From: a virus
Length of the DNA stretch: 35,896 nt
IMG/VR virus record: IMGVR_UViG_3300034355_000213
Span: 1-35,896 of that record
Strand: one strand, 5' to 3'
Part shown: piece by piece, positions 1 through 35,896 of the stretch
How the letters are laid out: the number at the start of each line of letters is the position of its first letter
Numbering within the stretch: the stretch's first letter is position 1
The notes under the pieces: generated by a model
Seen by the model: only the letters and a program-made list of their open reading frames with translations
The model's database searches: none
What the model was told of the DNA's origin: nothing
Made by a program: the position numbers and the translations under genes

Positions 1-2947
1 TTAAAACTCCTGTTTGCCCAAGTGTGGGCGCAACCCTCATGGTTGGTGATATTGTCCCCCAAGCATTCACAGTTGTTGCTGAAGGAGTTGCGCCAGAAAG
101 TTGAGCTGTTATCTGATAATAGCGTTGACACTGTGCCAATTGGTCGGAATATATCTGCCGCTCATACGGCGTTGATATTGAACCGACTTCTAGCTGCACA
201 TTATTCACGTCCCAAGTGCCGCTTGTCTGAGCGCCGACAGTGAACAGGATCTCGATGCCGGTAGTAGCCGCAGCGGGGATGGTAATATTCGTGGTATAGC
301 GTGTAAGCGTGCTAGTTACCGTGAAAGTGCCGGTTGCTATCTGTGTTTTAGTTGGCGTGCCGATAGTGCCGAATGTGTCGGCTGTTGTGGCATAACTGGC
401 TGTCCACGTAACAGTTGTCAAAAGGGAATTGGCAAGTTCGACAGAAAGTGTGGCCGTCTGACCGGCCATATCAATGCTGTTGAGTTGTTCAATACGCTGT
501 CCTACGCCTACTGCCGTAACAGAAGCCGCACCTGTAATTTGAAGAAGGTTTTTATTACTACCTGTTCCTGCTACTTGAGCCGCTGTGACGTTTGCGCCAG
601 TGCTATAAACAAACCATCTATCGACGCAAGGATACCCCGTAGAAGCTGTCGGAACAGCCGTTCCCGCCGTAACTGTAGCTGATGTAGCTCTCTGAGCTAT
701 ATACATATTGCCGTTTATCAGTCGGTTTCTCTTGAAGCTGCTACCCATCGCCAACGTGCCAGTCATCGCCATATTTCCGGCGGTACTAGGCGTGGTCGGC
801 GAGAAGGTCGCGCTGTTTAGCGTCACGTTGTTTTGCGGCGTGAAGCGCATGTCTTCCGTGCCGTTAGTGGTGACAGCTATTGTGTCAGCGGCAGGAAAAT
901 AAATACCCGTATTAGTATCGCCAGTCGTCGTAATACCCGGCGCGCTGACTGTGCCAGCCGGGAAAATAGCCGAGGTCGTGAACGTAGGCGACGTGCCAAA
1001 CACAAGCGCGCCCGTGCCAGTCTCGTCTGTTACAGCAGCGGCTAAATTGGCTGAAGACGGCGTGCCAAGGAATGTTAGGATTTCAGAAGCAGTTGTTGTT
1101 GTAGAAGGCGCTACTCCTGCGCCGCCGCCAACAACTAAAGCATTAGCTGCTAAGGCTGATGATGACGCTAATGTGCCTGTAGCACTGTAATAAAGAACGC
1201 CGCCTGACGTGCCGGACGTTAGACCTGTGCCGCCATTAGCGACAGGTAATGTGCCGGTAGCTTGGTTAACAGGAACATTGGTACAGCTTGATAAGTTGCC
1301 GCTAGATGGTGTGCCAAGAGCGCCGCCGTTGACGACAAACGCTCCGGCAGAGCCTGTATTGACGCCAAGAGCCGTAACGACGCCTGTGCCTGTAGTAACA
1401 GTCGATGGGCCGGTGCCAGATCCACCACCAACAACAAGAGCATTAGTTGTGAGAGCTGCCGCAGGAACAAGAACACCGCCAGCGACATTCGTGTTATTGC
1501 CAAGAGCGGTTAAAACGCCTGTGCCAGTCGTCGTGCCAGAAAGCGTGTTTGTGCCGCTGTAATATGTAATTTGACCGACAGTGCCAGTATTAATTGTTCC
1601 CGACGCAAGGGCCGTCCATGAAAGAACGCCTGCGGTTGTGGATGTAAGCGCATAGCCATTAGATGCAGGGGCAGCAGTAGGAAGTGTGTAAGTAACCGCA
1701 GCGGAAGCATTACCTGCTTGAATCTTTGTAAGATTTGCGCTGGAAGCATTACCTAAAGCAAGAACACCTGTTGCCGTAGAGGCAAGTCCAAGTGTCATTG
1801 TATAAGTAGTTTTATCAAATAAGAAATTAGCCGATGCGCCAAACGATCCAGCATCGTTAAATTGAATTTGTTTGTCGGAGCCAGCGACAGAACCACCGCC
1901 ACCGCCGCCGCCAACAACCCAAGAAGTATTGCCAACACCGTCCGTAGCTAAAACGTATCCATTTGTTCCTGCCGTTGACGGTAGAGTTAATGTCCACGCT
2001 GCGGAAGCACTATTAGATGATTCAATTGTTGTTGAATATGAACCAGCCGCTGTATTGGCTAAAACTAATGAACCTTGCGTTGTCTGTTGTGCGCCAAGCG
2101 TAACAGCCGATGTGAACGTCGGACTAGTTGCGAATACTAGAGGCCCAGATCCCGTCTCATCAGTGACAGCCGACGCGAGATTAGCTGATGATGGCGTCCC
2201 CAGCCATGTAGCAATGCCCGTGCCGAGCGATGTTAACCCAGTGCCACCGTTAGCCGCAGCTAACGTGCCTGCCATTGTAATAGTGCCGGACGTGGTAATT
2301 GGCCCGCCTGAGAACGACAGACCTGTCGAGCCACCGCTAACATCAACGCTGGTCACAGTGCCGAGCGGGTTGGTCGCCCACGACGTATTCGAGCCGTCAG
2401 TCGTTAGATATTTACCGTTGTTACCACCTTGACTTGGCACAAGCGCATTAAACGCGGCGTTGGCTGTCGTTTGACCCGTGCCGCCGTTGGCTATCGGCAG
2501 TGTGCCAGTAACACCTGTAGCGAGCGGCAGACCAGTCGCATTTGTAAGCGTTATCGACGGGCCTGTCGCCAATACGATAGCGCCGGAGCCTGTTGTTGTA
2601 TTGCCGAGCGCCGTGACCGTGCCGCTGGTTGGGAACGTGAGCGTGGTCGTGCCGGAGAAGGTGAAAGTACTCGAATAAGCGCCAGAAGTAATGAATGTTG
2701 AGTTGTCCGCCAGCGTTAGCGTCGCGCCAGTGGCCGGAGCTGTAAACGTAATCTTATTGACAGTGCCGTTTAGGGCTAAATTACCGCTCTTATCAACGAA
2801 AAAAGAGGCCGTTGTGGCCCCTGTAACGGTCAAATTAAGCAGATTAGACGACGCACTAGACGCCGTATTGGTAACGGCTAATTTAATGCCGTTCCATGTA
2901 GTTGCAGCATCATTCCATGTGTCGCTAAGATTATAAATAAAGGCCAT
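1..2947 (-). CDS. Large repetitive tail fibre protein, C-terminus cut off by the window edge
   Basis: The frame is open from the ATG at 2947 to base 1, about 982 codons, with no stop, so the C-terminus is missing. The protein starts MAFIYNLSDTWNDAATTW and is rich in Gly, Thr, Ser and Ala. It carries many short beta repeats of the kind seen in trimeric phage fibres, such as LPVANGGTG, GTGVVTALG and TSPTFT, and a run of seven glycines around 1900. Near 680-735 it reads NRLINGNMYIAQRA followed by VDRW, a motif common at the start of carbohydrate-binding-like C-terminal fibre domains. This suggests a shaft of repeats followed by a receptor-binding head. It is the last gene seen in the leftward packaging/portal operon, 5 bp after a small beta protein. 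The fibre role is inferred from composition and motifs. The receptor is unknown. Confidence 0.85.
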   Translation of the reverse strand, partial: MAFIYNLSDTWNDAATTWNGIKLAVTNTASSASSNLLNLTVTGATTASFFVDKSGNLALNGTVNKITFTAPATGATLTLADNSTFITSGAYSSTFTFSGTTTLTFPTSGTVTALGNTTTGSGAIVLATGPSITLTNATGLPLATGVTGTLPIANGGTGQTTANAAFNALVPSQGGNNGKYLTTDGSNTSWATNPLGTVTSVDVSGGSTGLSFSGGPITTSGTITMAGTLAAANGGTGLTSLGTGIATWLGTPSSANLASAVTDETGSGPLVFATSPTFTSAVTLGAQQTTQGSLVLANTAAGSYSTTIESSNSASAAWTLTLPSTAGTNGYVLATDGVGNTSWVVGGGGGGGSVAGSDKQIQFNDAGSFGASANFLFDKTTYTMTLGLASTATGVLALGNASSANLTKIQAGNASAAVTYTLPTAAPASNGYALTSTTAGVLSWTALASGTINTGTVGQITYYSGTNTLSGTTTGTGVLTALGNNTNVAGGVLVPAAALTTNALVVGGGSGTGPSTVTTGTGVVTALGVNTGSAGAFVVNGGALGTPSSGNLSSCTNVPVNQATGTLPVANGGTGLTSGTSGGVLYYSATGTLASSSALAANALVVGGGAGVAPSTTTTASEILTFLGTPSSANLAAAVTDETGTGALVFGTSPTFTTSAIFPAGTVSAPGITTTGDTNTGIYFPAADTIAVTTNGTEDMRFTPQNNVTLNSATFSPTTPSTAGNMAMTGTLAMGSSFKRNRLINGNMYIAQRATSATVTAGTAVPTASTGYPCVDRWFVYSTGANVTAAQVAGTGSNKNLLQITGAASVTAVGVGQRIEQLNSIDMAGQTATLSVELANSLLTTVTWTASYATTADTFGTIGTPTKTQIATGTFTVTSTLTRYTTNITIPAAATTGIEILFTVGAQTSGTWDVNNVQLEVGSISTPYERQIYSDQLAQCQRYYQITAQLSGATPSATTVNAWGTISPTMRVAPTLGQTGVL
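979..1068 (-). repeat. Internal fibre-gene repeat, copy B
   Basis: This encodes GTPSSANLAAAVTDETG followed by a TSPTFT end. It nearly repeats the stretch at 2113-2203 at the protein level but is diverged in DNA, so it is an old duplication within the fibre shaft. Confidence 0.7.
2113..2203 (-). repeat. Internal fibre-gene repeat, copy A
   Basis: This encodes GTPSSANLASAVTDETG followed by a TSPTFT end. It is the N-terminal partner of the repeat at 979-1068, about 1.1 kb away in the same reading frame. Confidence 0.7.
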
Positions 2948-2952
2948 TTAGG

Positions 2953-3222
2953 TCACTCGTAGAAGATCGTCACATTCGGATTTGTGCCGCCTAAGACAAC
3001 ATAAAGTCCCTTGCTTAACGTGACACCTTCAGGCGGAAATGAGTAATTGCCTGGGACTGCGCCCGTGAAAGTAGATATAACAACAGGATCTGAAGTCGAA
3101 GCCGTCGCTGAATCGTAAACTGCGATGGTTGGCGATGAGCCGGAGCTAACAAAAACGCCTTTAACCTTGGCAAGCCCTATTTTAACTTGCGAAGTGGCCG
3201 TAAGATTTAGAGCATATGCCAT
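2953..3222 (-). CDS. Small beta-rich hypothetical virion protein (89 aa)
   Basis: It begins MAYALNLTATSQVKIGLAKV and has alternating hydrophobic and Thr/Ser/Gly residues, no charged helix, no signal peptide and no membrane segment. It looks like a small all-beta domain. It sits between the DUF5856 gene and the tail fibre gene in the same orientation, with only 5-7 bp on either side, so it is probably co-transcribed with them. A virion accessory or fibre-attachment role is a guess from position. I do not recognise a named family. Confidence 0.75.
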   Translation of the reverse strand: MAYALNLTATSQVKIGLAKVKGVFVSSGSSPTIAVYDSATASTSDPVVISTFTGAVPGNYSFPPEGVTLSKGLYVVLGGTNPNVTIFYE

Positions 3223-3229
3223 GATTTCC

Positions 3230-3592
3230 TCACGCTAGGAACTTAAGTTTATACAGTGTTGATAGGTATAAGTCCACGATACCGTCGATAATGTTCTGAA
3301 TCGCCGTATCGTCCTTGTCACAGACCTTATACCGCATTTCTTCAACGTCTTTTAGCGAATCTTCAAGAAACTCAATAACATTGTTGGTTTTCTTGGCTGA
3401 ATGGAGCGTAATCGGCCCGATTAGGCCGTGTCTGCCTTGGTAGGCTTCGGCTAAATCGTCGGCCAAGTCGATGACTTTGCCGTAAAAGCCGCCTAACGCC
3501 TTATGTTTTGCATATGATCGCGTGTTTAGATGCACGCTATGCGTCACATCGCGGGCTAAAAACAGGTGTCCGATTAGATCCGCGCAGCTCAT
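3230..3592 (-). CDS. DUF5856 family protein, ferritin-like helical bundle (120 aa)
   Basis: The protein is helical and starts MSCADLIGHLFLARDVTHSV. The pattern of His and acidic residues (HLFLARD, THSVHL, H29, FYGKVIDLADDLAEAY, then GRHGLI) fits DUF5856, a phage family whose fold resembles ferritin/Dps bundles. Its function is not established. Its ATG overlaps the portal stop codon (TAATG at 3590-3594), so it is probably translated by coupling to portal. No SF-type motif or membrane segment is visible. The family assignment is from memory of the motif pattern. Confidence 0.75.
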   Translation of the reverse strand: MSCADLIGHLFLARDVTHSVHLNTRSYAKHKALGGFYGKVIDLADDLAEAYQGRHGLIGPITLHSAKKTNNVIEFLEDSLKDVEEMRYKVCDKDDTAIQNIIDGIVDLYLSTLYKLKFLA

Positions 3593-5721
3593 TATTCTAA
3601 TCCTGGTAATTGAGGTTGCATAGGCGTCGATCTAGGCACAATGTCACCCGTATCCATTGCCGCCGCTACCGTTCCCATGACAATATCCTGTATTTGTTCA
3701 GGTGTCATATTGGCCGCTGTCGCCTGTATGCGCTTCGTCTCCGCATCATACGCCTTGATCTGCGTGTTCTGTTCATCAATCGCCAGCTTCTGCATATCAT
3801 ACGACTGTTGCAGTTGCTGAACCAAAGCCGCAGTCTGTTCCATCTGGTTCGCCATGTCGTTCATTTGCATACGCATCATCTGCGCTTCTGGCGACTCATC
3901 TGTATTATCCAGAACCTTCGGATCGAGCGTCTTGGCAAACCGAGCCGCCATCTCCTGTGCCCCAGGCCAGTCCATGTTCTTTATGAACAGATCGCCCGCC
4001 ACAGCCCAGAGCTGCGGGTTGGTCTGCAAGATCATCTGCATCGCTTCCATCGCCTCTTGGCGCTTGGTCGCGTAGCTTGGGCCAGTGGTAACAACCACAT
4101 CATAAATACCAATGGACGGGTTGTAGATCTTCTCAATGTCCAAACCTGTGATTGGATCCTTGATGACGCGAACTGGTTCCGGCTGGTTTGGATTGATCTT
4201 CACCATATCCACTTCGCCGTCGAGTCCGACGATACGCGCTACGCGCTCCGTGTCGTAGATCTTAGGGATCAGATCGACGAGCTGTCTTGTCGTATATCGA
4301 ACCGCTCGCGCGAGATTGTCCACGTAGTGATATGTGGATGTATCGCCCTGGTTTTGCCGAGCCAGAATCGCACGACCCGTCCTCTCGTTACTGGTCGCAC
4401 CAATGGAGCTGTCGTATTGACCTGTGGTGGCCTTAATATCTTCCCCAGCGCCCACTTTGGCCTGGATAAGGCCGGTTTGCGCCATAGGTGGCTGCGCGCG
4501 TTCAGGTAATGGCAGAGGAGATCCTGCGCCGTCAGTGACATCTGGGTTGACTTCGAGGTAAGGCCAGTTGTTCGTATTGGCGGTTTTCCAGTTTGTTTCG
4601 TATCCTTCAAACTGTCCCCCATATCCGATAAACGGAGCCTTCGGAGCCAGCGCCAGCATCTCTGCTTCCTGGCTGACCCAATAGTTATACATGCGCTGCG
4701 CGTCTTTTGCGTTACGCACTAGACCGCTGATGTAGAGCTGCCCGTCTACCTCAAACTCGTTGCCCACCACGCGTATGACCGGTATATAATTACCCGCCCA
4801 GTCGCGTTCCTCTAACACCTCAAAGCCGTTCGTCTTCAGCCACTTGACCTGACGGTGCTCGCTCGTGCGTGACTTCAGAGGCTTGCCGAACATAGCCTTG
4901 AGCTGCTTGTCCTGCGGCGATCCGTTAAACGCTGTGATATTGTCAGGGTAAAGATTCAGCGTTTTCTTCTGATGGTCTATATAAAAATACTCAGCGATAC
5001 GGACGGTTTCTTGGCTCATCCACATGCTAAGAGACTGATCGCCAACGCCTTGTGACATCATCACGCTAATAGGCAAAGCGTCAGGGTAGAGGCGCTCATA
5101 CTCTTCTTTAGGGATGTCTTCGGTTATAAAGCACCATTCAGCGTCTGATCCGCAGGGATCGTGGATCATTGGATCCATATAAACGCTGAAACTGTTACGG
5201 ACGCGACCGATCTTCAGGTCTTGGTCAAACGAATCTTCGCGGCAATATTCCGTAAGGATTCGGATATAACCTTCTCCGTAGGTAACTTGATTGTCGCACG
5301 CGGTATCATATGCAACGTCCGCGTCGGATAGGTATTCGATGTGTCTAACGATACCTTGAAAGATCTCTGCGACCGCAACGTCGGCTTTATCGTCCGCTGG
5401 GATGACCTTGCCGGAGGGTCTGTTCTGTCGTTGCTCATTCGTTACTAACCTGACATGCTGTGGCAGCTTGTTAATCGTCAGGCAGGGACGTGCGTTGATC
5501 GTCTGACCCTGCACCGCGCCTCTGGTCGCCAACACGTCAGCGGGCCATTGCCACGCGTTGTCAGGGCTTCCTGCCATGAAGCGAAGATCGTCTAATTCAT
5601 CTTCCCGTGTGTCCGAATACGAAGCCTGTGCGACAGTAAATCTGTGCCGCATAGTAGCCAGACGATCAGAGTCTGGGCTATCAGAGACTTTTCCCGCGCC
5701 TTCAACGTCACTAGCAGCCAT
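3592..5721 (-). CDS. Portal protein, P22 gp1-like (709 aa)
   Basis: This is the dodecameric ring at the capsid vertex through which DNA enters and leaves and on which terminase docks. The length of 709 aa is close to the P22 portal (725 aa). Typical stretches are DLRFMAGSPDNAWQWP near residue 45, RPCLTINKLPQHVRLVTNEQ near 78, the NQVTYGEGYIRI region, and SIGATSNERTGRAILARQ near 440. The C-terminus (about 610-700) is a Gln/Met-rich helical segment with predicted coiled coil, matching the barrel region of long P22-type portals. The start ATG at 5721 lies 11 bp inside the upstream HNH gene, and the stop overlaps the DUF5856 ATG. Confidence is high because sequence and neighbourhood (terminase upstream) agree. 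Confidence 0.95.
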   Translation of the reverse strand: MAASDVEGAGKVSDSPDSDRLATMRHRFTVAQASYSDTREDELDDLRFMAGSPDNAWQWPADVLATRGAVQGQTINARPCLTINKLPQHVRLVTNEQRQNRPSGKVIPADDKADVAVAEIFQGIVRHIEYLSDADVAYDTACDNQVTYGEGYIRILTEYCREDSFDQDLKIGRVRNSFSVYMDPMIHDPCGSDAEWCFITEDIPKEEYERLYPDALPISVMMSQGVGDQSLSMWMSQETVRIAEYFYIDHQKKTLNLYPDNITAFNGSPQDKQLKAMFGKPLKSRTSEHRQVKWLKTNGFEVLEERDWAGNYIPVIRVVGNEFEVDGQLYISGLVRNAKDAQRMYNYWVSQEAEMLALAPKAPFIGYGGQFEGYETNWKTANTNNWPYLEVNPDVTDGAGSPLPLPERAQPPMAQTGLIQAKVGAGEDIKATTGQYDSSIGATSNERTGRAILARQNQGDTSTYHYVDNLARAVRYTTRQLVDLIPKIYDTERVARIVGLDGEVDMVKINPNQPEPVRVIKDPITGLDIEKIYNPSIGIYDVVVTTGPSYATKRQEAMEAMQMILQTNPQLWAVAGDLFIKNMDWPGAQEMAARFAKTLDPKVLDNTDESPEAQMMRMQMNDMANQMEQTAALVQQLQQSYDMQKLAIDEQNTQIKAYDAETKRIQATAANMTPEQIQDIVMGTVAAAMDTGDIVPRSTPMQPQLPGLE

Positions 5722-6316
5722 GGAATAAATTACTCTTCTTGCGGTTGTCAGAGCCAGGAATAACTTGGAGATTATTTACTACATGCAATCCTGAAACGGT
5801 TTTGCCTTTAAGCGGTATAATATGATCTACATGCCAAGGAAAGCCGTAAGCCTGTGAAAGTTCATGGGCCAACGCATAGAATTTTCTTATATCAGCAAAA
5901 TCTTGCTTTGTCAGCCATTTAGGCGTCCGCATATCTTTTTCGGCTCTCTTGGCGGCGGCTAGGGCAGCAACTTTATCTCTATTAGCTGCGCGGCGTTTAC
6001 GGCCAGCCTCTAAAATACGCTCTCTGTTAGCTTTGTAATGGTCTAATGTATATTGTTTTCTATACTCGCTATTAGCTTCGCGCCAAGCCTTAGTACTGGC
6101 TACGCGACGTTCGCGGTTTTTGGCGCAATAAGCTGCTTGCCGCGCTTTTTCCGTTTCTGGATTATCTTGTTTCCATTTTGCGGCAGCGTCGCGCGCGCAA
6201 TCAATGCAAGCCCGCGTGCTTGTAAATCGTTGCGCTACATGGCCCTTTGAACAGCATTTACCCGTGAAATAATGCTTTAGTCCTTTAGCCCTAGCTTCGG
6301 CCAAAGATACTAGCAT
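5711..6316 (-). CDS. HNH endonuclease, probably a free-standing homing-type enzyme (201 aa)
   Basis: The C-terminus holds a clear HNH (beta-beta-alpha metal) nuclease: [12 protein letters not shown] at 161-172 with D164 and H165, H178, the NN pair at 181-182, and the NRKKSN end at 191-196. The N-terminus has a probable zinc knuckle (C21/C22, H26, C37, C40). The middle is Lys/Arg-rich helix with repeated NRER and ANRD elements, probably a DNA-binding arm. It is expected to nick or cut double-stranded DNA. It lies between a conserved small gene and portal. Its ATG overlaps the stop of the 53-aa gene (ATGCTAG) and its stop overlaps the portal start, so it is tightly fitted into the operon. A packaging-associated HNH role is possible, but those usually sit next to terminase. 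Homing is inferred. Confidence 0.88.
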
Positions 6317-6471
6317 TTACCGCTTTTCTTGCTCATGCCGCCCTTCTTAGCCGCTGCGCGCTTTACTGAATACGCAATAGCCACGGCCTGCTTGACGGGC
6401 TTACCAGCTTTGACTTCAGCCTTGATGTTCTTACGCATGGCGTTCTTAGATGATGACTTAACTAACGGCAT
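6310..6471 (-). CDS. Small basic conserved phage protein (53 aa)
   Basis: It reads [20 protein letters not shown] then [17 protein letters not shown], and ends in a Lys/Gly/Ser tail with Cys. The [12 protein letters not shown] motif is widespread in small phage proteins of unknown function found between terminase and portal. The ATG shares a base with the stop of the preceding 51-aa gene (TGATG), and the stop overlaps the HNH start. It is strongly positively charged with no membrane segment. DNA or RNA contact is possible but unproven. Confidence 0.75.
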
Positions 6472-6626
6472 CAGCGTTTTCCTTTAGCTGTCTTCGCGGA
6501 TCTAACAAACGCTTTAGCTGTTGGTGCGCCTTTAGCTCCAACCTTCCGCATCTTCTCGCCCGATCCGGCGGCTATGCGTGCGCGTTTGGCGTGAATGTTG
6601 GCGTATAGCCCAGGCTTACTTGCCAC
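6471..6626 (-). CDS. Small basic phage protein with GTG start (51 aa)
   Basis: The frame from GTG at 6626 reads [20 protein letters not shown] then [20 protein letters not shown] and ends KGKR. The [21 protein letters not shown] pattern is one I know from many small phage proteins of unknown function. No ATG start is available upstream in frame. The GTG is preceded by AAAGGTGG, a good Shine-Dalgarno about 5 nt away, which decides the start. It overlaps the end of the DUF6321 gene by 11 bp and couples to the next gene through TGATG. About a third of its residues are Lys or Arg. Confidence 0.75.
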
Positions 6627-6867
6627 AGTTCCACCTTTTCATACTAGCTTTAGCGCGTTCGGCGTTCTTCGATTTAGCGACTACACCTGCCATTCTTGAG
6701 CAAAAGGATTTTTTACGTCCTTCGTCTGCTTTAGTTTTAGGATTAGGTGCCGGTGGCTTTAGCTTGCTGCCCGTAGCAGCATTATACTTAGCACGACCTT
6801 TAGCCGTCAGACCAGCGCCCGCTTTTGTCGATAGCTTCTCGCCACGACCTACCGATAACGATACCAT
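6616..6867 (-). CDS. DUF6321 family small basic protein (83 aa)
   Basis: The stretch GLTAKGRAKYNAATGSKLK, the SFCSRMAGV motif and the SMKRWNCGK end match DUF6321, a short phage family of unknown function with conserved Cys, Trp and basic residues. The start ATG overlaps the stop of the preceding gene (TAATG at 6865-6869). It belongs to a run of four small overlapping genes between terminase and portal. The two conserved cysteines (in SFC and WNC) could bind metal, but I cannot show that. Confidence 0.8.
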   Translation of the reverse strand: MVSLSVGRGEKLSTKAGAGLTAKGRAKYNAATGSKLKPPAPNPKTKADEGRKKSFCSRMAGVVAKSKNAERAKASMKRWNCGK

Positions 6868-7373
6868 TACTTTGATCCTGGGGTTTTACCCGACAAATAT
6901 GACGTGTTAGGCGTCGCAGGAGCTTGCGCGCGAGTTACCCCATAGCCGTAGACTTGTTCAGGGACGCGCATACCAAACACGTCGCCTAACGCCTGTCTTA
7001 GTATACGAAGTCTATATTCGCTTACTACATCGCCTGGATTTTCATCTAGCGATTTTTGTAGGGTATACATCTCTTGCACCATAGCCTGCGGATCAGACAT
7101 AAAATCCTGCATATATGGTGCGTTGCGTGTATAAGCGCGGACAGCGGCGGCATTAGCGTTAGGCGTTACTTCCTGTTGTTCAGGGCGTAAACTATAGCCA
7201 GGTCTTGGCGTATTAGCCATGCCGCCTTGCGGCGCATAATTTACGCCAGTATCGCTCATGGTCATTGGCGATTCATAGCCAAGCGTCGGGCCAGTATTGT
7301 AACCCGGCCAGTATGGATCGGGGTAAGATTGTGCAGGCGTCGACGCTGCGGGTTTAGCTTTCTTATCCGCCAT
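6867..7373 (-). CDS. Hypothetical protein downstream of terminase (168 aa)
   Basis: I chose the ATG at 7373, which overlaps the terminase stop as TAATG. An in-frame ATG exists at 7388 but lies inside the terminase gene. The N-terminal half is low in structure and rich in Pro, Gly, Tyr and Asn (PDPYWPGYNTG). The part from about 80 to 140 is more helical (MQDFMSDPQAMVQEMYTLQK, then RLRILRQALGDVFGM). Position next to terminase and portal suggests a packaging or head-assembly role, but I do not recognise the family. Confidence 0.75.
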   Translation of the reverse strand: MADKKAKPAASTPAQSYPDPYWPGYNTGPTLGYESPMTMSDTGVNYAPQGGMANTPRPGYSLRPEQQEVTPNANAAAVRAYTRNAPYMQDFMSDPQAMVQEMYTLQKSLDENPGDVVSEYRLRILRQALGDVFGMRVPEQVYGYGVTRAQAPATPNTSYLSGKTPGSK

Positions 7374-8899
7374 TATGAGGCCATCCATCCTGAAGAGGCT
7401 GCGTTGCCACCATACGCGACGCGGCGCTGGTTGTCTACTCGTTGCTCGCGTCTGGCGACAGGAAATGCAAAGGTTACTGCAATAGCATCCGCTGCGTCAG
7501 GTGAGGCCAGCCCTCTCGACTTCATATCCTTCTTTGACTCTAAGAATATCGTTCCCTTACTGTCCGGCTTCATCATAGGCCCGATCAGGTCTGACTTCAG
7601 ATACCTGTCCTTCGGTATGTGCGCGTCTTTCAACCACTCTTTCATCGCGCCCCACATCTCCGCGCGCTTGTTTCCATACATCAGCGGCTTCGATGACTTA
7701 TTCCCGAAGTTTACGCCGCGCACCTTGTAGCGTTGCTCCTTCAGCCGATCCACGACACCTGCGCCTAATCCCCCTTCATCTATCACAACGAGGGCGGGCT
7801 TATACTCCTCGATCACGTCAATCACGCGACCCACGACCTCCATTGTGTCATCGCCACGGTGTCGTCGGATGCTCAGTATGTCGCGTCCCTGCCTTATGGC
7901 GATGACGGTAGCGTCGGCACCAAAGCGTGCTGGATCCACTCCGACCACGATGGGCGCGGACTGGTCGGATATAGCGGGACGTTCCATTGCCTCGTCAACC
8001 AGCGCGTTTCCGATGAACTGGTCGTCGCTCGCGTTGGGGAACTGACCGTAGACTTCGACGTGCGCGGCGCTTGAGTCGGGGCCATACTCGTCAATGATCT
8101 GTTGGTAGACGGCCTTATCCGTGCCTTCGACGGAGCGGGCATCGACAATTTTATTTCGCCAAAAGTCTCGCTTGGAGTTAAAACACTCATAAAAGTAACC
8201 AGAGTTACGACGGGGGTTGCTGAAGCACAACCAAAAGCGATTAGGGGTATTTTCCGTAAAAAAGCCCGCTGCAACTGACCAGATACTATCATCAATTCCG
8301 CTCGCCTCATCAAATACCAGCATGACACCCGCGAAGTTATGCACGCCAGCGTAAGAGTCTGGATTTTCTGCACTCCACAACCGCCCTTCTACGCTCCAAT
8401 AGCGCGTTCCTAGTTTTAGATCCCGCTCGACCAGCTCTGCTATCCACTTCGCCGGTAGCACCCGTGTTGCGGATACCTCGAACCAATGACTGTGTATCGA
8501 CATACTCAGCCACTTGGTGATCTCAGCCCAGGTGACGCTACGTAGCTGCGCTTCTGAGTTAGCTGAAACTATCGTGGTAGAACCTATTCTTGTCGTCAGC
8601 ATCCAGATTGTCAGCCATGACACCAAGGCAGACTTACCGATACCGCGACCTGAACTGACTGCCATACGCAGCGTCTCAAAGTCTATCTTGCCGTTGTTTG
8701 CTTTGATGTGCTCGCGTAATTCTGTCAGAATTTCCCGTTGCCATTTACGCGGGCCTTCGAAGTGTTCAAGGGGCGTATTCGGTTTCTTCCACGGGAACGC
8801 TAATCTGACGAAGGCCAGTGGATCGTTCTTCAGCGTCGGATTCCACAGCGTCGCCATCAAGCGCTGTTCTTCCTCCGGGCTGTATATAGTCGTTTGCAT
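7373..8899 (-). CDS. terL: Terminase large subunit (508 aa)
   Basis: This is the packaging motor: an ATPase that drives DNA through the portal and a nuclease that cuts the concatemer. The ATPase domain has Walker A GRGIGKSA at 84-91 and Walker B MLVFDEA at 193-199 (D197, catalytic E198). The RNase H-like nuclease domain starts at VGVDPARFGADATVIAI (D322), continues with VVIDEGGLGAG (D374), and has a third acidic site in SPDAADAIAVTF near 470. The length is normal for the family. It starts at ATG 8899, 134 bp inside the small-subunit gene in another frame. The N-terminal DPLAFVRLAFPW is conserved in related terminases, which supports the overlap. The next gene starts on its stop codon. Confidence 0.95.
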   Translation of the reverse strand: MQTTIYSPEEEQRLMATLWNPTLKNDPLAFVRLAFPWKKPNTPLEHFEGPRKWQREILTELREHIKANNGKIDFETLRMAVSSGRGIGKSALVSWLTIWMLTTRIGSTTIVSANSEAQLRSVTWAEITKWLSMSIHSHWFEVSATRVLPAKWIAELVERDLKLGTRYWSVEGRLWSAENPDSYAGVHNFAGVMLVFDEASGIDDSIWSVAAGFFTENTPNRFWLCFSNPRRNSGYFYECFNSKRDFWRNKIVDARSVEGTDKAVYQQIIDEYGPDSSAAHVEVYGQFPNASDDQFIGNALVDEAMERPAISDQSAPIVVGVDPARFGADATVIAIRQGRDILSIRRHRGDDTMEVVGRVIDVIEEYKPALVVIDEGGLGAGVVDRLKEQRYKVRGVNFGNKSSKPLMYGNKRAEMWGAMKEWLKDAHIPKDRYLKSDLIGPMMKPDSKGTIFLESKKDMKSRGLASPDAADAIAVTFAFPVARREQRVDNQRRVAYGGNAASSGWMAS

Positions 8900-9311
8900 C
8901 TATGATCTGCCCTTCAATCACGCGCTGTTGCGCTTCTTGTAGCGCCGCCGTGATGCTGATCGTCTGGTTAACTTCTACGCTGACAGCCTGTTTGGCTACC
9001 CAGTTGTGAACATGTTTCAACACATCTAGCGCCGCTTTGGTGTCGCCAGCCATAGCCGCATTACGCAACACATCAGCCATTTCCATTTCGCCTTCAGCGC
9101 GGCCTTTGATCTCTGCATACTCCGCTATCGGGTCGAGCTGTATTAACCGCCGATACTCAGTCGGCAGCATACCAGAAGCTAACGCCAGTGCGTCGCCCTT
9201 GAGTCCGCGTTTAGCGGCTTCATAAATCTTTTCTAGCCGTGCTTCGGTTGCCCGTATTTCGCGCGGCTCATGGGGGATGGAACTAAAGCCACCATCTGCA
9301 TAGAAAGCCAT
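8766..9311 (-). CDS. Terminase small subunit-like protein (181 aa)
   Basis: I place the start at ATG 9311 (MAFYADGGFSSIPHEPREIR). A longer reading from 9425 would add a hydrophobic, T-tract-encoded extension that looks spurious. The helical core (LEKIYEAAKRGLKGDALALA, then LPTEYRRLIQLDP, then GRAEGEMEMADVLRNAA) resembles the helix-turn-helix and oligomerisation parts of phage small terminases, which bind the packaging site. It is followed by a coiled region and an acidic, probably disordered tail. Position directly before terL supports the call. The gene is the first of the leftward operon. No clear Shine-Dalgarno is visible. A TATAAA box ends 7 bp before the ATG, which would fit a leaderless message but is weak evidence. 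Confidence 0.75.
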   Translation of the reverse strand: MAFYADGGFSSIPHEPREIRATEARLEKIYEAAKRGLKGDALALASGMLPTEYRRLIQLDPIAEYAEIKGRAEGEMEMADVLRNAAMAGDTKAALDVLKHVHNWVAKQAVSVEVNQTISITAALQEAQQRVIEGQIIDANDYIQPGGRTALDGDAVESDAEERSTGLRQISVPVEETEYAP

Positions 9312-9456
9312 AAAAAGTTTTATAGCACACAAAAATAAAAAATAAAAAAGTTTGTGCAGTCCCTGCGTAGATATTCCCAGACTGCTCAAGGCCCAGCCCC
9401 CCTGTCTACAATCTCCAGTATACAATTACGTTTACATAAACTAAGTAGACATTTAG

Positions 9457-9478
9457 TTTAGGGCAATTAGGGCAATCG
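9457..9478 (+). repeat. Iteron pair 1 (tandem TTAGGGCAA)
   Basis: Two head-to-tail copies of TTAGGGCAA, with a flanking T before and TCG after. The 22-bp unit is identical to 9666-9687, 209 bp away. Confidence 0.85.
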
Positions 9479-9546
9479 CATTTCAAGTCGCAACCGCATC
9501 ACTGGGGAATTCCCAGGGGAAGTTTGCATCGGTGCTGGCGGGGCGG

Positions 9547-9600
9547 TTAGGGCAGCTAAACGCCCAATCACCCTAAAATATCGCAACACCTACCCTAATC
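9547..9600. repeat. Degenerate iteron half-sites
   Basis: TTAGGGCAG at 9547-9555 faces CCCAATCACCCTAA at 9563-9576 and ACCCTAATC at 9592-9600. These are single, diverged copies of the 9-mer in both orientations, lying between the two perfect pairs. Confidence 0.55.
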
Positions 9601-9665
9601 AGGTATCAGAAAGGTAACTTATAAAACCGCATATAACGCATTGATAACGCCTGAACATCAGCGAT

Positions 9666-9687
9666 TTTAGGGCAATTAGGGCAATCG
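9666..9687 (+). repeat. Iteron pair 2 (tandem TTAGGGCAA)
   Basis: An exact second copy of the 22-bp unit at 9457-9478. It sits directly before the most AT-rich part of the region. Confidence 0.85.
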
Positions 9688-9774
9688 TTTTCGGCGACAT
9701 CTCCTATAGTAATACAATTACTAATATACCAATTATATAGACTATAATATAAGATTTAAGATTAATTATTATTG

Positions 9775-9795
9775 ATTACCCTAATTACCCTAAAA
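9775..9795 (-). repeat. Inverted iteron pair (tandem TTAGGGTAA variant)
   Basis: On the + strand this reads ATTACCCTA twice in tandem followed by AAA. On the minus strand it is TTTTAGGGTAATTAGGGTAA, the same 9-bp period with C changed to T in both units. It lies on the far side of the AT-rich stretch, pointing back at pairs 1 and 2. Confidence 0.8.
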
Positions 9796-9928
9796 CAGAA
9801 CATTAATTAGCAATTACAAAAAGATGCGCCGCCCCACACGATTGCTCTATTTTGCCCTATCACTACCCGTTTAGGGCGATCGCCTTCACTTTTCATTTAC
9901 CTTAAATCAGCCCCCGATAAAAAAGATC

Positions 9929-9958
9929 TTTACAACTTATCCCCATACGTGCTATTTG
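9929..9958 (+). promoter_or_regulatory. Possible sigma70 promoter for the rightward small-gene operon
   Basis: TTTACA (9929-9934) and TGCTATTTG (extended -10, hexamer 9953-9958) are 18 bp apart. The -35 matches 5 of 6 and the -10 only 3 of 6, helped by the TG. A DnaA-box-like TTATCCCCA lies in the spacer, and the first start-associated repeat begins at 9957. This is a weak call. Confidence 0.35.
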
Positions 9959-9976
9959 TAACAAATCAACAGGAGA
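9957..9976 (+). repeat. Start-associated repeat, copy 1
   Basis: TGTAACAAATCAACA followed by GGAGA, 13 nt before the ATG at 9984. In this copy the preceding bases complete a perfect inverted repeat, ATTTGT-A-ACAAAT. Confidence 0.8.
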
Positions 9977-9983
9977 TAGCAAC

Positions 9984-10121
9984 ATGCAACATGATCGCCA
10001 CGTTCAAGCTAACAATGTAATGATCGCCATTTATGCAGCGCTTAAAGACAGCGAAGCATCTTTAATTAGAGCCAGCGCCACTTGGGCTTGGGGTGTTGAA
10101 CCATTATTTTCGGAGGGTTGA
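9984..10121 (+). CDS. Small hypothetical protein (45 aa)
   Basis: It reads MQHDRHVQANNVMIAIYAAL then KDSEASLIRASATWAWGVEP and ends LFSEG. The Shine-Dalgarno AGGAGA at 9971-9976 is well placed. It is the first gene of the rightward cluster and carries copy 1 of the start-associated repeat. The centre is an amphipathic helix. I do not recognise it. It is kept because of the strong ribosome site and the repeated leader. Confidence 0.55.
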   Translation: MQHDRHVQANNVMIAIYAALKDSEASLIRASATWAWGVEPLFSEG

Positions 10122-10124
10122 GAG

Positions 10125-10223
10125 ATGAGAACCATGCAGATTATAGAGACGATAGTATTCACGATAGCTGCCACGTTATTCGTCCCGATGATGGCGCTGG
10201 CGACACTCTACTTCGTATACTGA
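10125..10223 (+). CDS. Small single-pass membrane protein (32 aa)
   Basis: It reads MRTMQIIETIVFTIAATLFV then PMMALATLYFVY. Nearly the whole chain is one hydrophobic segment, so it should be an inner-membrane peptide. GGAGGG lies upstream at 10112-10117, and the gene starts 3 bp after the preceding stop. It is far from the lysis genes, so an early host-directed role (for example exclusion of other phages) is possible. That is speculation. Confidence 0.5.
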   Translation: MRTMQIIETIVFTIAATLFVPMMALATLYFVY

Positions 10224-10235
10224 GAGGGTAAGATC

Positions 10236-10586
10236 ATGACACACTTCGAAACGATCCACACATTCAAGACCGCGCGGCTAACAATCGAGACGGCTGTTGC
10301 GCCGGAAGATTTTGAGCCTGATTGGGATTTCGAGAACGAACAATACCGCCAAGACACGCTGGAAAAAATAAACAATGGTGACTTGTCATGGTTTCAAGTG
10401 CGCGTGCGCGTGCTACTCGACCACAAATTTGAGGTAGGCGCTGATTATCTTGGCGGCTGTTGCTATGAGACGACAGAAGAATTTATACGTGATGCGTATT
10501 GGCGCGACATGGTGCATAGCGCATGTTCCGAGGCGCGCAACTATCTCACCAAATATCGCACGCCATTGATTGTGCGCGCGGCCTAA
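10236..10586 (+). CDS. Conserved hypothetical phage protein (116 aa)
   Basis: It starts MTHFETIHTFKTARLTIETA and contains the segment WFQVRVRVLLDHKFEVGADYLGGC interrupted as WFQVRVRV, EVGADYLGG and CCYET, followed by FIRDAYWRDMVHSACSEAR. A short protein with this order (RVRV, xDYLGxxxY, then a C-terminal MVxxAxxEAR helix) recurs in tailed-phage early regions, always without known function. It starts 12 bp after the small membrane protein with GAGAGGG as ribosome site. It has no membrane segment and is mildly acidic. Confidence 0.75.
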   Translation: MTHFETIHTFKTARLTIETAVAPEDFEPDWDFENEQYRQDTLEKINNGDLSWFQVRVRVLLDHKFEVGADYLGGCCYETTEEFIRDAYWRDMVHSACSEARNYLTKYRTPLIVRAA

Positions 10587-10587
10587 G

Positions 10588-10608
10588 TGTAACAAATCAA
10601 CAGGGGGA
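10588..10608 (+). repeat. Start-associated repeat, copy 2
   Basis: TGTAACAAATCAACA followed by GGGGGA, 13 nt from the core to the ATG at 10616. It begins 2 bp after the stop of the 116-aa gene. Confidence 0.8.
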
Positions 10609-10615
10609 CATAATA

Positions 10616-10774
10616 ATGATTAAAGCATGGAGACAACCGACCAAAGCAGAAATTAACTTTGGCTATGGCGCTATTCATTACGCCGAATTTGACCGCGAGC
10701 TGTGGCTGCGCAAAGACGGCAAACTAAAAAAGTGGATAGTCTCGCCATATGACGGTTTACGCTATTACCGCTAA
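10616..10774 (+). CDS. Small hypothetical protein (52 aa)
   Basis: It reads MIKAWRQPTKAEINFGYGAI then HYAEFDRELWLRKDGKLKKW and ends SPYDGLRYYR. The start at 10616 follows a GGGGGA ribosome site and the start-associated repeat. An upstream in-frame ATG at 10523 lies inside the previous gene and is not preferred. It is basic and aromatic-rich, without a membrane segment. No family is recognised. Confidence 0.65.
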   Translation: MIKAWRQPTKAEINFGYGAIHYAEFDRELWLRKDGKLKKWIVSPYDGLRYYR

Positions 10775-10776
10775 TC

Positions 10777-10797
10777 TGTAACAAATCAACATAGGGG
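10777..10797 (+). repeat. Start-associated repeat, copy 3
   Basis: TGTAACAAATCAACA followed by TAGGGGA, with the ATG at 10807, 15 nt from the core. It begins 2 bp after the previous stop. Confidence 0.8.
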
Positions 10798-10806
10798 AAT
10801 AAGATC

Positions 10807-11073
10807 ATGCGAACGACTTTTGATTTTTATTATGATCCTGGTCACGGCTGGTTAAAAGTAAACACCCGCGACTTGTTCGCGCTGGGGTTAACGCCGAGCG
10901 ATTTCAGCTCTTATTCATACCGCAATAATGATGATCTATATTTAGAAGAGGATGCTGACGCAACAAAGTTTATTGTGGCTTATCGCCAAGCTACAGGTAA
11001 TGATCCTAAATACCGCGAGCGCGGCGCGGGCGAACGGCAATCAAGAATTAGGTCATACGCGCGCAATATGTAA
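10807..11073 (+). CDS. Conserved hypothetical phage protein (88 aa)
   Basis: The start FDFYYDPGHGWLKV, the central FSSYSYRNNDDLYLEEDADA and the C-terminal SRIRSYARNM match a small protein seen in many phages (DPGHGWLKV ... YSY ... YLEEDxD ... F ... IRSY). Its function is unknown. The TAA stop is the TAA within copy 4 of the start-associated repeat, so gene and repeat overlap. It is preceded by TAGGGGA and by copy 3. Confidence 0.78.
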   Translation: MRTTFDFYYDPGHGWLKVNTRDLFALGLTPSDFSSYSYRNNDDLYLEEDADATKFIVAYRQATGNDPKYRERGAGERQSRIRSYARNM

Positions 11074-11090
11074 CAAATCAACATAGGGGA
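11069..11090 (+). repeat. Start-associated repeat, copy 4
   Basis: TGTAACAAATCAACA followed by TAGGGGA. Its TAA is the stop codon of the 88-aa gene, and the next start (11097) is 13 nt after the core. Confidence 0.8.
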
Positions 11091-11096
11091 ATGACA

Positions 11097-11360
11097 ATGA
11101 GCGATTATAACGGCTGGACAAACTATGCAACTTGGCGCGTCAACTTAGAGATCTTTGATGGATGGGATCCATACGATTGCGGGCACGATAGTAGCACAAG
11201 CGCCTATGATCTTGGGTTAGCTCTTAAAGACATAGCAGAAGAACTGTTAGCCAATGACGGCAAAGGATTAACCTTTGACTACGCAATGGCGTTTCTGTCT
11301 GATGTTAATTGGACAGAGATCGCGCGTCACATGATCAAAAATTATTCGGAGGCGGCATGA
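11097..11360 (+). CDS. DUF7249-like small phage protein (87 aa)
   Basis: It begins MSDYNGWTNYATWRVNLEIF. The YNGWTNYxTWxVxLxI opening is a well-known signature of small phage proteins (DUF7249-like as I recall it), function unknown. I chose ATG 11097 over ATG 11091 because AGGGGA ends at 11090, too close to the first ATG. The C-terminus has an acidic helix and a WTEIARHMI segment. The stop overlaps the next gene's ATG. Confidence 0.78.
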   Translation: MSDYNGWTNYATWRVNLEIFDGWDPYDCGHDSSTSAYDLGLALKDIAEELLANDGKGLTFDYAMAFLSDVNWTEIARHMIKNYSEAA

Positions 11361-11548
11361 TGCTGACAGTCTCTCTCAACATAGAAACAATCGACGCAAT
11401 AATCGCATGGATTGACAGCCAGCCAGCGCCTCTCCCGTGGCATATGATCGACGCGCGCGAGACGCTGAAAGAGGAACTAGATAACGAATGGGAGCGCCGC
11501 GCGGATGATTTCTTTAGCTATGGCGGCGAGAGAGCTGAAAACGATTAA
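11357..11548 (+). CDS. Small acidic hypothetical protein (63 aa)
   Basis: From ATG 11357 it reads MMLTVSLNIETIDAIIAWID then SQPAPLPWHMIDARETLKEE. The second ATG at 11360 is equally possible, with GGAGG at 11348-11352 serving either. The ATGA overlap with the previous stop indicates translational coupling. The C-terminus is highly charged (NEWERRADDFFSY). No family is recognised. Confidence 0.62.
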   Translation: MMLTVSLNIETIDAIIAWIDSQPAPLPWHMIDARETLKEELDNEWERRADDFFSYGGERAEND

Positions 11549-11559
11549 GGGGAAAACAA

Positions 11560-11706
11560 ATGAAAAAACGCGATTATTACCGCCTTTGTTTGCGTCAGCC
11601 GGTGGATTGGCTGCAATCAAATTTAGACAACCCTAGCCAATATCAAACGCCTATTCACCTAGCGTTAATTCGTTTGGCTATTCGTAACATGGAGCGCAAC
11701 AAATGA
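11560..11706 (+). CDS. Small basic hypothetical protein (48 aa)
   Basis: It reads MKKRDYYRLCLRQPVDWLQS then NLDNPSQYQTPIHLALIRLA and ends RNMERNK. AAGGGG precedes the ATG. The stop overlaps the next start as ATGA. A C-terminal amphipathic helix is likely. No family is recognised. Confidence 0.6.
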   Translation: MKKRDYYRLCLRQPVDWLQSNLDNPSQYQTPIHLALIRLAIRNMERNK

Positions 11707-12008
11707 AATTCACATATTACTTTGATGAGCTGGAGATCATTAAAAATTATGCCGTCATGGTAGCTGGCGAAGTAGATGTAGATTATCACATTGCGCCAGC
11801 CGAGCCGGATGTTGGCATATCCGAGCCTTACATTGACGATATAGACATAACGTCCATCGTCTTAAACAGTAACAAGAAAGACGTGCCAGCTCTCAACATC
11901 AGCCAAGATCACTGGCTGTATAAGATGATCTATGACGCGCTAATTGATAGCGAAGATTTGATTTACGCTTGTGAACAAGACGCAGCCGAAGATAAGAGGG
12001 ATTACTAA
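11703..12008 (+). CDS. Acidic hypothetical protein (101 aa)
   Basis: It starts MKFTYYFDELEIIKNYAVMV and is very acidic, with runs such as PYIDDIDITSI and EDLIYACEQDAAEDKRDY. It is coupled by ATGA to the 48-aa gene, and GGAG at 11693-11696 serves as ribosome site. Acidic proteins of this size in early phage regions are often DNA mimics or inhibitors of host enzymes, but nothing here proves that. Confidence 0.65.
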   Translation: MKFTYYFDELEIIKNYAVMVAGEVDVDYHIAPAEPDVGISEPYIDDIDITSIVLNSNKKDVPALNISQDHWLYKMIYDALIDSEDLIYACEQDAAEDKRDY

Positions 12009-12010
12009 TC

Positions 12011-12151
12011 ATGTCTAAGATGAAAGACTATTACGAATTTCTGCAAATGCTGTATCGCCTCGACACCGACGCCTTGCGCGTCATGCTGGAATACGAGTGC
12101 GATGACTTCAAACGCAAATTGATCGAAGGCGAGATAGGGGCGCGATCATGA
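12011..12151 (+). CDS. Small hypothetical protein (46 aa)
   Basis: It reads MSKMKDYYEFLQMLYRLDTD then ALRVMLEYECDDFKRKLIEG and ends EIGARS. It is mostly helical and acidic. It begins 2 bp after the preceding stop and its stop overlaps the next ATG. GAGGG at about 11997 is a plausible ribosome site. No family is recognised. Confidence 0.58.
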   Translation: MSKMKDYYEFLQMLYRLDTDALRVMLEYECDDFKRKLIEGEIGARS

Positions 12152-12426
12152 GATACGAATTTGAATTTGACACTATCGGCGAACATTGGATTACATTTCG
12201 CGGCGTCGTGACATACGACATTGAAATGACGAAAGACGAATGGCCTAAGCCATTCATCACGAATATTAATATCGAGGAATGTAAAATTCTATATTCTCAA
12301 ATCTTACCCGATGAAGACGACAACCCAGGATGGCGCGACGCCAGCCCAAAAGAGCTGGAATATATAGCGGCGCACAAGGATTTTATACGCGAATTAGATC
12401 GCCATTGGGGGGAAGATGCGCCATGA
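12148..12426 (+). CDS. Acidic hypothetical protein (92 aa)
   Basis: It begins MRYEFEFDTIGEHWITFRGV with alternating beta-like residues, then an acidic loop (LPDEDDNPGWRDASPKELEY) and a C-terminal helix with RHWGEDAP. Both ends overlap neighbours by ATGA. The layout (N-terminal beta strands, acidic C-terminus) resembles the 101-aa protein two genes upstream, so distant paralogy is possible but unproven. Confidence 0.65.
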   Translation: MRYEFEFDTIGEHWITFRGVVTYDIEMTKDEWPKPFITNINIEECKILYSQILPDEDDNPGWRDASPKELEYIAAHKDFIRELDRHWGEDAP

Positions 12427-12629
12427 GCACATATGATGATGAATATATAAGACGACTAGAACGTGAAGTGAAATCGTTAAAAAAACAATTAGAAGCCGCG
12501 CGCGATAGCATAGGAATATATGACAACTATAGAACCGCGCTGTTTTCTTTTGTTCAAGACCCGCCAAAAATGACGCTAGAAACAGCAATTAAGCAAGCAA
12601 AAAGAGCGTTAAGAGGATTAGAAATATGA
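12423..12629 (+). CDS. Coiled-coil hypothetical protein (68 aa)
   Basis: From ATG 12423 it reads MSTYDDEYIRRLEREVKSLK then KQLEAARDSIGIYDNYRTAL. The first 30 residues form a good heptad coiled coil (L, V, L, L positions). I chose this start because it overlaps the preceding stop as ATGA. A longer reading from 12330 lies inside the upstream gene. It ends 4 bp into the next gene. It may dimerise. No family is recognised. Confidence 0.62.
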   Translation: MSTYDDEYIRRLEREVKSLKKQLEAARDSIGIYDNYRTALFSFVQDPPKMTLETAIKQAKRALRGLEI

Positions 12630-12829
12630 AAACAGGCGCACAAAGACAACTCAAAGACCCCAGCGCGCTCACCCCATACGAGCAGCGCATATGGGAGTTA
12701 CGCCAGCAAGGGTTAGACAATCATCAGATCGGCGCGGCTATGGAGCAATTACCGGCAAGCGTAGCCTCGCGCATGAAAGCCATAAAAGAGAAATTGGAAT
12801 TGCAAGATGCGCTACGCATGGTGGGATAG
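12626..12829 (+). CDS. Small helix-turn-helix protein, sigma region 4/LuxR-type (67 aa)
   Basis: Residues 15-58 (LTPYEQRIWELRQQGLDNHQ, then IGAAMEQLPASVASRMKAI) fit a sigma70 region 4 or LuxR-type helix-turn-helix: a loop of Thr-Pro, a helix with E and W, a turn around GLDNHQIG, and a recognition helix. It is expected to bind DNA and could regulate phage or host transcription. It overlaps the previous stop (ATGA) and the following DnaA-like gene by 23 bp. A similar small HTH protein occurs in the replication operon at 19431-19610. Confidence 0.7.
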   Translation: MKTGAQRQLKDPSALTPYEQRIWELRQQGLDNHQIGAAMEQLPASVASRMKAIKEKLELQDALRMVG

Positions 12830-13151
12830 AGCGACAGAAAAAGAGGGTGATGTGTTCATACGCGACATAATCGCGGAAGTAGCTGATGAATTTCAGCTAT
12901 TCCCGTCAGATATTGTAAGCCACAAAAGGCGAAGCAAGATCGTCAGCGCGCGGCATAAGGCTATGTATCGCGCACGACAAGAAACAGACGCGAGCTACCT
13001 AAAACTAGCGCGCATATTCAAACGCGATCATACAACCGTTATCCACGGTGTTAGATGCTGGAAGGCAAAGTTAGATGGCACACAATACAAAAGAACAAAG
13101 CGCCCTAGCGGTGCTGATAACAGTAATAATCGAAGTTCTACTGGGGCTTAA
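12807..13151 (+). CDS. Stand-alone DnaA domain IV-like DNA-binding protein (114 aa)
   Basis: Residues 30-85 match the C-terminal DNA-binding domain of the bacterial initiator DnaA: PSDIVSHKRRSKIVSARHKA (the basic loop and helices that contact the minor groove), then LARIFKRDHTTVIHGVRCW. The DHTTVIHG recognition helix (74-81) corresponds to DHTTVxHA in DnaA. The AAA+ ATPase and domains I-III are absent. The C-terminus is a polar tail. In DnaA this domain reads 9-bp DnaA boxes. Here it may recruit or block initiation, or act as a transcription factor. It lies at the end of the rightward cluster, close to a terminator. Confidence 0.85.
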   Translation: MRYAWWDRATEKEGDVFIRDIIAEVADEFQLFPSDIVSHKRRSKIVSARHKAMYRARQETDASYLKLARIFKRDHTTVIHGVRCWKAKLDGTQYKRTKRPSGADNSNNRSSTGA

Positions 13152-13217
13152 ATGATGTTTACATACCAGCTAATCGACCCCGCCCTGCTATACGATGGGC
13201 TAGGTATCTGCTATTAA
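13152..13217 (+). CDS. Possible tiny peptide (21 aa)
   Basis: The frame MMFTYQLIDPALLYDGLGIC ends with Y and a stop just before the terminator. It begins immediately after the stop of the DnaA-like gene. There is no separate ribosome site, only the GGGG of the preceding codons. It may be chance. Confidence 0.25.
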   Translation: MMFTYQLIDPALLYDGLGICY

Positions 13218-13248
13218 TTGGGGACGTGTTGACCTCCCCTAGACTTGG

Positions 13249-13277
13249 CCCTGCGCTTAACGGCGCGGGGTTATTTT
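13249..13277 (+). terminator. Intrinsic terminator of the rightward small-gene operon
   Basis: CCCTGCGC (13249-13256) pairs with GCGCGGGG (13263-13270) through 8 bp with one G-T wobble and a 6-nt loop, followed directly by TTATTTT. It works in the + direction only, because the other strand has no T-tract. It overlaps the end of the opposing gene at 13257. Confidence 0.75.
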
Positions 13278-13553
13278 TACGAACTCATTGGCTGGCAAGA
13301 TGTCCTGACCAAAAGGTTTTCGCGGCTCCTGCATTTGATAGAAGTTATAATCGAGCAAATATGGTAAGATGCGCGGCATCAGCCATTCACGCATAGCATT
13401 TGTTGATGCGGCCACTGGCGCGGGCTGATAAGGGGCCGTGCGGCCATAGGTAGCTGCATCATGGGGGAGAGTAGCTTGGAACGCCCGAATCCTATCCCAA
13501 AAGTCTTTATTGGCGCGCTGATCGCCACCTAGATACCCAGAGATCTCATCCAT
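13257..13553 (-). CDS. Hypothetical protein opposing the small-gene cluster (98 aa)
   Basis: From ATG 13553 it reads MDEISGYLGGDQRANKDFWD then RIRAFQATLPHDAATYGRTA. A GTG at 13562 would add three residues. The C-terminus contains EPRKPFGQDILPANEFVKI. It converges on the small-gene operon and its last codons lie in that operon's terminator stem. It is probably the most distal gene of leftward transcription or has its own promoter (a candidate lies at 13798-13826). No family is recognised. Confidence 0.55.
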   Translation of the reverse strand: MDEISGYLGGDQRANKDFWDRIRAFQATLPHDAATYGRTAPYQPAPVAASTNAMREWLMPRILPYLLDYNFYQMQEPRKPFGQDILPANEFVKITPRR

Positions 13554-13773
13554 GACAGACACCGAATTCGAGCGGCGCTTGAAAGCGCTGCAACAGGAAG
13601 TAAGCAGCGCCTATCTTAAAGGATACGAGGAAGCTAGGCAACGCTCACAATGGACGATCAGCGCCGCCGTTGACGAAAGCAACCGCCTTCGCTTGGCGCT
13701 CGAAGAGGCGCTGGTTGGTGCGGACGAAACAACAAAAATAAAAATTCTTGAAACATTGCGAAGAAAATCATAG
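13552..13773 (+). CDS. Small coiled-coil hypothetical protein (73 aa)
   Basis: It reads MTDTEFERRLKALQQEVSSA then YLKGYEEARQRSQWTISAAV, and is charged and helical throughout with Leu/Ala heptads. Its start overlaps the start of the opposing 98-aa gene by 2 bp, so the two are divergent, head to head. No clear Shine-Dalgarno is seen (only AGAGA at 13540-13544). Probably real by its protein-like composition, but the weak start keeps confidence moderate. Confidence 0.5.
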   Translation: MTDTEFERRLKALQQEVSSAYLKGYEEARQRSQWTISAAVDESNRLRLALEEALVGADETTKIKILETLRRKS

Positions 13774-13797
13774 CCAAACCCTCCAAAGGGTCAGACC

Positions 13798-13826
13798 ATG
13801 ATCCCACCGTTTCTCATAAATGTCAA
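13798..13826 (-). promoter_or_regulatory. Candidate sigma70 promoter reading leftward
   Basis: On the minus strand TTGACA (13826-13821) and GATCAT (13803-13798) are 17 bp apart. The -35 is perfect and the -10 matches 4 of 6. Transcription would start near 13791 at a small ACCCT-TTGG-AGGGT hairpin and run antisense to the 73-aa gene and into the 98-aa gene. Confidence 0.4.
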
Positions 13827-13871
13827 CGGCATAGCCCCTCTTTGCAGGTGTGATAGACGATTTTAGTTAGC

Positions 13872-16262
13872 TCACACCCACTTAGGCTTAGACTTAGGCA
13901 TAGGGACAACATTATTGTCTTTAGGCTTCTCATCGTCTTTAGGCTTCTCATCGTATTTAACCTTATTCTCTAACATTTCCCTGAGTTTAGATTTTTTATA
14001 ATCGGCTAACATGTGCGGCGCGCAGAATATGTGCTTCTTGGTCTGATATTCCGGCGTTCCTACAGAGCCGCAATCAATCCAGCCTGCTTCCTTGAGCGCC
14101 TGAAACAGCGCCGCTGGCGGTATCTTCATTTTAGTAGCTGGCGCTTTAGTTGATACAGCTAGATCTTGACAAATCTTATGGAATGGACTGCCAATAACTT
14201 CACGATCAAATGGCGGCTCTTTGTTTCTTATCGCGTCTAAGATGTAACTTTCAGCCAGCGACATGCCGCTCTCGATCAGCGAGGCTTTATAATCGGTCAG
14301 CGGCGGCATCATGCCAGGATTAAACTTAGCCACGTCGCGGTCGTGTAACCACTGAGCGATAGCGTTGAAGCCCTCGCGCTGATACCATGCCGCCATAGCC
14401 GCGCCATCGCGTGGGTGCATACGCGGTGCAGTAGACCACACGCAGAACCAGCGACGGTCGGTTGACTCAAGCGTGATCGGCAGACGATGATTTGTAAACG
14501 CTAGAACGAATAAACGGTTGAGCATGTAATAGGGATGCAAGCCCTTACGGTTGATCGAGATCAGATCCGGCGGCGCAGCGATAAGCGGCTTAAGTTGGTT
14601 AGCCAGCGCGCGGCGTTCGACGGCCTCGCCTTCCTTTAACTCGTTGAGGACAACGATCTCGCTTTCTAAAAGATAGCCCCACTGATTGTTAATTAGCTCG
14701 TTCTTTATCAAGCCATAGTTACGATGAAACGGCCCGCATATACTCCAGATAAACGGTGCCCACATAAGATCCTTACCAGCGCCTTCATCGCCGCCGTGTA
14801 AGACCGCATGGTTTATTTTAATCTTAGGCTTTTGCAGCTTGAACGCCATCATATCAAAAATATGTTCACGCTCGCCAGTCTCAGGGACAAGCAGCTCACA
14901 ATGCTTGTGCCAGCGGTCTATACTCGCGGTTGACGGAACGATAGCTGGGCGCGCTTCAAGCCATTTATTGCCATAGACAAGACCATCGCGCGTAATCGTC
15001 GCATTCTCACCCGATGCGTAAGTGATCTCATCGACAATCTCTGCTCCTTTGGCTTGTCTGTTTTCATCATAAAAAGTCGCTGCCTCAACTTTGCGCCCTG
15101 TGTGAACTGATATGCACTTAGTCCCACGGTAGATGGCGTTAAACGAAGGACGCGACACCTCACGCCGCGTCACCTTATTAAAATAACCATCATCAGTTAC
15201 AACATAAGCCCACTCATCAAACCAAGTCGCGCGGTCTTCTATAGCCTCAGTGCGTCGTTCTGCATCTTCTTGACGAACCTTAGCGTCGTCGGGAAATATA
15301 TCGTTAGGTTCGTTATTGGCGCGCAGCTTTTGACCAAGCTCTGATATAAGCTCACTACGTAGCCCTTGCTTCTCAGATGGGCCACCATTATCAGCGACCC
15401 ATTTTAAAAAATAATTGCTGTCGATCTTATCTCTGCAATGACCGTGAAAACAAAAATAAGATCTCGTCGCAGCGTGATAGCGTCCTTCAATGCCTTCGCT
15501 GTGTTCTTCATGGTTAGGACAGATAACGCTGCGCCAGCCTTCATTGTTGATACTCGTTAAGATTAAATTATTATCGTTCAACCATGCGGTGATGTTATCA
15601 TTACCTGTATCTTTAATCTTTATAGGACGACCGCTCGTTGTATTGGCTTCACCTGGCGTTACATTAAGCGCGGTGCAGATCTGTTCAAGCGTAAACAAAC
15701 GATCTGGATTAAACTCAAGTAATTTAGCTGCAAAATTGTTGCGGCCACGCTTTAAATTAACACTGCCTGGCATACGGAAATTACGAACTGGATTATTTGC
15801 GCCTTTGTCAGTGTAAAGCGCATCAGCTATGGCGTTAATCGCTGCGCTGAACTCATTCGTTGTCGGTTGGTTATCTGGATCAAAAGCATAGCCCCACTGA
15901 ATAGATCCTTCAGATGTTTCCATCTTCCAAGTAGGTTCAAGCGGCGGTATGATTAACTGACCATAATCTTTCAATGATCCAATGTCGTCTAACATCATAA
16001 CAAGAACGTAGTCGCAGTTAGCGGCTGATGCGCTTACTTTACCGTCAACGAAACGCTCTTTTATATAACAGCCTGTGTTACCATACCAAGAGTCGCCTTC
16101 TTTAATGCGCGCTTGTTCAGGTAAAAACGCAGGATAAGTAGACTCCGGCGTTCCGTCGGGGAAGTAATGCACTTCACCGTCACGTTTCTTTAATATCTGT
16201 TTAGTAAAAAGCGCTGTCTCACCATCGAATGAAAGGCTTTTAAGAAAGTCAACAAAAGTCAT
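13872..16262 (-). CDS. Primase-helicase, AEP-type primase with SF3/DUF5906-type helicase (796 aa)
   Basis: It is expected to unwind phage DNA and lay down primers at the fork. Order of parts: an archaeo-eukaryotic-primase-like N-terminus with the acidic strand YVLVMMLDDIG (85-95), SEGSIQWGY (117-125) and NFRMPGSVNLKRG (161-173); a Cys/His zinc site (C248, H251, H254, C271, H273, C276); then a helicase with Walker A GGDEGAGKDL (490-499), a Walker B-like strand SEIVVLNEL (534-542), and the FTNHRLPI / DRRW segment (589-605) typical of DUF5906/VapE-like helicases. I use ATG 16262, which overlaps the polymerase stop as ATGA. An upstream ATG at 16319 lies inside polA. The C-terminus ends in repeated KPKDDEKPKD acidic-basic units. 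Confidence 0.88.
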   Translation of the reverse strand: MTFVDFLKSLSFDGETALFTKQILKKRDGEVHYFPDGTPESTYPAFLPEQARIKEGDSWYGNTGCYIKERFVDGKVSASAANCDYVLVMMLDDIGSLKDYGQLIIPPLEPTWKMETSEGSIQWGYAFDPDNQPTTNEFSAAINAIADALYTDKGANNPVRNFRMPGSVNLKRGRNNFAAKLLEFNPDRLFTLEQICTALNVTPGEANTTSGRPIKIKDTGNDNITAWLNDNNLILTSINNEGWRSVICPNHEEHSEGIEGRYHAATRSYFCFHGHCRDKIDSNYFLKWVADNGGPSEKQGLRSELISELGQKLRANNEPNDIFPDDAKVRQEDAERRTEAIEDRATWFDEWAYVVTDDGYFNKVTRREVSRPSFNAIYRGTKCISVHTGRKVEAATFYDENRQAKGAEIVDEITYASGENATITRDGLVYGNKWLEARPAIVPSTASIDRWHKHCELLVPETGEREHIFDMMAFKLQKPKIKINHAVLHGGDEGAGKDLMWAPFIWSICGPFHRNYGLIKNELINNQWGYLLESEIVVLNELKEGEAVERRALANQLKPLIAAPPDLISINRKGLHPYYMLNRLFVLAFTNHRLPITLESTDRRWFCVWSTAPRMHPRDGAAMAAWYQREGFNAIAQWLHDRDVAKFNPGMMPPLTDYKASLIESGMSLAESYILDAIRNKEPPFDREVIGSPFHKICQDLAVSTKAPATKMKIPPAALFQALKEAGWIDCGSVGTPEYQTKKHIFCAPHMLADYKKSKLREMLENKVKYDEKPKDDEKPKDNNVVPMPKSKPKWV

Positions 16263-18181
16263 TTGCCATACCGCCCCATAACGGAAACTTCTATATTTAA
16301 TGGTAAACCTTCCGCCCATGACGGCGGCGTTTTCATTATTCGTTCTAATGCTTTTTGTGCTTTGTCTGGATTATCTGTTTCAATAACAATTTCATCGTGA
16401 ACGTGTAGAACAGTATCAAAACCTTCATCATCAAGGCAGCGTAAAGCATGGCGTAAAATATCTGCGGCGGTAGCTTGTGTAATATTTTCACAAGCTAATC
16501 CTTTCCATAGTCTTGCACGCGGCCATTGTTTAGCGTCGGCGCTAGGCTTAAATGACGCTTTAGCGTATGTTACCTCTTCTTTGGCGCTATTAAAATCGGC
16601 ATACGGATAGCACAGCCTGCGACCCGAAGGGAGAATATACCAAAGGTGTCTATTCTGCCGCAAGTATTTTACGCGGCCTGCTTCAAACTCCGTGTCGTCA
16701 TTTCGCATAGCGCTTGTGTAGGCTTCTTGTAACGCAGACCAAAAGTCAGCGGCCCAATCATTAGCCTTTCGCCAACCGATGACCATCTGGTTTGCTTCAG
16801 TTTCAGGCAAATCAACGCCGTAGATGCGCCCCATCGCAGCGAACGCGCCAATACCGCCAGCAAATCCACACGCAAGCTCTTGAACTTTACCGATCTGTCG
16901 CTGATCTTTTGTTACTTGATCTTCTGTTATATTAAATGTTTTAGCCGCGTTTACTTTATAAACATCAGCGCCCGTCTCAAACAAAGTTAGTTTGGCTTGA
17001 CCGTTATTGGACAACCACGGAGTTATACGGGCTTCAATGGACGCCCAGTCTGCTACTACAAACTTTTTGTTAGTGGCTGGTATTAACGCGGGGCGTAACA
17101 TACCCTTGAGCACATCTGTGACGCGCTTACCATGTATAGGCACTATCGGTTTACGACGCACCATATCTTGACGAACTGAGTCTGGTTTGTCTGCACACTT
17201 ACGTGCGAAGTTATGCACTTGCGCGCCGTATGATGACGCTCTGCCCGTGGCGCTGCCACCTGCGAATACAAACGCGCCGCGCACACGGTCGTCATCTCCG
17301 GCGAGTTGTTCAAGCCGTTTGAACTTAGCGACCGAGGACGCCCACATATCATCGGCGCATTGTATGACCTCAAGGACATCGGGCGGCACTTGGTCAGGGT
17401 CGCCCATTGACAACAGCGCGGCCCGCACGCTCTTGTCGATAGACGGCTTGTCGTTCTTGACCGCCAGCGCACGCGCATCTGGCCCTAGCCGCGCTAACAC
17501 CCACTCGCGCATCTTAGGACTGCGGACAGATGTGATCGCGCCTTTGGTTATATCAACCACGCGTTTTTGAATATCAACAATCTCTGCATCAGAATAAAGC
17601 AGCGCGGCTTTGCACAGCTTGACATCTACGCGCACGCCTCTGTCGTTGATGCGTTCGTTGACGTGATAATCGGTTAGCTGTTCTTCACTCAACGGTTCGA
17701 TGCGTTGGCTGAAGTCTCGCATAGCGCGAACGTCCTGCGCGCAGTATCTAATTAGACCTTTCATATCTTCGTCAGTGCCTTTAAACGGTGGTGTGCAGAG
17801 CTTCTTAACAAGCGCGCCGCCTTTGTGATCTTTACGCATTGACGCGCCCATGAAGCGCCCGACATCTTCTAACGATCCTGGCATACAGTTAGCGCGTGCC
17901 TGTGCAGAGGTGCAGTAAAAGCGATCTATTGGCATCGGCATACCAAGCACATGCTCTATGATTAGTCGCTCGAAGGCTGCGTTATGCGCGCAGATTTGAT
18001 GGTCTGGAGCGTTAGCGAATATCTTACGCATCTCCGACACGTTCGTCGTGACGTTGACGCTCTCATCATTAAAAGCAAAGGCCATGCACAACACTTGCGT
18101 CGAAGGATGACGAGCGTAGTTATATACGCCCGCCACCTTCAGATCGCACTCGCTCCGCGTTTCAAAGTCTAACCAGATCAT
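16259..18181 (-). CDS. polA: Family A DNA polymerase with 3'-5' exonuclease (640 aa)
   Basis: This is the replicative polymerase of the phage. The proofreading domain has Exo I WLDFETRS (D5, E7), Exo II AHNAAFE (N67, E71 in place of the usual D) and Exo III YCAQD (Y146, D150). The polymerase domain has motif A VADWASIEAR (D378, E383), the O-helix RQIGKVQELACGFAGG (R428, K432, F440) and motif C HVHDE (D596, E597). No 5'-3' exonuclease is present, which is normal for phage enzymes. Aligned to E. coli Pol I, position 762 is Leu (L436 here) and position 766 is Phe. It starts on the stop of an exported-protein gene and its stop overlaps the primase-helicase start. Confidence 0.95.
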   Translation of the reverse strand: MIWLDFETRSECDLKVAGVYNYARHPSTQVLCMAFAFNDESVNVTTNVSEMRKIFANAPDHQICAHNAAFERLIIEHVLGMPMPIDRFYCTSAQARANCMPGSLEDVGRFMGASMRKDHKGGALVKKLCTPPFKGTDEDMKGLIRYCAQDVRAMRDFSQRIEPLSEEQLTDYHVNERINDRGVRVDVKLCKAALLYSDAEIVDIQKRVVDITKGAITSVRSPKMREWVLARLGPDARALAVKNDKPSIDKSVRAALLSMGDPDQVPPDVLEVIQCADDMWASSVAKFKRLEQLAGDDDRVRGAFVFAGGSATGRASSYGAQVHNFARKCADKPDSVRQDMVRRKPIVPIHGKRVTDVLKGMLRPALIPATNKKFVVADWASIEARITPWLSNNGQAKLTLFETGADVYKVNAAKTFNITEDQVTKDQRQIGKVQELACGFAGGIGAFAAMGRIYGVDLPETEANQMVIGWRKANDWAADFWSALQEAYTSAMRNDDTEFEAGRVKYLRQNRHLWYILPSGRRLCYPYADFNSAKEEVTYAKASFKPSADAKQWPRARLWKGLACENITQATAADILRHALRCLDDEGFDTVLHVHDEIVIETDNPDKAQKALERIMKTPPSWAEGLPLNIEVSVMGRYGK

Positions 18182-18411
18182 TTTGGCGCATCATATCTTG
18201 TGCCGATAGTCTGGCCGTAACGGTTGCTGTAATACATGCCATACTCATCGCCTACGCCCGCCGCGACCATGCGCCCATTGCGGTCATAGATGAAAGTTTG
18301 CTCGCCGTAGTTCATCTCAGTGAACCTCTCCACCTCCTGTGCGTTCAAAGGCTGTGCGATAAGCGTCAACGATGCGGTCAAGAACAAAAAGTATCTCATC
18401 TGGTTTCTCAT
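18178..18411 (-). CDS. Small exported protein with signal peptide (77 aa)
   Basis: The N-terminus MRNQMRYFLFLTASLTLIAQ followed by PLNA-QE is a classic Sec signal peptide with a likely cut after PLNA. The mature part (about 53 aa) has a repeated aromatic/Gly pattern: TFIYDRNGRMVAAG and YYSNRYGQTIGTRY. A start at the second Met (18399) is equally plausible. It overlaps the 56-aa gene upstream by 95 bp in another frame, and its stop overlaps the polymerase ATG. An exported product inside a replication operon is unexpected. Superinfection exclusion or envelope change are possibilities, without proof. Confidence 0.7.
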   Translation of the reverse strand: MRNQMRYFLFLTASLTLIAQPLNAQEVERFTEMNYGEQTFIYDRNGRMVAAGVGDEYGMYYSNRYGQTIGTRYDAPK

Positions 18412-18487
18412 GTTTGTCAGAGTATTCTTTAATGGTGAATAGTAGATCGCCCATCAGTTGCTTTAGTCGTGTTTCTTCGTCACTCAT
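18317..18487 (-). CDS. Small acidic hypothetical protein (56 aa)
   Basis: It reads MSDEETRLKQLMGDLLFTIK then EYSDKHEKPDEILFVLDRIV, and ends GGGEVH. It is helical and acidic. Its ATG lies 8 bp before the end of the upstream 129-aa gene (ATGAGTGA), which indicates coupling. It overlaps the exported-protein gene by 95 bp. Protein-like composition and the coupled start support it. Confidence 0.55.
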   Translation of the reverse strand: MSDEETRLKQLMGDLLFTIKEYSDKHEKPDEILFVLDRIVDAYRTAFERTGGGEVH

Positions 18488-18869
18488 CCCCACTCTCCCG
18501 AATAGCGGCGCGGACGTCGCCGCACACTGTTTGTAATCCTTGCCAAATTTCGTCTAATCTTTCTCGCAACATCTTATTCTCAGCGCGGAGACTTGCGTTT
18601 TCAGTTAGCAGCCGAGCGTTCATCTCAGCCTGCGCGTAAAACTTCGCAATCTCGCGCTTTACATCCCGCAATTCTGCGCTGTCACCCATAACCGCTGTCT
18701 TTACGTCGCGGCGCAGCGTTTCATTCTCATCGTAGAGTTGTTCAATTTGATGCGCTGCGTCATAATAAAGGTTTGGCTTTTCTTTTATAATCTCAGCATT
18801 TACCGCGCGATTTAACAGACGTTTAATAATATCTCTTACCCGTTCACGGTCGTTATCTTCGCTTCCCAT
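18480..18869 (-). CDS. Coiled-coil hypothetical protein (129 aa)
   Basis: It starts MGSEDNDRERVRDIIKRLLN. A long coiled coil covers about residues 40-115, with Leu/Asn heptads (IEQLYDENETLRRDV, LLTENASLRAENKMLRERL). It resembles the leucine-zipper spacer of many small phage proteins and probably dimerises. It overlaps the 201-aa gene upstream by 34 bp and the 56-aa gene downstream by 8 bp. Its function is unknown. Confidence 0.7.
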   Translation of the reverse strand: MGSEDNDRERVRDIIKRLLNRAVNAEIIKEKPNLYYDAAHQIEQLYDENETLRRDVKTAVMGDSAELRDVKREIAKFYAQAEMNARLLTENASLRAENKMLRERLDEIWQGLQTVCGDVRAAIRESGDE

Positions 18870-19441
18870 ACGACTGACTCCTCTATCTTCGTTGGATCTT
18901 TTGCGTCTTGCGTTAAGAACTGCGTTTTGATCGGGCCAACGCCAAGCGCCATCCAGTAACGCGCGCCTGTTGCGGGCTTGCCGTTCCAGTTCTGTAGATA
19001 GGTGAACTGAATCACGTCTTGGTAATACACGCCCATCACATTGATCTGTGATATGTGTTCTTCAAAATGCACAATCTGCACGCCCTTACTTGCGGCTGGG
19101 GGCCAACATTTAAAAAAGTCAAACTTTGGATAGTTGATATAATCAGACCCAACTTCCTGAAACTCGCCCCAGCCTATCGGGGGGTTAAGAACAACTTTCT
19201 TGTTACCCGGATAATCATCGCGCCACTCAGCGACGCCAAAACCTGTGCGGTATTGATAATACCACTTGTTCAGCCATGTGCCTGCGCTGTCGTAGTTGTT
19301 ATACAACATGCTGTCGCTGCCCTTGTCGTAACTAAACACAGACGTAAACGACGGCGTATCCGGCGCAGAGTAATCGAAGCGACGTAGTTCGCCTGACTTG
19401 AAGAACGGCCAATAAGCCGGAACGAAAAGTTTATCCGCCAC
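18836..19441 (-). CDS. Hypothetical protein with GTG start (201 aa)
   Basis: It starts at GTG 19441 (MADKLFVPAYWPFFKSGELR), inside the end of the HTH gene, with AAGG about 6 nt upstream. It is rich in Trp, Tyr and Phe and looks beta-rich, for example TWLNKWYYQYRTGFGVAEW and YYQDVIQFTYLQNW. It has no nucleotide-binding motif, signal peptide or membrane segment. It is co-transcribed with replication genes. I do not recognise the family. Confidence 0.7.
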   Translation of the reverse strand: MADKLFVPAYWPFFKSGELRRFDYSAPDTPSFTSVFSYDKGSDSMLYNNYDSAGTWLNKWYYQYRTGFGVAEWRDDYPGNKKVVLNPPIGWGEFQEVGSDYINYPKFDFFKCWPPAASKGVQIVHFEEHISQINVMGVYYQDVIQFTYLQNWNGKPATGARYWMALGVGPIKTQFLTQDAKDPTKIEESVVWEAKITTVNG

Positions 19442-19610
19442 AGCGCACCTTATCCTTTGCTAGAGCTAGTCTTGTCCGCGCTGCGCTTGGCGATATGCTC
19501 AAGATCACCGCGATGTCTTTACATTTAAAGCCCTTACGAAACAGATCATACACCTGTTGTTCTTTGGGCGTTAGACGTGTTGCGTCGTTCCAAACTTTAC
19601 GTTCGGCCAT
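19431..19610 (-). CDS. Small helix-turn-helix protein, sigma region 4/LuxR-type (59 aa)
   Basis: It reads MAERKVWNDATRLTPKEQQV then YDLFRKGFKCKDIAVILSIS and PSAARTRLALAKDKV. The LTPKEQQVYDLFRKGFKCKDIA stretch, split here as LTPKEQQVYDLF and GFKCKDIAVIL, fits a sigma region 4/LuxR helix-turn-helix. It is almost entirely the DNA-binding unit. It probably regulates transcription. It overlaps the next gene's GTG start by 11 bp. Upstream are two hairpins (19639-19702), the only sizeable gap in this operon. Confidence 0.75.
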   Translation of the reverse strand: MAERKVWNDATRLTPKEQQVYDLFRKGFKCKDIAVILSISPSAARTRLALAKDKVRCGG

Positions 19611-19638
19611 CTTCTTATCTTTCTGTTTGGAAGTTAAC

Positions 19639-19670
19639 GGGGCGGCCCGATGTCACGCGAATACCGCCCC
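19639..19670 (-). other. Intercistronic hairpin 1
   Basis: GGGGCGG (19639-19645) pairs perfectly with CCGCCCC (19664-19670), loop 18 nt. No T-tract follows on either strand, so it is not a standard terminator. Confidence 0.55.
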
Positions 19671-19677
19671 GCAATCC

Positions 19678-19702
19678 ATCTAGGAGACGATCATACCTAG
19701 AT
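19678..19702 (-). other. Intercistronic hairpin 2
   Basis: ATCTAGG (19678-19684) pairs perfectly with CCTAGAT (19696-19702), loop 11 nt, just after the stop of the 210-aa gene. No T-tract follows. It may stabilise or mark processing of the message. Confidence 0.5.
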
Positions 19703-19707
19703 GAATA

Positions 19708-20340
19708 TCAGCTACGGCGGCGGCGCACCGTGCTTGCCGGTTCAGGTATCACATCCTCACCGGCGCTGCCGTCTAAGCCGATCCACTTAATGATCTTAAA
19801 TACAGGAGTGTAAACACGACCATAAACCTTATGTGCGTAGTATTCACTACCAAGTTCTACCAGCGGCACAATCGCTTCAGGATCTGAGTCAGATTTATCC
19901 GCTACTTGGTGCATAAGCGCTGTTAGGGCGCGCTTACCACCAACTGACGTTGTTGAGAAACGCGCGTTTAACTCTTCATCAGAGCCTTGCACACATTTCA
20001 CAGCCATGCCCAGTTGGTTTTCCCAACCACGCGCAGCGCCACTAGGAGGTGGCCCAAGATCTACCGAATCAAGATCGACATTTATCGGATACATCTTCTC
20101 AGCCAATACTTCGCCTTGGCCCCAAGCAATAAAGCCGTGAACAAAAGAGAAAGGATTGACCGCCCATACGCTAGTCTTCTCAATTTCAGTCTGGTCAGCG
20201 CCGACGACCCAGTGGCCGGTCTTGTCCATCTTGATAATTGCTGCGTTCATAGGCGCAAATTCGGATTTAACCGAACGCAACACCTGTGAAAGATTAGCTA
20301 TTACGTTATGTTCAACATTAAACTTTACTAGATCAGACAT
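19708..20340 (-). CDS. Probable ssDNA-associated replication/recombination protein (210 aa)
   Basis: It starts MSDLVKFNVEHNVIANLSQV. Typical stretches are VWAVNPFSFVHGFIAWGQGE, LGMAVKCVQG, FSTTSVGGKRALTALM and VYGRVYTPVFKIIKWIGLDG. A phage family with these signatures is regularly encoded between DUF2800 and family A polymerase genes, the place held by DUF2815 single-stranded DNA-binding proteins in related gene orders. That position is the main reason for the functional guess. The C-terminus (TVRRRRS) is basic. Its start overlaps the DUF2800 stop. A two-hairpin gap follows. Confidence 0.65.
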   Translation of the reverse strand: MSDLVKFNVEHNVIANLSQVLRSVKSEFAPMNAAIIKMDKTGHWVVGADQTEIEKTSVWAVNPFSFVHGFIAWGQGEVLAEKMYPINVDLDSVDLGPPPSGAARGWENQLGMAVKCVQGSDEELNARFSTTSVGGKRALTALMHQVADKSDSDPEAIVPLVELGSEYYAHKVYGRVYTPVFKIIKWIGLDGSAGEDVIPEPASTVRRRRS

Positions 20341-21446
20341 TACTTCACCTGTAGTTTAAGTGTGGCAGCACGGATGTGCTTACCGAGTTGCAACACGGCT
20401 GGACGCGGATCTGACTCCGGCGCAATCGTGTTACCCGTTGAAACAGCAACGACGTGATCTTTTGGCAACTCTAGCTTGTGTTTCTTCAACACCTTCTCTA
20501 GTTGCGCGGGCGATCTCAACTTCGTCTCTGTTAATTCATCAGATTCAAGTCCCATTTCTCTAAGAGCTTCCAATGCGCCTTCGTCGTTGACCCACTGACG
20601 TGTGGCGCGCTTTGGCACAAGTTTAAATCCTGGGATGGCAATGTCGTTTTCAAGCGCCTGTTGCGCCATCTCACGCACAGATTTGATCCAGTCCTCAACA
20701 CGATCTGCAATAACAAGCGCATTACTGTAGCCCTCTGGCGATATGCTGTTCAGTTGTATCCGTAACGCGCGCTCAGTCTCGCCCGTCATAGCAGGACATA
20801 TTGGCTTGGCTGGACACCACTTGCAATGATCGCCAATCTTAACAGGCGCGTTAGGACGCAGCGCTGTTGTAACGGCGTCGTAAAGCTCACGCTCAAACGC
20901 TTTGACGCGACCTGGCGTAGTAGTCCAACGCTTTACATATGGCGGCTGGACAATGATGCACTCTATTTCAGTGACGCCCTCAAACGCCCAACGGGCTTCG
21001 TCAGTCCGCATAGCCGCAGCGGCATAAAACAAAAGCTGATGGTTCTCGACAGCATCCACCGCCACCCCATCACCAAACTTCCAATCGAGAACAACTGCAC
21101 GATTGCCAATACGACCAATGAGGTCACAGGATCCGAATACGCCAGCTAGATACCCTCCAAAGGAGACGGAAACTTCAGTCTGAAATTCCATCTGTGTGTC
21201 AGGATCAATCTCATTCAGCGCGTCAAGGGCAGGGCGTAGTTTACGCTCAATGAGATCATCGCCAAGACCGAAATCATCAACAGATGCACCATGAGATAAG
21301 ATCTTGTGTATCGCATCATGTAAGAGTGATCCTTCCTCTGCATATTTTGATGATGGTCTTGGGGGAACGGATTGCGCGAGCTTAACAGAGCCAGGGCAGT
21401 TCATTACGCGCTTTGCAGTTGAGCCGCCGACTATATCCGAGTGCAT
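20340..21446 (-). CDS. DUF2800 PD-(D/E)XK nuclease with predicted iron-sulfur cluster (368 aa)
   Basis: This is a RecB/Cas4-like nuclease expected to process DNA ends in recombination or replication. The nuclease motifs are the GSLLHDAIH helix (E39, H43), D108 in GSCDLIG, D121-x-K123 in VVLDWKFG and the NHQLLFYAAAA helix (Q137). One Cys near the N-terminus (C17) and three near the C-terminus (C208, C211, C217 in HCKWCPAKPIC) match the 4Fe-4S staple of AddB/Cas4 proteins. It is the first gene of the leftward replication operon. The AGAAAGG ribosome site and a sigma70-type promoter lie just upstream. Confidence 0.88.
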   Translation of the reverse strand: MHSDIVGGSTAKRVMNCPGSVKLAQSVPPRPSSKYAEEGSLLHDAIHKILSHGASVDDFGLGDDLIERKLRPALDALNEIDPDTQMEFQTEVSVSFGGYLAGVFGSCDLIGRIGNRAVVLDWKFGDGVAVDAVENHQLLFYAAAAMRTDEARWAFEGVTEIECIIVQPPYVKRWTTTPGRVKAFERELYDAVTTALRPNAPVKIGDHCKWCPAKPICPAMTGETERALRIQLNSISPEGYSNALVIADRVEDWIKSVREMAQQALENDIAIPGFKLVPKRATRQWVNDEGALEALREMGLESDELTETKLRSPAQLEKVLKKHKLELPKDHVVAVSTGNTIAPESDPRPAVLQLGKHIRAATLKLQVK

Positions 21447-21471
21447 TGTATATTACCTTTCTGTGATTTGC

Positions 21472-21501
21472 ATACTAGACAATTTATTACGGATGTGTCA
21501 A
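21472..21501 (-). promoter_or_regulatory. Sigma70-type promoter of the leftward replication operon
   Basis: On the minus strand TTGACA (21501-21496) and TAGTAT (21477-21472) are 18 bp apart. The -35 is perfect and the -10 matches 4 of 6. Transcription would start near 21465, about 20 bp before the DUF2800 ATG at 21446. It lies in the 65-bp gap between two divergent operons. Confidence 0.65.
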
Positions 21502-21511
21502 ATAGTTTTTT

Positions 21512-21835
21512 ATGACTGATTTGGAAAAAGATATTGAACGCTACTTTGTTAAGTCCGTTCAATCACTTAACGGCGTTGCGTTTAAATTTAACAGCCTGTC
21601 AAATCGTGGCGTTTCTGACAGAATTGTCTGTTTACCAAACGGCGAAACATGGTTTGTAGAGTTAAAACAAGATGGCGGCAAGCTATCGGCGTTGCAAAAG
21701 ATATTTGCCGAAGACATGAAGAAATTGAATCAGCGTTATGCGTGCCTCTGGAATCGTGAACAGGTAGATAGATGGACTTACGACCGTATCAACATGAAGC
21801 CGCAGACTTCCTCTTCTGTCAAAACAGAGCAATGA
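21512..21835 (+). CDS. VRR-NUC domain nuclease (107 aa)
   Basis: The core RGVSDRIVCLPNGETWFVEL then KQDGGKLSALQKIF is the VRR-NUC fold of the PD-(D/E)XK superfamily. D36, E50 and K52 form the active site and Q62 lies in the following helix. The size is that of a stand-alone phage VRR-NUC protein; these often act as nickases or structure-specific nucleases beside a helicase. It is the first gene of a four-gene rightward operon, divergent from DUF2800, and overlaps the helicase gene by 64 bp. Confidence 0.9.
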   Translation: MTDLEKDIERYFVKSVQSLNGVAFKFNSLSNRGVSDRIVCLPNGETWFVELKQDGGKLSALQKIFAEDMKKLNQRYACLWNREQVDRWTYDRINMKPQTSSSVKTEQ

Positions 21836-23052
21836 TTCTTGCGCCGGTCGGCGCAGGTAAGACCGCAATTACGTTAACCGCAATGACAGAAATGTTGGCG
21901 CGAGGTTTTGTGCAACGCTGGTTAGTGCTTGCCCCAAAGCGTGTTTGCACTGATGTTTGGCGACAAGAGGGGCAGAAGTGGTGCCCTGAATTTGATATAT
22001 CTGTTGCAGTTGGCACGCCAGCGCAACGCAAAGCCGCCTTCGATTCTGACGCCGACATTGTGGTGACGAACTATGACAATATTCCTAGCATTGATCCCAC
22101 TGGCTTTGACGCTGTGGTTTTTGATGAGCTTACGCGATTAAAAAACCCAAGCGGTAAAAGGTTTAAATACCTATTAAAGATACTTGACAAGTTTCACATC
22201 CGTTGGGGCTTGACAGGATCGTTTACATCGAACGGCCTAGAAGACGTATTCGGCCAGTGCAAAGTTGTTGACCAGAAGTTGTTAGGCCGCAGCAAAGGCG
22301 CGTTCCTGCAACAGTATTTTTACTGCGTTAATCGAGACTATCAACAATGGGAACCGCTGCCGGAAGCGCTCGCGCATGTCATGGCCGCGATCAAACCAGC
22401 GACATATGTGCTAGAGGCTGGCGAATATAAAGATAAGCTACCGCCGTTAAACGTCATACCGATGCGTTGCGATATGGATTTAGCGCCGTATAATAAAATG
22501 AAAAAGGATTTTGTCCTTGAACTTAGTCAGACCATCAGCGCTCCAACGGCGGCGGTTGTTACGCAAAAACTTCAGCAACTTGCCTGCGGCTTCATTTACG
22601 GACTGGATAAGCCGGAATGGATCGGATCCCATAAGTTTAATCTGTTGGATGAAATACTCGAAGAAAATCAACGAGCAAACACAATTATTGTCTACAATTA
22701 TAAAGAAGAACTAGCAGAATTAAAAAGACAATATCCACAACTCTCTACTATGGACGATGAAAATGTCGTTGACAAGTGGAACAAAGGTGAACTGGAGCTA
22801 TTGGCCCTGCATCCAAAGAGCGCAGGTCACGGGCTGAACTTACAGTTTGGCGGCAACAAGATCATCTTTCTATCGTTGCCATGGTCGCTTGAACTTTACG
22901 AACAGACCATCGGACGGTTGCACCGTAGCGGGCAGACAAAAGAAGTGTGGTGTTATGTTCTGATCTGTAATAAGACTATTGACGAGCGCATCTACGCAAG
23001 TCTGCACGACAAGCGTTCGTTAGCGGAGTTAGCCTTAAATGAACTGGCGTGA
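21772..23052 (+). CDS. SNF2-family DEAD/H helicase-like ATPase (426 aa)
   Basis: Motifs in order: LRPYQHEAADFL (3-14, Q-like motif), Walker A APVGAGKT (24-31), FDELTRLK (117-124, DExx box with D118 E119), GLTGS (146-150), HGLNLQ (353-358) and QTIGRLHRSGQ (378-388). This is the compact SNF2/SWI2-type translocase common in phages, usually next to a VRR-NUC nuclease as here. It is expected to translocate on DNA and remodel forks or protein-DNA complexes. The ATG at 21772 has AGGTAG about 5 nt before it. The stop overlaps the next gene by 14 bp. Confidence 0.92.
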   Translation: MDLRPYQHEAADFLFCQNRAMILAPVGAGKTAITLTAMTEMLARGFVQRWLVLAPKRVCTDVWRQEGQKWCPEFDISVAVGTPAQRKAAFDSDADIVVTNYDNIPSIDPTGFDAVVFDELTRLKNPSGKRFKYLLKILDKFHIRWGLTGSFTSNGLEDVFGQCKVVDQKLLGRSKGAFLQQYFYCVNRDYQQWEPLPEALAHVMAAIKPATYVLEAGEYKDKLPPLNVIPMRCDMDLAPYNKMKKDFVLELSQTISAPTAAVVTQKLQQLACGFIYGLDKPEWIGSHKFNLLDEILEENQRANTIIVYNYKEELAELKRQYPQLSTMDDENVVDKWNKGELELLALHPKSAGHGLNLQFGGNKIIFLSLPWSLELYEQTIGRLHRSGQTKEVWCYVLICNKTIDERIYASLHDKRSLAELALNELA

Positions 23053-23272
23053 ATTGAATGAAGTCCTGACGGACTACACGGAACAAGAGGTATTGGATCT
23101 CTTGGAAGACGAGCGCAAGAACGCTCGGCGGTCTACGGTCATTATACGTTTGCATCAGCGTTACACGACGTTGCGAATGTTGCGTGAGCGAGCCGAACTA
23201 ATAGGGGAAATAGATGAATCCGCACGATCTACTACAACAAGCCAGCGAAATTATCGGAGAGCGCGGGGCTGA
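23039..23272 (+). CDS. Small helical hypothetical protein (77 aa)
   Basis: It reads MNWRELNEVLTDYTEQEVLD then LLEDERKNARRSTVIIRLHQ and RYTTLRMLRERAELIG. A short phage protein of this pattern (EVLDLLxxE ... RRxTVxxRLHQRYxTLRxxRER) often follows the SNF2 helicase; its function is not known. It is strongly charged. Both ends overlap neighbours (14 bp with the helicase gene, 59 bp with the DUF6378 gene). Confidence 0.75.
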   Translation: MNWRELNEVLTDYTEQEVLDLLEDERKNARRSTVIIRLHQRYTTLRMLRERAELIGEIDESARSTTTSQRNYRRARG

Positions 23273-23663
23273 CTACGGTGGAATTGAAGATAATTTTCAG
23301 CTTATTGCTGATCTGGCATCTCTGCGTCTGGGCCGCGATATTCACCCCTTTGAGGTAGCGATTATCATGGTCTGCGTTAAGAACGCTCGCGCGTTTAGCA
23401 GCCCGACGCATATCGACAGCCGCCTTGACGCGATGAACTATGAAGCATTTGCGGCGATGTTTGCTAATGATTATGCAAATCAGAAGGCCGCGACTGGCGC
23501 TAACATCGGATACAAAAAGCGCGCGGATTTAAAACCCGCTAAGAGAGAAGAGTTAAAGCCGACACGCCGCCCTGAGCTTGCCGTAATCGACGATAAACTG
23601 ACCCGTTGGGGTTCCTCTGAGCCGCCGAAGCTCACTGGCGACAGCGCGCTGTTGAGCGACTGA
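23214..23663 (+). CDS. DUF6378 family protein (149 aa)
   Basis: The first 90 residues carry the DUF6378 signature: GERGADYGGIEDNF, LASLRLGRDIHPFEVAIIM, VKNARAFSSPTHIDSRLDAM. The pattern of acidic residues in an all-helical fold resembles MazG-like nucleotide hydrolases, but activity is not established. The C-terminus is a Lys/Arg/Pro-rich linker with repeated (R/K)xELKPxR units. It closes the rightward operon. Its last 111 bp overlap, tail to tail, the Rz1 gene on the other strand. GGGGA precedes the ATG. Confidence 0.8.
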   Translation: MNPHDLLQQASEIIGERGADYGGIEDNFQLIADLASLRLGRDIHPFEVAIIMVCVKNARAFSSPTHIDSRLDAMNYEAFAAMFANDYANQKAATGANIGYKKRADLKPAKREELKPTRRPELAVIDDKLTRWGSSEPPKLTGDSALLSD

Positions 23664-23774
23664 ATACTGAGCCAGGGGAGGGCAAGACCCTTCCCTGACT
23701 GTCTGGCAGCTAGAAAGCGCCGTTGTTGAGATCAGAAATAGTATCGTCAACGGTTTTAGGGGCCATAACGACAT
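23553..23774 (-). CDS. Rz1-like outer-membrane spanin lipoprotein (73 aa)
   Basis: It has a lipoprotein signal: a hydrophobic stretch LTILFLISTTALSSC with lipobox LSSC, so C23 would be lipidated after cleavage. The mature part has SCPPLAQYSVAQQRAVASEL and ends LRAACRL, the usual pattern of short phage o-spanins (CPPLxxY ... ADEL ... YxxLR). It joins the Rz protein to disrupt the outer membrane at lysis. The gene starts inside Rz in another frame (65 bp overlap) and runs antisense into the DUF6378 gene. The start ATG is at 23774. Confidence 0.82.
   Translation of the reverse strand: MSLWPLKPLTILFLISTTALSSCQTVREGSCPPLAQYSVAQQRAVASELRRLRGTPTGQFIVDYGKLRAACRL
23673..23697. other. Stem-loop in the convergent zone
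   Basis: CAGGGGAGG (23673-23681) pairs with CCTTCCCTG (23689-23697) with one G-T wobble and a 7-nt loop. It lies 10 bp after the DUF6378 stop and inside Rz1. No T-tract follows on either strand, so termination is uncertain. Confidence 0.4.
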
Positions 23775-23922
23775 TAGTCTGTCTTTCTTTTAACTTAGCC
23801 GCAAGATCCATGCGACGCACGACTTCCTCGCGCCGGCCTCGATCATAAGCGTCAGCGATTAACATTTTAACGCCGCCGTAGAGCACCGTTAAAAATAAGC
23901 CAATTAAGATAGCAGTTGTCAT
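23710..23922 (-). CDS. Rz-like inner-membrane spanin (70 aa)
   Basis: The N-terminal membrane anchor TAILIGLFLTVLYGGVKMLI is followed by a charged helical periplasmic part (DAYDRGRREEVVRRMDLAAK) and a conserved-looking end, VDDTISDLNNGAF. This is the layout of short phage i-spanins. Rz1 is embedded in its 3' end, which is the usual spanin arrangement. The ATG overlaps the stop of the 53-aa holin-like gene. It is shorter than lambda Rz (153 aa). Confidence 0.75.
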   Translation of the reverse strand: MTTAILIGLFLTVLYGGVKMLIADAYDRGRREEVVRRMDLAAKLKERQTNVVMAPKTVDDTISDLNNGAF

Positions 23923-24080
23923 GCGCCCGTGACGTTAAAATCTTTAGCGCCGATAAGACCGATAGCAATTAACGCAGCCTGAAGCGAAGGCCAGTCAAGC
24001 GTCTTAGTCTGCCACGCGTTGAAGAGAACGCCTACAAGAGTAAGGATTCCAGGGATCGTGGTTTTCCAATTCTTAATCAT
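23919..24080 (-). CDS. Small membrane protein, candidate holin (53 aa)
   Basis: It reads MIKNWKTTIPGILTLVGVLF then NAWQTKTLDWPSLQAALIAI and GLIGAKDFNVTGA. Two hydrophobic segments (about 9-22 and 33-45) flank a short loop, and the KNWKTTxxGIL ... GLxxAKDxNVTG frame is common in small phage membrane proteins near endolysins. The Shine-Dalgarno AGGAGG is strong, 9 nt before the ATG. Location between endolysin and spanins supports a holin or holin partner. Proof is lacking. Confidence 0.7.
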   Translation of the reverse strand: MIKNWKTTIPGILTLVGVLFNAWQTKTLDWPSLQAALIAIGLIGAKDFNVTGA

Positions 24081-24178
24081 TCGAGTGTCCTCCTAAAATA
24101 AATGCCAAGCATAAATGCTAGTTTTGCACCGTATGAAATCGAAGCGGCAACCGCGACGATATATACAATTCTATCCAA
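24077..24178 (-). CDS. Possible tiny membrane peptide with TTG start (33 aa)
   Basis: The frame from TTG 24178 reads DRIVYIVAVAASISYGAKLA after the start Met, then FMLGIYFRRTLE, a single hydrophobic helix with a basic end. It overlaps the endolysin stop and its own stop overlaps the holin-like ATG. No ribosome site of its own is visible, and TTG starts are rare, so this may be chance. Confidence 0.35.
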   Translation of the reverse strand: MDRIVYIVAVAASISYGAKLAFMLGIYFRRTLE

Positions 24179-24674
24179 CAAGCGAGAGTATCTGCGCTTT
24201 AACGTCAGCGATACGTGCAGACCAGCCTTTGCCAAACGTAGACCAGATCGACAACGACTGCATGAACGCCAACCGCTTGTTCGTGACGGTCATCGCCACA
24301 TAGGTCTTGGTAGCTTGGATTGTTGCAGGGCCGATTTGACCGTCCTGCGTAACGCCGACAACGGCCTGTAGTGTCTTAGCTGCACGGCTTACGCCGGAAT
24401 TGACAGCAAAGTCGAACACAGCAAAATCAACGCCAGCGGGCAAAAGATCTCCAGAAATACGATCCCAGTATAAGTTCTTGTAAATCGCCGCAACTTCCGA
24501 ATCAGCAATAGCGCGCACGCTCTGCGTTGGGAGATTCTGTGATTTACGCCAACTGTCATAGACCGCTTGCGTAACGCCCTTATTCGTCGGGCCGCCTGGA
24601 TCTTTTGGATGGTCAACGTAGCCGCCCTCATATTTGAGAACCTGCTTAAGCGCCTGTGGATAGTTCTCTTTCAT
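24171..24674 (-). CDS. Endolysin, GH108-type muramidase (167 aa)
   Basis: It cleaves the glycan of peptidoglycan to release progeny. The first part has LKYEGGYVDHPKDPGGPTNK, with E16 as the expected catalytic acid, the signature of glycoside hydrolase family 108. Then YWDRISGDLLPAGVDFAVFD and the C-terminal peptidoglycan-binding stretch (LQAVVGVTQDGQIGPATIQA). No signal peptide or membrane segment is seen, so a holin is needed for export. The ATG at 24674 overlaps the end of the preceding membrane-protein gene by 4 bp. Confidence 0.92.
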   Translation of the reverse strand: MKENYPQALKQVLKYEGGYVDHPKDPGGPTNKGVTQAVYDSWRKSQNLPTQSVRAIADSEVAAIYKNLYWDRISGDLLPAGVDFAVFDFAVNSGVSRAAKTLQAVVGVTQDGQIGPATIQATKTYVAMTVTNKRLAFMQSLSIWSTFGKGWSARIADVKAQILSLVG

Positions 24675-24940
24675 CGCCGGTCTGCTTTCTGGCTTACAAG
24701 ATCTCGAATGGTGTCAAGTTTTGCAAACACTTGATTGAGCACGGTATTAAATTCTTCGCGTGTGATGTAACGGCCAGCAACAAGCACCTCGATCTCACCA
24801 ACCTTTTCGGCCAGTTCTTTATCGGCGGCTTGCAAGTCTTTGACAGCGCCCCAGACGGTATTCAATACCCATCCGCCCAGGACGCCGATCACGCCAACGG
24901 CGACATCAAAAAATACTTGATATTCAGCCATCGGTGTCAT
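24671..24940 (-). CDS. Membrane-anchored coiled-coil protein, possible holin-related (89 aa)
   Basis: It starts MTPMAEYQVFFDVAVGVIGV; a start at the second Met (24931) is possible. One membrane segment (about 9-30) is followed by a coiled coil (AADKELAEKVGEIEVLVAGR) and TREEFNTVLNQVFAKLDTIR. Proteins of this type often sit directly before endolysins in phages and are called holin-like or hypothetical. The ATG overlaps the stop of the ejection-protein gene (ATGA), and the end overlaps the endolysin start. Confidence 0.7.
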   Translation of the reverse strand: MTPMAEYQVFFDVAVGVIGVLGGWVLNTVWGAVKDLQAADKELAEKVGEIEVLVAGRYITREEFNTVLNQVFAKLDTIRDLVSQKADRR

Positions 24941-27633
24941 CTCGCCATCGCGTTTCTGTTTTCGGGGTATAGTGAATTTTGCACTGACATAGCCCCCGTG
25001 ATGGCGGCGCGACCTAAAGTCCGTCGAGTTGATTCAGGTGGTTTAGGTATAGCCTTTTGTGCGGCGCGTTTAGCTGCGCGATCAATCATATCAGCAAATC
25101 TATCGGGGTTTTTTATCATCGCATCGGCGATAATCGCTGCCGTTTTACGATCCGCGAAGTTTTGATACGCAGAATAAAATTTTTCTGTAAGTGTCATTTC
25201 GCGGCTTAACATGCCTTTAAACGCTGACCGAGGCACACCTTCTTTTTCAGCTTCCTCAGTAACCGCTTTAAATGCAGTTGGCGCAGGGCGCGCTTGTGCG
25301 AGCTTTTCAGCTTTATCCAGACGCGCTAATTCATCCGCTACAACTTTAAGATCGGTAAGTTGTTCCTGCGGAAAAGTGTCGGCTAATTTAATAACCATTT
25401 TACCTTGCGGCAAAGGCGCGGCTTTAGCTACTTCCTCTAACGCTTTTTGATTAGCAGCTAAATTTGTTAAACGCATATAATCATTGCGACCAATCGCCAT
25501 GCGAATTGTATCGTCATTTTCACGCAAATATTTTAGCGCATCGTCAGGCTTTTTTGTTCCAATAAAGTTAATCGCGCGGTCTACTATCTCTTTATTGAAC
25601 GCTTCGCGGGCTGGGCCTTCTAGCCGCTGCGTCAGTTCGCCCATGAGCCGCTTGTCGCCAAGAGCTGCCGTCGTAAGCGCCTTTGCGTCGGCATAGCCGC
25701 GAACTCTTGCAGCGCTATCTGTAAGCTCTTGTAAGCCAGTCATTAGCCGCTGCGCTTCCGCGCGGACAGGGCCAAACACTTCGTTAGCGTCAATACCCAT
25801 AATCTCTAGTTGACGGGCATGTTTGCCTACAAAATTGTCAATCTTGCTAGGGTCTATTGCGCCAGTCGTAAAATCAACCGCATCTGCGCGGGCCATATCC
25901 TGAAGGCCCGATGTCATGGCCTGCCGTGCAACAGCATCATTACCAAAGGTTCGCGCGAACTGCGCGGCGTTATCTTCGTTTGCCAAAAACTTAGATACAG
26001 TTTGGCTTGGCAACAAACCCTGTTGGTTCTTCTTTGTTGTGCGTAGGATGTCAGTGACGATACCCTGTCTGTAACGCGGAACAAACTCCGTCCGATAAGT
26101 GTTCAGCGCGTTTTCATACTGGAACTTAGCCTGTTCAGGTATTGCGCGGCTGTCTCTGACTGCGGTGTCAATAGCGCCATGCAATTCATATAAGTCGCCC
26201 ATTGGCTTACCGGCAGCTTGAGCGGCAGCGATGTCTTTATTCACAGATTTACGAACGCGGTCTAATTCGCGTAATGTCGCGCCGCGCTGTAACTCGTTAA
26301 GATCTCGAACAGTCCGCGTAGCTACGCCTAAAGGCACATCAGCTAATCGACCACCAAGAATATTTTCCGCCGTTTGGATAACGCCGCGTGTATCAATCCG
26401 TCTGTTACCAGCGGTTCTAAAAGCGTCTTCATATAAAGGCGTAATGCGCTGCTCACGAAAAGCATCGCGTGTCTCACCAAGACGCTGACTCAACGCCTCT
26501 CCTGGCGCAATCTGACCTGTAGCAGGCATCATCTCGCCTGTAGCGCCGAGCGCCTGACGACCCGCAGCCTCTTCAGTCGCATATTGACGCAATAGCTGAT
26601 TGCGCGTCTCGCTTAACTGCGCCCGCGCTTGCGGAGACATTAACGCGCCTTGTTGCTGTATCTGTGCGTCAATTCGTGCAAGCTGATCTTTAATTGCCTG
26701 TAACCGCGTTTGTTGTGCAATTAACGCTTCTCGCCCCGCTGGCGTAGATACAGAGGAAAGACTTGCTTCGCGGGCGGCTAATCTAGGCTCATACAGTTCA
26801 GCTTCAGCTAATCGCTGGGCCACTGTAGCTGTTGGAGCGCCCGGAGTTACAGGAATATTAGCCCGCGCAGCTCCTGAAACAGCTTGCGGATTAGTCATCA
26901 CGTCGCCGTATAACTGATTCTCTACAACTCGTTCTGCCGCGCGTTGACTGAATGGCGCGAGCACAGAAGGCCCAGCGCGCTCCATTATAGCGCCAACGCC
27001 ACGCACACCCAATTCAGGTATGGCCGCAGGGCTTGTCATACGCGACATTGTTGACAGCGCACCGCTACCAGATAAACCCCCGATACCGCCTGTAAGAGCC
27101 GACACGCCAGCCAACGCACCAAAAGGATCTTGTTTAGCAAATGTCGCGCCGCGTTCAATAGCCTCAACGGGGCTCATAACAGCGCGATTTATTTCACGCG
27201 ATACGGCTGAAGGAATTTGTTGTATTCCTTTCAACGCGGCTGCGCGGCCCTCCGGCGTTGTAAGTCCAATAAGCCCTTCAGCAATGTCATATCCTTTTGC
27301 GCCAAGCCCGACGGCACTTTCAGGGATGTTTCCTATTGCTTCTCCTACACCACCGACAAATTCTTCGGGTGAAATAGCTAGTCTTTCAGCAACATTAACC
27401 AACTTTTTGCCCGCTGGCTCCGCGGCGCGGTAGACATCTTCAAGAAAACCTACTTCGCCTCGCGGCGCTGGCGTTGCTACAGTTAAACCAAAATGATCTA
27501 ATATTTCAGCGTCAGTATGACCGGCTTCACGCGCTTTAGCGCTTTCAGGCCGTGACAAAAGATATTGACGGATCTCTTCATCAGAGTGACCCGCATCTTT
27601 AGCTGCTTTAATACTGGCGGCAAAATCAACCAT
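24937..27633 (-). CDS. Large internal virion/ejection protein (898 aa)
   Basis: It is a long, Ala-rich, mostly helical protein. The N-terminus has a short repeat (KDAGHSDEEIRQYL at 11-24 and REAGHTDAEILDHF at 35-48), often seen at the start of phage ejection proteins. A Gly/Ala-rich stretch around 165-205 is hydrophobic enough to insert into a membrane. The rest is helix with coiled-coil parts (for example 300-360). Its place, third after two other ejection-type genes, fits the P22 gp20/gp16/gp7 set, whose members leave the capsid and form a channel across the periplasm. No lytic transglycosylase motif is apparent. Confidence 0.75.
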   Translation of the reverse strand: MVDFAASIKAAKDAGHSDEEIRQYLLSRPESAKAREAGHTDAEILDHFGLTVATPAPRGEVGFLEDVYRAAEPAGKKLVNVAERLAISPEEFVGGVGEAIGNIPESAVGLGAKGYDIAEGLIGLTTPEGRAAALKGIQQIPSAVSREINRAVMSPVEAIERGATFAKQDPFGALAGVSALTGGIGGLSGSGALSTMSRMTSPAAIPELGVRGVGAIMERAGPSVLAPFSQRAAERVVENQLYGDVMTNPQAVSGAARANIPVTPGAPTATVAQRLAEAELYEPRLAAREASLSSVSTPAGREALIAQQTRLQAIKDQLARIDAQIQQQGALMSPQARAQLSETRNQLLRQYATEEAAGRQALGATGEMMPATGQIAPGEALSQRLGETRDAFREQRITPLYEDAFRTAGNRRIDTRGVIQTAENILGGRLADVPLGVATRTVRDLNELQRGATLRELDRVRKSVNKDIAAAQAAGKPMGDLYELHGAIDTAVRDSRAIPEQAKFQYENALNTYRTEFVPRYRQGIVTDILRTTKKNQQGLLPSQTVSKFLANEDNAAQFARTFGNDAVARQAMTSGLQDMARADAVDFTTGAIDPSKIDNFVGKHARQLEIMGIDANEVFGPVRAEAQRLMTGLQELTDSAARVRGYADAKALTTAALGDKRLMGELTQRLEGPAREAFNKEIVDRAINFIGTKKPDDALKYLRENDDTIRMAIGRNDYMRLTNLAANQKALEEVAKAAPLPQGKMVIKLADTFPQEQLTDLKVVADELARLDKAEKLAQARPAPTAFKAVTEEAEKEGVPRSAFKGMLSREMTLTEKFYSAYQNFADRKTAAIIADAMIKNPDRFADMIDRAAKRAAQKAIPKPPESTRRTLGRAAITGAMSVQNSLYPENRNAMAR

Positions 27634-27639
27634 TTTGAC

Positions 27640-28947
27640 TCACTTAAAAAAATCGCCGACATTTGATTTAGGTGCTTCGCCAGCTTTACCGCGCGGCATA
27701 GTTTGCGCTGTAGGAGCACCACCGCCAAGTAATTTCTTTAACACATCTATAGAGGCGTAACCTTGACTTAATGCTTTAACGCTATCTGGATTAAGCAGAG
27801 CTTGGTCGAGTTTTTCCGATTCTTTAACAGCGTCCATCTGCGTGACGCCCATTTCAAGACCTTTACGAAGCTGCGCTTTAAGAACCGTAGACGCTGTGCG
27901 AAGCGCTGCCAAACGCGCGTTTACTTCGGAATCGCTTAGATTGCCTAATGCTTGGCCGGTCGGACTTTTACGAAACGCAGCTTTCCAATTTTCGGATGTT
28001 GTCGCGCCTGCGCGGGGTATGCCGCCTGCTTCAGCAAGACCCGTTAATTGTTCATCAATAACACTTAAATTGTCACCTATATCCATACGCGCTGACACTT
28101 TTTCGCGGATCGGCCCTGGTGGTAATTGTTTAAGCTGTTCGTCGCGCATAAGTTGTTTTTGAATAATAGGATCAATTTGTTGCTGGCCCATGTCCGTAAC
28201 TAAACGACCCATATTATTAACGCCTCTTTGAGGCGATAACGCATTAGTAGGCGGCAGATATTGTGGTTCTGTAGCTATTGGTGGTTCGCCAAATCGACCC
28301 GTAGGCGTAACAAGAACGTCTCCTGTTTTCATCCCAGATATAGGTTTACGCGCTTGTAGTCGTTCTTCCGGCGTTTCCATAAACCCTTCAAGAGCTTTCA
28401 TATCTGGTTGAGCGCCAAGACGTTTTTGCGCGTATGGCGGAAGCTCTTGATATATCTCAGCATACCGAGCAGACATCGTTTCAGGATCACGCGCCATGAC
28501 CGCGGGAGTGATAAGACGTTGAGCCAGTTTAACATCTTCGGCGGTTGCTTCAGAAGTAGCTTTACGTCCTTCTCCAACTGCCTTTTGTCTTTTATAAGGT
28601 TGTAATTCTTCCTCGCGGCGTTCCGAACCGCGCAATGCAGCTTCTCTCGCTTGTTCGGCATACATGCCTGAGTAAGGCGTCATAAATTTAGCAAACGTGG
28701 TGGGACTTCTTTGAGCTAATCCAGCAAGTGTAGTCCGCGCAAAAGGATCCATTCCTGGCTGCGAATAATACTGGCGAACCATTTCATCTTCGCGCCGAGC
28801 GCGCTCATATTCTTCCAATTGCTGTTGCGCTAATTGTTGTTGTGTAGCGCGCGCGCCCATCATCTGGTATTGCGCCAGCATGTTCGTAAAGTCAGTGGGC
28901 GTATTCGCTAGGGCGTTGCGAGAGGCAATTGTATAATCAATCGGCAT
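27640..28947 (-). CDS. Internal virion (ejection-type) protein (435 aa)
   Basis: It starts MPIDYTIASRNALANTPTDF. The first 60 residues are Gln-rich helix (MMGARATQQQLAQQQLEEYE), the centre is Pro-rich and probably unstructured (200-260), and the C-terminal half is helical with a disordered tail (GGGAPTAQTMPRGKAGEAP). Composition and position between two ejection proteins, in the same direction and with 5-6 bp gaps, suggest an internal virion protein. I do not recognise a named family. Confidence 0.68.
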   Translation of the reverse strand: MPIDYTIASRNALANTPTDFTNMLAQYQMMGARATQQQLAQQQLEEYERARREDEMVRQYYSQPGMDPFARTTLAGLAQRSPTTFAKFMTPYSGMYAEQAREAALRGSERREEELQPYKRQKAVGEGRKATSEATAEDVKLAQRLITPAVMARDPETMSARYAEIYQELPPYAQKRLGAQPDMKALEGFMETPEERLQARKPISGMKTGDVLVTPTGRFGEPPIATEPQYLPPTNALSPQRGVNNMGRLVTDMGQQQIDPIIQKQLMRDEQLKQLPPGPIREKVSARMDIGDNLSVIDEQLTGLAEAGGIPRAGATTSENWKAAFRKSPTGQALGNLSDSEVNARLAALRTASTVLKAQLRKGLEMGVTQMDAVKESEKLDQALLNPDSVKALSQGYASIDVLKKLLGGGAPTAQTMPRGKAGEAPKSNVGDFFK

Positions 28948-28952
28948 TTAAA

Positions 28953-30206
28953 TCACCCTACCCTTGGCGCGCCAAATGTTGGCACGCCCATAAATCCGGG
29001 GCTGTATCCTGGCGCATACGTCGGCCCTCCGCTCAAGTAACCTACCTGCGACGGAGCGTATATAGAAGATCTACCTTGAGGCGCAAAACGATCCGCCATG
29101 CCATATGCCATCATAGCGTTAACTGGCGTGTTAAGCGCGCTCTGAAGCGCTGACGCGCCGCCCATGTAACCTGAAGCGCGGGCAGACGCTGCGTTCTCCA
29201 TGCCGGTCGCATACGGATTAGCTGCCGCTAAAGCCGTCATTTGAGGGCTTGCAAGCCCTGTATACGCGCCTGCTATTGTGCCGCCAGCATTAGAAGCTAG
29301 ATTACCGAGATTAGCTCCAGCCGTCGTTGCAGCCTGTCCTAAATTAGCGCCGGTGCTAAATGCACCTTGAGCGATGTTGCCGCCTGTAGTCAGCGCGGCT
29401 TGGCCGAGGTTAGCGCCGGTCGTAAATCTATTACCGGCTAATTGATTGCCTGTAGTTCCTGCAAGTTGGGATACTGTCCCCGCCGCGCCTGCGCCTGTGC
29501 CAGCAATATTTTGCAGCCCTTGGGTAACAGCTAACCGATTAGCCATAAAACGATTATAAGCATTGCCATATTCTTGACTTGCTAAACCTTGACCAAAACG
29601 CTCGGCTGCTTTTAATGCGCCGCCTGACCCCGCTGTGCCGCCAGCGCGAGCCATATTGAGCATAGATTGTTGACCCTGTTGTTTAAGAAATTCATACGCA
29701 GGGTCTAATTGAAGTTGTTCATACGTAGGCTGTTGTGTATATTCGCCGCCCTGTCCATACAGTGCTGATAGACGATTAATTGCGCCTGCGCCCGTGGTCG
29801 TATAAGGCTCTTGAGCTGCTACGCCTTGGCCGTAAAATTGGCGGGCTATATCTTCGCCCTGTTGGGCTTGGCCTAAAATATCTGCGCGGCCACGGCCATA
29901 ATAATCTGTTAGCGCCCCAGCGCCTCTACCATAATAGTCCTCTAAATCCTGTCGGCCTTTGCCATAAAACTCTCTTACGTCGCCAGTGCCTTTATCATAA
30001 AATTCACGGCTTGCCGCTGCGCCTTTCTCGGCCATCTGGCGCGCTTGCTCAAGCGCTTGTTGTTGAGCGATATAACCCAACATGCCACCCGTTTGAGCGG
30101 CCTGCGCCTGTGTGCCTGCCGCACGCTGTGAAGCCGCATAGCCAGCCCCGCTACTGAGCGCGCTTGCTGCGGTGCTTCCTAAAAGGGCTAGTGTGAACGG
30201 ATCCAT
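28953..30206 (-). CDS. DNA-transfer protein, P22 gp7-like ejection protein (417 aa)
   Basis: It starts MDPFTLALLGSTAASALSSG and is rich in Gly, Ala, Gln and Tyr. The centre holds four or more 10-11-residue repeats ending in GRG or GKG with FY or YY (REFYGKGRQDLEDYYGRG, then LTDYYGRGRADI), followed by Gly/Ala-rich repeats (TTGANLGQAA and variants). This matches phage DNA-transfer proteins carried inside the head and ejected with DNA. AAGAGGC provides a good ribosome site before the ATG at 30206. Confidence 0.78.
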   Translation of the reverse strand: MDPFTLALLGSTAASALSSGAGYAASQRAAGTQAQAAQTGGMLGYIAQQQALEQARQMAEKGAAASREFYDKGTGDVREFYGKGRQDLEDYYGRGAGALTDYYGRGRADILGQAQQGEDIARQFYGQGVAAQEPYTTTGAGAINRLSALYGQGGEYTQQPTYEQLQLDPAYEFLKQQGQQSMLNMARAGGTAGSGGALKAAERFGQGLASQEYGNAYNRFMANRLAVTQGLQNIAGTGAGAAGTVSQLAGTTGNQLAGNRFTTGANLGQAALTTGGNIAQGAFSTGANLGQAATTAGANLGNLASNAGGTIAGAYTGLASPQMTALAAANPYATGMENAASARASGYMGGASALQSALNTPVNAMMAYGMADRFAPQGRSSIYAPSQVGYLSGGPTYAPGYSPGFMGVPTFGAPRVG

Positions 30207-30220
30207 AATGCCTCTTTATA

Positions 30221-30487
30221 TCATGAGTTACTTAAAAATCTAACTGTTGGTGCCTGTGCAACGCCAACGACCTCATTACGGAATGACTCAGTTGCCGCTG
30301 CGCCCTGACGGACTTCTTTGGCGACTTCAATCTGAAGCATAGGTAGCGCCGCCACAGCGCAAACCCACTCGTCTACTTCTTTGCCCGTGTTGGGGTTTGT
30401 GCCCCGTAACAATGTGAACCACGCGCATTTTAACTGCACGCAGTCTTTCTTAATCAAAGGGCAAAAAGTTCCGTTTTTCAGTTCCAT
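30221..30487 (-). CDS. Conserved Cys-containing hypothetical protein (88 aa)
   Basis: It starts MELKNGTFCPLIKKDCVQLK with cysteines 9, 16, 21 and 43 (CPLIKKDCVQLKC, then VCAVA), which could bind a metal or iron-sulfur centre. The GTNPxTGKExDEWxC and ESFRNE segments recur in small phage proteins located beside tail genes. It lies 1-2 bp after the tail fibre/tip gene. The C-terminus ends VRFLSNS. Its function is unknown. Confidence 0.72.
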   Translation of the reverse strand: MELKNGTFCPLIKKDCVQLKCAWFTLLRGTNPNTGKEVDEWVCAVAALPMLQIEVAKEVRQGAAATESFRNEVVGVAQAPTVRFLSNS

Positions 30488-30488
30488 G

Positions 30489-31649
30489 TTAATTCTTCGT
30501 TGCGATGATTACGTCTACATACTGAACAGCAAGATTAATACTTGGTGCGCTGAAGCCGTGAGCGTGGCCACCCCCGCCGCCCGTATTGGAGATAGAAGTG
30601 GATGCGCTAAGACTGGCATATCCAGTGCCTGTGGTGCCTGTCTGATTACCAGTATATGAAGCGCCAACAGCAAGACCACCTGAACCACCAGCGACAATAA
30701 CGCCGCCGAATGTATGAGTATGTCCGCTGTCTGATACCGATGTAGACGCGCTATGGTTATGTGAAGGTATATCAGCGGTCGTCAGTGTATAGCTGGCAAC
30801 AGTGCCAGTGACAGCTTGAGACGCAAAAGCCGTTGTGAAAGCTACCGAACCGCCTGACGACGCTGCGCCAGATACGACGCGGAGCGCTTTGTTGTCGTGC
30901 GTGGTTGATTTCGTCCAGCCTGTCGGAGCGGTCGTTTGAGCAAACAACATCGCCGTGCCGGACGGTATATTCGCCCATGCGCCGGTAAAGCTAGTCGCCG
31001 TAACAGATCCAGTAAAGGTAGATCCGCTAGAGTTAATAGTAAGCCGCGTTCCGGCGTTAGTCTTAACCGTAAAATTACGGTCGTCGCTTACATCAAATAT
31101 AGAGTCTGTAGAATCCGCTGACATGACTGTGCGAGACACGCCGCCAGATGTCGAGATCTGAATAGCGCCGCCAGCTACGTCAATAGCGTTTGCGGGTGTT
31201 GCGGTGCCAATACCTACCTGACCTGTCGTGTCAACAACAAATGGCGATGAGTCAGGATCGGCTGAATCTTGCACTCTGATAGCCGCGCCTGCGCCCGTTT
31301 GCGTAACGAGAAGCGCTGGGCCGGAGGTATTGGCCGAGATCGTGACGTTACTGGAAAAGACCGGCGACAACGCCGTCGATGGCGCGGCGATATTATCGAC
31401 CGTCCAAATCTCAGTGCCTTCGGAGTTTGTCAGTTTAAATTTATAGTTAGCCGACGACAACCAAATATTAGCTTCGCCACGCGAATCCAACACAATAGGA
31501 TTGCTGTTCGCCGTCGCTGCGGTTGAGTCCGTGTAGGTCGCCTGCGGCGTGGTCGTGCCAGCTTCATAAGTATAGAGAAAACCGCCTGCCAGCGGTATGC
31601 CTGCGGCGTCAATAAACTGAGCTTTAGCGGTGGGCGATACAACAGCCAT
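30489..31649 (-). CDS. Tail fibre/tip protein with head-binding and collar-type domains (386 aa)
   Basis: The N-terminus (FIDAAGIPLAGGFLYTYEAG, then TYTDSTAATANSNPIVLDSR) resembles phage fibre virion-attachment domains that begin with a short beta segment of this type. The middle has QVGIGTATPANAIDVAGG, typical of fibres. The C-terminus has PSGTAMLFAQTTAPTGWTKS and metal-binding-like IPSHNHS, GHTHTF and GHAHGF, as in tail-collar/short-tail-fibre tips that hold iron through His-x-His. It ends NLAVQYVDVIIATKN. It is probably a receptor-binding or stabilising spike. It starts 1 bp from the 202-aa gene. Confidence 0.82.
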   Translation of the reverse strand: MAVVSPTAKAQFIDAAGIPLAGGFLYTYEAGTTTPQATYTDSTAATANSNPIVLDSRGEANIWLSSANYKFKLTNSEGTEIWTVDNIAAPSTALSPVFSSNVTISANTSGPALLVTQTGAGAAIRVQDSADPDSSPFVVDTTGQVGIGTATPANAIDVAGGAIQISTSGGVSRTVMSADSTDSIFDVSDDRNFTVKTNAGTRLTINSSGSTFTGSVTATSFTGAWANIPSGTAMLFAQTTAPTGWTKSTTHDNKALRVVSGAASSGGSVAFTTAFASQAVTGTVASYTLTTADIPSHNHSASTSVSDSGHTHTFGGVIVAGGSGGLAVGASYTGNQTGTTGTGYASLSASTSISNTGGGGGHAHGFSAPSINLAVQYVDVIIATKN

Positions 31650-32258
31650 TTAGACACCTACACAACTTGTAACGGTCAGGATGACCGAAGGAATAGCGGG
31701 AACTGGACTAGAGGCAGCCACATACGGAATTGAGACATTTAAATTGCTAGAGGAATAGACCAGCTCAAAATAATCGCCTGTCTGAAGGTTTAGCACGAAA
31801 TTCCATGCGGCGACAATCGCGTCGTTAGATCCGCCGGTTAATGTCACTTCTGTCGCCGAATCATCTACATTGATACCGTTTATTCGAGGCCATATATAAA
31901 CGCGCTTAGTGCCGCCTGCCGTATTATGTATTTGCGCGGAAAACTGAAAATTATATGTAGCTGTATTGTCTACATAAACGCGAGACGTTGGTGTGCCGAT
32001 ATAAACACCATAAGTCAAATCGGATCCGTCGGCGCGGGTATAAGTGTTGTTGAAGGTTATTGCATACGCTGTGTTAATGACAGCGGGCGTAAACGTCGCC
32101 GTGCTATAAAATGACCCATATCGGCGACCAGCTTCGAGAGCTTGGTAAGTATTAAAGAACCAACGATACCACGGGCGGTTAACAAACCCCGTAGCGTCAT
32201 CGTTCATCTTAACGCGAGCTGCGGGGATCTGTGTGTTATTATCGACCAGATTAGGCAT
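31650..32258 (-). CDS. Beta-sandwich virion protein, C1q/TNF-like (202 aa)
   Basis: The N-terminus (PNLVDNNTQIPAARVKMNDD, then NRPWYRWFFNTYQAL) looks like a short attachment helix. The rest (FYSTATFTPAVINTAYAITF, YVDNTATYNFQFSAQIHNT, AWNFVLNLQTGDYFELVYSS) has the strand pattern of a jelly-roll similar to C1q/TNF domains in phage decoration and fibre proteins. Its ATG lies 8 bp inside the end of the gp10 gene. A tail or head accessory role is likely. Confidence 0.72.
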   Translation of the reverse strand: MPNLVDNNTQIPAARVKMNDDATGFVNRPWYRWFFNTYQALEAGRRYGSFYSTATFTPAVINTAYAITFNNTYTRADGSDLTYGVYIGTPTSRVYVDNTATYNFQFSAQIHNTAGGTKRVYIWPRINGINVDDSATEVTLTGGSNDAIVAAWNFVLNLQTGDYFELVYSSSNLNVSIPYVAASSPVPAIPSVILTVTSCVGV

Positions 32259-34032
32259 TGGTCGGACTCGCGTGCAACTCAGCCCCCATAATGGCGATCT
32301 GGACAGGATCAGTGCCTGATATCTCGTAGACTCTATCGCGGAGTTTCATTGTCATGCCAAGCCGCCGCCAGATTGTGCGGTAGCCCGTCTGACCGATCTT
32401 ACCCATAGATTTCCAGTGCTCATTAGACCATGTATGCCCGCCATCATCCGACCAGCGTAGCATAACCTGCGGATCCGCGCCGACGGTTAAATTATACTGA
32501 GCATAATCGCGGATCTTTAAAGCAGACCCAGCGCGGTCAAGAATGAAATCGTTAGCGCGATCATAAATGTAAATAATAGCATTGACTTCCTCTTGGCTGT
32601 AGCCAGACAAGCCAACACCGGCCTGACAGTCGAGCTGAAGACTATGTTGCGTCGAGCGGTTTAGATTGTTCTGGCCTGTAGGCAGAGCGCGCCATGATCG
32701 TAGCCATTTCTGCGTTGTGCCTGCTTCTGAATAGATTGTTGGGTCATATGCAAAGATTTCGCCTGTGCGGTAGTCGCCGATGACGATCTCATTGTTGAAG
32801 TTCATCTGACAATTCCCGCGTGTGCGGGTAAAGTCATTATTTTCCCAGCCAGCGCGCTCATGCCAAGCGCCTGTCGCTACGTCATAAACCCATGTCGTGT
32901 TAGCGTTAGGAAAGTTAAGAACATAGAAGCTATGGCCGTCCTGTTGATAGGTGTAGCCCACAGCGTCAGATAACGTCGAATATTGTTGAATCTGCCATTC
33001 GACCGCATGAGTCGAAACGCGCTCGCCTGAGTAACCTTTAGAACGGTAGACGATACCATTACCGCGCGCGTCAGCGCCGAGCCAGAATAGGCCGTTGTCG
33101 AGCTTGGCGACTGAATAAGCCGCAAGACAACCTATTTCGTTAAATGCGCCTTGGATACGCGCTAACGGAAAATCGGGCAAACCGGCGTCATACCAGACTT
33201 CGACTGAGTTTGTTCCAAATAGCCATACTTCGCGATGGTCTACGATTAGCGTAACAAGATTATCGGGAGAGCCTTCCGCGCTGGCAAAATAGAGCGGGTC
33301 AACCGTTGTGGTGTTTGAATCCAAAACCCAAAAGATCTGGCTGTCTGGCTGGTTATACACAAACCAACCGTCAAGAAAGCCACAACCAACAGCGCCTGCG
33401 AAGGGTGAAGTAAGTTGCGTCAGGAAAGGCGTAAAGGTCAGCGTGACGCCAGTATTGGTAGCCGTAGCTGCGGCAGACAACACGAATGTCGTGGGGTTGG
33501 TTACGCTGGCTACCGTTGCGCCGGTTGGGATACCTGTGCCGGACACTGGCTGACCAGGGTAAAGATATGTTGTATCGCCGCCCGATACGGTCGTGCTTGC
33601 GTTCGTGGTATTAAAGGGCAGCTCTTGATAGGTGCTATTATAAATGTAGCCGTTCGTTCCGGCGGCAATAAACATCTGCCGACCATTGTCGGTCATGTTG
33701 ACTTGACTTGATCCTGAGACGGTTCCTATTGCGGTATAATTCCAATCAGAATCAATACGGTAGAGCGTTGTCGCCGATACAGCGTATCCATAAGCTGTAG
33801 TTGCTGATTCGCCAGGAGCCGGATCTATGGTGTCGCTTGTAAACGTCCACAACCCGCGAACTGGCCCTGCGCCTAACGTCTGAAGAAACCGCAGTCCTGG
33901 CGCGCGTTGTAGCCACGCAGGCTGCTTACCGCCTTCAGGCACAACTTCAGGAAAAAGATTAATCATGCGATTGTCAGCCGCATTTGGACTGCGGGTGACA
34001 TAACTAGAGCCAAGAATAGGCGTTGCGACCAT
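32251..34032 (-). CDS. Packaged-DNA stabilisation protein, P22 gp10-like (593 aa)
   Basis: This is the tail protein that plugs the portal-gp4 channel after packaging. Opening VATPILGSSYVTRSPNAADN and NLFPEVVPEGGKQPAW, then LDGWFVYNQPDSQIFWVLD, HREVWLFGTNSVEVWYDAG and WRRLGMTMKLRDRVYEISG, are typical of the P22 gp10 family. The length exceeds P22 gp10 (about 470 aa). An extra Thr/Ser/Gly-rich domain at residues about 141-202 (SGTGIPTGATVASV and VLSAAATATNTGVTLTF) splits the normal sequence. It follows gp4 directly and its stop overlaps the next gene. Confidence 0.9.
   Translation of the reverse strand: MVATPILGSSYVTRSPNAADNRMINLFPEVVPEGGKQPAWLQRAPGLRFLQTLGAGPVRGLWTFTSDTIDPAPGESATTAYGYAVSATTLYRIDSDWNYTAIGTVSGSSQVNMTDNGRQMFIAAGTNGYIYNSTYQELPFNTTNASTTVSGGDTTYLYPGQPVSGTGIPTGATVASVTNPTTFVLSAAATATNTGVTLTFTPFLTQLTSPFAGAVGCGFLDGWFVYNQPDSQIFWVLDSNTTTVDPLYFASAEGSPDNLVTLIVDHREVWLFGTNSVEVWYDAGLPDFPLARIQGAFNEIGCLAAYSVAKLDNGLFWLGADARGNGIVYRSKGYSGERVSTHAVEWQIQQYSTLSDAVGYTYQQDGHSFYVLNFPNANTTWVYDVATGAWHERAGWENNDFTRTRGNCQMNFNNEIVIGDYRTGEIFAYDPTIYSEAGTTQKWLRSWRALPTGQNNLNRSTQHSLQLDCQAGVGLSGYSQEEVNAIIYIYDRANDFILDRAGSALKIRDYAQYNLTVGADPQVMLRWSDDGGHTWSNEHWKSMGKIGQTGYRTIWRRLGMTMKLRDRVYEISGTDPVQIAIMGAELHASPTNA
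32251..34032 (-). other. Note on gp10 domain insertion, coding bases about 33427-33612
   Basis: Within the gp10-like gene, about 62 residues form a self-contained, small beta domain of the kind scattered through phage virion proteins. The sequence on both sides (NSTYQELPFNTT and PFLTQLTSPFAGAVG) reads as one continuous gp10 strand once it is removed. Confidence 0.5.
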
Positions 34033-34748
34033 CAGTAGTTGCCCGCATAGATGTTATAGCGCTGACGTGTGCCGACAATGCTGTAAGGCAGAGCCATGAT
34101 GTCGTCAGGGTTATTGATGCGCTTCAGATTGCGCTTGCTATACATGGCGATCCGGCTGACCGTAGGCGATGGCTCGACGCCAAACTCAGGGGCCAGCTCG
34201 CAAGCCAGATTGTAGCGGAACGCCCGCAGATACCCAGGCGGGAAAAGGATCGCCGTTGCTAGATTAGCAGGCTGCGATAGCTTTTCTACTGAAATGAAAT
34301 GCCATTCTAACAGTCTTAAAGGGACTGGATAGATGACCATATCAATGTTTGGATAGGTCATATTGGTGAATATGACCTGTGGGTAAGTAGACGTTACGGT
34401 CTTAACCGCAATGCCGTCATACTGTTGCTGATTGATAAATTTAATGCCGTAAGAGACGTTAGTCTGTGGATCGCGGAAGTAAGTCGCGTCATCCAGCAAT
34501 ACAGGACGTAAACCCACAAAGTCGCCGGTCGGCCCCAGCGTGCGGTTGCGCTCGCCTGACGGCCAATTGAATACTTGATCTTGAGTTGAGAACACCGACA
34601 GTCGTTCGGTATTCCAACTGTCGATCATTTGATTTAGAGCAAATAGCGCGTCATTCGCTGTCTCTGACGAGGGCGTTTCGCCTTCGGCTAACACTCCGAG
34701 GAGCCTCAACGCCCCCACTATCTGATCGTAGCAACTGTATGTCGTCAT
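34032..34748 (-). CDS. Tail completion/head-tail adaptor, P22 gp4-like (238 aa)
   Basis: It opens with YDQIVGALRLLGVLAEGETP and ANDALFALNQMIDSWNTERL, the helical start of the P22 gp4 family, which binds the portal ring after packaging and receives gp10. The C-terminus (LAFRYNLACELAPEFG-like stretch, here LRAFRYNLACELAPEFG) and AMYSKRNLKRIN continue the fold. P22 gp4 is about 166 aa, and this longer form (238) is common in environmental relatives. It starts 98 bp inside the preceding 67-aa gene and abuts gp10. No lysozyme motif was seen. Confidence 0.87.
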   Translation of the reverse strand: MTTYSCYDQIVGALRLLGVLAEGETPSSETANDALFALNQMIDSWNTERLSVFSTQDQVFNWPSGERNRTLGPTGDFVGLRPVLLDDATYFRDPQTNVSYGIKFINQQQYDGIAVKTVTSTYPQVIFTNMTYPNIDMVIYPVPLRLLEWHFISVEKLSQPANLATAILFPPGYLRAFRYNLACELAPEFGVEPSPTVSRIAMYSKRNLKRINNPDDIMALPYSIVGTRQRYNIYAGNY

Positions 34749-34854
34749 CAGGGTCGAACCTCTCCCAGCCGTTCTCTATATCGGCTTCGGCCTCTAGGTC
34801 GAGACACGCCACTTTAACCCCATGTTCAGGGTGTTTCAAATAAATAACAGCCAT
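34651..34854 (-). CDS. Small conserved protein before gp4 (67 aa)
   Basis: It reads MAVIYLKHPEHGVKVACLDL then EAEADIENGWERFDPDDDI, followed by a Ser/Arg-rich tail. A short phage protein with YLKHPEHGxKVA ... ENGWERY/FDP is often found between coat and tail-completion genes, function unknown. GAAAG is the ribosome site, just after an intrinsic terminator. Its 3' end overlaps gp4 by 98 bp in another frame. Confidence 0.75.
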   Translation of the reverse strand: MAVIYLKHPEHGVKVACLDLEAEADIENGWERFDPDDDIQLLRSDSGGVEAPRSVSRRRNALVRDSE

Positions 34855-34867
34855 TTGTTACTTTCTA

Positions 34868-34897
34868 TAAAAATACAGCGGCCCGTAGGCCGCTATA
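34868..34897 (-). terminator. Intrinsic terminator after the 115-aa virion gene
   Basis: A 10-bp stem (34888-34897 with 34874-34883, one G-T pair) with a TACG tetraloop on the minus strand, followed by TTTTTA (34873-34868). This is a strong intrinsic terminator shape. Read-through must still supply the tail genes unless another promoter exists. Confidence 0.82.
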
Positions 34898-34899
34898 TG

Positions 34900-35247
34900 T
34901 TACGCGACTACAGGAAATTCCCATTTGCCGCCTACTGACGTGAACAACTTGCCCGCGCCAGTAGCGTTAGTCGTTGTTGCCAACGACCCCGCAGGAGCAG
35001 TTGTGGTAGTCGTTCCAGCCGTAATAGCGGTAGTCAGGAAATACAAACCCGCCGTTGCGTTAGCAACAACAGGGCCTGTAGTAGCCGTTGACGTGAACGT
35101 GCCTGAGACAGTAGCTGTCGTCAGAGTCGCGCCGGTAATCGTAGGAGCCGAGAGAGTGCCTCCGCTGATCGTCGCGCCCGTAATGGTTGTGCCACTTACG
35201 AGTTCGGGATCAGAAAAGGCAACACCTACAGGTTTTGTGTTTGGCAT
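34900..35247 (-). CDS. Small beta-repeat virion protein (115 aa)
   Basis: It starts MPNTKPVGVAFSDPELVSGT, then Thr/Ala/Gly-rich strand repeats (ITGATISGGTLSAPTITGAT), and ends FTSVGGKWEFPVVA. It is a Thr-rich, fibre-like composition without charged residues in the middle, typical of small head-decoration or head-fibre proteins just after the coat gene. It lies 15 bp from the 159-aa gene, and a terminator follows. Role inferred. Confidence 0.75.
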   Translation of the reverse strand: MPNTKPVGVAFSDPELVSGTTITGATISGGTLSAPTITGATLTTATVSGTFTSTATTGPVVANATAGLYFLTTAITAGTTTTTAPAGSLATTTNATGAGKLFTSVGGKWEFPVVA

Positions 35248-35262
35248 TGCCTTTATCCTTTA

Positions 35263-35742
35263 TTAAGAGATCCGATACAGCGCCCAAGTGCCGACGCCGG
35301 TTTTACGGGCGCGGTAAGCTTGTGTCGTGCCAGCCGTAGCAGCAATCGTCATCAGACCCTGACTGCCGGAGGTGCCAATTGACCAGCCGGTGTTTGTCGT
35401 GATCGTGATAACGCCAGAGCTTGAGCCGTCTACGTTGATTACGGAGAAGTCAAAAGATGCGCCGACTTTAACAGCCGAGGGAAGCGCAGCTTCGAGATCA
35501 GCAACCGTAGGAAGCGTATAAGCCGCAGCGCTGGTTCCTGGCGAGCCAAGCAAAATGCCGTTAAGCACTTGAGCGGCGGTCAGGGTAGCCGTAACCGTAG
35601 CGGTTGCAGGCGCAGGGGTTGCAAAAAAATCGGTTTCAGCAAGATTGCCGTCACCGAACTGATAGCCGCCGCTGCCATTTGGAATAGCACCGTAAGGGCC
35701 AAACGTCTCAAGCGGATAAGCCGCATTTGCAGTCGTAGTCAT
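35263..35742 (-). CDS. Beta-rich virion protein, probable head decoration (159 aa)
   Basis: It starts MTTTANAAYPLETFGPYGAI. It contains TATLTAAQVLNGILLGSPGT and SFDFSVINVDGSSSGVITIT, and ends AYRARKTGVGTWALYRIS. The TLTAAQVLNGIL ... FDFxVIN ... ITxTxNTGWxIG ... WxLYRI pattern is common in phage proteins next to coat genes. GGAG precedes the ATG at 35742. It lies between the coat terminator and the 115-aa gene, so it is likely made in large amount. Role inferred from position and composition. Confidence 0.78.
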   Translation of the reverse strand: MTTTANAAYPLETFGPYGAIPNGSGGYQFGDGNLAETDFFATPAPATATVTATLTAAQVLNGILLGSPGTSAAAYTLPTVADLEAALPSAVKVGASFDFSVINVDGSSSGVITITTNTGWSIGTSGSQGLMTIAATAGTTQAYRARKTGVGTWALYRIS

Positions 35743-35764
35743 GGATTAAACTCCAAAAGAGATA

Positions 35765-35790
35765 GAAAAGGGCGGCTCCGTAGAGCCACC
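35765..35790 (-). terminator. Intrinsic terminator after the coat gene
   Basis: GGTGGCTC pairs with GAGCCGCC on the minus strand (8 bp, one G-T pair) around a TACG tetraloop, followed by CTTTTC. It lies 3 bp after the tandem TAA stops of the coat gene. The T-tract is short, so partial termination is likely. Confidence 0.65.
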
Positions 35791-35795
35791 GCTTA

Positions 35796-35896
35796 TTAGC
35801 CCCAAAGGCGAACGGCCATCTGCGGACGAATCACGCTGTAGCCATAGAGCACGTCAATACGGCAAGGCAGACGGTCGTTGTTGATGTCATACTGAC
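35796..35896 (-). CDS. Major capsid protein, P22 coat-like, C-terminal end only
   Basis: The last 32 complete codons read QYDINNDRLPCRIDVLYGYS then VIRPQMAVRLWG, followed by two TAA stops in tandem. The YDINxDxLPCRxDVLYG ... RPQxAxR ending is typical of P22-type coat proteins in environmental phages. The rest of the gene lies beyond the right edge of the window. Double stops and a terminator directly after fit a highly expressed gene. Confidence 0.85.
   Translation of the reverse strand, partial: QYDINNDRLPCRIDVLYGYSVIRPQMAVRLWG

Follow-up and report, generated by a model that had tools for sequence, protein, structure and literature searches.

A probable phage replication origin whose iterons co-vary with the C-terminal wing of the encoded primase-helicase

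The locus described here raises the question of what function an array of short repeats has in a gene-free gap of a viral genome and which protein reads it. The stretch of DNA analyzed (hereafter, the window) comprises the 35,896 nucleotides of virus record IMGVR_UViG_3300034355_000213, which encodes a P22-type portal, a terminase, a family A polymerase, a DUF5906 primase-helicase, an exonuclease, and a helicase. The phage genome is apparently lytic, and no integrase was seen among the scanned proteins, which represent part of the open reading frames (ORFs) of the window. The repeats very probably mark the start of phage DNA replication, and we consider it highly likely that the array is a replication origin whose iterons are bound, and whose core is melted, by the phage's own primase-helicase. 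The initial annotation had likened the arrangement to an origin, a reading that is now well supported by about 100 relatives in which the position and layout of the array are conserved, by its AT-rich core, and by co-variation with the primase-helicase. The repeat follows this protein, which is the candidate initiator.

With up to one mismatch allowed, the whole window contains 22 TTAGGGYAA-like sites (12.4 ± 3.3 in shuffled sequences), 12 of which lie within the 448 bp from 9458 to 9905, where about 0.15 would be expected. Simple arithmetic gives a probability on the order of 1e-18 for this clustering in an interval picked post hoc. All six exact TTAGGGYAA copies of the window belong to the array, the remaining ten sites are dispersed singles, and no second iteron cluster was found. 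Along the array, tandem 9-bp repeats on one strand are followed by the AT-rich core and an inverted tandem pair (Table 1). The two identical 22-bp units TTTAGGGCAATTAGGGCAATCG (starts, 9457 and 9666; spacing, 209 bp) and the inverted pair of TTAGGGTAA past the AT-rich stretch were found as previously annotated, as was the absence of genes from the gap, which extends from the terminase small subunit gene (terS; start at about 9320, minus strand) to a small conserved plus-strand ORF (about 9984). The array itself is thus real, but its right limit, originally placed at 9884, lies slightly further out, as the last site reaches 9905. The cumulative GC skew of the window has just a local minimum near 10 kb, which tracks gene orientation and speaks neither for nor against an origin, and Rfam, tRNA, and promoter scans of the window yielded nothing useful.

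Table 1. Coordinates of the array and of associated features in the window
Feature	Position	Strand	Basis or remark
Iteron pair 1, TTAGGGCAA twice, 9-bp period	9458..9475	+	Exact; same layout in L005, L008, L049, L052
Degenerate single iteron	9547..9555	+	1 mismatch
Degenerate single iteron	9568..9576	-	Exact TTAGGGTAA with equal spacing in L005/L008
Degenerate single iteron	9590..9598	-	1 mismatch
Iteron pair 2, left edge of AT-rich core	9667..9684	+	Exact matches
AT-rich core, proposed melting site	9687..9772	.	79% AT vs 57% in flanks; same position relative to convergent pairs in relatives
Inverted iteron pair, TTAGGGTAA twice, right edge of core	9776..9793	-	Exact matches
Degenerate single iteron	9852..9860	-	1 mismatch
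Single iteron TTAGGGCGA	9871..9879	+	Exact TTAGGGCAA in L005/L008
Single iteron TTAAGGTAA	9897..9905	-	Exact TTAGGGTAA in L005/L008
Weak -35-like TTTACA, putative early promoter beside array	9929..9934	+	Reading of sequence; low confidence
Primase-helicase (DUF5906), proposed initiator	13872..16256	-	794 aa from conserved start; longer ATG at 16319
C-terminal winged-helix-like domain, residues 655-765	13962..14294	-	Order of helices and strands in AF2 models
Wing loop, residues 731-742, SVGTPEYQTKKH, proposed reading head	14031..14066	-	Best 14-aa segment 732-745; MI pairs; residue/iteron table
Family A DNA polymerase, same replication module as primase-helicase	16259..18181	-	PF00476, 2e-19

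A similar array is present at the same genome place in about 100 uncultivated relatives, often with a different 8- to 10-bp repeat, e.g., TTTGGGTCAT, TGTGGACAAT (as in L200), TTGGCAAT, CATAGTCAT, and further types. The closest annotated record, MW202483, stems from an uncultured podovirus of a spring and is the sole phage-collection record with a homologue over at least 80% of the primase-helicase; none of the relatives found is cultured. Several relatives have been binned with metagenome-assembled genomes of freshwater Betaproteobacteria, which is weak as host evidence. Wherever the primase-helicase is 77 to 100% identical and the gap is readable, a TTAGGGYAA-type array occupies the same place, and its spacing closely resembles that of the window in L005, L008, L048, L049, and L052; at identities of 57% or below, the same place holds other iterons. 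The search for the 9-mer array in relatives, set beforehand as a refutation test, located it at the same place in the close ones.

An alignment scan with the primase-helicase added nearly 80 loci, and motifs were found from tandem pairs on both strands and then brought into a shared register. Motif calling was automatic and, with 23 of about 120 loci dropped by eye as unclear, provided 98 usable arrays, nearly all of which can be superimposed, with G-Y-N-R-T or something close to it after a left part that varies. In the 83 loci with a convergent gap of suitable size, the mean AT content was 0.64 in the core versus 0.52 in the flanks, and the core exceeded the flanks in 75 loci (p, 1e-11). The 70 bp richest in AT are centered at most 40 bp from the middle of the core in 54 of the 83.

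The part of the primase-helicase that the repeat follows was localized with 333 close locus pairs, in which residues 1 to 640 of this protein are at least 75% identical. Among all 14-residue segments, residues 732 to 745 predict the iteron distance best (rho, -0.766), followed by the next nonoverlapping segment at -0.549 (median, -0.226), and a permutation of the motifs across locus labels gave -0.003 ± 0.056. The best segments of control proteins reached -0.33 (terS), -0.26 (terL), and -0.30 (polymerase) on the same pairs. The identity of the exonuclease correlates as well (rho, -0.52 on 77 pairs; best segment, -0.68), but less than the wing does on these 77 pairs (-0.76); the signal of the exonuclease was put down to linkage. 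An earlier whole-family Mantel analysis with first-pass motifs was too noisy to point to a gene or domain, whereas better motifs and close pairs did so. Across the distant pairs of the whole family, co-variation is not specific to the wing. Within the clade to which the window belongs (25 pairs with DnaA-like genes), no wing signal is present because the iteron hardly varies there; the wing signal stems from the wider family.

Individual positions of the wing can be connected to individual bases. The top two of about 10,000 APC-corrected MI pairs link position 735 (P735) to motif column 1 and position 733 (G733) to column 3. An Arg735 is accompanied by the G in TGT in 28 of 29 rows, versus 2 of 49 rows without it, and among the Arg735 rows the next G (TGTG) occurs in 24 of 24 with Lys733 and in 0 of 5 with other residues, while in column 5 Asp738 is paired with A and not with G in 12 of 16. 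On a tree of residues 1 to 645, i.e., with the C-terminal domain left out, the independent contrasts agree in 4 to 5 of 5 cases for Arg735, 4 to 5 of 6 for Asp738, and 2 to 3 of 6 for Lys733, with none opposed; these contrasts are few, and the individual sign tests have p values of 0.06 or above. The loci L220 and L196 are 99% identical over residues 1 to 640, yet their wings differ and so do their iterons. Further APC-corrected MI hits between column 6 and the C-terminal tail (residues 769 to 780) were discarded, as they reflect the insertion of one clade and not a contact. In L206, a partial TGTGGACAAT array is located beside a complete TTTGGGTCAT array, both in the region that begins about 180 and ends about 760 bp ahead of terS. 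The wing of L206 belongs to the TTTGGG type and fits the complete array, and the double array looks like a recombination remnant.

The primase-helicase matches the profiles PF19263 (1.1e-9) and PHROG DNA primase (3.6e-19), and its AF2 model has a pLDDT of 79.7. Among the Foldseek matches listed, the fold is nearest to the NrS-1 primase-helicase (CTR, 7.7e-15), with PriRep1 (1.6e-7) and poxvirus D5-type helicases lower; P4 alpha is absent from the 50 matches listed. The N-terminal part resembles the AEP domain of the S-2L PrimPol (2.6e-7). The C-terminal domain is predicted to be a winged helix from the order of its secondary-structure elements, and in the AF2 model the segment of residues 732 to 745 coincides in part with a loop that joins two strands of this domain. 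When searched in isolation, the domain retrieved weak winged-helix matches alone with Foldseek (best E value, 0.12; none significant) and a single chance match in the PDB profile search.

Other readers of the repeat have to be weighed against the primase-helicase. The initial annotation had proposed the DnaA-like and helix-turn-helix (HTH) proteins, but they were not detected in 61 and 64, respectively, of the 78 loci with an array in which both terS and the primase-helicase are present, absence being defined as no tblastn match at 1e-3 with the window protein, which diverged forms may escape. Both are very unlikely readers of the repeat. The repeat follows neither the identity of the DnaA-like protein, with a different repeat in L051 (84% identity) and the same one in L053 (66%), nor that of the 67-aa HTH protein, the terminase, or the polymerase genes. 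An origin at which the 9-mers serve as variant DnaA boxes for the DnaA domain IV-like protein (12807 to 13151) is consequently very improbable, even if the protein has a Bac_DnaA_C match of 4.9e-20, the repeat is a 9-mer, and a DnaA-box-like TTATCCCCA at 9937 as well as a perfect TTATCCACA in L004 were found. Its stretch RDHTTV presumably matches the recognition stretch of bacterial DnaA, whereas the iterons are not DnaA boxes. The number of DnaA-box-like sites in the window is below chance, with one near the array.

The array lies directly beside terS in every locus read, as would suit a pac site at which the neighboring terminase small subunit recognizes the repeats for packaging. This explanation is hardly credible, given that the repeat does not follow terS identity (L014, 77% and same repeat; L055, 84% and different repeat) and that even the best terS segment has a rho of only -0.33. 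An operator array without origin function, at which a transcriptional regulator, possibly the primase-helicase, controls divergent early and terminase promoters, would agree with the position in a divergent gap beside the putative early promoter, from which the sites at 9871 and 9897 are at most about 60 bp away. It is nevertheless unlikely, since the repeat co-varies with a replicative primase-helicase and the layout places an AT-rich core between convergent pairs. The array could conceivably serve autoregulation as a side role. The promoter scan did not pick up the TTTACA at 9929 to 9934, and L055 and L127 have better promoter-like sequences at its place.

For the preferred reading, i.e., an origin recognized by the primase-helicase, we propose that several copies of this protein, an archaeo-eukaryotic-type primase fused to an SF3/D5-like helicase, would bind the 9-bp iterons via the wing of the C-terminal winged-helix domain. 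The iteron sets facing each other across the core of about 90 bp may position helicase assemblies, which would melt the core, load, and unwind the DNA, so that the array would serve as the start of replication, and the primase-helicase would then prime the DNA for the family A polymerase of the phage.

Such a system would work like the origins of PICI/SaPI elements and P4, yet it is neither PICI nor P4-type. In PICI origins, an AT-rich region is invariably enclosed by two iteron sets, an organization that has been described as peculiar to these satellites (PMC6092414), and SaPI Rep and Cch2 recognize iterons via their C-terminal domain (PMC7581432). In the window, too, two iteron sets flank an AT-rich region, the primase-helicase is related in fold to SaPI5 PriRep1 (PDB 7pds; Foldseek, 1.6e-7), and, judging from the co-variation, iteron specificity would reside in the C-terminal domain of the initiator. 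However, the PICI origin is located directly 3' of the rep gene, whereas the phage array is found about 4 kb from the gene end at 13872, in the gap between terminase and early genes, and PICIs are satellites with an integrase and an incomplete virion set, whereas the window encodes a terminase and a P22-type portal. The system is not a PICI, since it carries virion genes and its origin does not lie immediately 3' of the gene. According to PMC4234260 (citing Yeo 2002 and Ziegelin and Lanka 1995), a winged helix is the part of P4 alpha that binds the repeats of the origin, and P4 alpha resembles the proposed phage system in that a single protein binds the repeats, unwinds, and primes. The primase of P4 alpha is of the TOPRIM type, whereas the primase part of the phage protein resembles an archaeo-eukaryotic PrimPol, and because of this different domain the system is not P4-type. 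P4 has two sites, ori and crr, as opposed to the one iteron cluster found in the window. SCCmec Cch2 is likewise a D5-type helicase whose C-terminal domain binds direct repeats (PMC7581432), but it differs by three 5-nt iterons, a separate primase, and its location on a mobile cassette rather than a phage. Bacterial oriC shares the 9-bp repeats beside an AT-rich stretch and a DnaA-like protein encoded nearby; the phage repeats, however, differ from TTATNCACA and do not follow the DnaA-like protein.

In the literature searched, no earlier account of phage origins of this kind was found. The finding would place the origin of these phages and extends the PICI-like organization to a phage clade known from uncultivated genomes only. 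The novelty likely lies in a natural data set for the initiator-iteron recognition code, as dozens of iteron sequences are matched to wing sequences, and the iterons of unseen relatives may become predictable from the protein sequence. More tentatively, iterons and initiator wing might diversify together at a fixed genome position in this large clade, which is known from environmental sequences only, by a simple residue-to-base code, perhaps under competition among co-infecting phages or satellites, each of which could otherwise exploit the initiator of another; L206 would then be the fossil of a switch.

Several minor features were noted in and around the gap. The palindrome GTTTACATAAAC, probably read by a dimeric regulator, has one exact copy in the window (9430 to 9441). 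In regions 1 to 3000 and 24000 to 35896, the ORF list contains many long ORFs on the strand facing probable minus-strand genes; these ORFs are mechanical and provide no evidence for genes. The DnaA domain IV-like protein lacks the remaining DnaA parts and may regulate early transcription; the box-like site (9937 to 9945) lies beside the array and the putative early promoter, and that of L004 directly downstream of the array. In L002, L054 to L061, and L067, a separate array of roughly 10 to 20 GTTTAC-type sites, probably read by a dimeric regulator, is located between terS and the iterons. This GTTTACAT array was rejected as an iteron, and most of these loci have TTGGGTAGT-type iterons further downstream.

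Follow-up and report, generated by a model that had tools for sequence, protein, structure and literature searches.

The start-associated sequences (SAS) and ESAS of cluster K mycobacteriophages were described by Pope 2011 (PMC3203893). According to the passages cited here, the SAS has a 13-bp consensus (GGGATAGGAGCCC) and covers the ribosome binding site within a few bp of the start codon; a promoter is located in the ESAS (PMC11373665), and start-associated sequences are also found in Microbacterium cluster EF (PMC7302621). In the same passages, these sequences have been without a known reader since the description in 2011, and later papers call their role unclear. The stoperators of cluster A mycobacteriophages are sites bound by a phage repressor, which stops elongation (cited sections of PMC6550527 and PMC9283540). 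For T4-type phages, PeSL promoter/stem-loop cassettes have been reported (Arbiol 2010, Comeau 2014, as mentioned in PMC4503421).

The DNA analysed here (the window, 35,896 bases, IMG/VR virus record IMGVR_UViG_3300034355_000213) encodes a terminase, a P22-like portal, a head-closure protein, a DNA polymerase, a primase and a helicase; the phage is a freshwater podovirus with a P22-type portal. DNA similar to the early region was found in a single phage record, a podovirus genome from Manatee Spring. Nine relatives with 69–76% terminase identity are located inside GTDB MAG contigs assigned to Rhodoferax (2), Methylococcaceae (2), Burkholderiales, a beta proteobacterium, Gammaproteobacteria, Proteobacteria and an actinobacterium, and the host is likely a freshwater proteobacterium. 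No tRNA was found in a tRNA search, and the Rfam search over 9000–14000 yielded one eukaryotic miRNA model alone, far below the cut-off. An 898-aa reading frame among the late genes (24937–27633, minus strand) has no PHROGs match (E up to 0.001) and a single sub-cut-off Pfam match. Ten of the 16 TTAGGG copies of the window are clustered on both strands within 420 bp (9458–9876), a region with an exact 22-bp repeat at 9457 and 9666; this iteron-like stretch is a candidate replication origin.

Four exact copies of the 15-mer TGTAACAAATCAACA are located on the plus strand of the early region (Table 1). Besides these, two sites with up to three mismatches and none with two or fewer were found in the window, and none of 100 dinucleotide shuffles reached six hits (mean 1.16). 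In antisense orientation the window holds no match nearer than three mismatches. The genes behind the copies are indeed unrelated, as the initial annotation had stated, and belong to four different families (F55, F93, F94 and F6); the TAA of copy 4 (11071–11073) is the stop codon of the preceding gene, as also claimed there. The distance to the ATG had been given as 13–15 nt and was measured as 12, 13, 15 and 13 nt, hence 12–15 nt. A ribosome site directly behind the repeat is present at copies 1 and 2 (GGAGA and GGGGGA), whereas at copies 3 and 4 TA intervenes before GGGGA. A second ATG behind copy 4 (11091) is in frame with the one at 11097, for which the Shine-Dalgarno spacing is better.

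Table 1. Features of the early region and the DnaA-domain gene of the window (F numbers, gene families; L numbers, loci of relatives).
Feature	Positions	Strand	Remarks
Predicted early-promoter -35 (TTTACA), upstream of copy 1	9929–9934	+	predicted from sequence
DnaA-box-like site TTATCCCCA in promoter spacer	9937–9945	+	TTATNCACA with one mismatch, 7/8
Predicted extended -10 (TGcTATTTG)	9953–9958	+	overlaps first two bases of copy 1; predicted from sequence
Start-associated element, copy 1	9957–9971	+	exact 15-mer
Small gene F55, 45 aa	9984–10121	+	behind copy 1; missing in L321, which has F12 right behind copy 1
Small conserved gene F12, 32 aa	10125–10223	+	left anchor of variable block
Small gene F44, 116 aa	10236–10586	+	has the element in L218, none in the window
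Element copy 2	10588–10602	+	begins 1 nt past F44 stop
Small gene F93, 52 aa	10616–10774	+	behind copy 2; phrog_38643
Element copy 3	10777–10791	+	begins 2 nt past F93 stop
Small gene F94, 88 aa	10807–11073	+	behind copy 3
Element copy 4	11069–11083	+	supplies F94 stop
Small gene F6, DUF7249, 87 aa	11097–11360	+	behind copy 4
Stand-alone DnaA domain IV protein, 114 aa	12807–13151	+	PF08299, E 4.9e-20, signature KRDHTTVIHG; proposed element reader

Compared with the cluster K SAS, in so far as the passages cited above describe them, the element is likewise a short asymmetric repeat in one orientation before unrelated, non-structural genes; some copies hold the upstream stop codon, and a part of the set is linked to a promoter-like upstream element. 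The likeness raised in the initial annotation covers position, polarity and the unrelated early genes. It ends with the sequence (TGTAACAAATCAACA as compared to GGGATAGGAGCCC) and with the place relative to the Shine-Dalgarno sequence, since the SAS covers the ribosome binding site and the window element lies upstream of it. Further differences are the lack of an intergenic gap in lineage A (the relatives that include the window), the freshwater P22-portal podovirus as carrier and the apparent relationship to DnaA boxes. The element works like start-associated sequences and is not a cluster K member by sequence or Shine-Dalgarno-relative place.

The 15-mer alone was found in at least 119 stretches of IMG/VR, mostly scattered as expected for a length of 15 bases, and among the 131 matches listed 21 belong to this phage group. 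When a Shine-Dalgarno sequence and an ATG were required behind it, 11 stretches on 10 contigs remained. Random placement, which the initial annotation would have counted against the repeat, prevails among the raw hits across IMG/VR as a whole, whereas within the phage family the copies lie in the early region, nearly all before called starts. Relatives were collected via the terminase (80 kept of 599) and via a degenerate element pattern, and they carry variants of the element. The family consensus RTAACNWATCMACA (14 bp, at most one mismatch) comprises 96 distinct elements located 7–38 nt before a start, after removal of near-duplicates from 188. Near-duplicate genomes were removed as well (lineage A from 25 to 19, lineage B from 50 to 25), and L120–L123, copies of the window, were dropped before counting. 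The comparison of flanks, first copies, folding, hairpins, conservation and position used 15 genomes of lineage A and 24 of lineage B; left out were L125, L127, L129 and L206 of lineage A, which have no forward element, and L272 of lineage B.

Most lineage A elements read GTAACAAATC[A/C]ACA (30 of 40) and most lineage B elements [G/A]TAACATATCCACA (29 of 52), some of the latter lineage being exactly GTAACTTATCCACA. Over all 96 elements, the information content is high across the 14 bases and low further upstream. Exact early-region copies number 33 in lineage A and 48 in lineage B, of which 31 and 45 precede a called start; all 81 are in forward and none in reverse orientation, and no exact copy was found outside the early region in 241 kb (118 kb of lineage A and 123 kb of lineage B). 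In lineage A pairs of the same gene (n = 75) the element differs by 6.5%, the 30 nt upstream by 60% and the first 45 nt of the gene by 20%; the corresponding values for lineage B (n = 124) are 8.4%, 53% and 36%. On average, 1.07 of the 14 bases differ between different genes within a genome compared to 2.10 between lineages in the same gene family; the element follows the genome more than the gene. In six loci without the element (L152, L164, L165, L168, L176 and L181), two starts at a time share some other repeated leader; L152, for instance, has a hairpin repeat of 24 nt and another repeat of 17 nt, and different lineages seem to use different start-associated repeats.

These comparisons give good support to a role of the element as a conserved cassette leader and a boundary of exchange. 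Gene families were assigned across 124 loci. The lineage A element precedes members of 17 different families in one genome or more; the conserved early families F1, F2, F3, F4, F5 and F13 were never found with it. Retention of the genes with loss of the repeat, the other outcome named in the initial annotation, was not seen within the family, the lineage A element being kept before F6 (10 of 10 non-redundant genomes with this gene), F35 (6 of 6) and F40 (4 of 4). Conservation of the right neighbour in lineage A is 0.10 at element junctions and 0.34 elsewhere, that of the left neighbour 0.11 and 0.35 (0 of 5000 permutations each, which assume independence of junctions that are not independent). 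In lineage B the left neighbour is less conserved at element junctions (0.18 vs 0.50) but the right neighbour is not (0.44 vs 0.46), which was counted against the explanation preferred below.

Single junctions show where the exchange occurs. Out of 54 pairs with the same left and a different right gene, 15 are at least 85% identical over the 40 nt up to the element and 18–38% identical, i.e. at chance level, behind it. F44 and its flank (95%) are common to the window and L218, but the next gene is F93 in the former and F40 in the latter. L321 is 98% identical to the window over 11703–19427, yet its cassette block between 9990 and 11065 is a different one; F55, F44, F93 and F94 have no match in L321, and other sequence stands behind its copies. 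Flank switching, junction conservation and the L321 block thus lend good support to the earlier suggestion of a crossover site at cassette boundaries. Since the element is common to unrelated genes, small genes are gained, lost and swapped at it; the comparisons locate the switches, not the enzyme or process. The T4 PeSL cassettes, as portrayed in the passage of PMC4503421, are similar in being a repeated regulatory module at the borders of shuffled small early genes, and in lineage B also in the stem-loop before the element. They differ in having an early promoter and a stem-loop per cassette and belong to an unrelated phage group; copies 2–4 of the window have neither, and each touches the preceding stop.

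Copy 1 is predicted to sit on an early promoter, which had been missed in the initial annotation. An 18-nt spacer separates TTTACA from TGcTATTTG, and the predicted +1 (approximately 9965) falls inside the element. The consensus promoter scan of 9300–13900 did not list this promoter, because TATTTG ends in G, and this result was also counted against the preferred explanation. Among the 96 elements, TTGACA-like hexamers with at least five matches peak at -29 to -27 from the element (17 elements) and a second time at -23 to -21 (13 elements). Both peaks are above shuffles; in the control for the first peak (200 shuffles) no single offset was above 5.

The element furthermore appears to be related to DnaA boxes, a point likewise missed at first. 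DnaA boxes are bound by DnaA, which also acts as a transcription regulator. In the window, a stand-alone DnaA domain IV protein is recognized by PF08299 and an RDHTTV-type signature. All five PDB sequence matches of this protein are DnaA, and DnaA domain IV tops the fold matches of its model (1j1v, Z 6.0, rmsd 4.8, 77 aligned), which is of moderate confidence (pLDDT 69.5). Downstream of the gene, a terminator-like 12-pair stem-loop followed by TTTTT is located on the plus strand (13246–13273). Two DnaA-domain-IV-like reading frames occur in one locus in L152, L254, L257 and L276. Stand-alone DnaA domain IV is encoded in 38 of 38 complete early regions with the element, and none of the 20 complete early regions without the domain has the element; the 38 loci include near-duplicates and motif-selected loci, and the association largely follows phylogeny. 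Nine DnaA-positive early regions without the element were counted against the DnaA reading. Within the terminase-selected loci, five have both, eight the domain only and 20 neither, so that the link is confounded with descent.

DnaA-box-like sequences are found at the promoters as well as in lineage B elements. At the place of the spacer site of the window (Table 1), L321 has TTATCCACA, a perfect DnaA box, and in 14 of 38 first copies a box of at least 7/8 lies in the promoter spacer, compared to 2.3% of shuffles (one of 39, L024, was omitted as it has no upstream sequence). Lineage B elements contain TATCCACA or TTATCCACA, and close or perfect matches to the box TTATNCACA are present in lineage B, in L321 and in a sister group. 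The window element itself is a poor box, AAATCAACA matching five of the eight fixed positions, which speaks against the DnaA reading; unlike DnaA boxes, the sites are tied to gene starts and not only to an origin. The sister group has closely similar DnaA domains and no forward element. All 11 distinct promoters before its small genes are of the type TTGAC[AG]-N17-[TC]ATAA[CG]; in each, the -10 is overlapped by an inverted DnaA box TGTGNATAA, and a second box facing it adjoins (at least 6/8 in all 11, at least 7/8 in six). The search had required the inverted box and a nearby TTGAC[AG], but neither the constant 17-nt spacing nor the facing box. Box-plus-promoter combinations exceed expectation in DnaA-positive relatives (12 vs 2.1) and also in DnaA-negative ones (10 vs 3.2), which rules out the enrichment as a mark of DnaA-positive phages alone and was counted against the DnaA reading.

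Covariation of domain and element was compared in the 15 lineage A genomes. When the A/C base of the element was matched to the helix type of DnaA (14 genomes), DnaA made up eight of the nine top-ranked of 1024 allele splits. The whole-protein Mantel correlation for DnaA is weak (rho 0.20, p 0.16), and F12 ranks highest. The match of helix type and base is broken by L321, the DnaA domain of which is identical to that of the window, yet its later copies read GTAATAAATCCACA. Near-identical domains are also found with and without the element (L061 and L127). Both observations count against the DnaA reading.

Besides being a cassette leader, the element is most likely also a regulatory DNA site, and our tentative first choice is an operator-like site for a DnaA-type protein. 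Building on the position, polarity, conservation and cassette switching observed above, the promoter and DnaA-box context in the relatives and the association with the DnaA gene, we infer the following course of binding, repression and roadblock action. The 14-bp element has its fixed place between the stop of one small early gene and the Shine-Dalgarno sequence of the next; copy 1 covers the point at which early transcription is predicted to start, and copies 2–4 precede later genes of what would be the same transcript. As the reader we propose a DnaA-type protein, either the stand-alone DnaA domain IV that the phage itself encodes later in the same run of genes (the more probable candidate) or else the host DnaA. 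While accumulating, it would occupy the sites at the promoter and thereby switch early transcription off; bound at the downstream copies, it would form a roadblock in one direction, much as at stoperators. It is rather unlikely, in our estimate, that the full arrangement holds, in which the DnaA domain has turned early-gene repressor with box-derived operators at the early promoter and stoperator-like copies before each interchangeable gene; if it does, any cassette gained at the repeat would come under the same shut-off. The literature search listed no publication in which early genes are regulated by a DnaA domain IV protein of a phage. Cluster A stoperators, as presented in the cited sections, would be comparable in their asymmetric sites at an early promoter (a predicted one in the window) and downstream of it in one orientation, and in a phage-encoded binding protein (proposed for the window). 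They are different in that the window sites are restricted to gene starts in one block and have a DnaA domain as candidate reader in place of the cluster A repressor.

A role at the RNA level, which the initial annotation had offered as translation or RNA-binding control, comes close behind and is a serious possibility. The element would then be an A/C-rich, unpaired leader before the Shine-Dalgarno sequence that raises or controls initiation, perhaps through re-initiation past the neighbouring stop, or via ribosomal protein S1 or an RNA-binding protein of the phage. It is always sense and always 5' of the Shine-Dalgarno sequence, and such strict polarity is more natural for an RNA signal. All 25 later lineage A copies touch the preceding stop (12 supply it and 13 begin 2–3 nt past it, counted with the 14-mer), and element genes have a more open initiation region (unpaired fraction 0.58) than other Shine-Dalgarno genes (0.50 in lineage A, 0.46 in lineage B). 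On the other hand, with the start point predicted at copy 1, the conserved 5' half would not be transcribed, most first copies linked to a promoter have no gene close upstream for coupling, and an unpaired leader needs no fixed 14-base sequence. Direct pairing with 16S rRNA is not supported, being no better than that of shuffled 15-mers (E. coli 16S rRNA as stand-in for that of the host).

It is improbable that the element is homology for recombination only, a by-product of leader duplication that offers short homology to cassettes and has no regulatory role. This would account for the breaks of flank identity in 15 of 54 pairs, for the replaced block of L321 and for the extra element without a Shine-Dalgarno sequence a little upstream of a good copy in L126, L248 and L330, possibly the scar of a lost cassette. 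It does not account for a sequence that is nearly fixed while both flanks diverge, and that is confined to the slot before the Shine-Dalgarno sequence and never reversed or elsewhere. In lineage B, moreover, a hairpin often lies between stop and element, and the element is still kept.

We give slightly less credit still to each copy being a promoter itself, with TAACNT or RTAAC as -10. The hexamer peak at -23 to -21 would fit a 16–18-nt spacer to TAACNT. The distance from the stop is 28–37 nt for 20 of 28 later copies of lineage B, and in 19 of these 20 the gap is filled by a stem-loop (z ≤ -2, usually with a T-rich tail), so that the genes behind would need a new start; the mean z at lineage A junctions is -0.6. 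However, the -35 of the later lineage A copies, which touch the stop, would fall in coding sequence, TAACAA does not end in T, the hexamers at -23/-22 match no better than 4 of 6 at copies 2 and 3 and are missing at copy 4, and the -35 distance differs between first and later copies. A T7-type phage promoter, which the stretch CATAGGGGA presumably resembles, was dropped, as no RNA polymerase family was found among the eight large proteins scanned; its register would also shift, since copies 1 and 2 lack the TA.

For start-associated sequences, this phage group offers a candidate reader, the DnaA domain, in the same genomes and natural site variants in many relatives. The role of the repeat as a joint for small-gene exchange has direct evidence here. 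Binding of the repeat by the DnaA domain would, if it occurs, explain how small genes come under control as soon as a phage acquires them, and a DnaA domain would then be in use outside replication.
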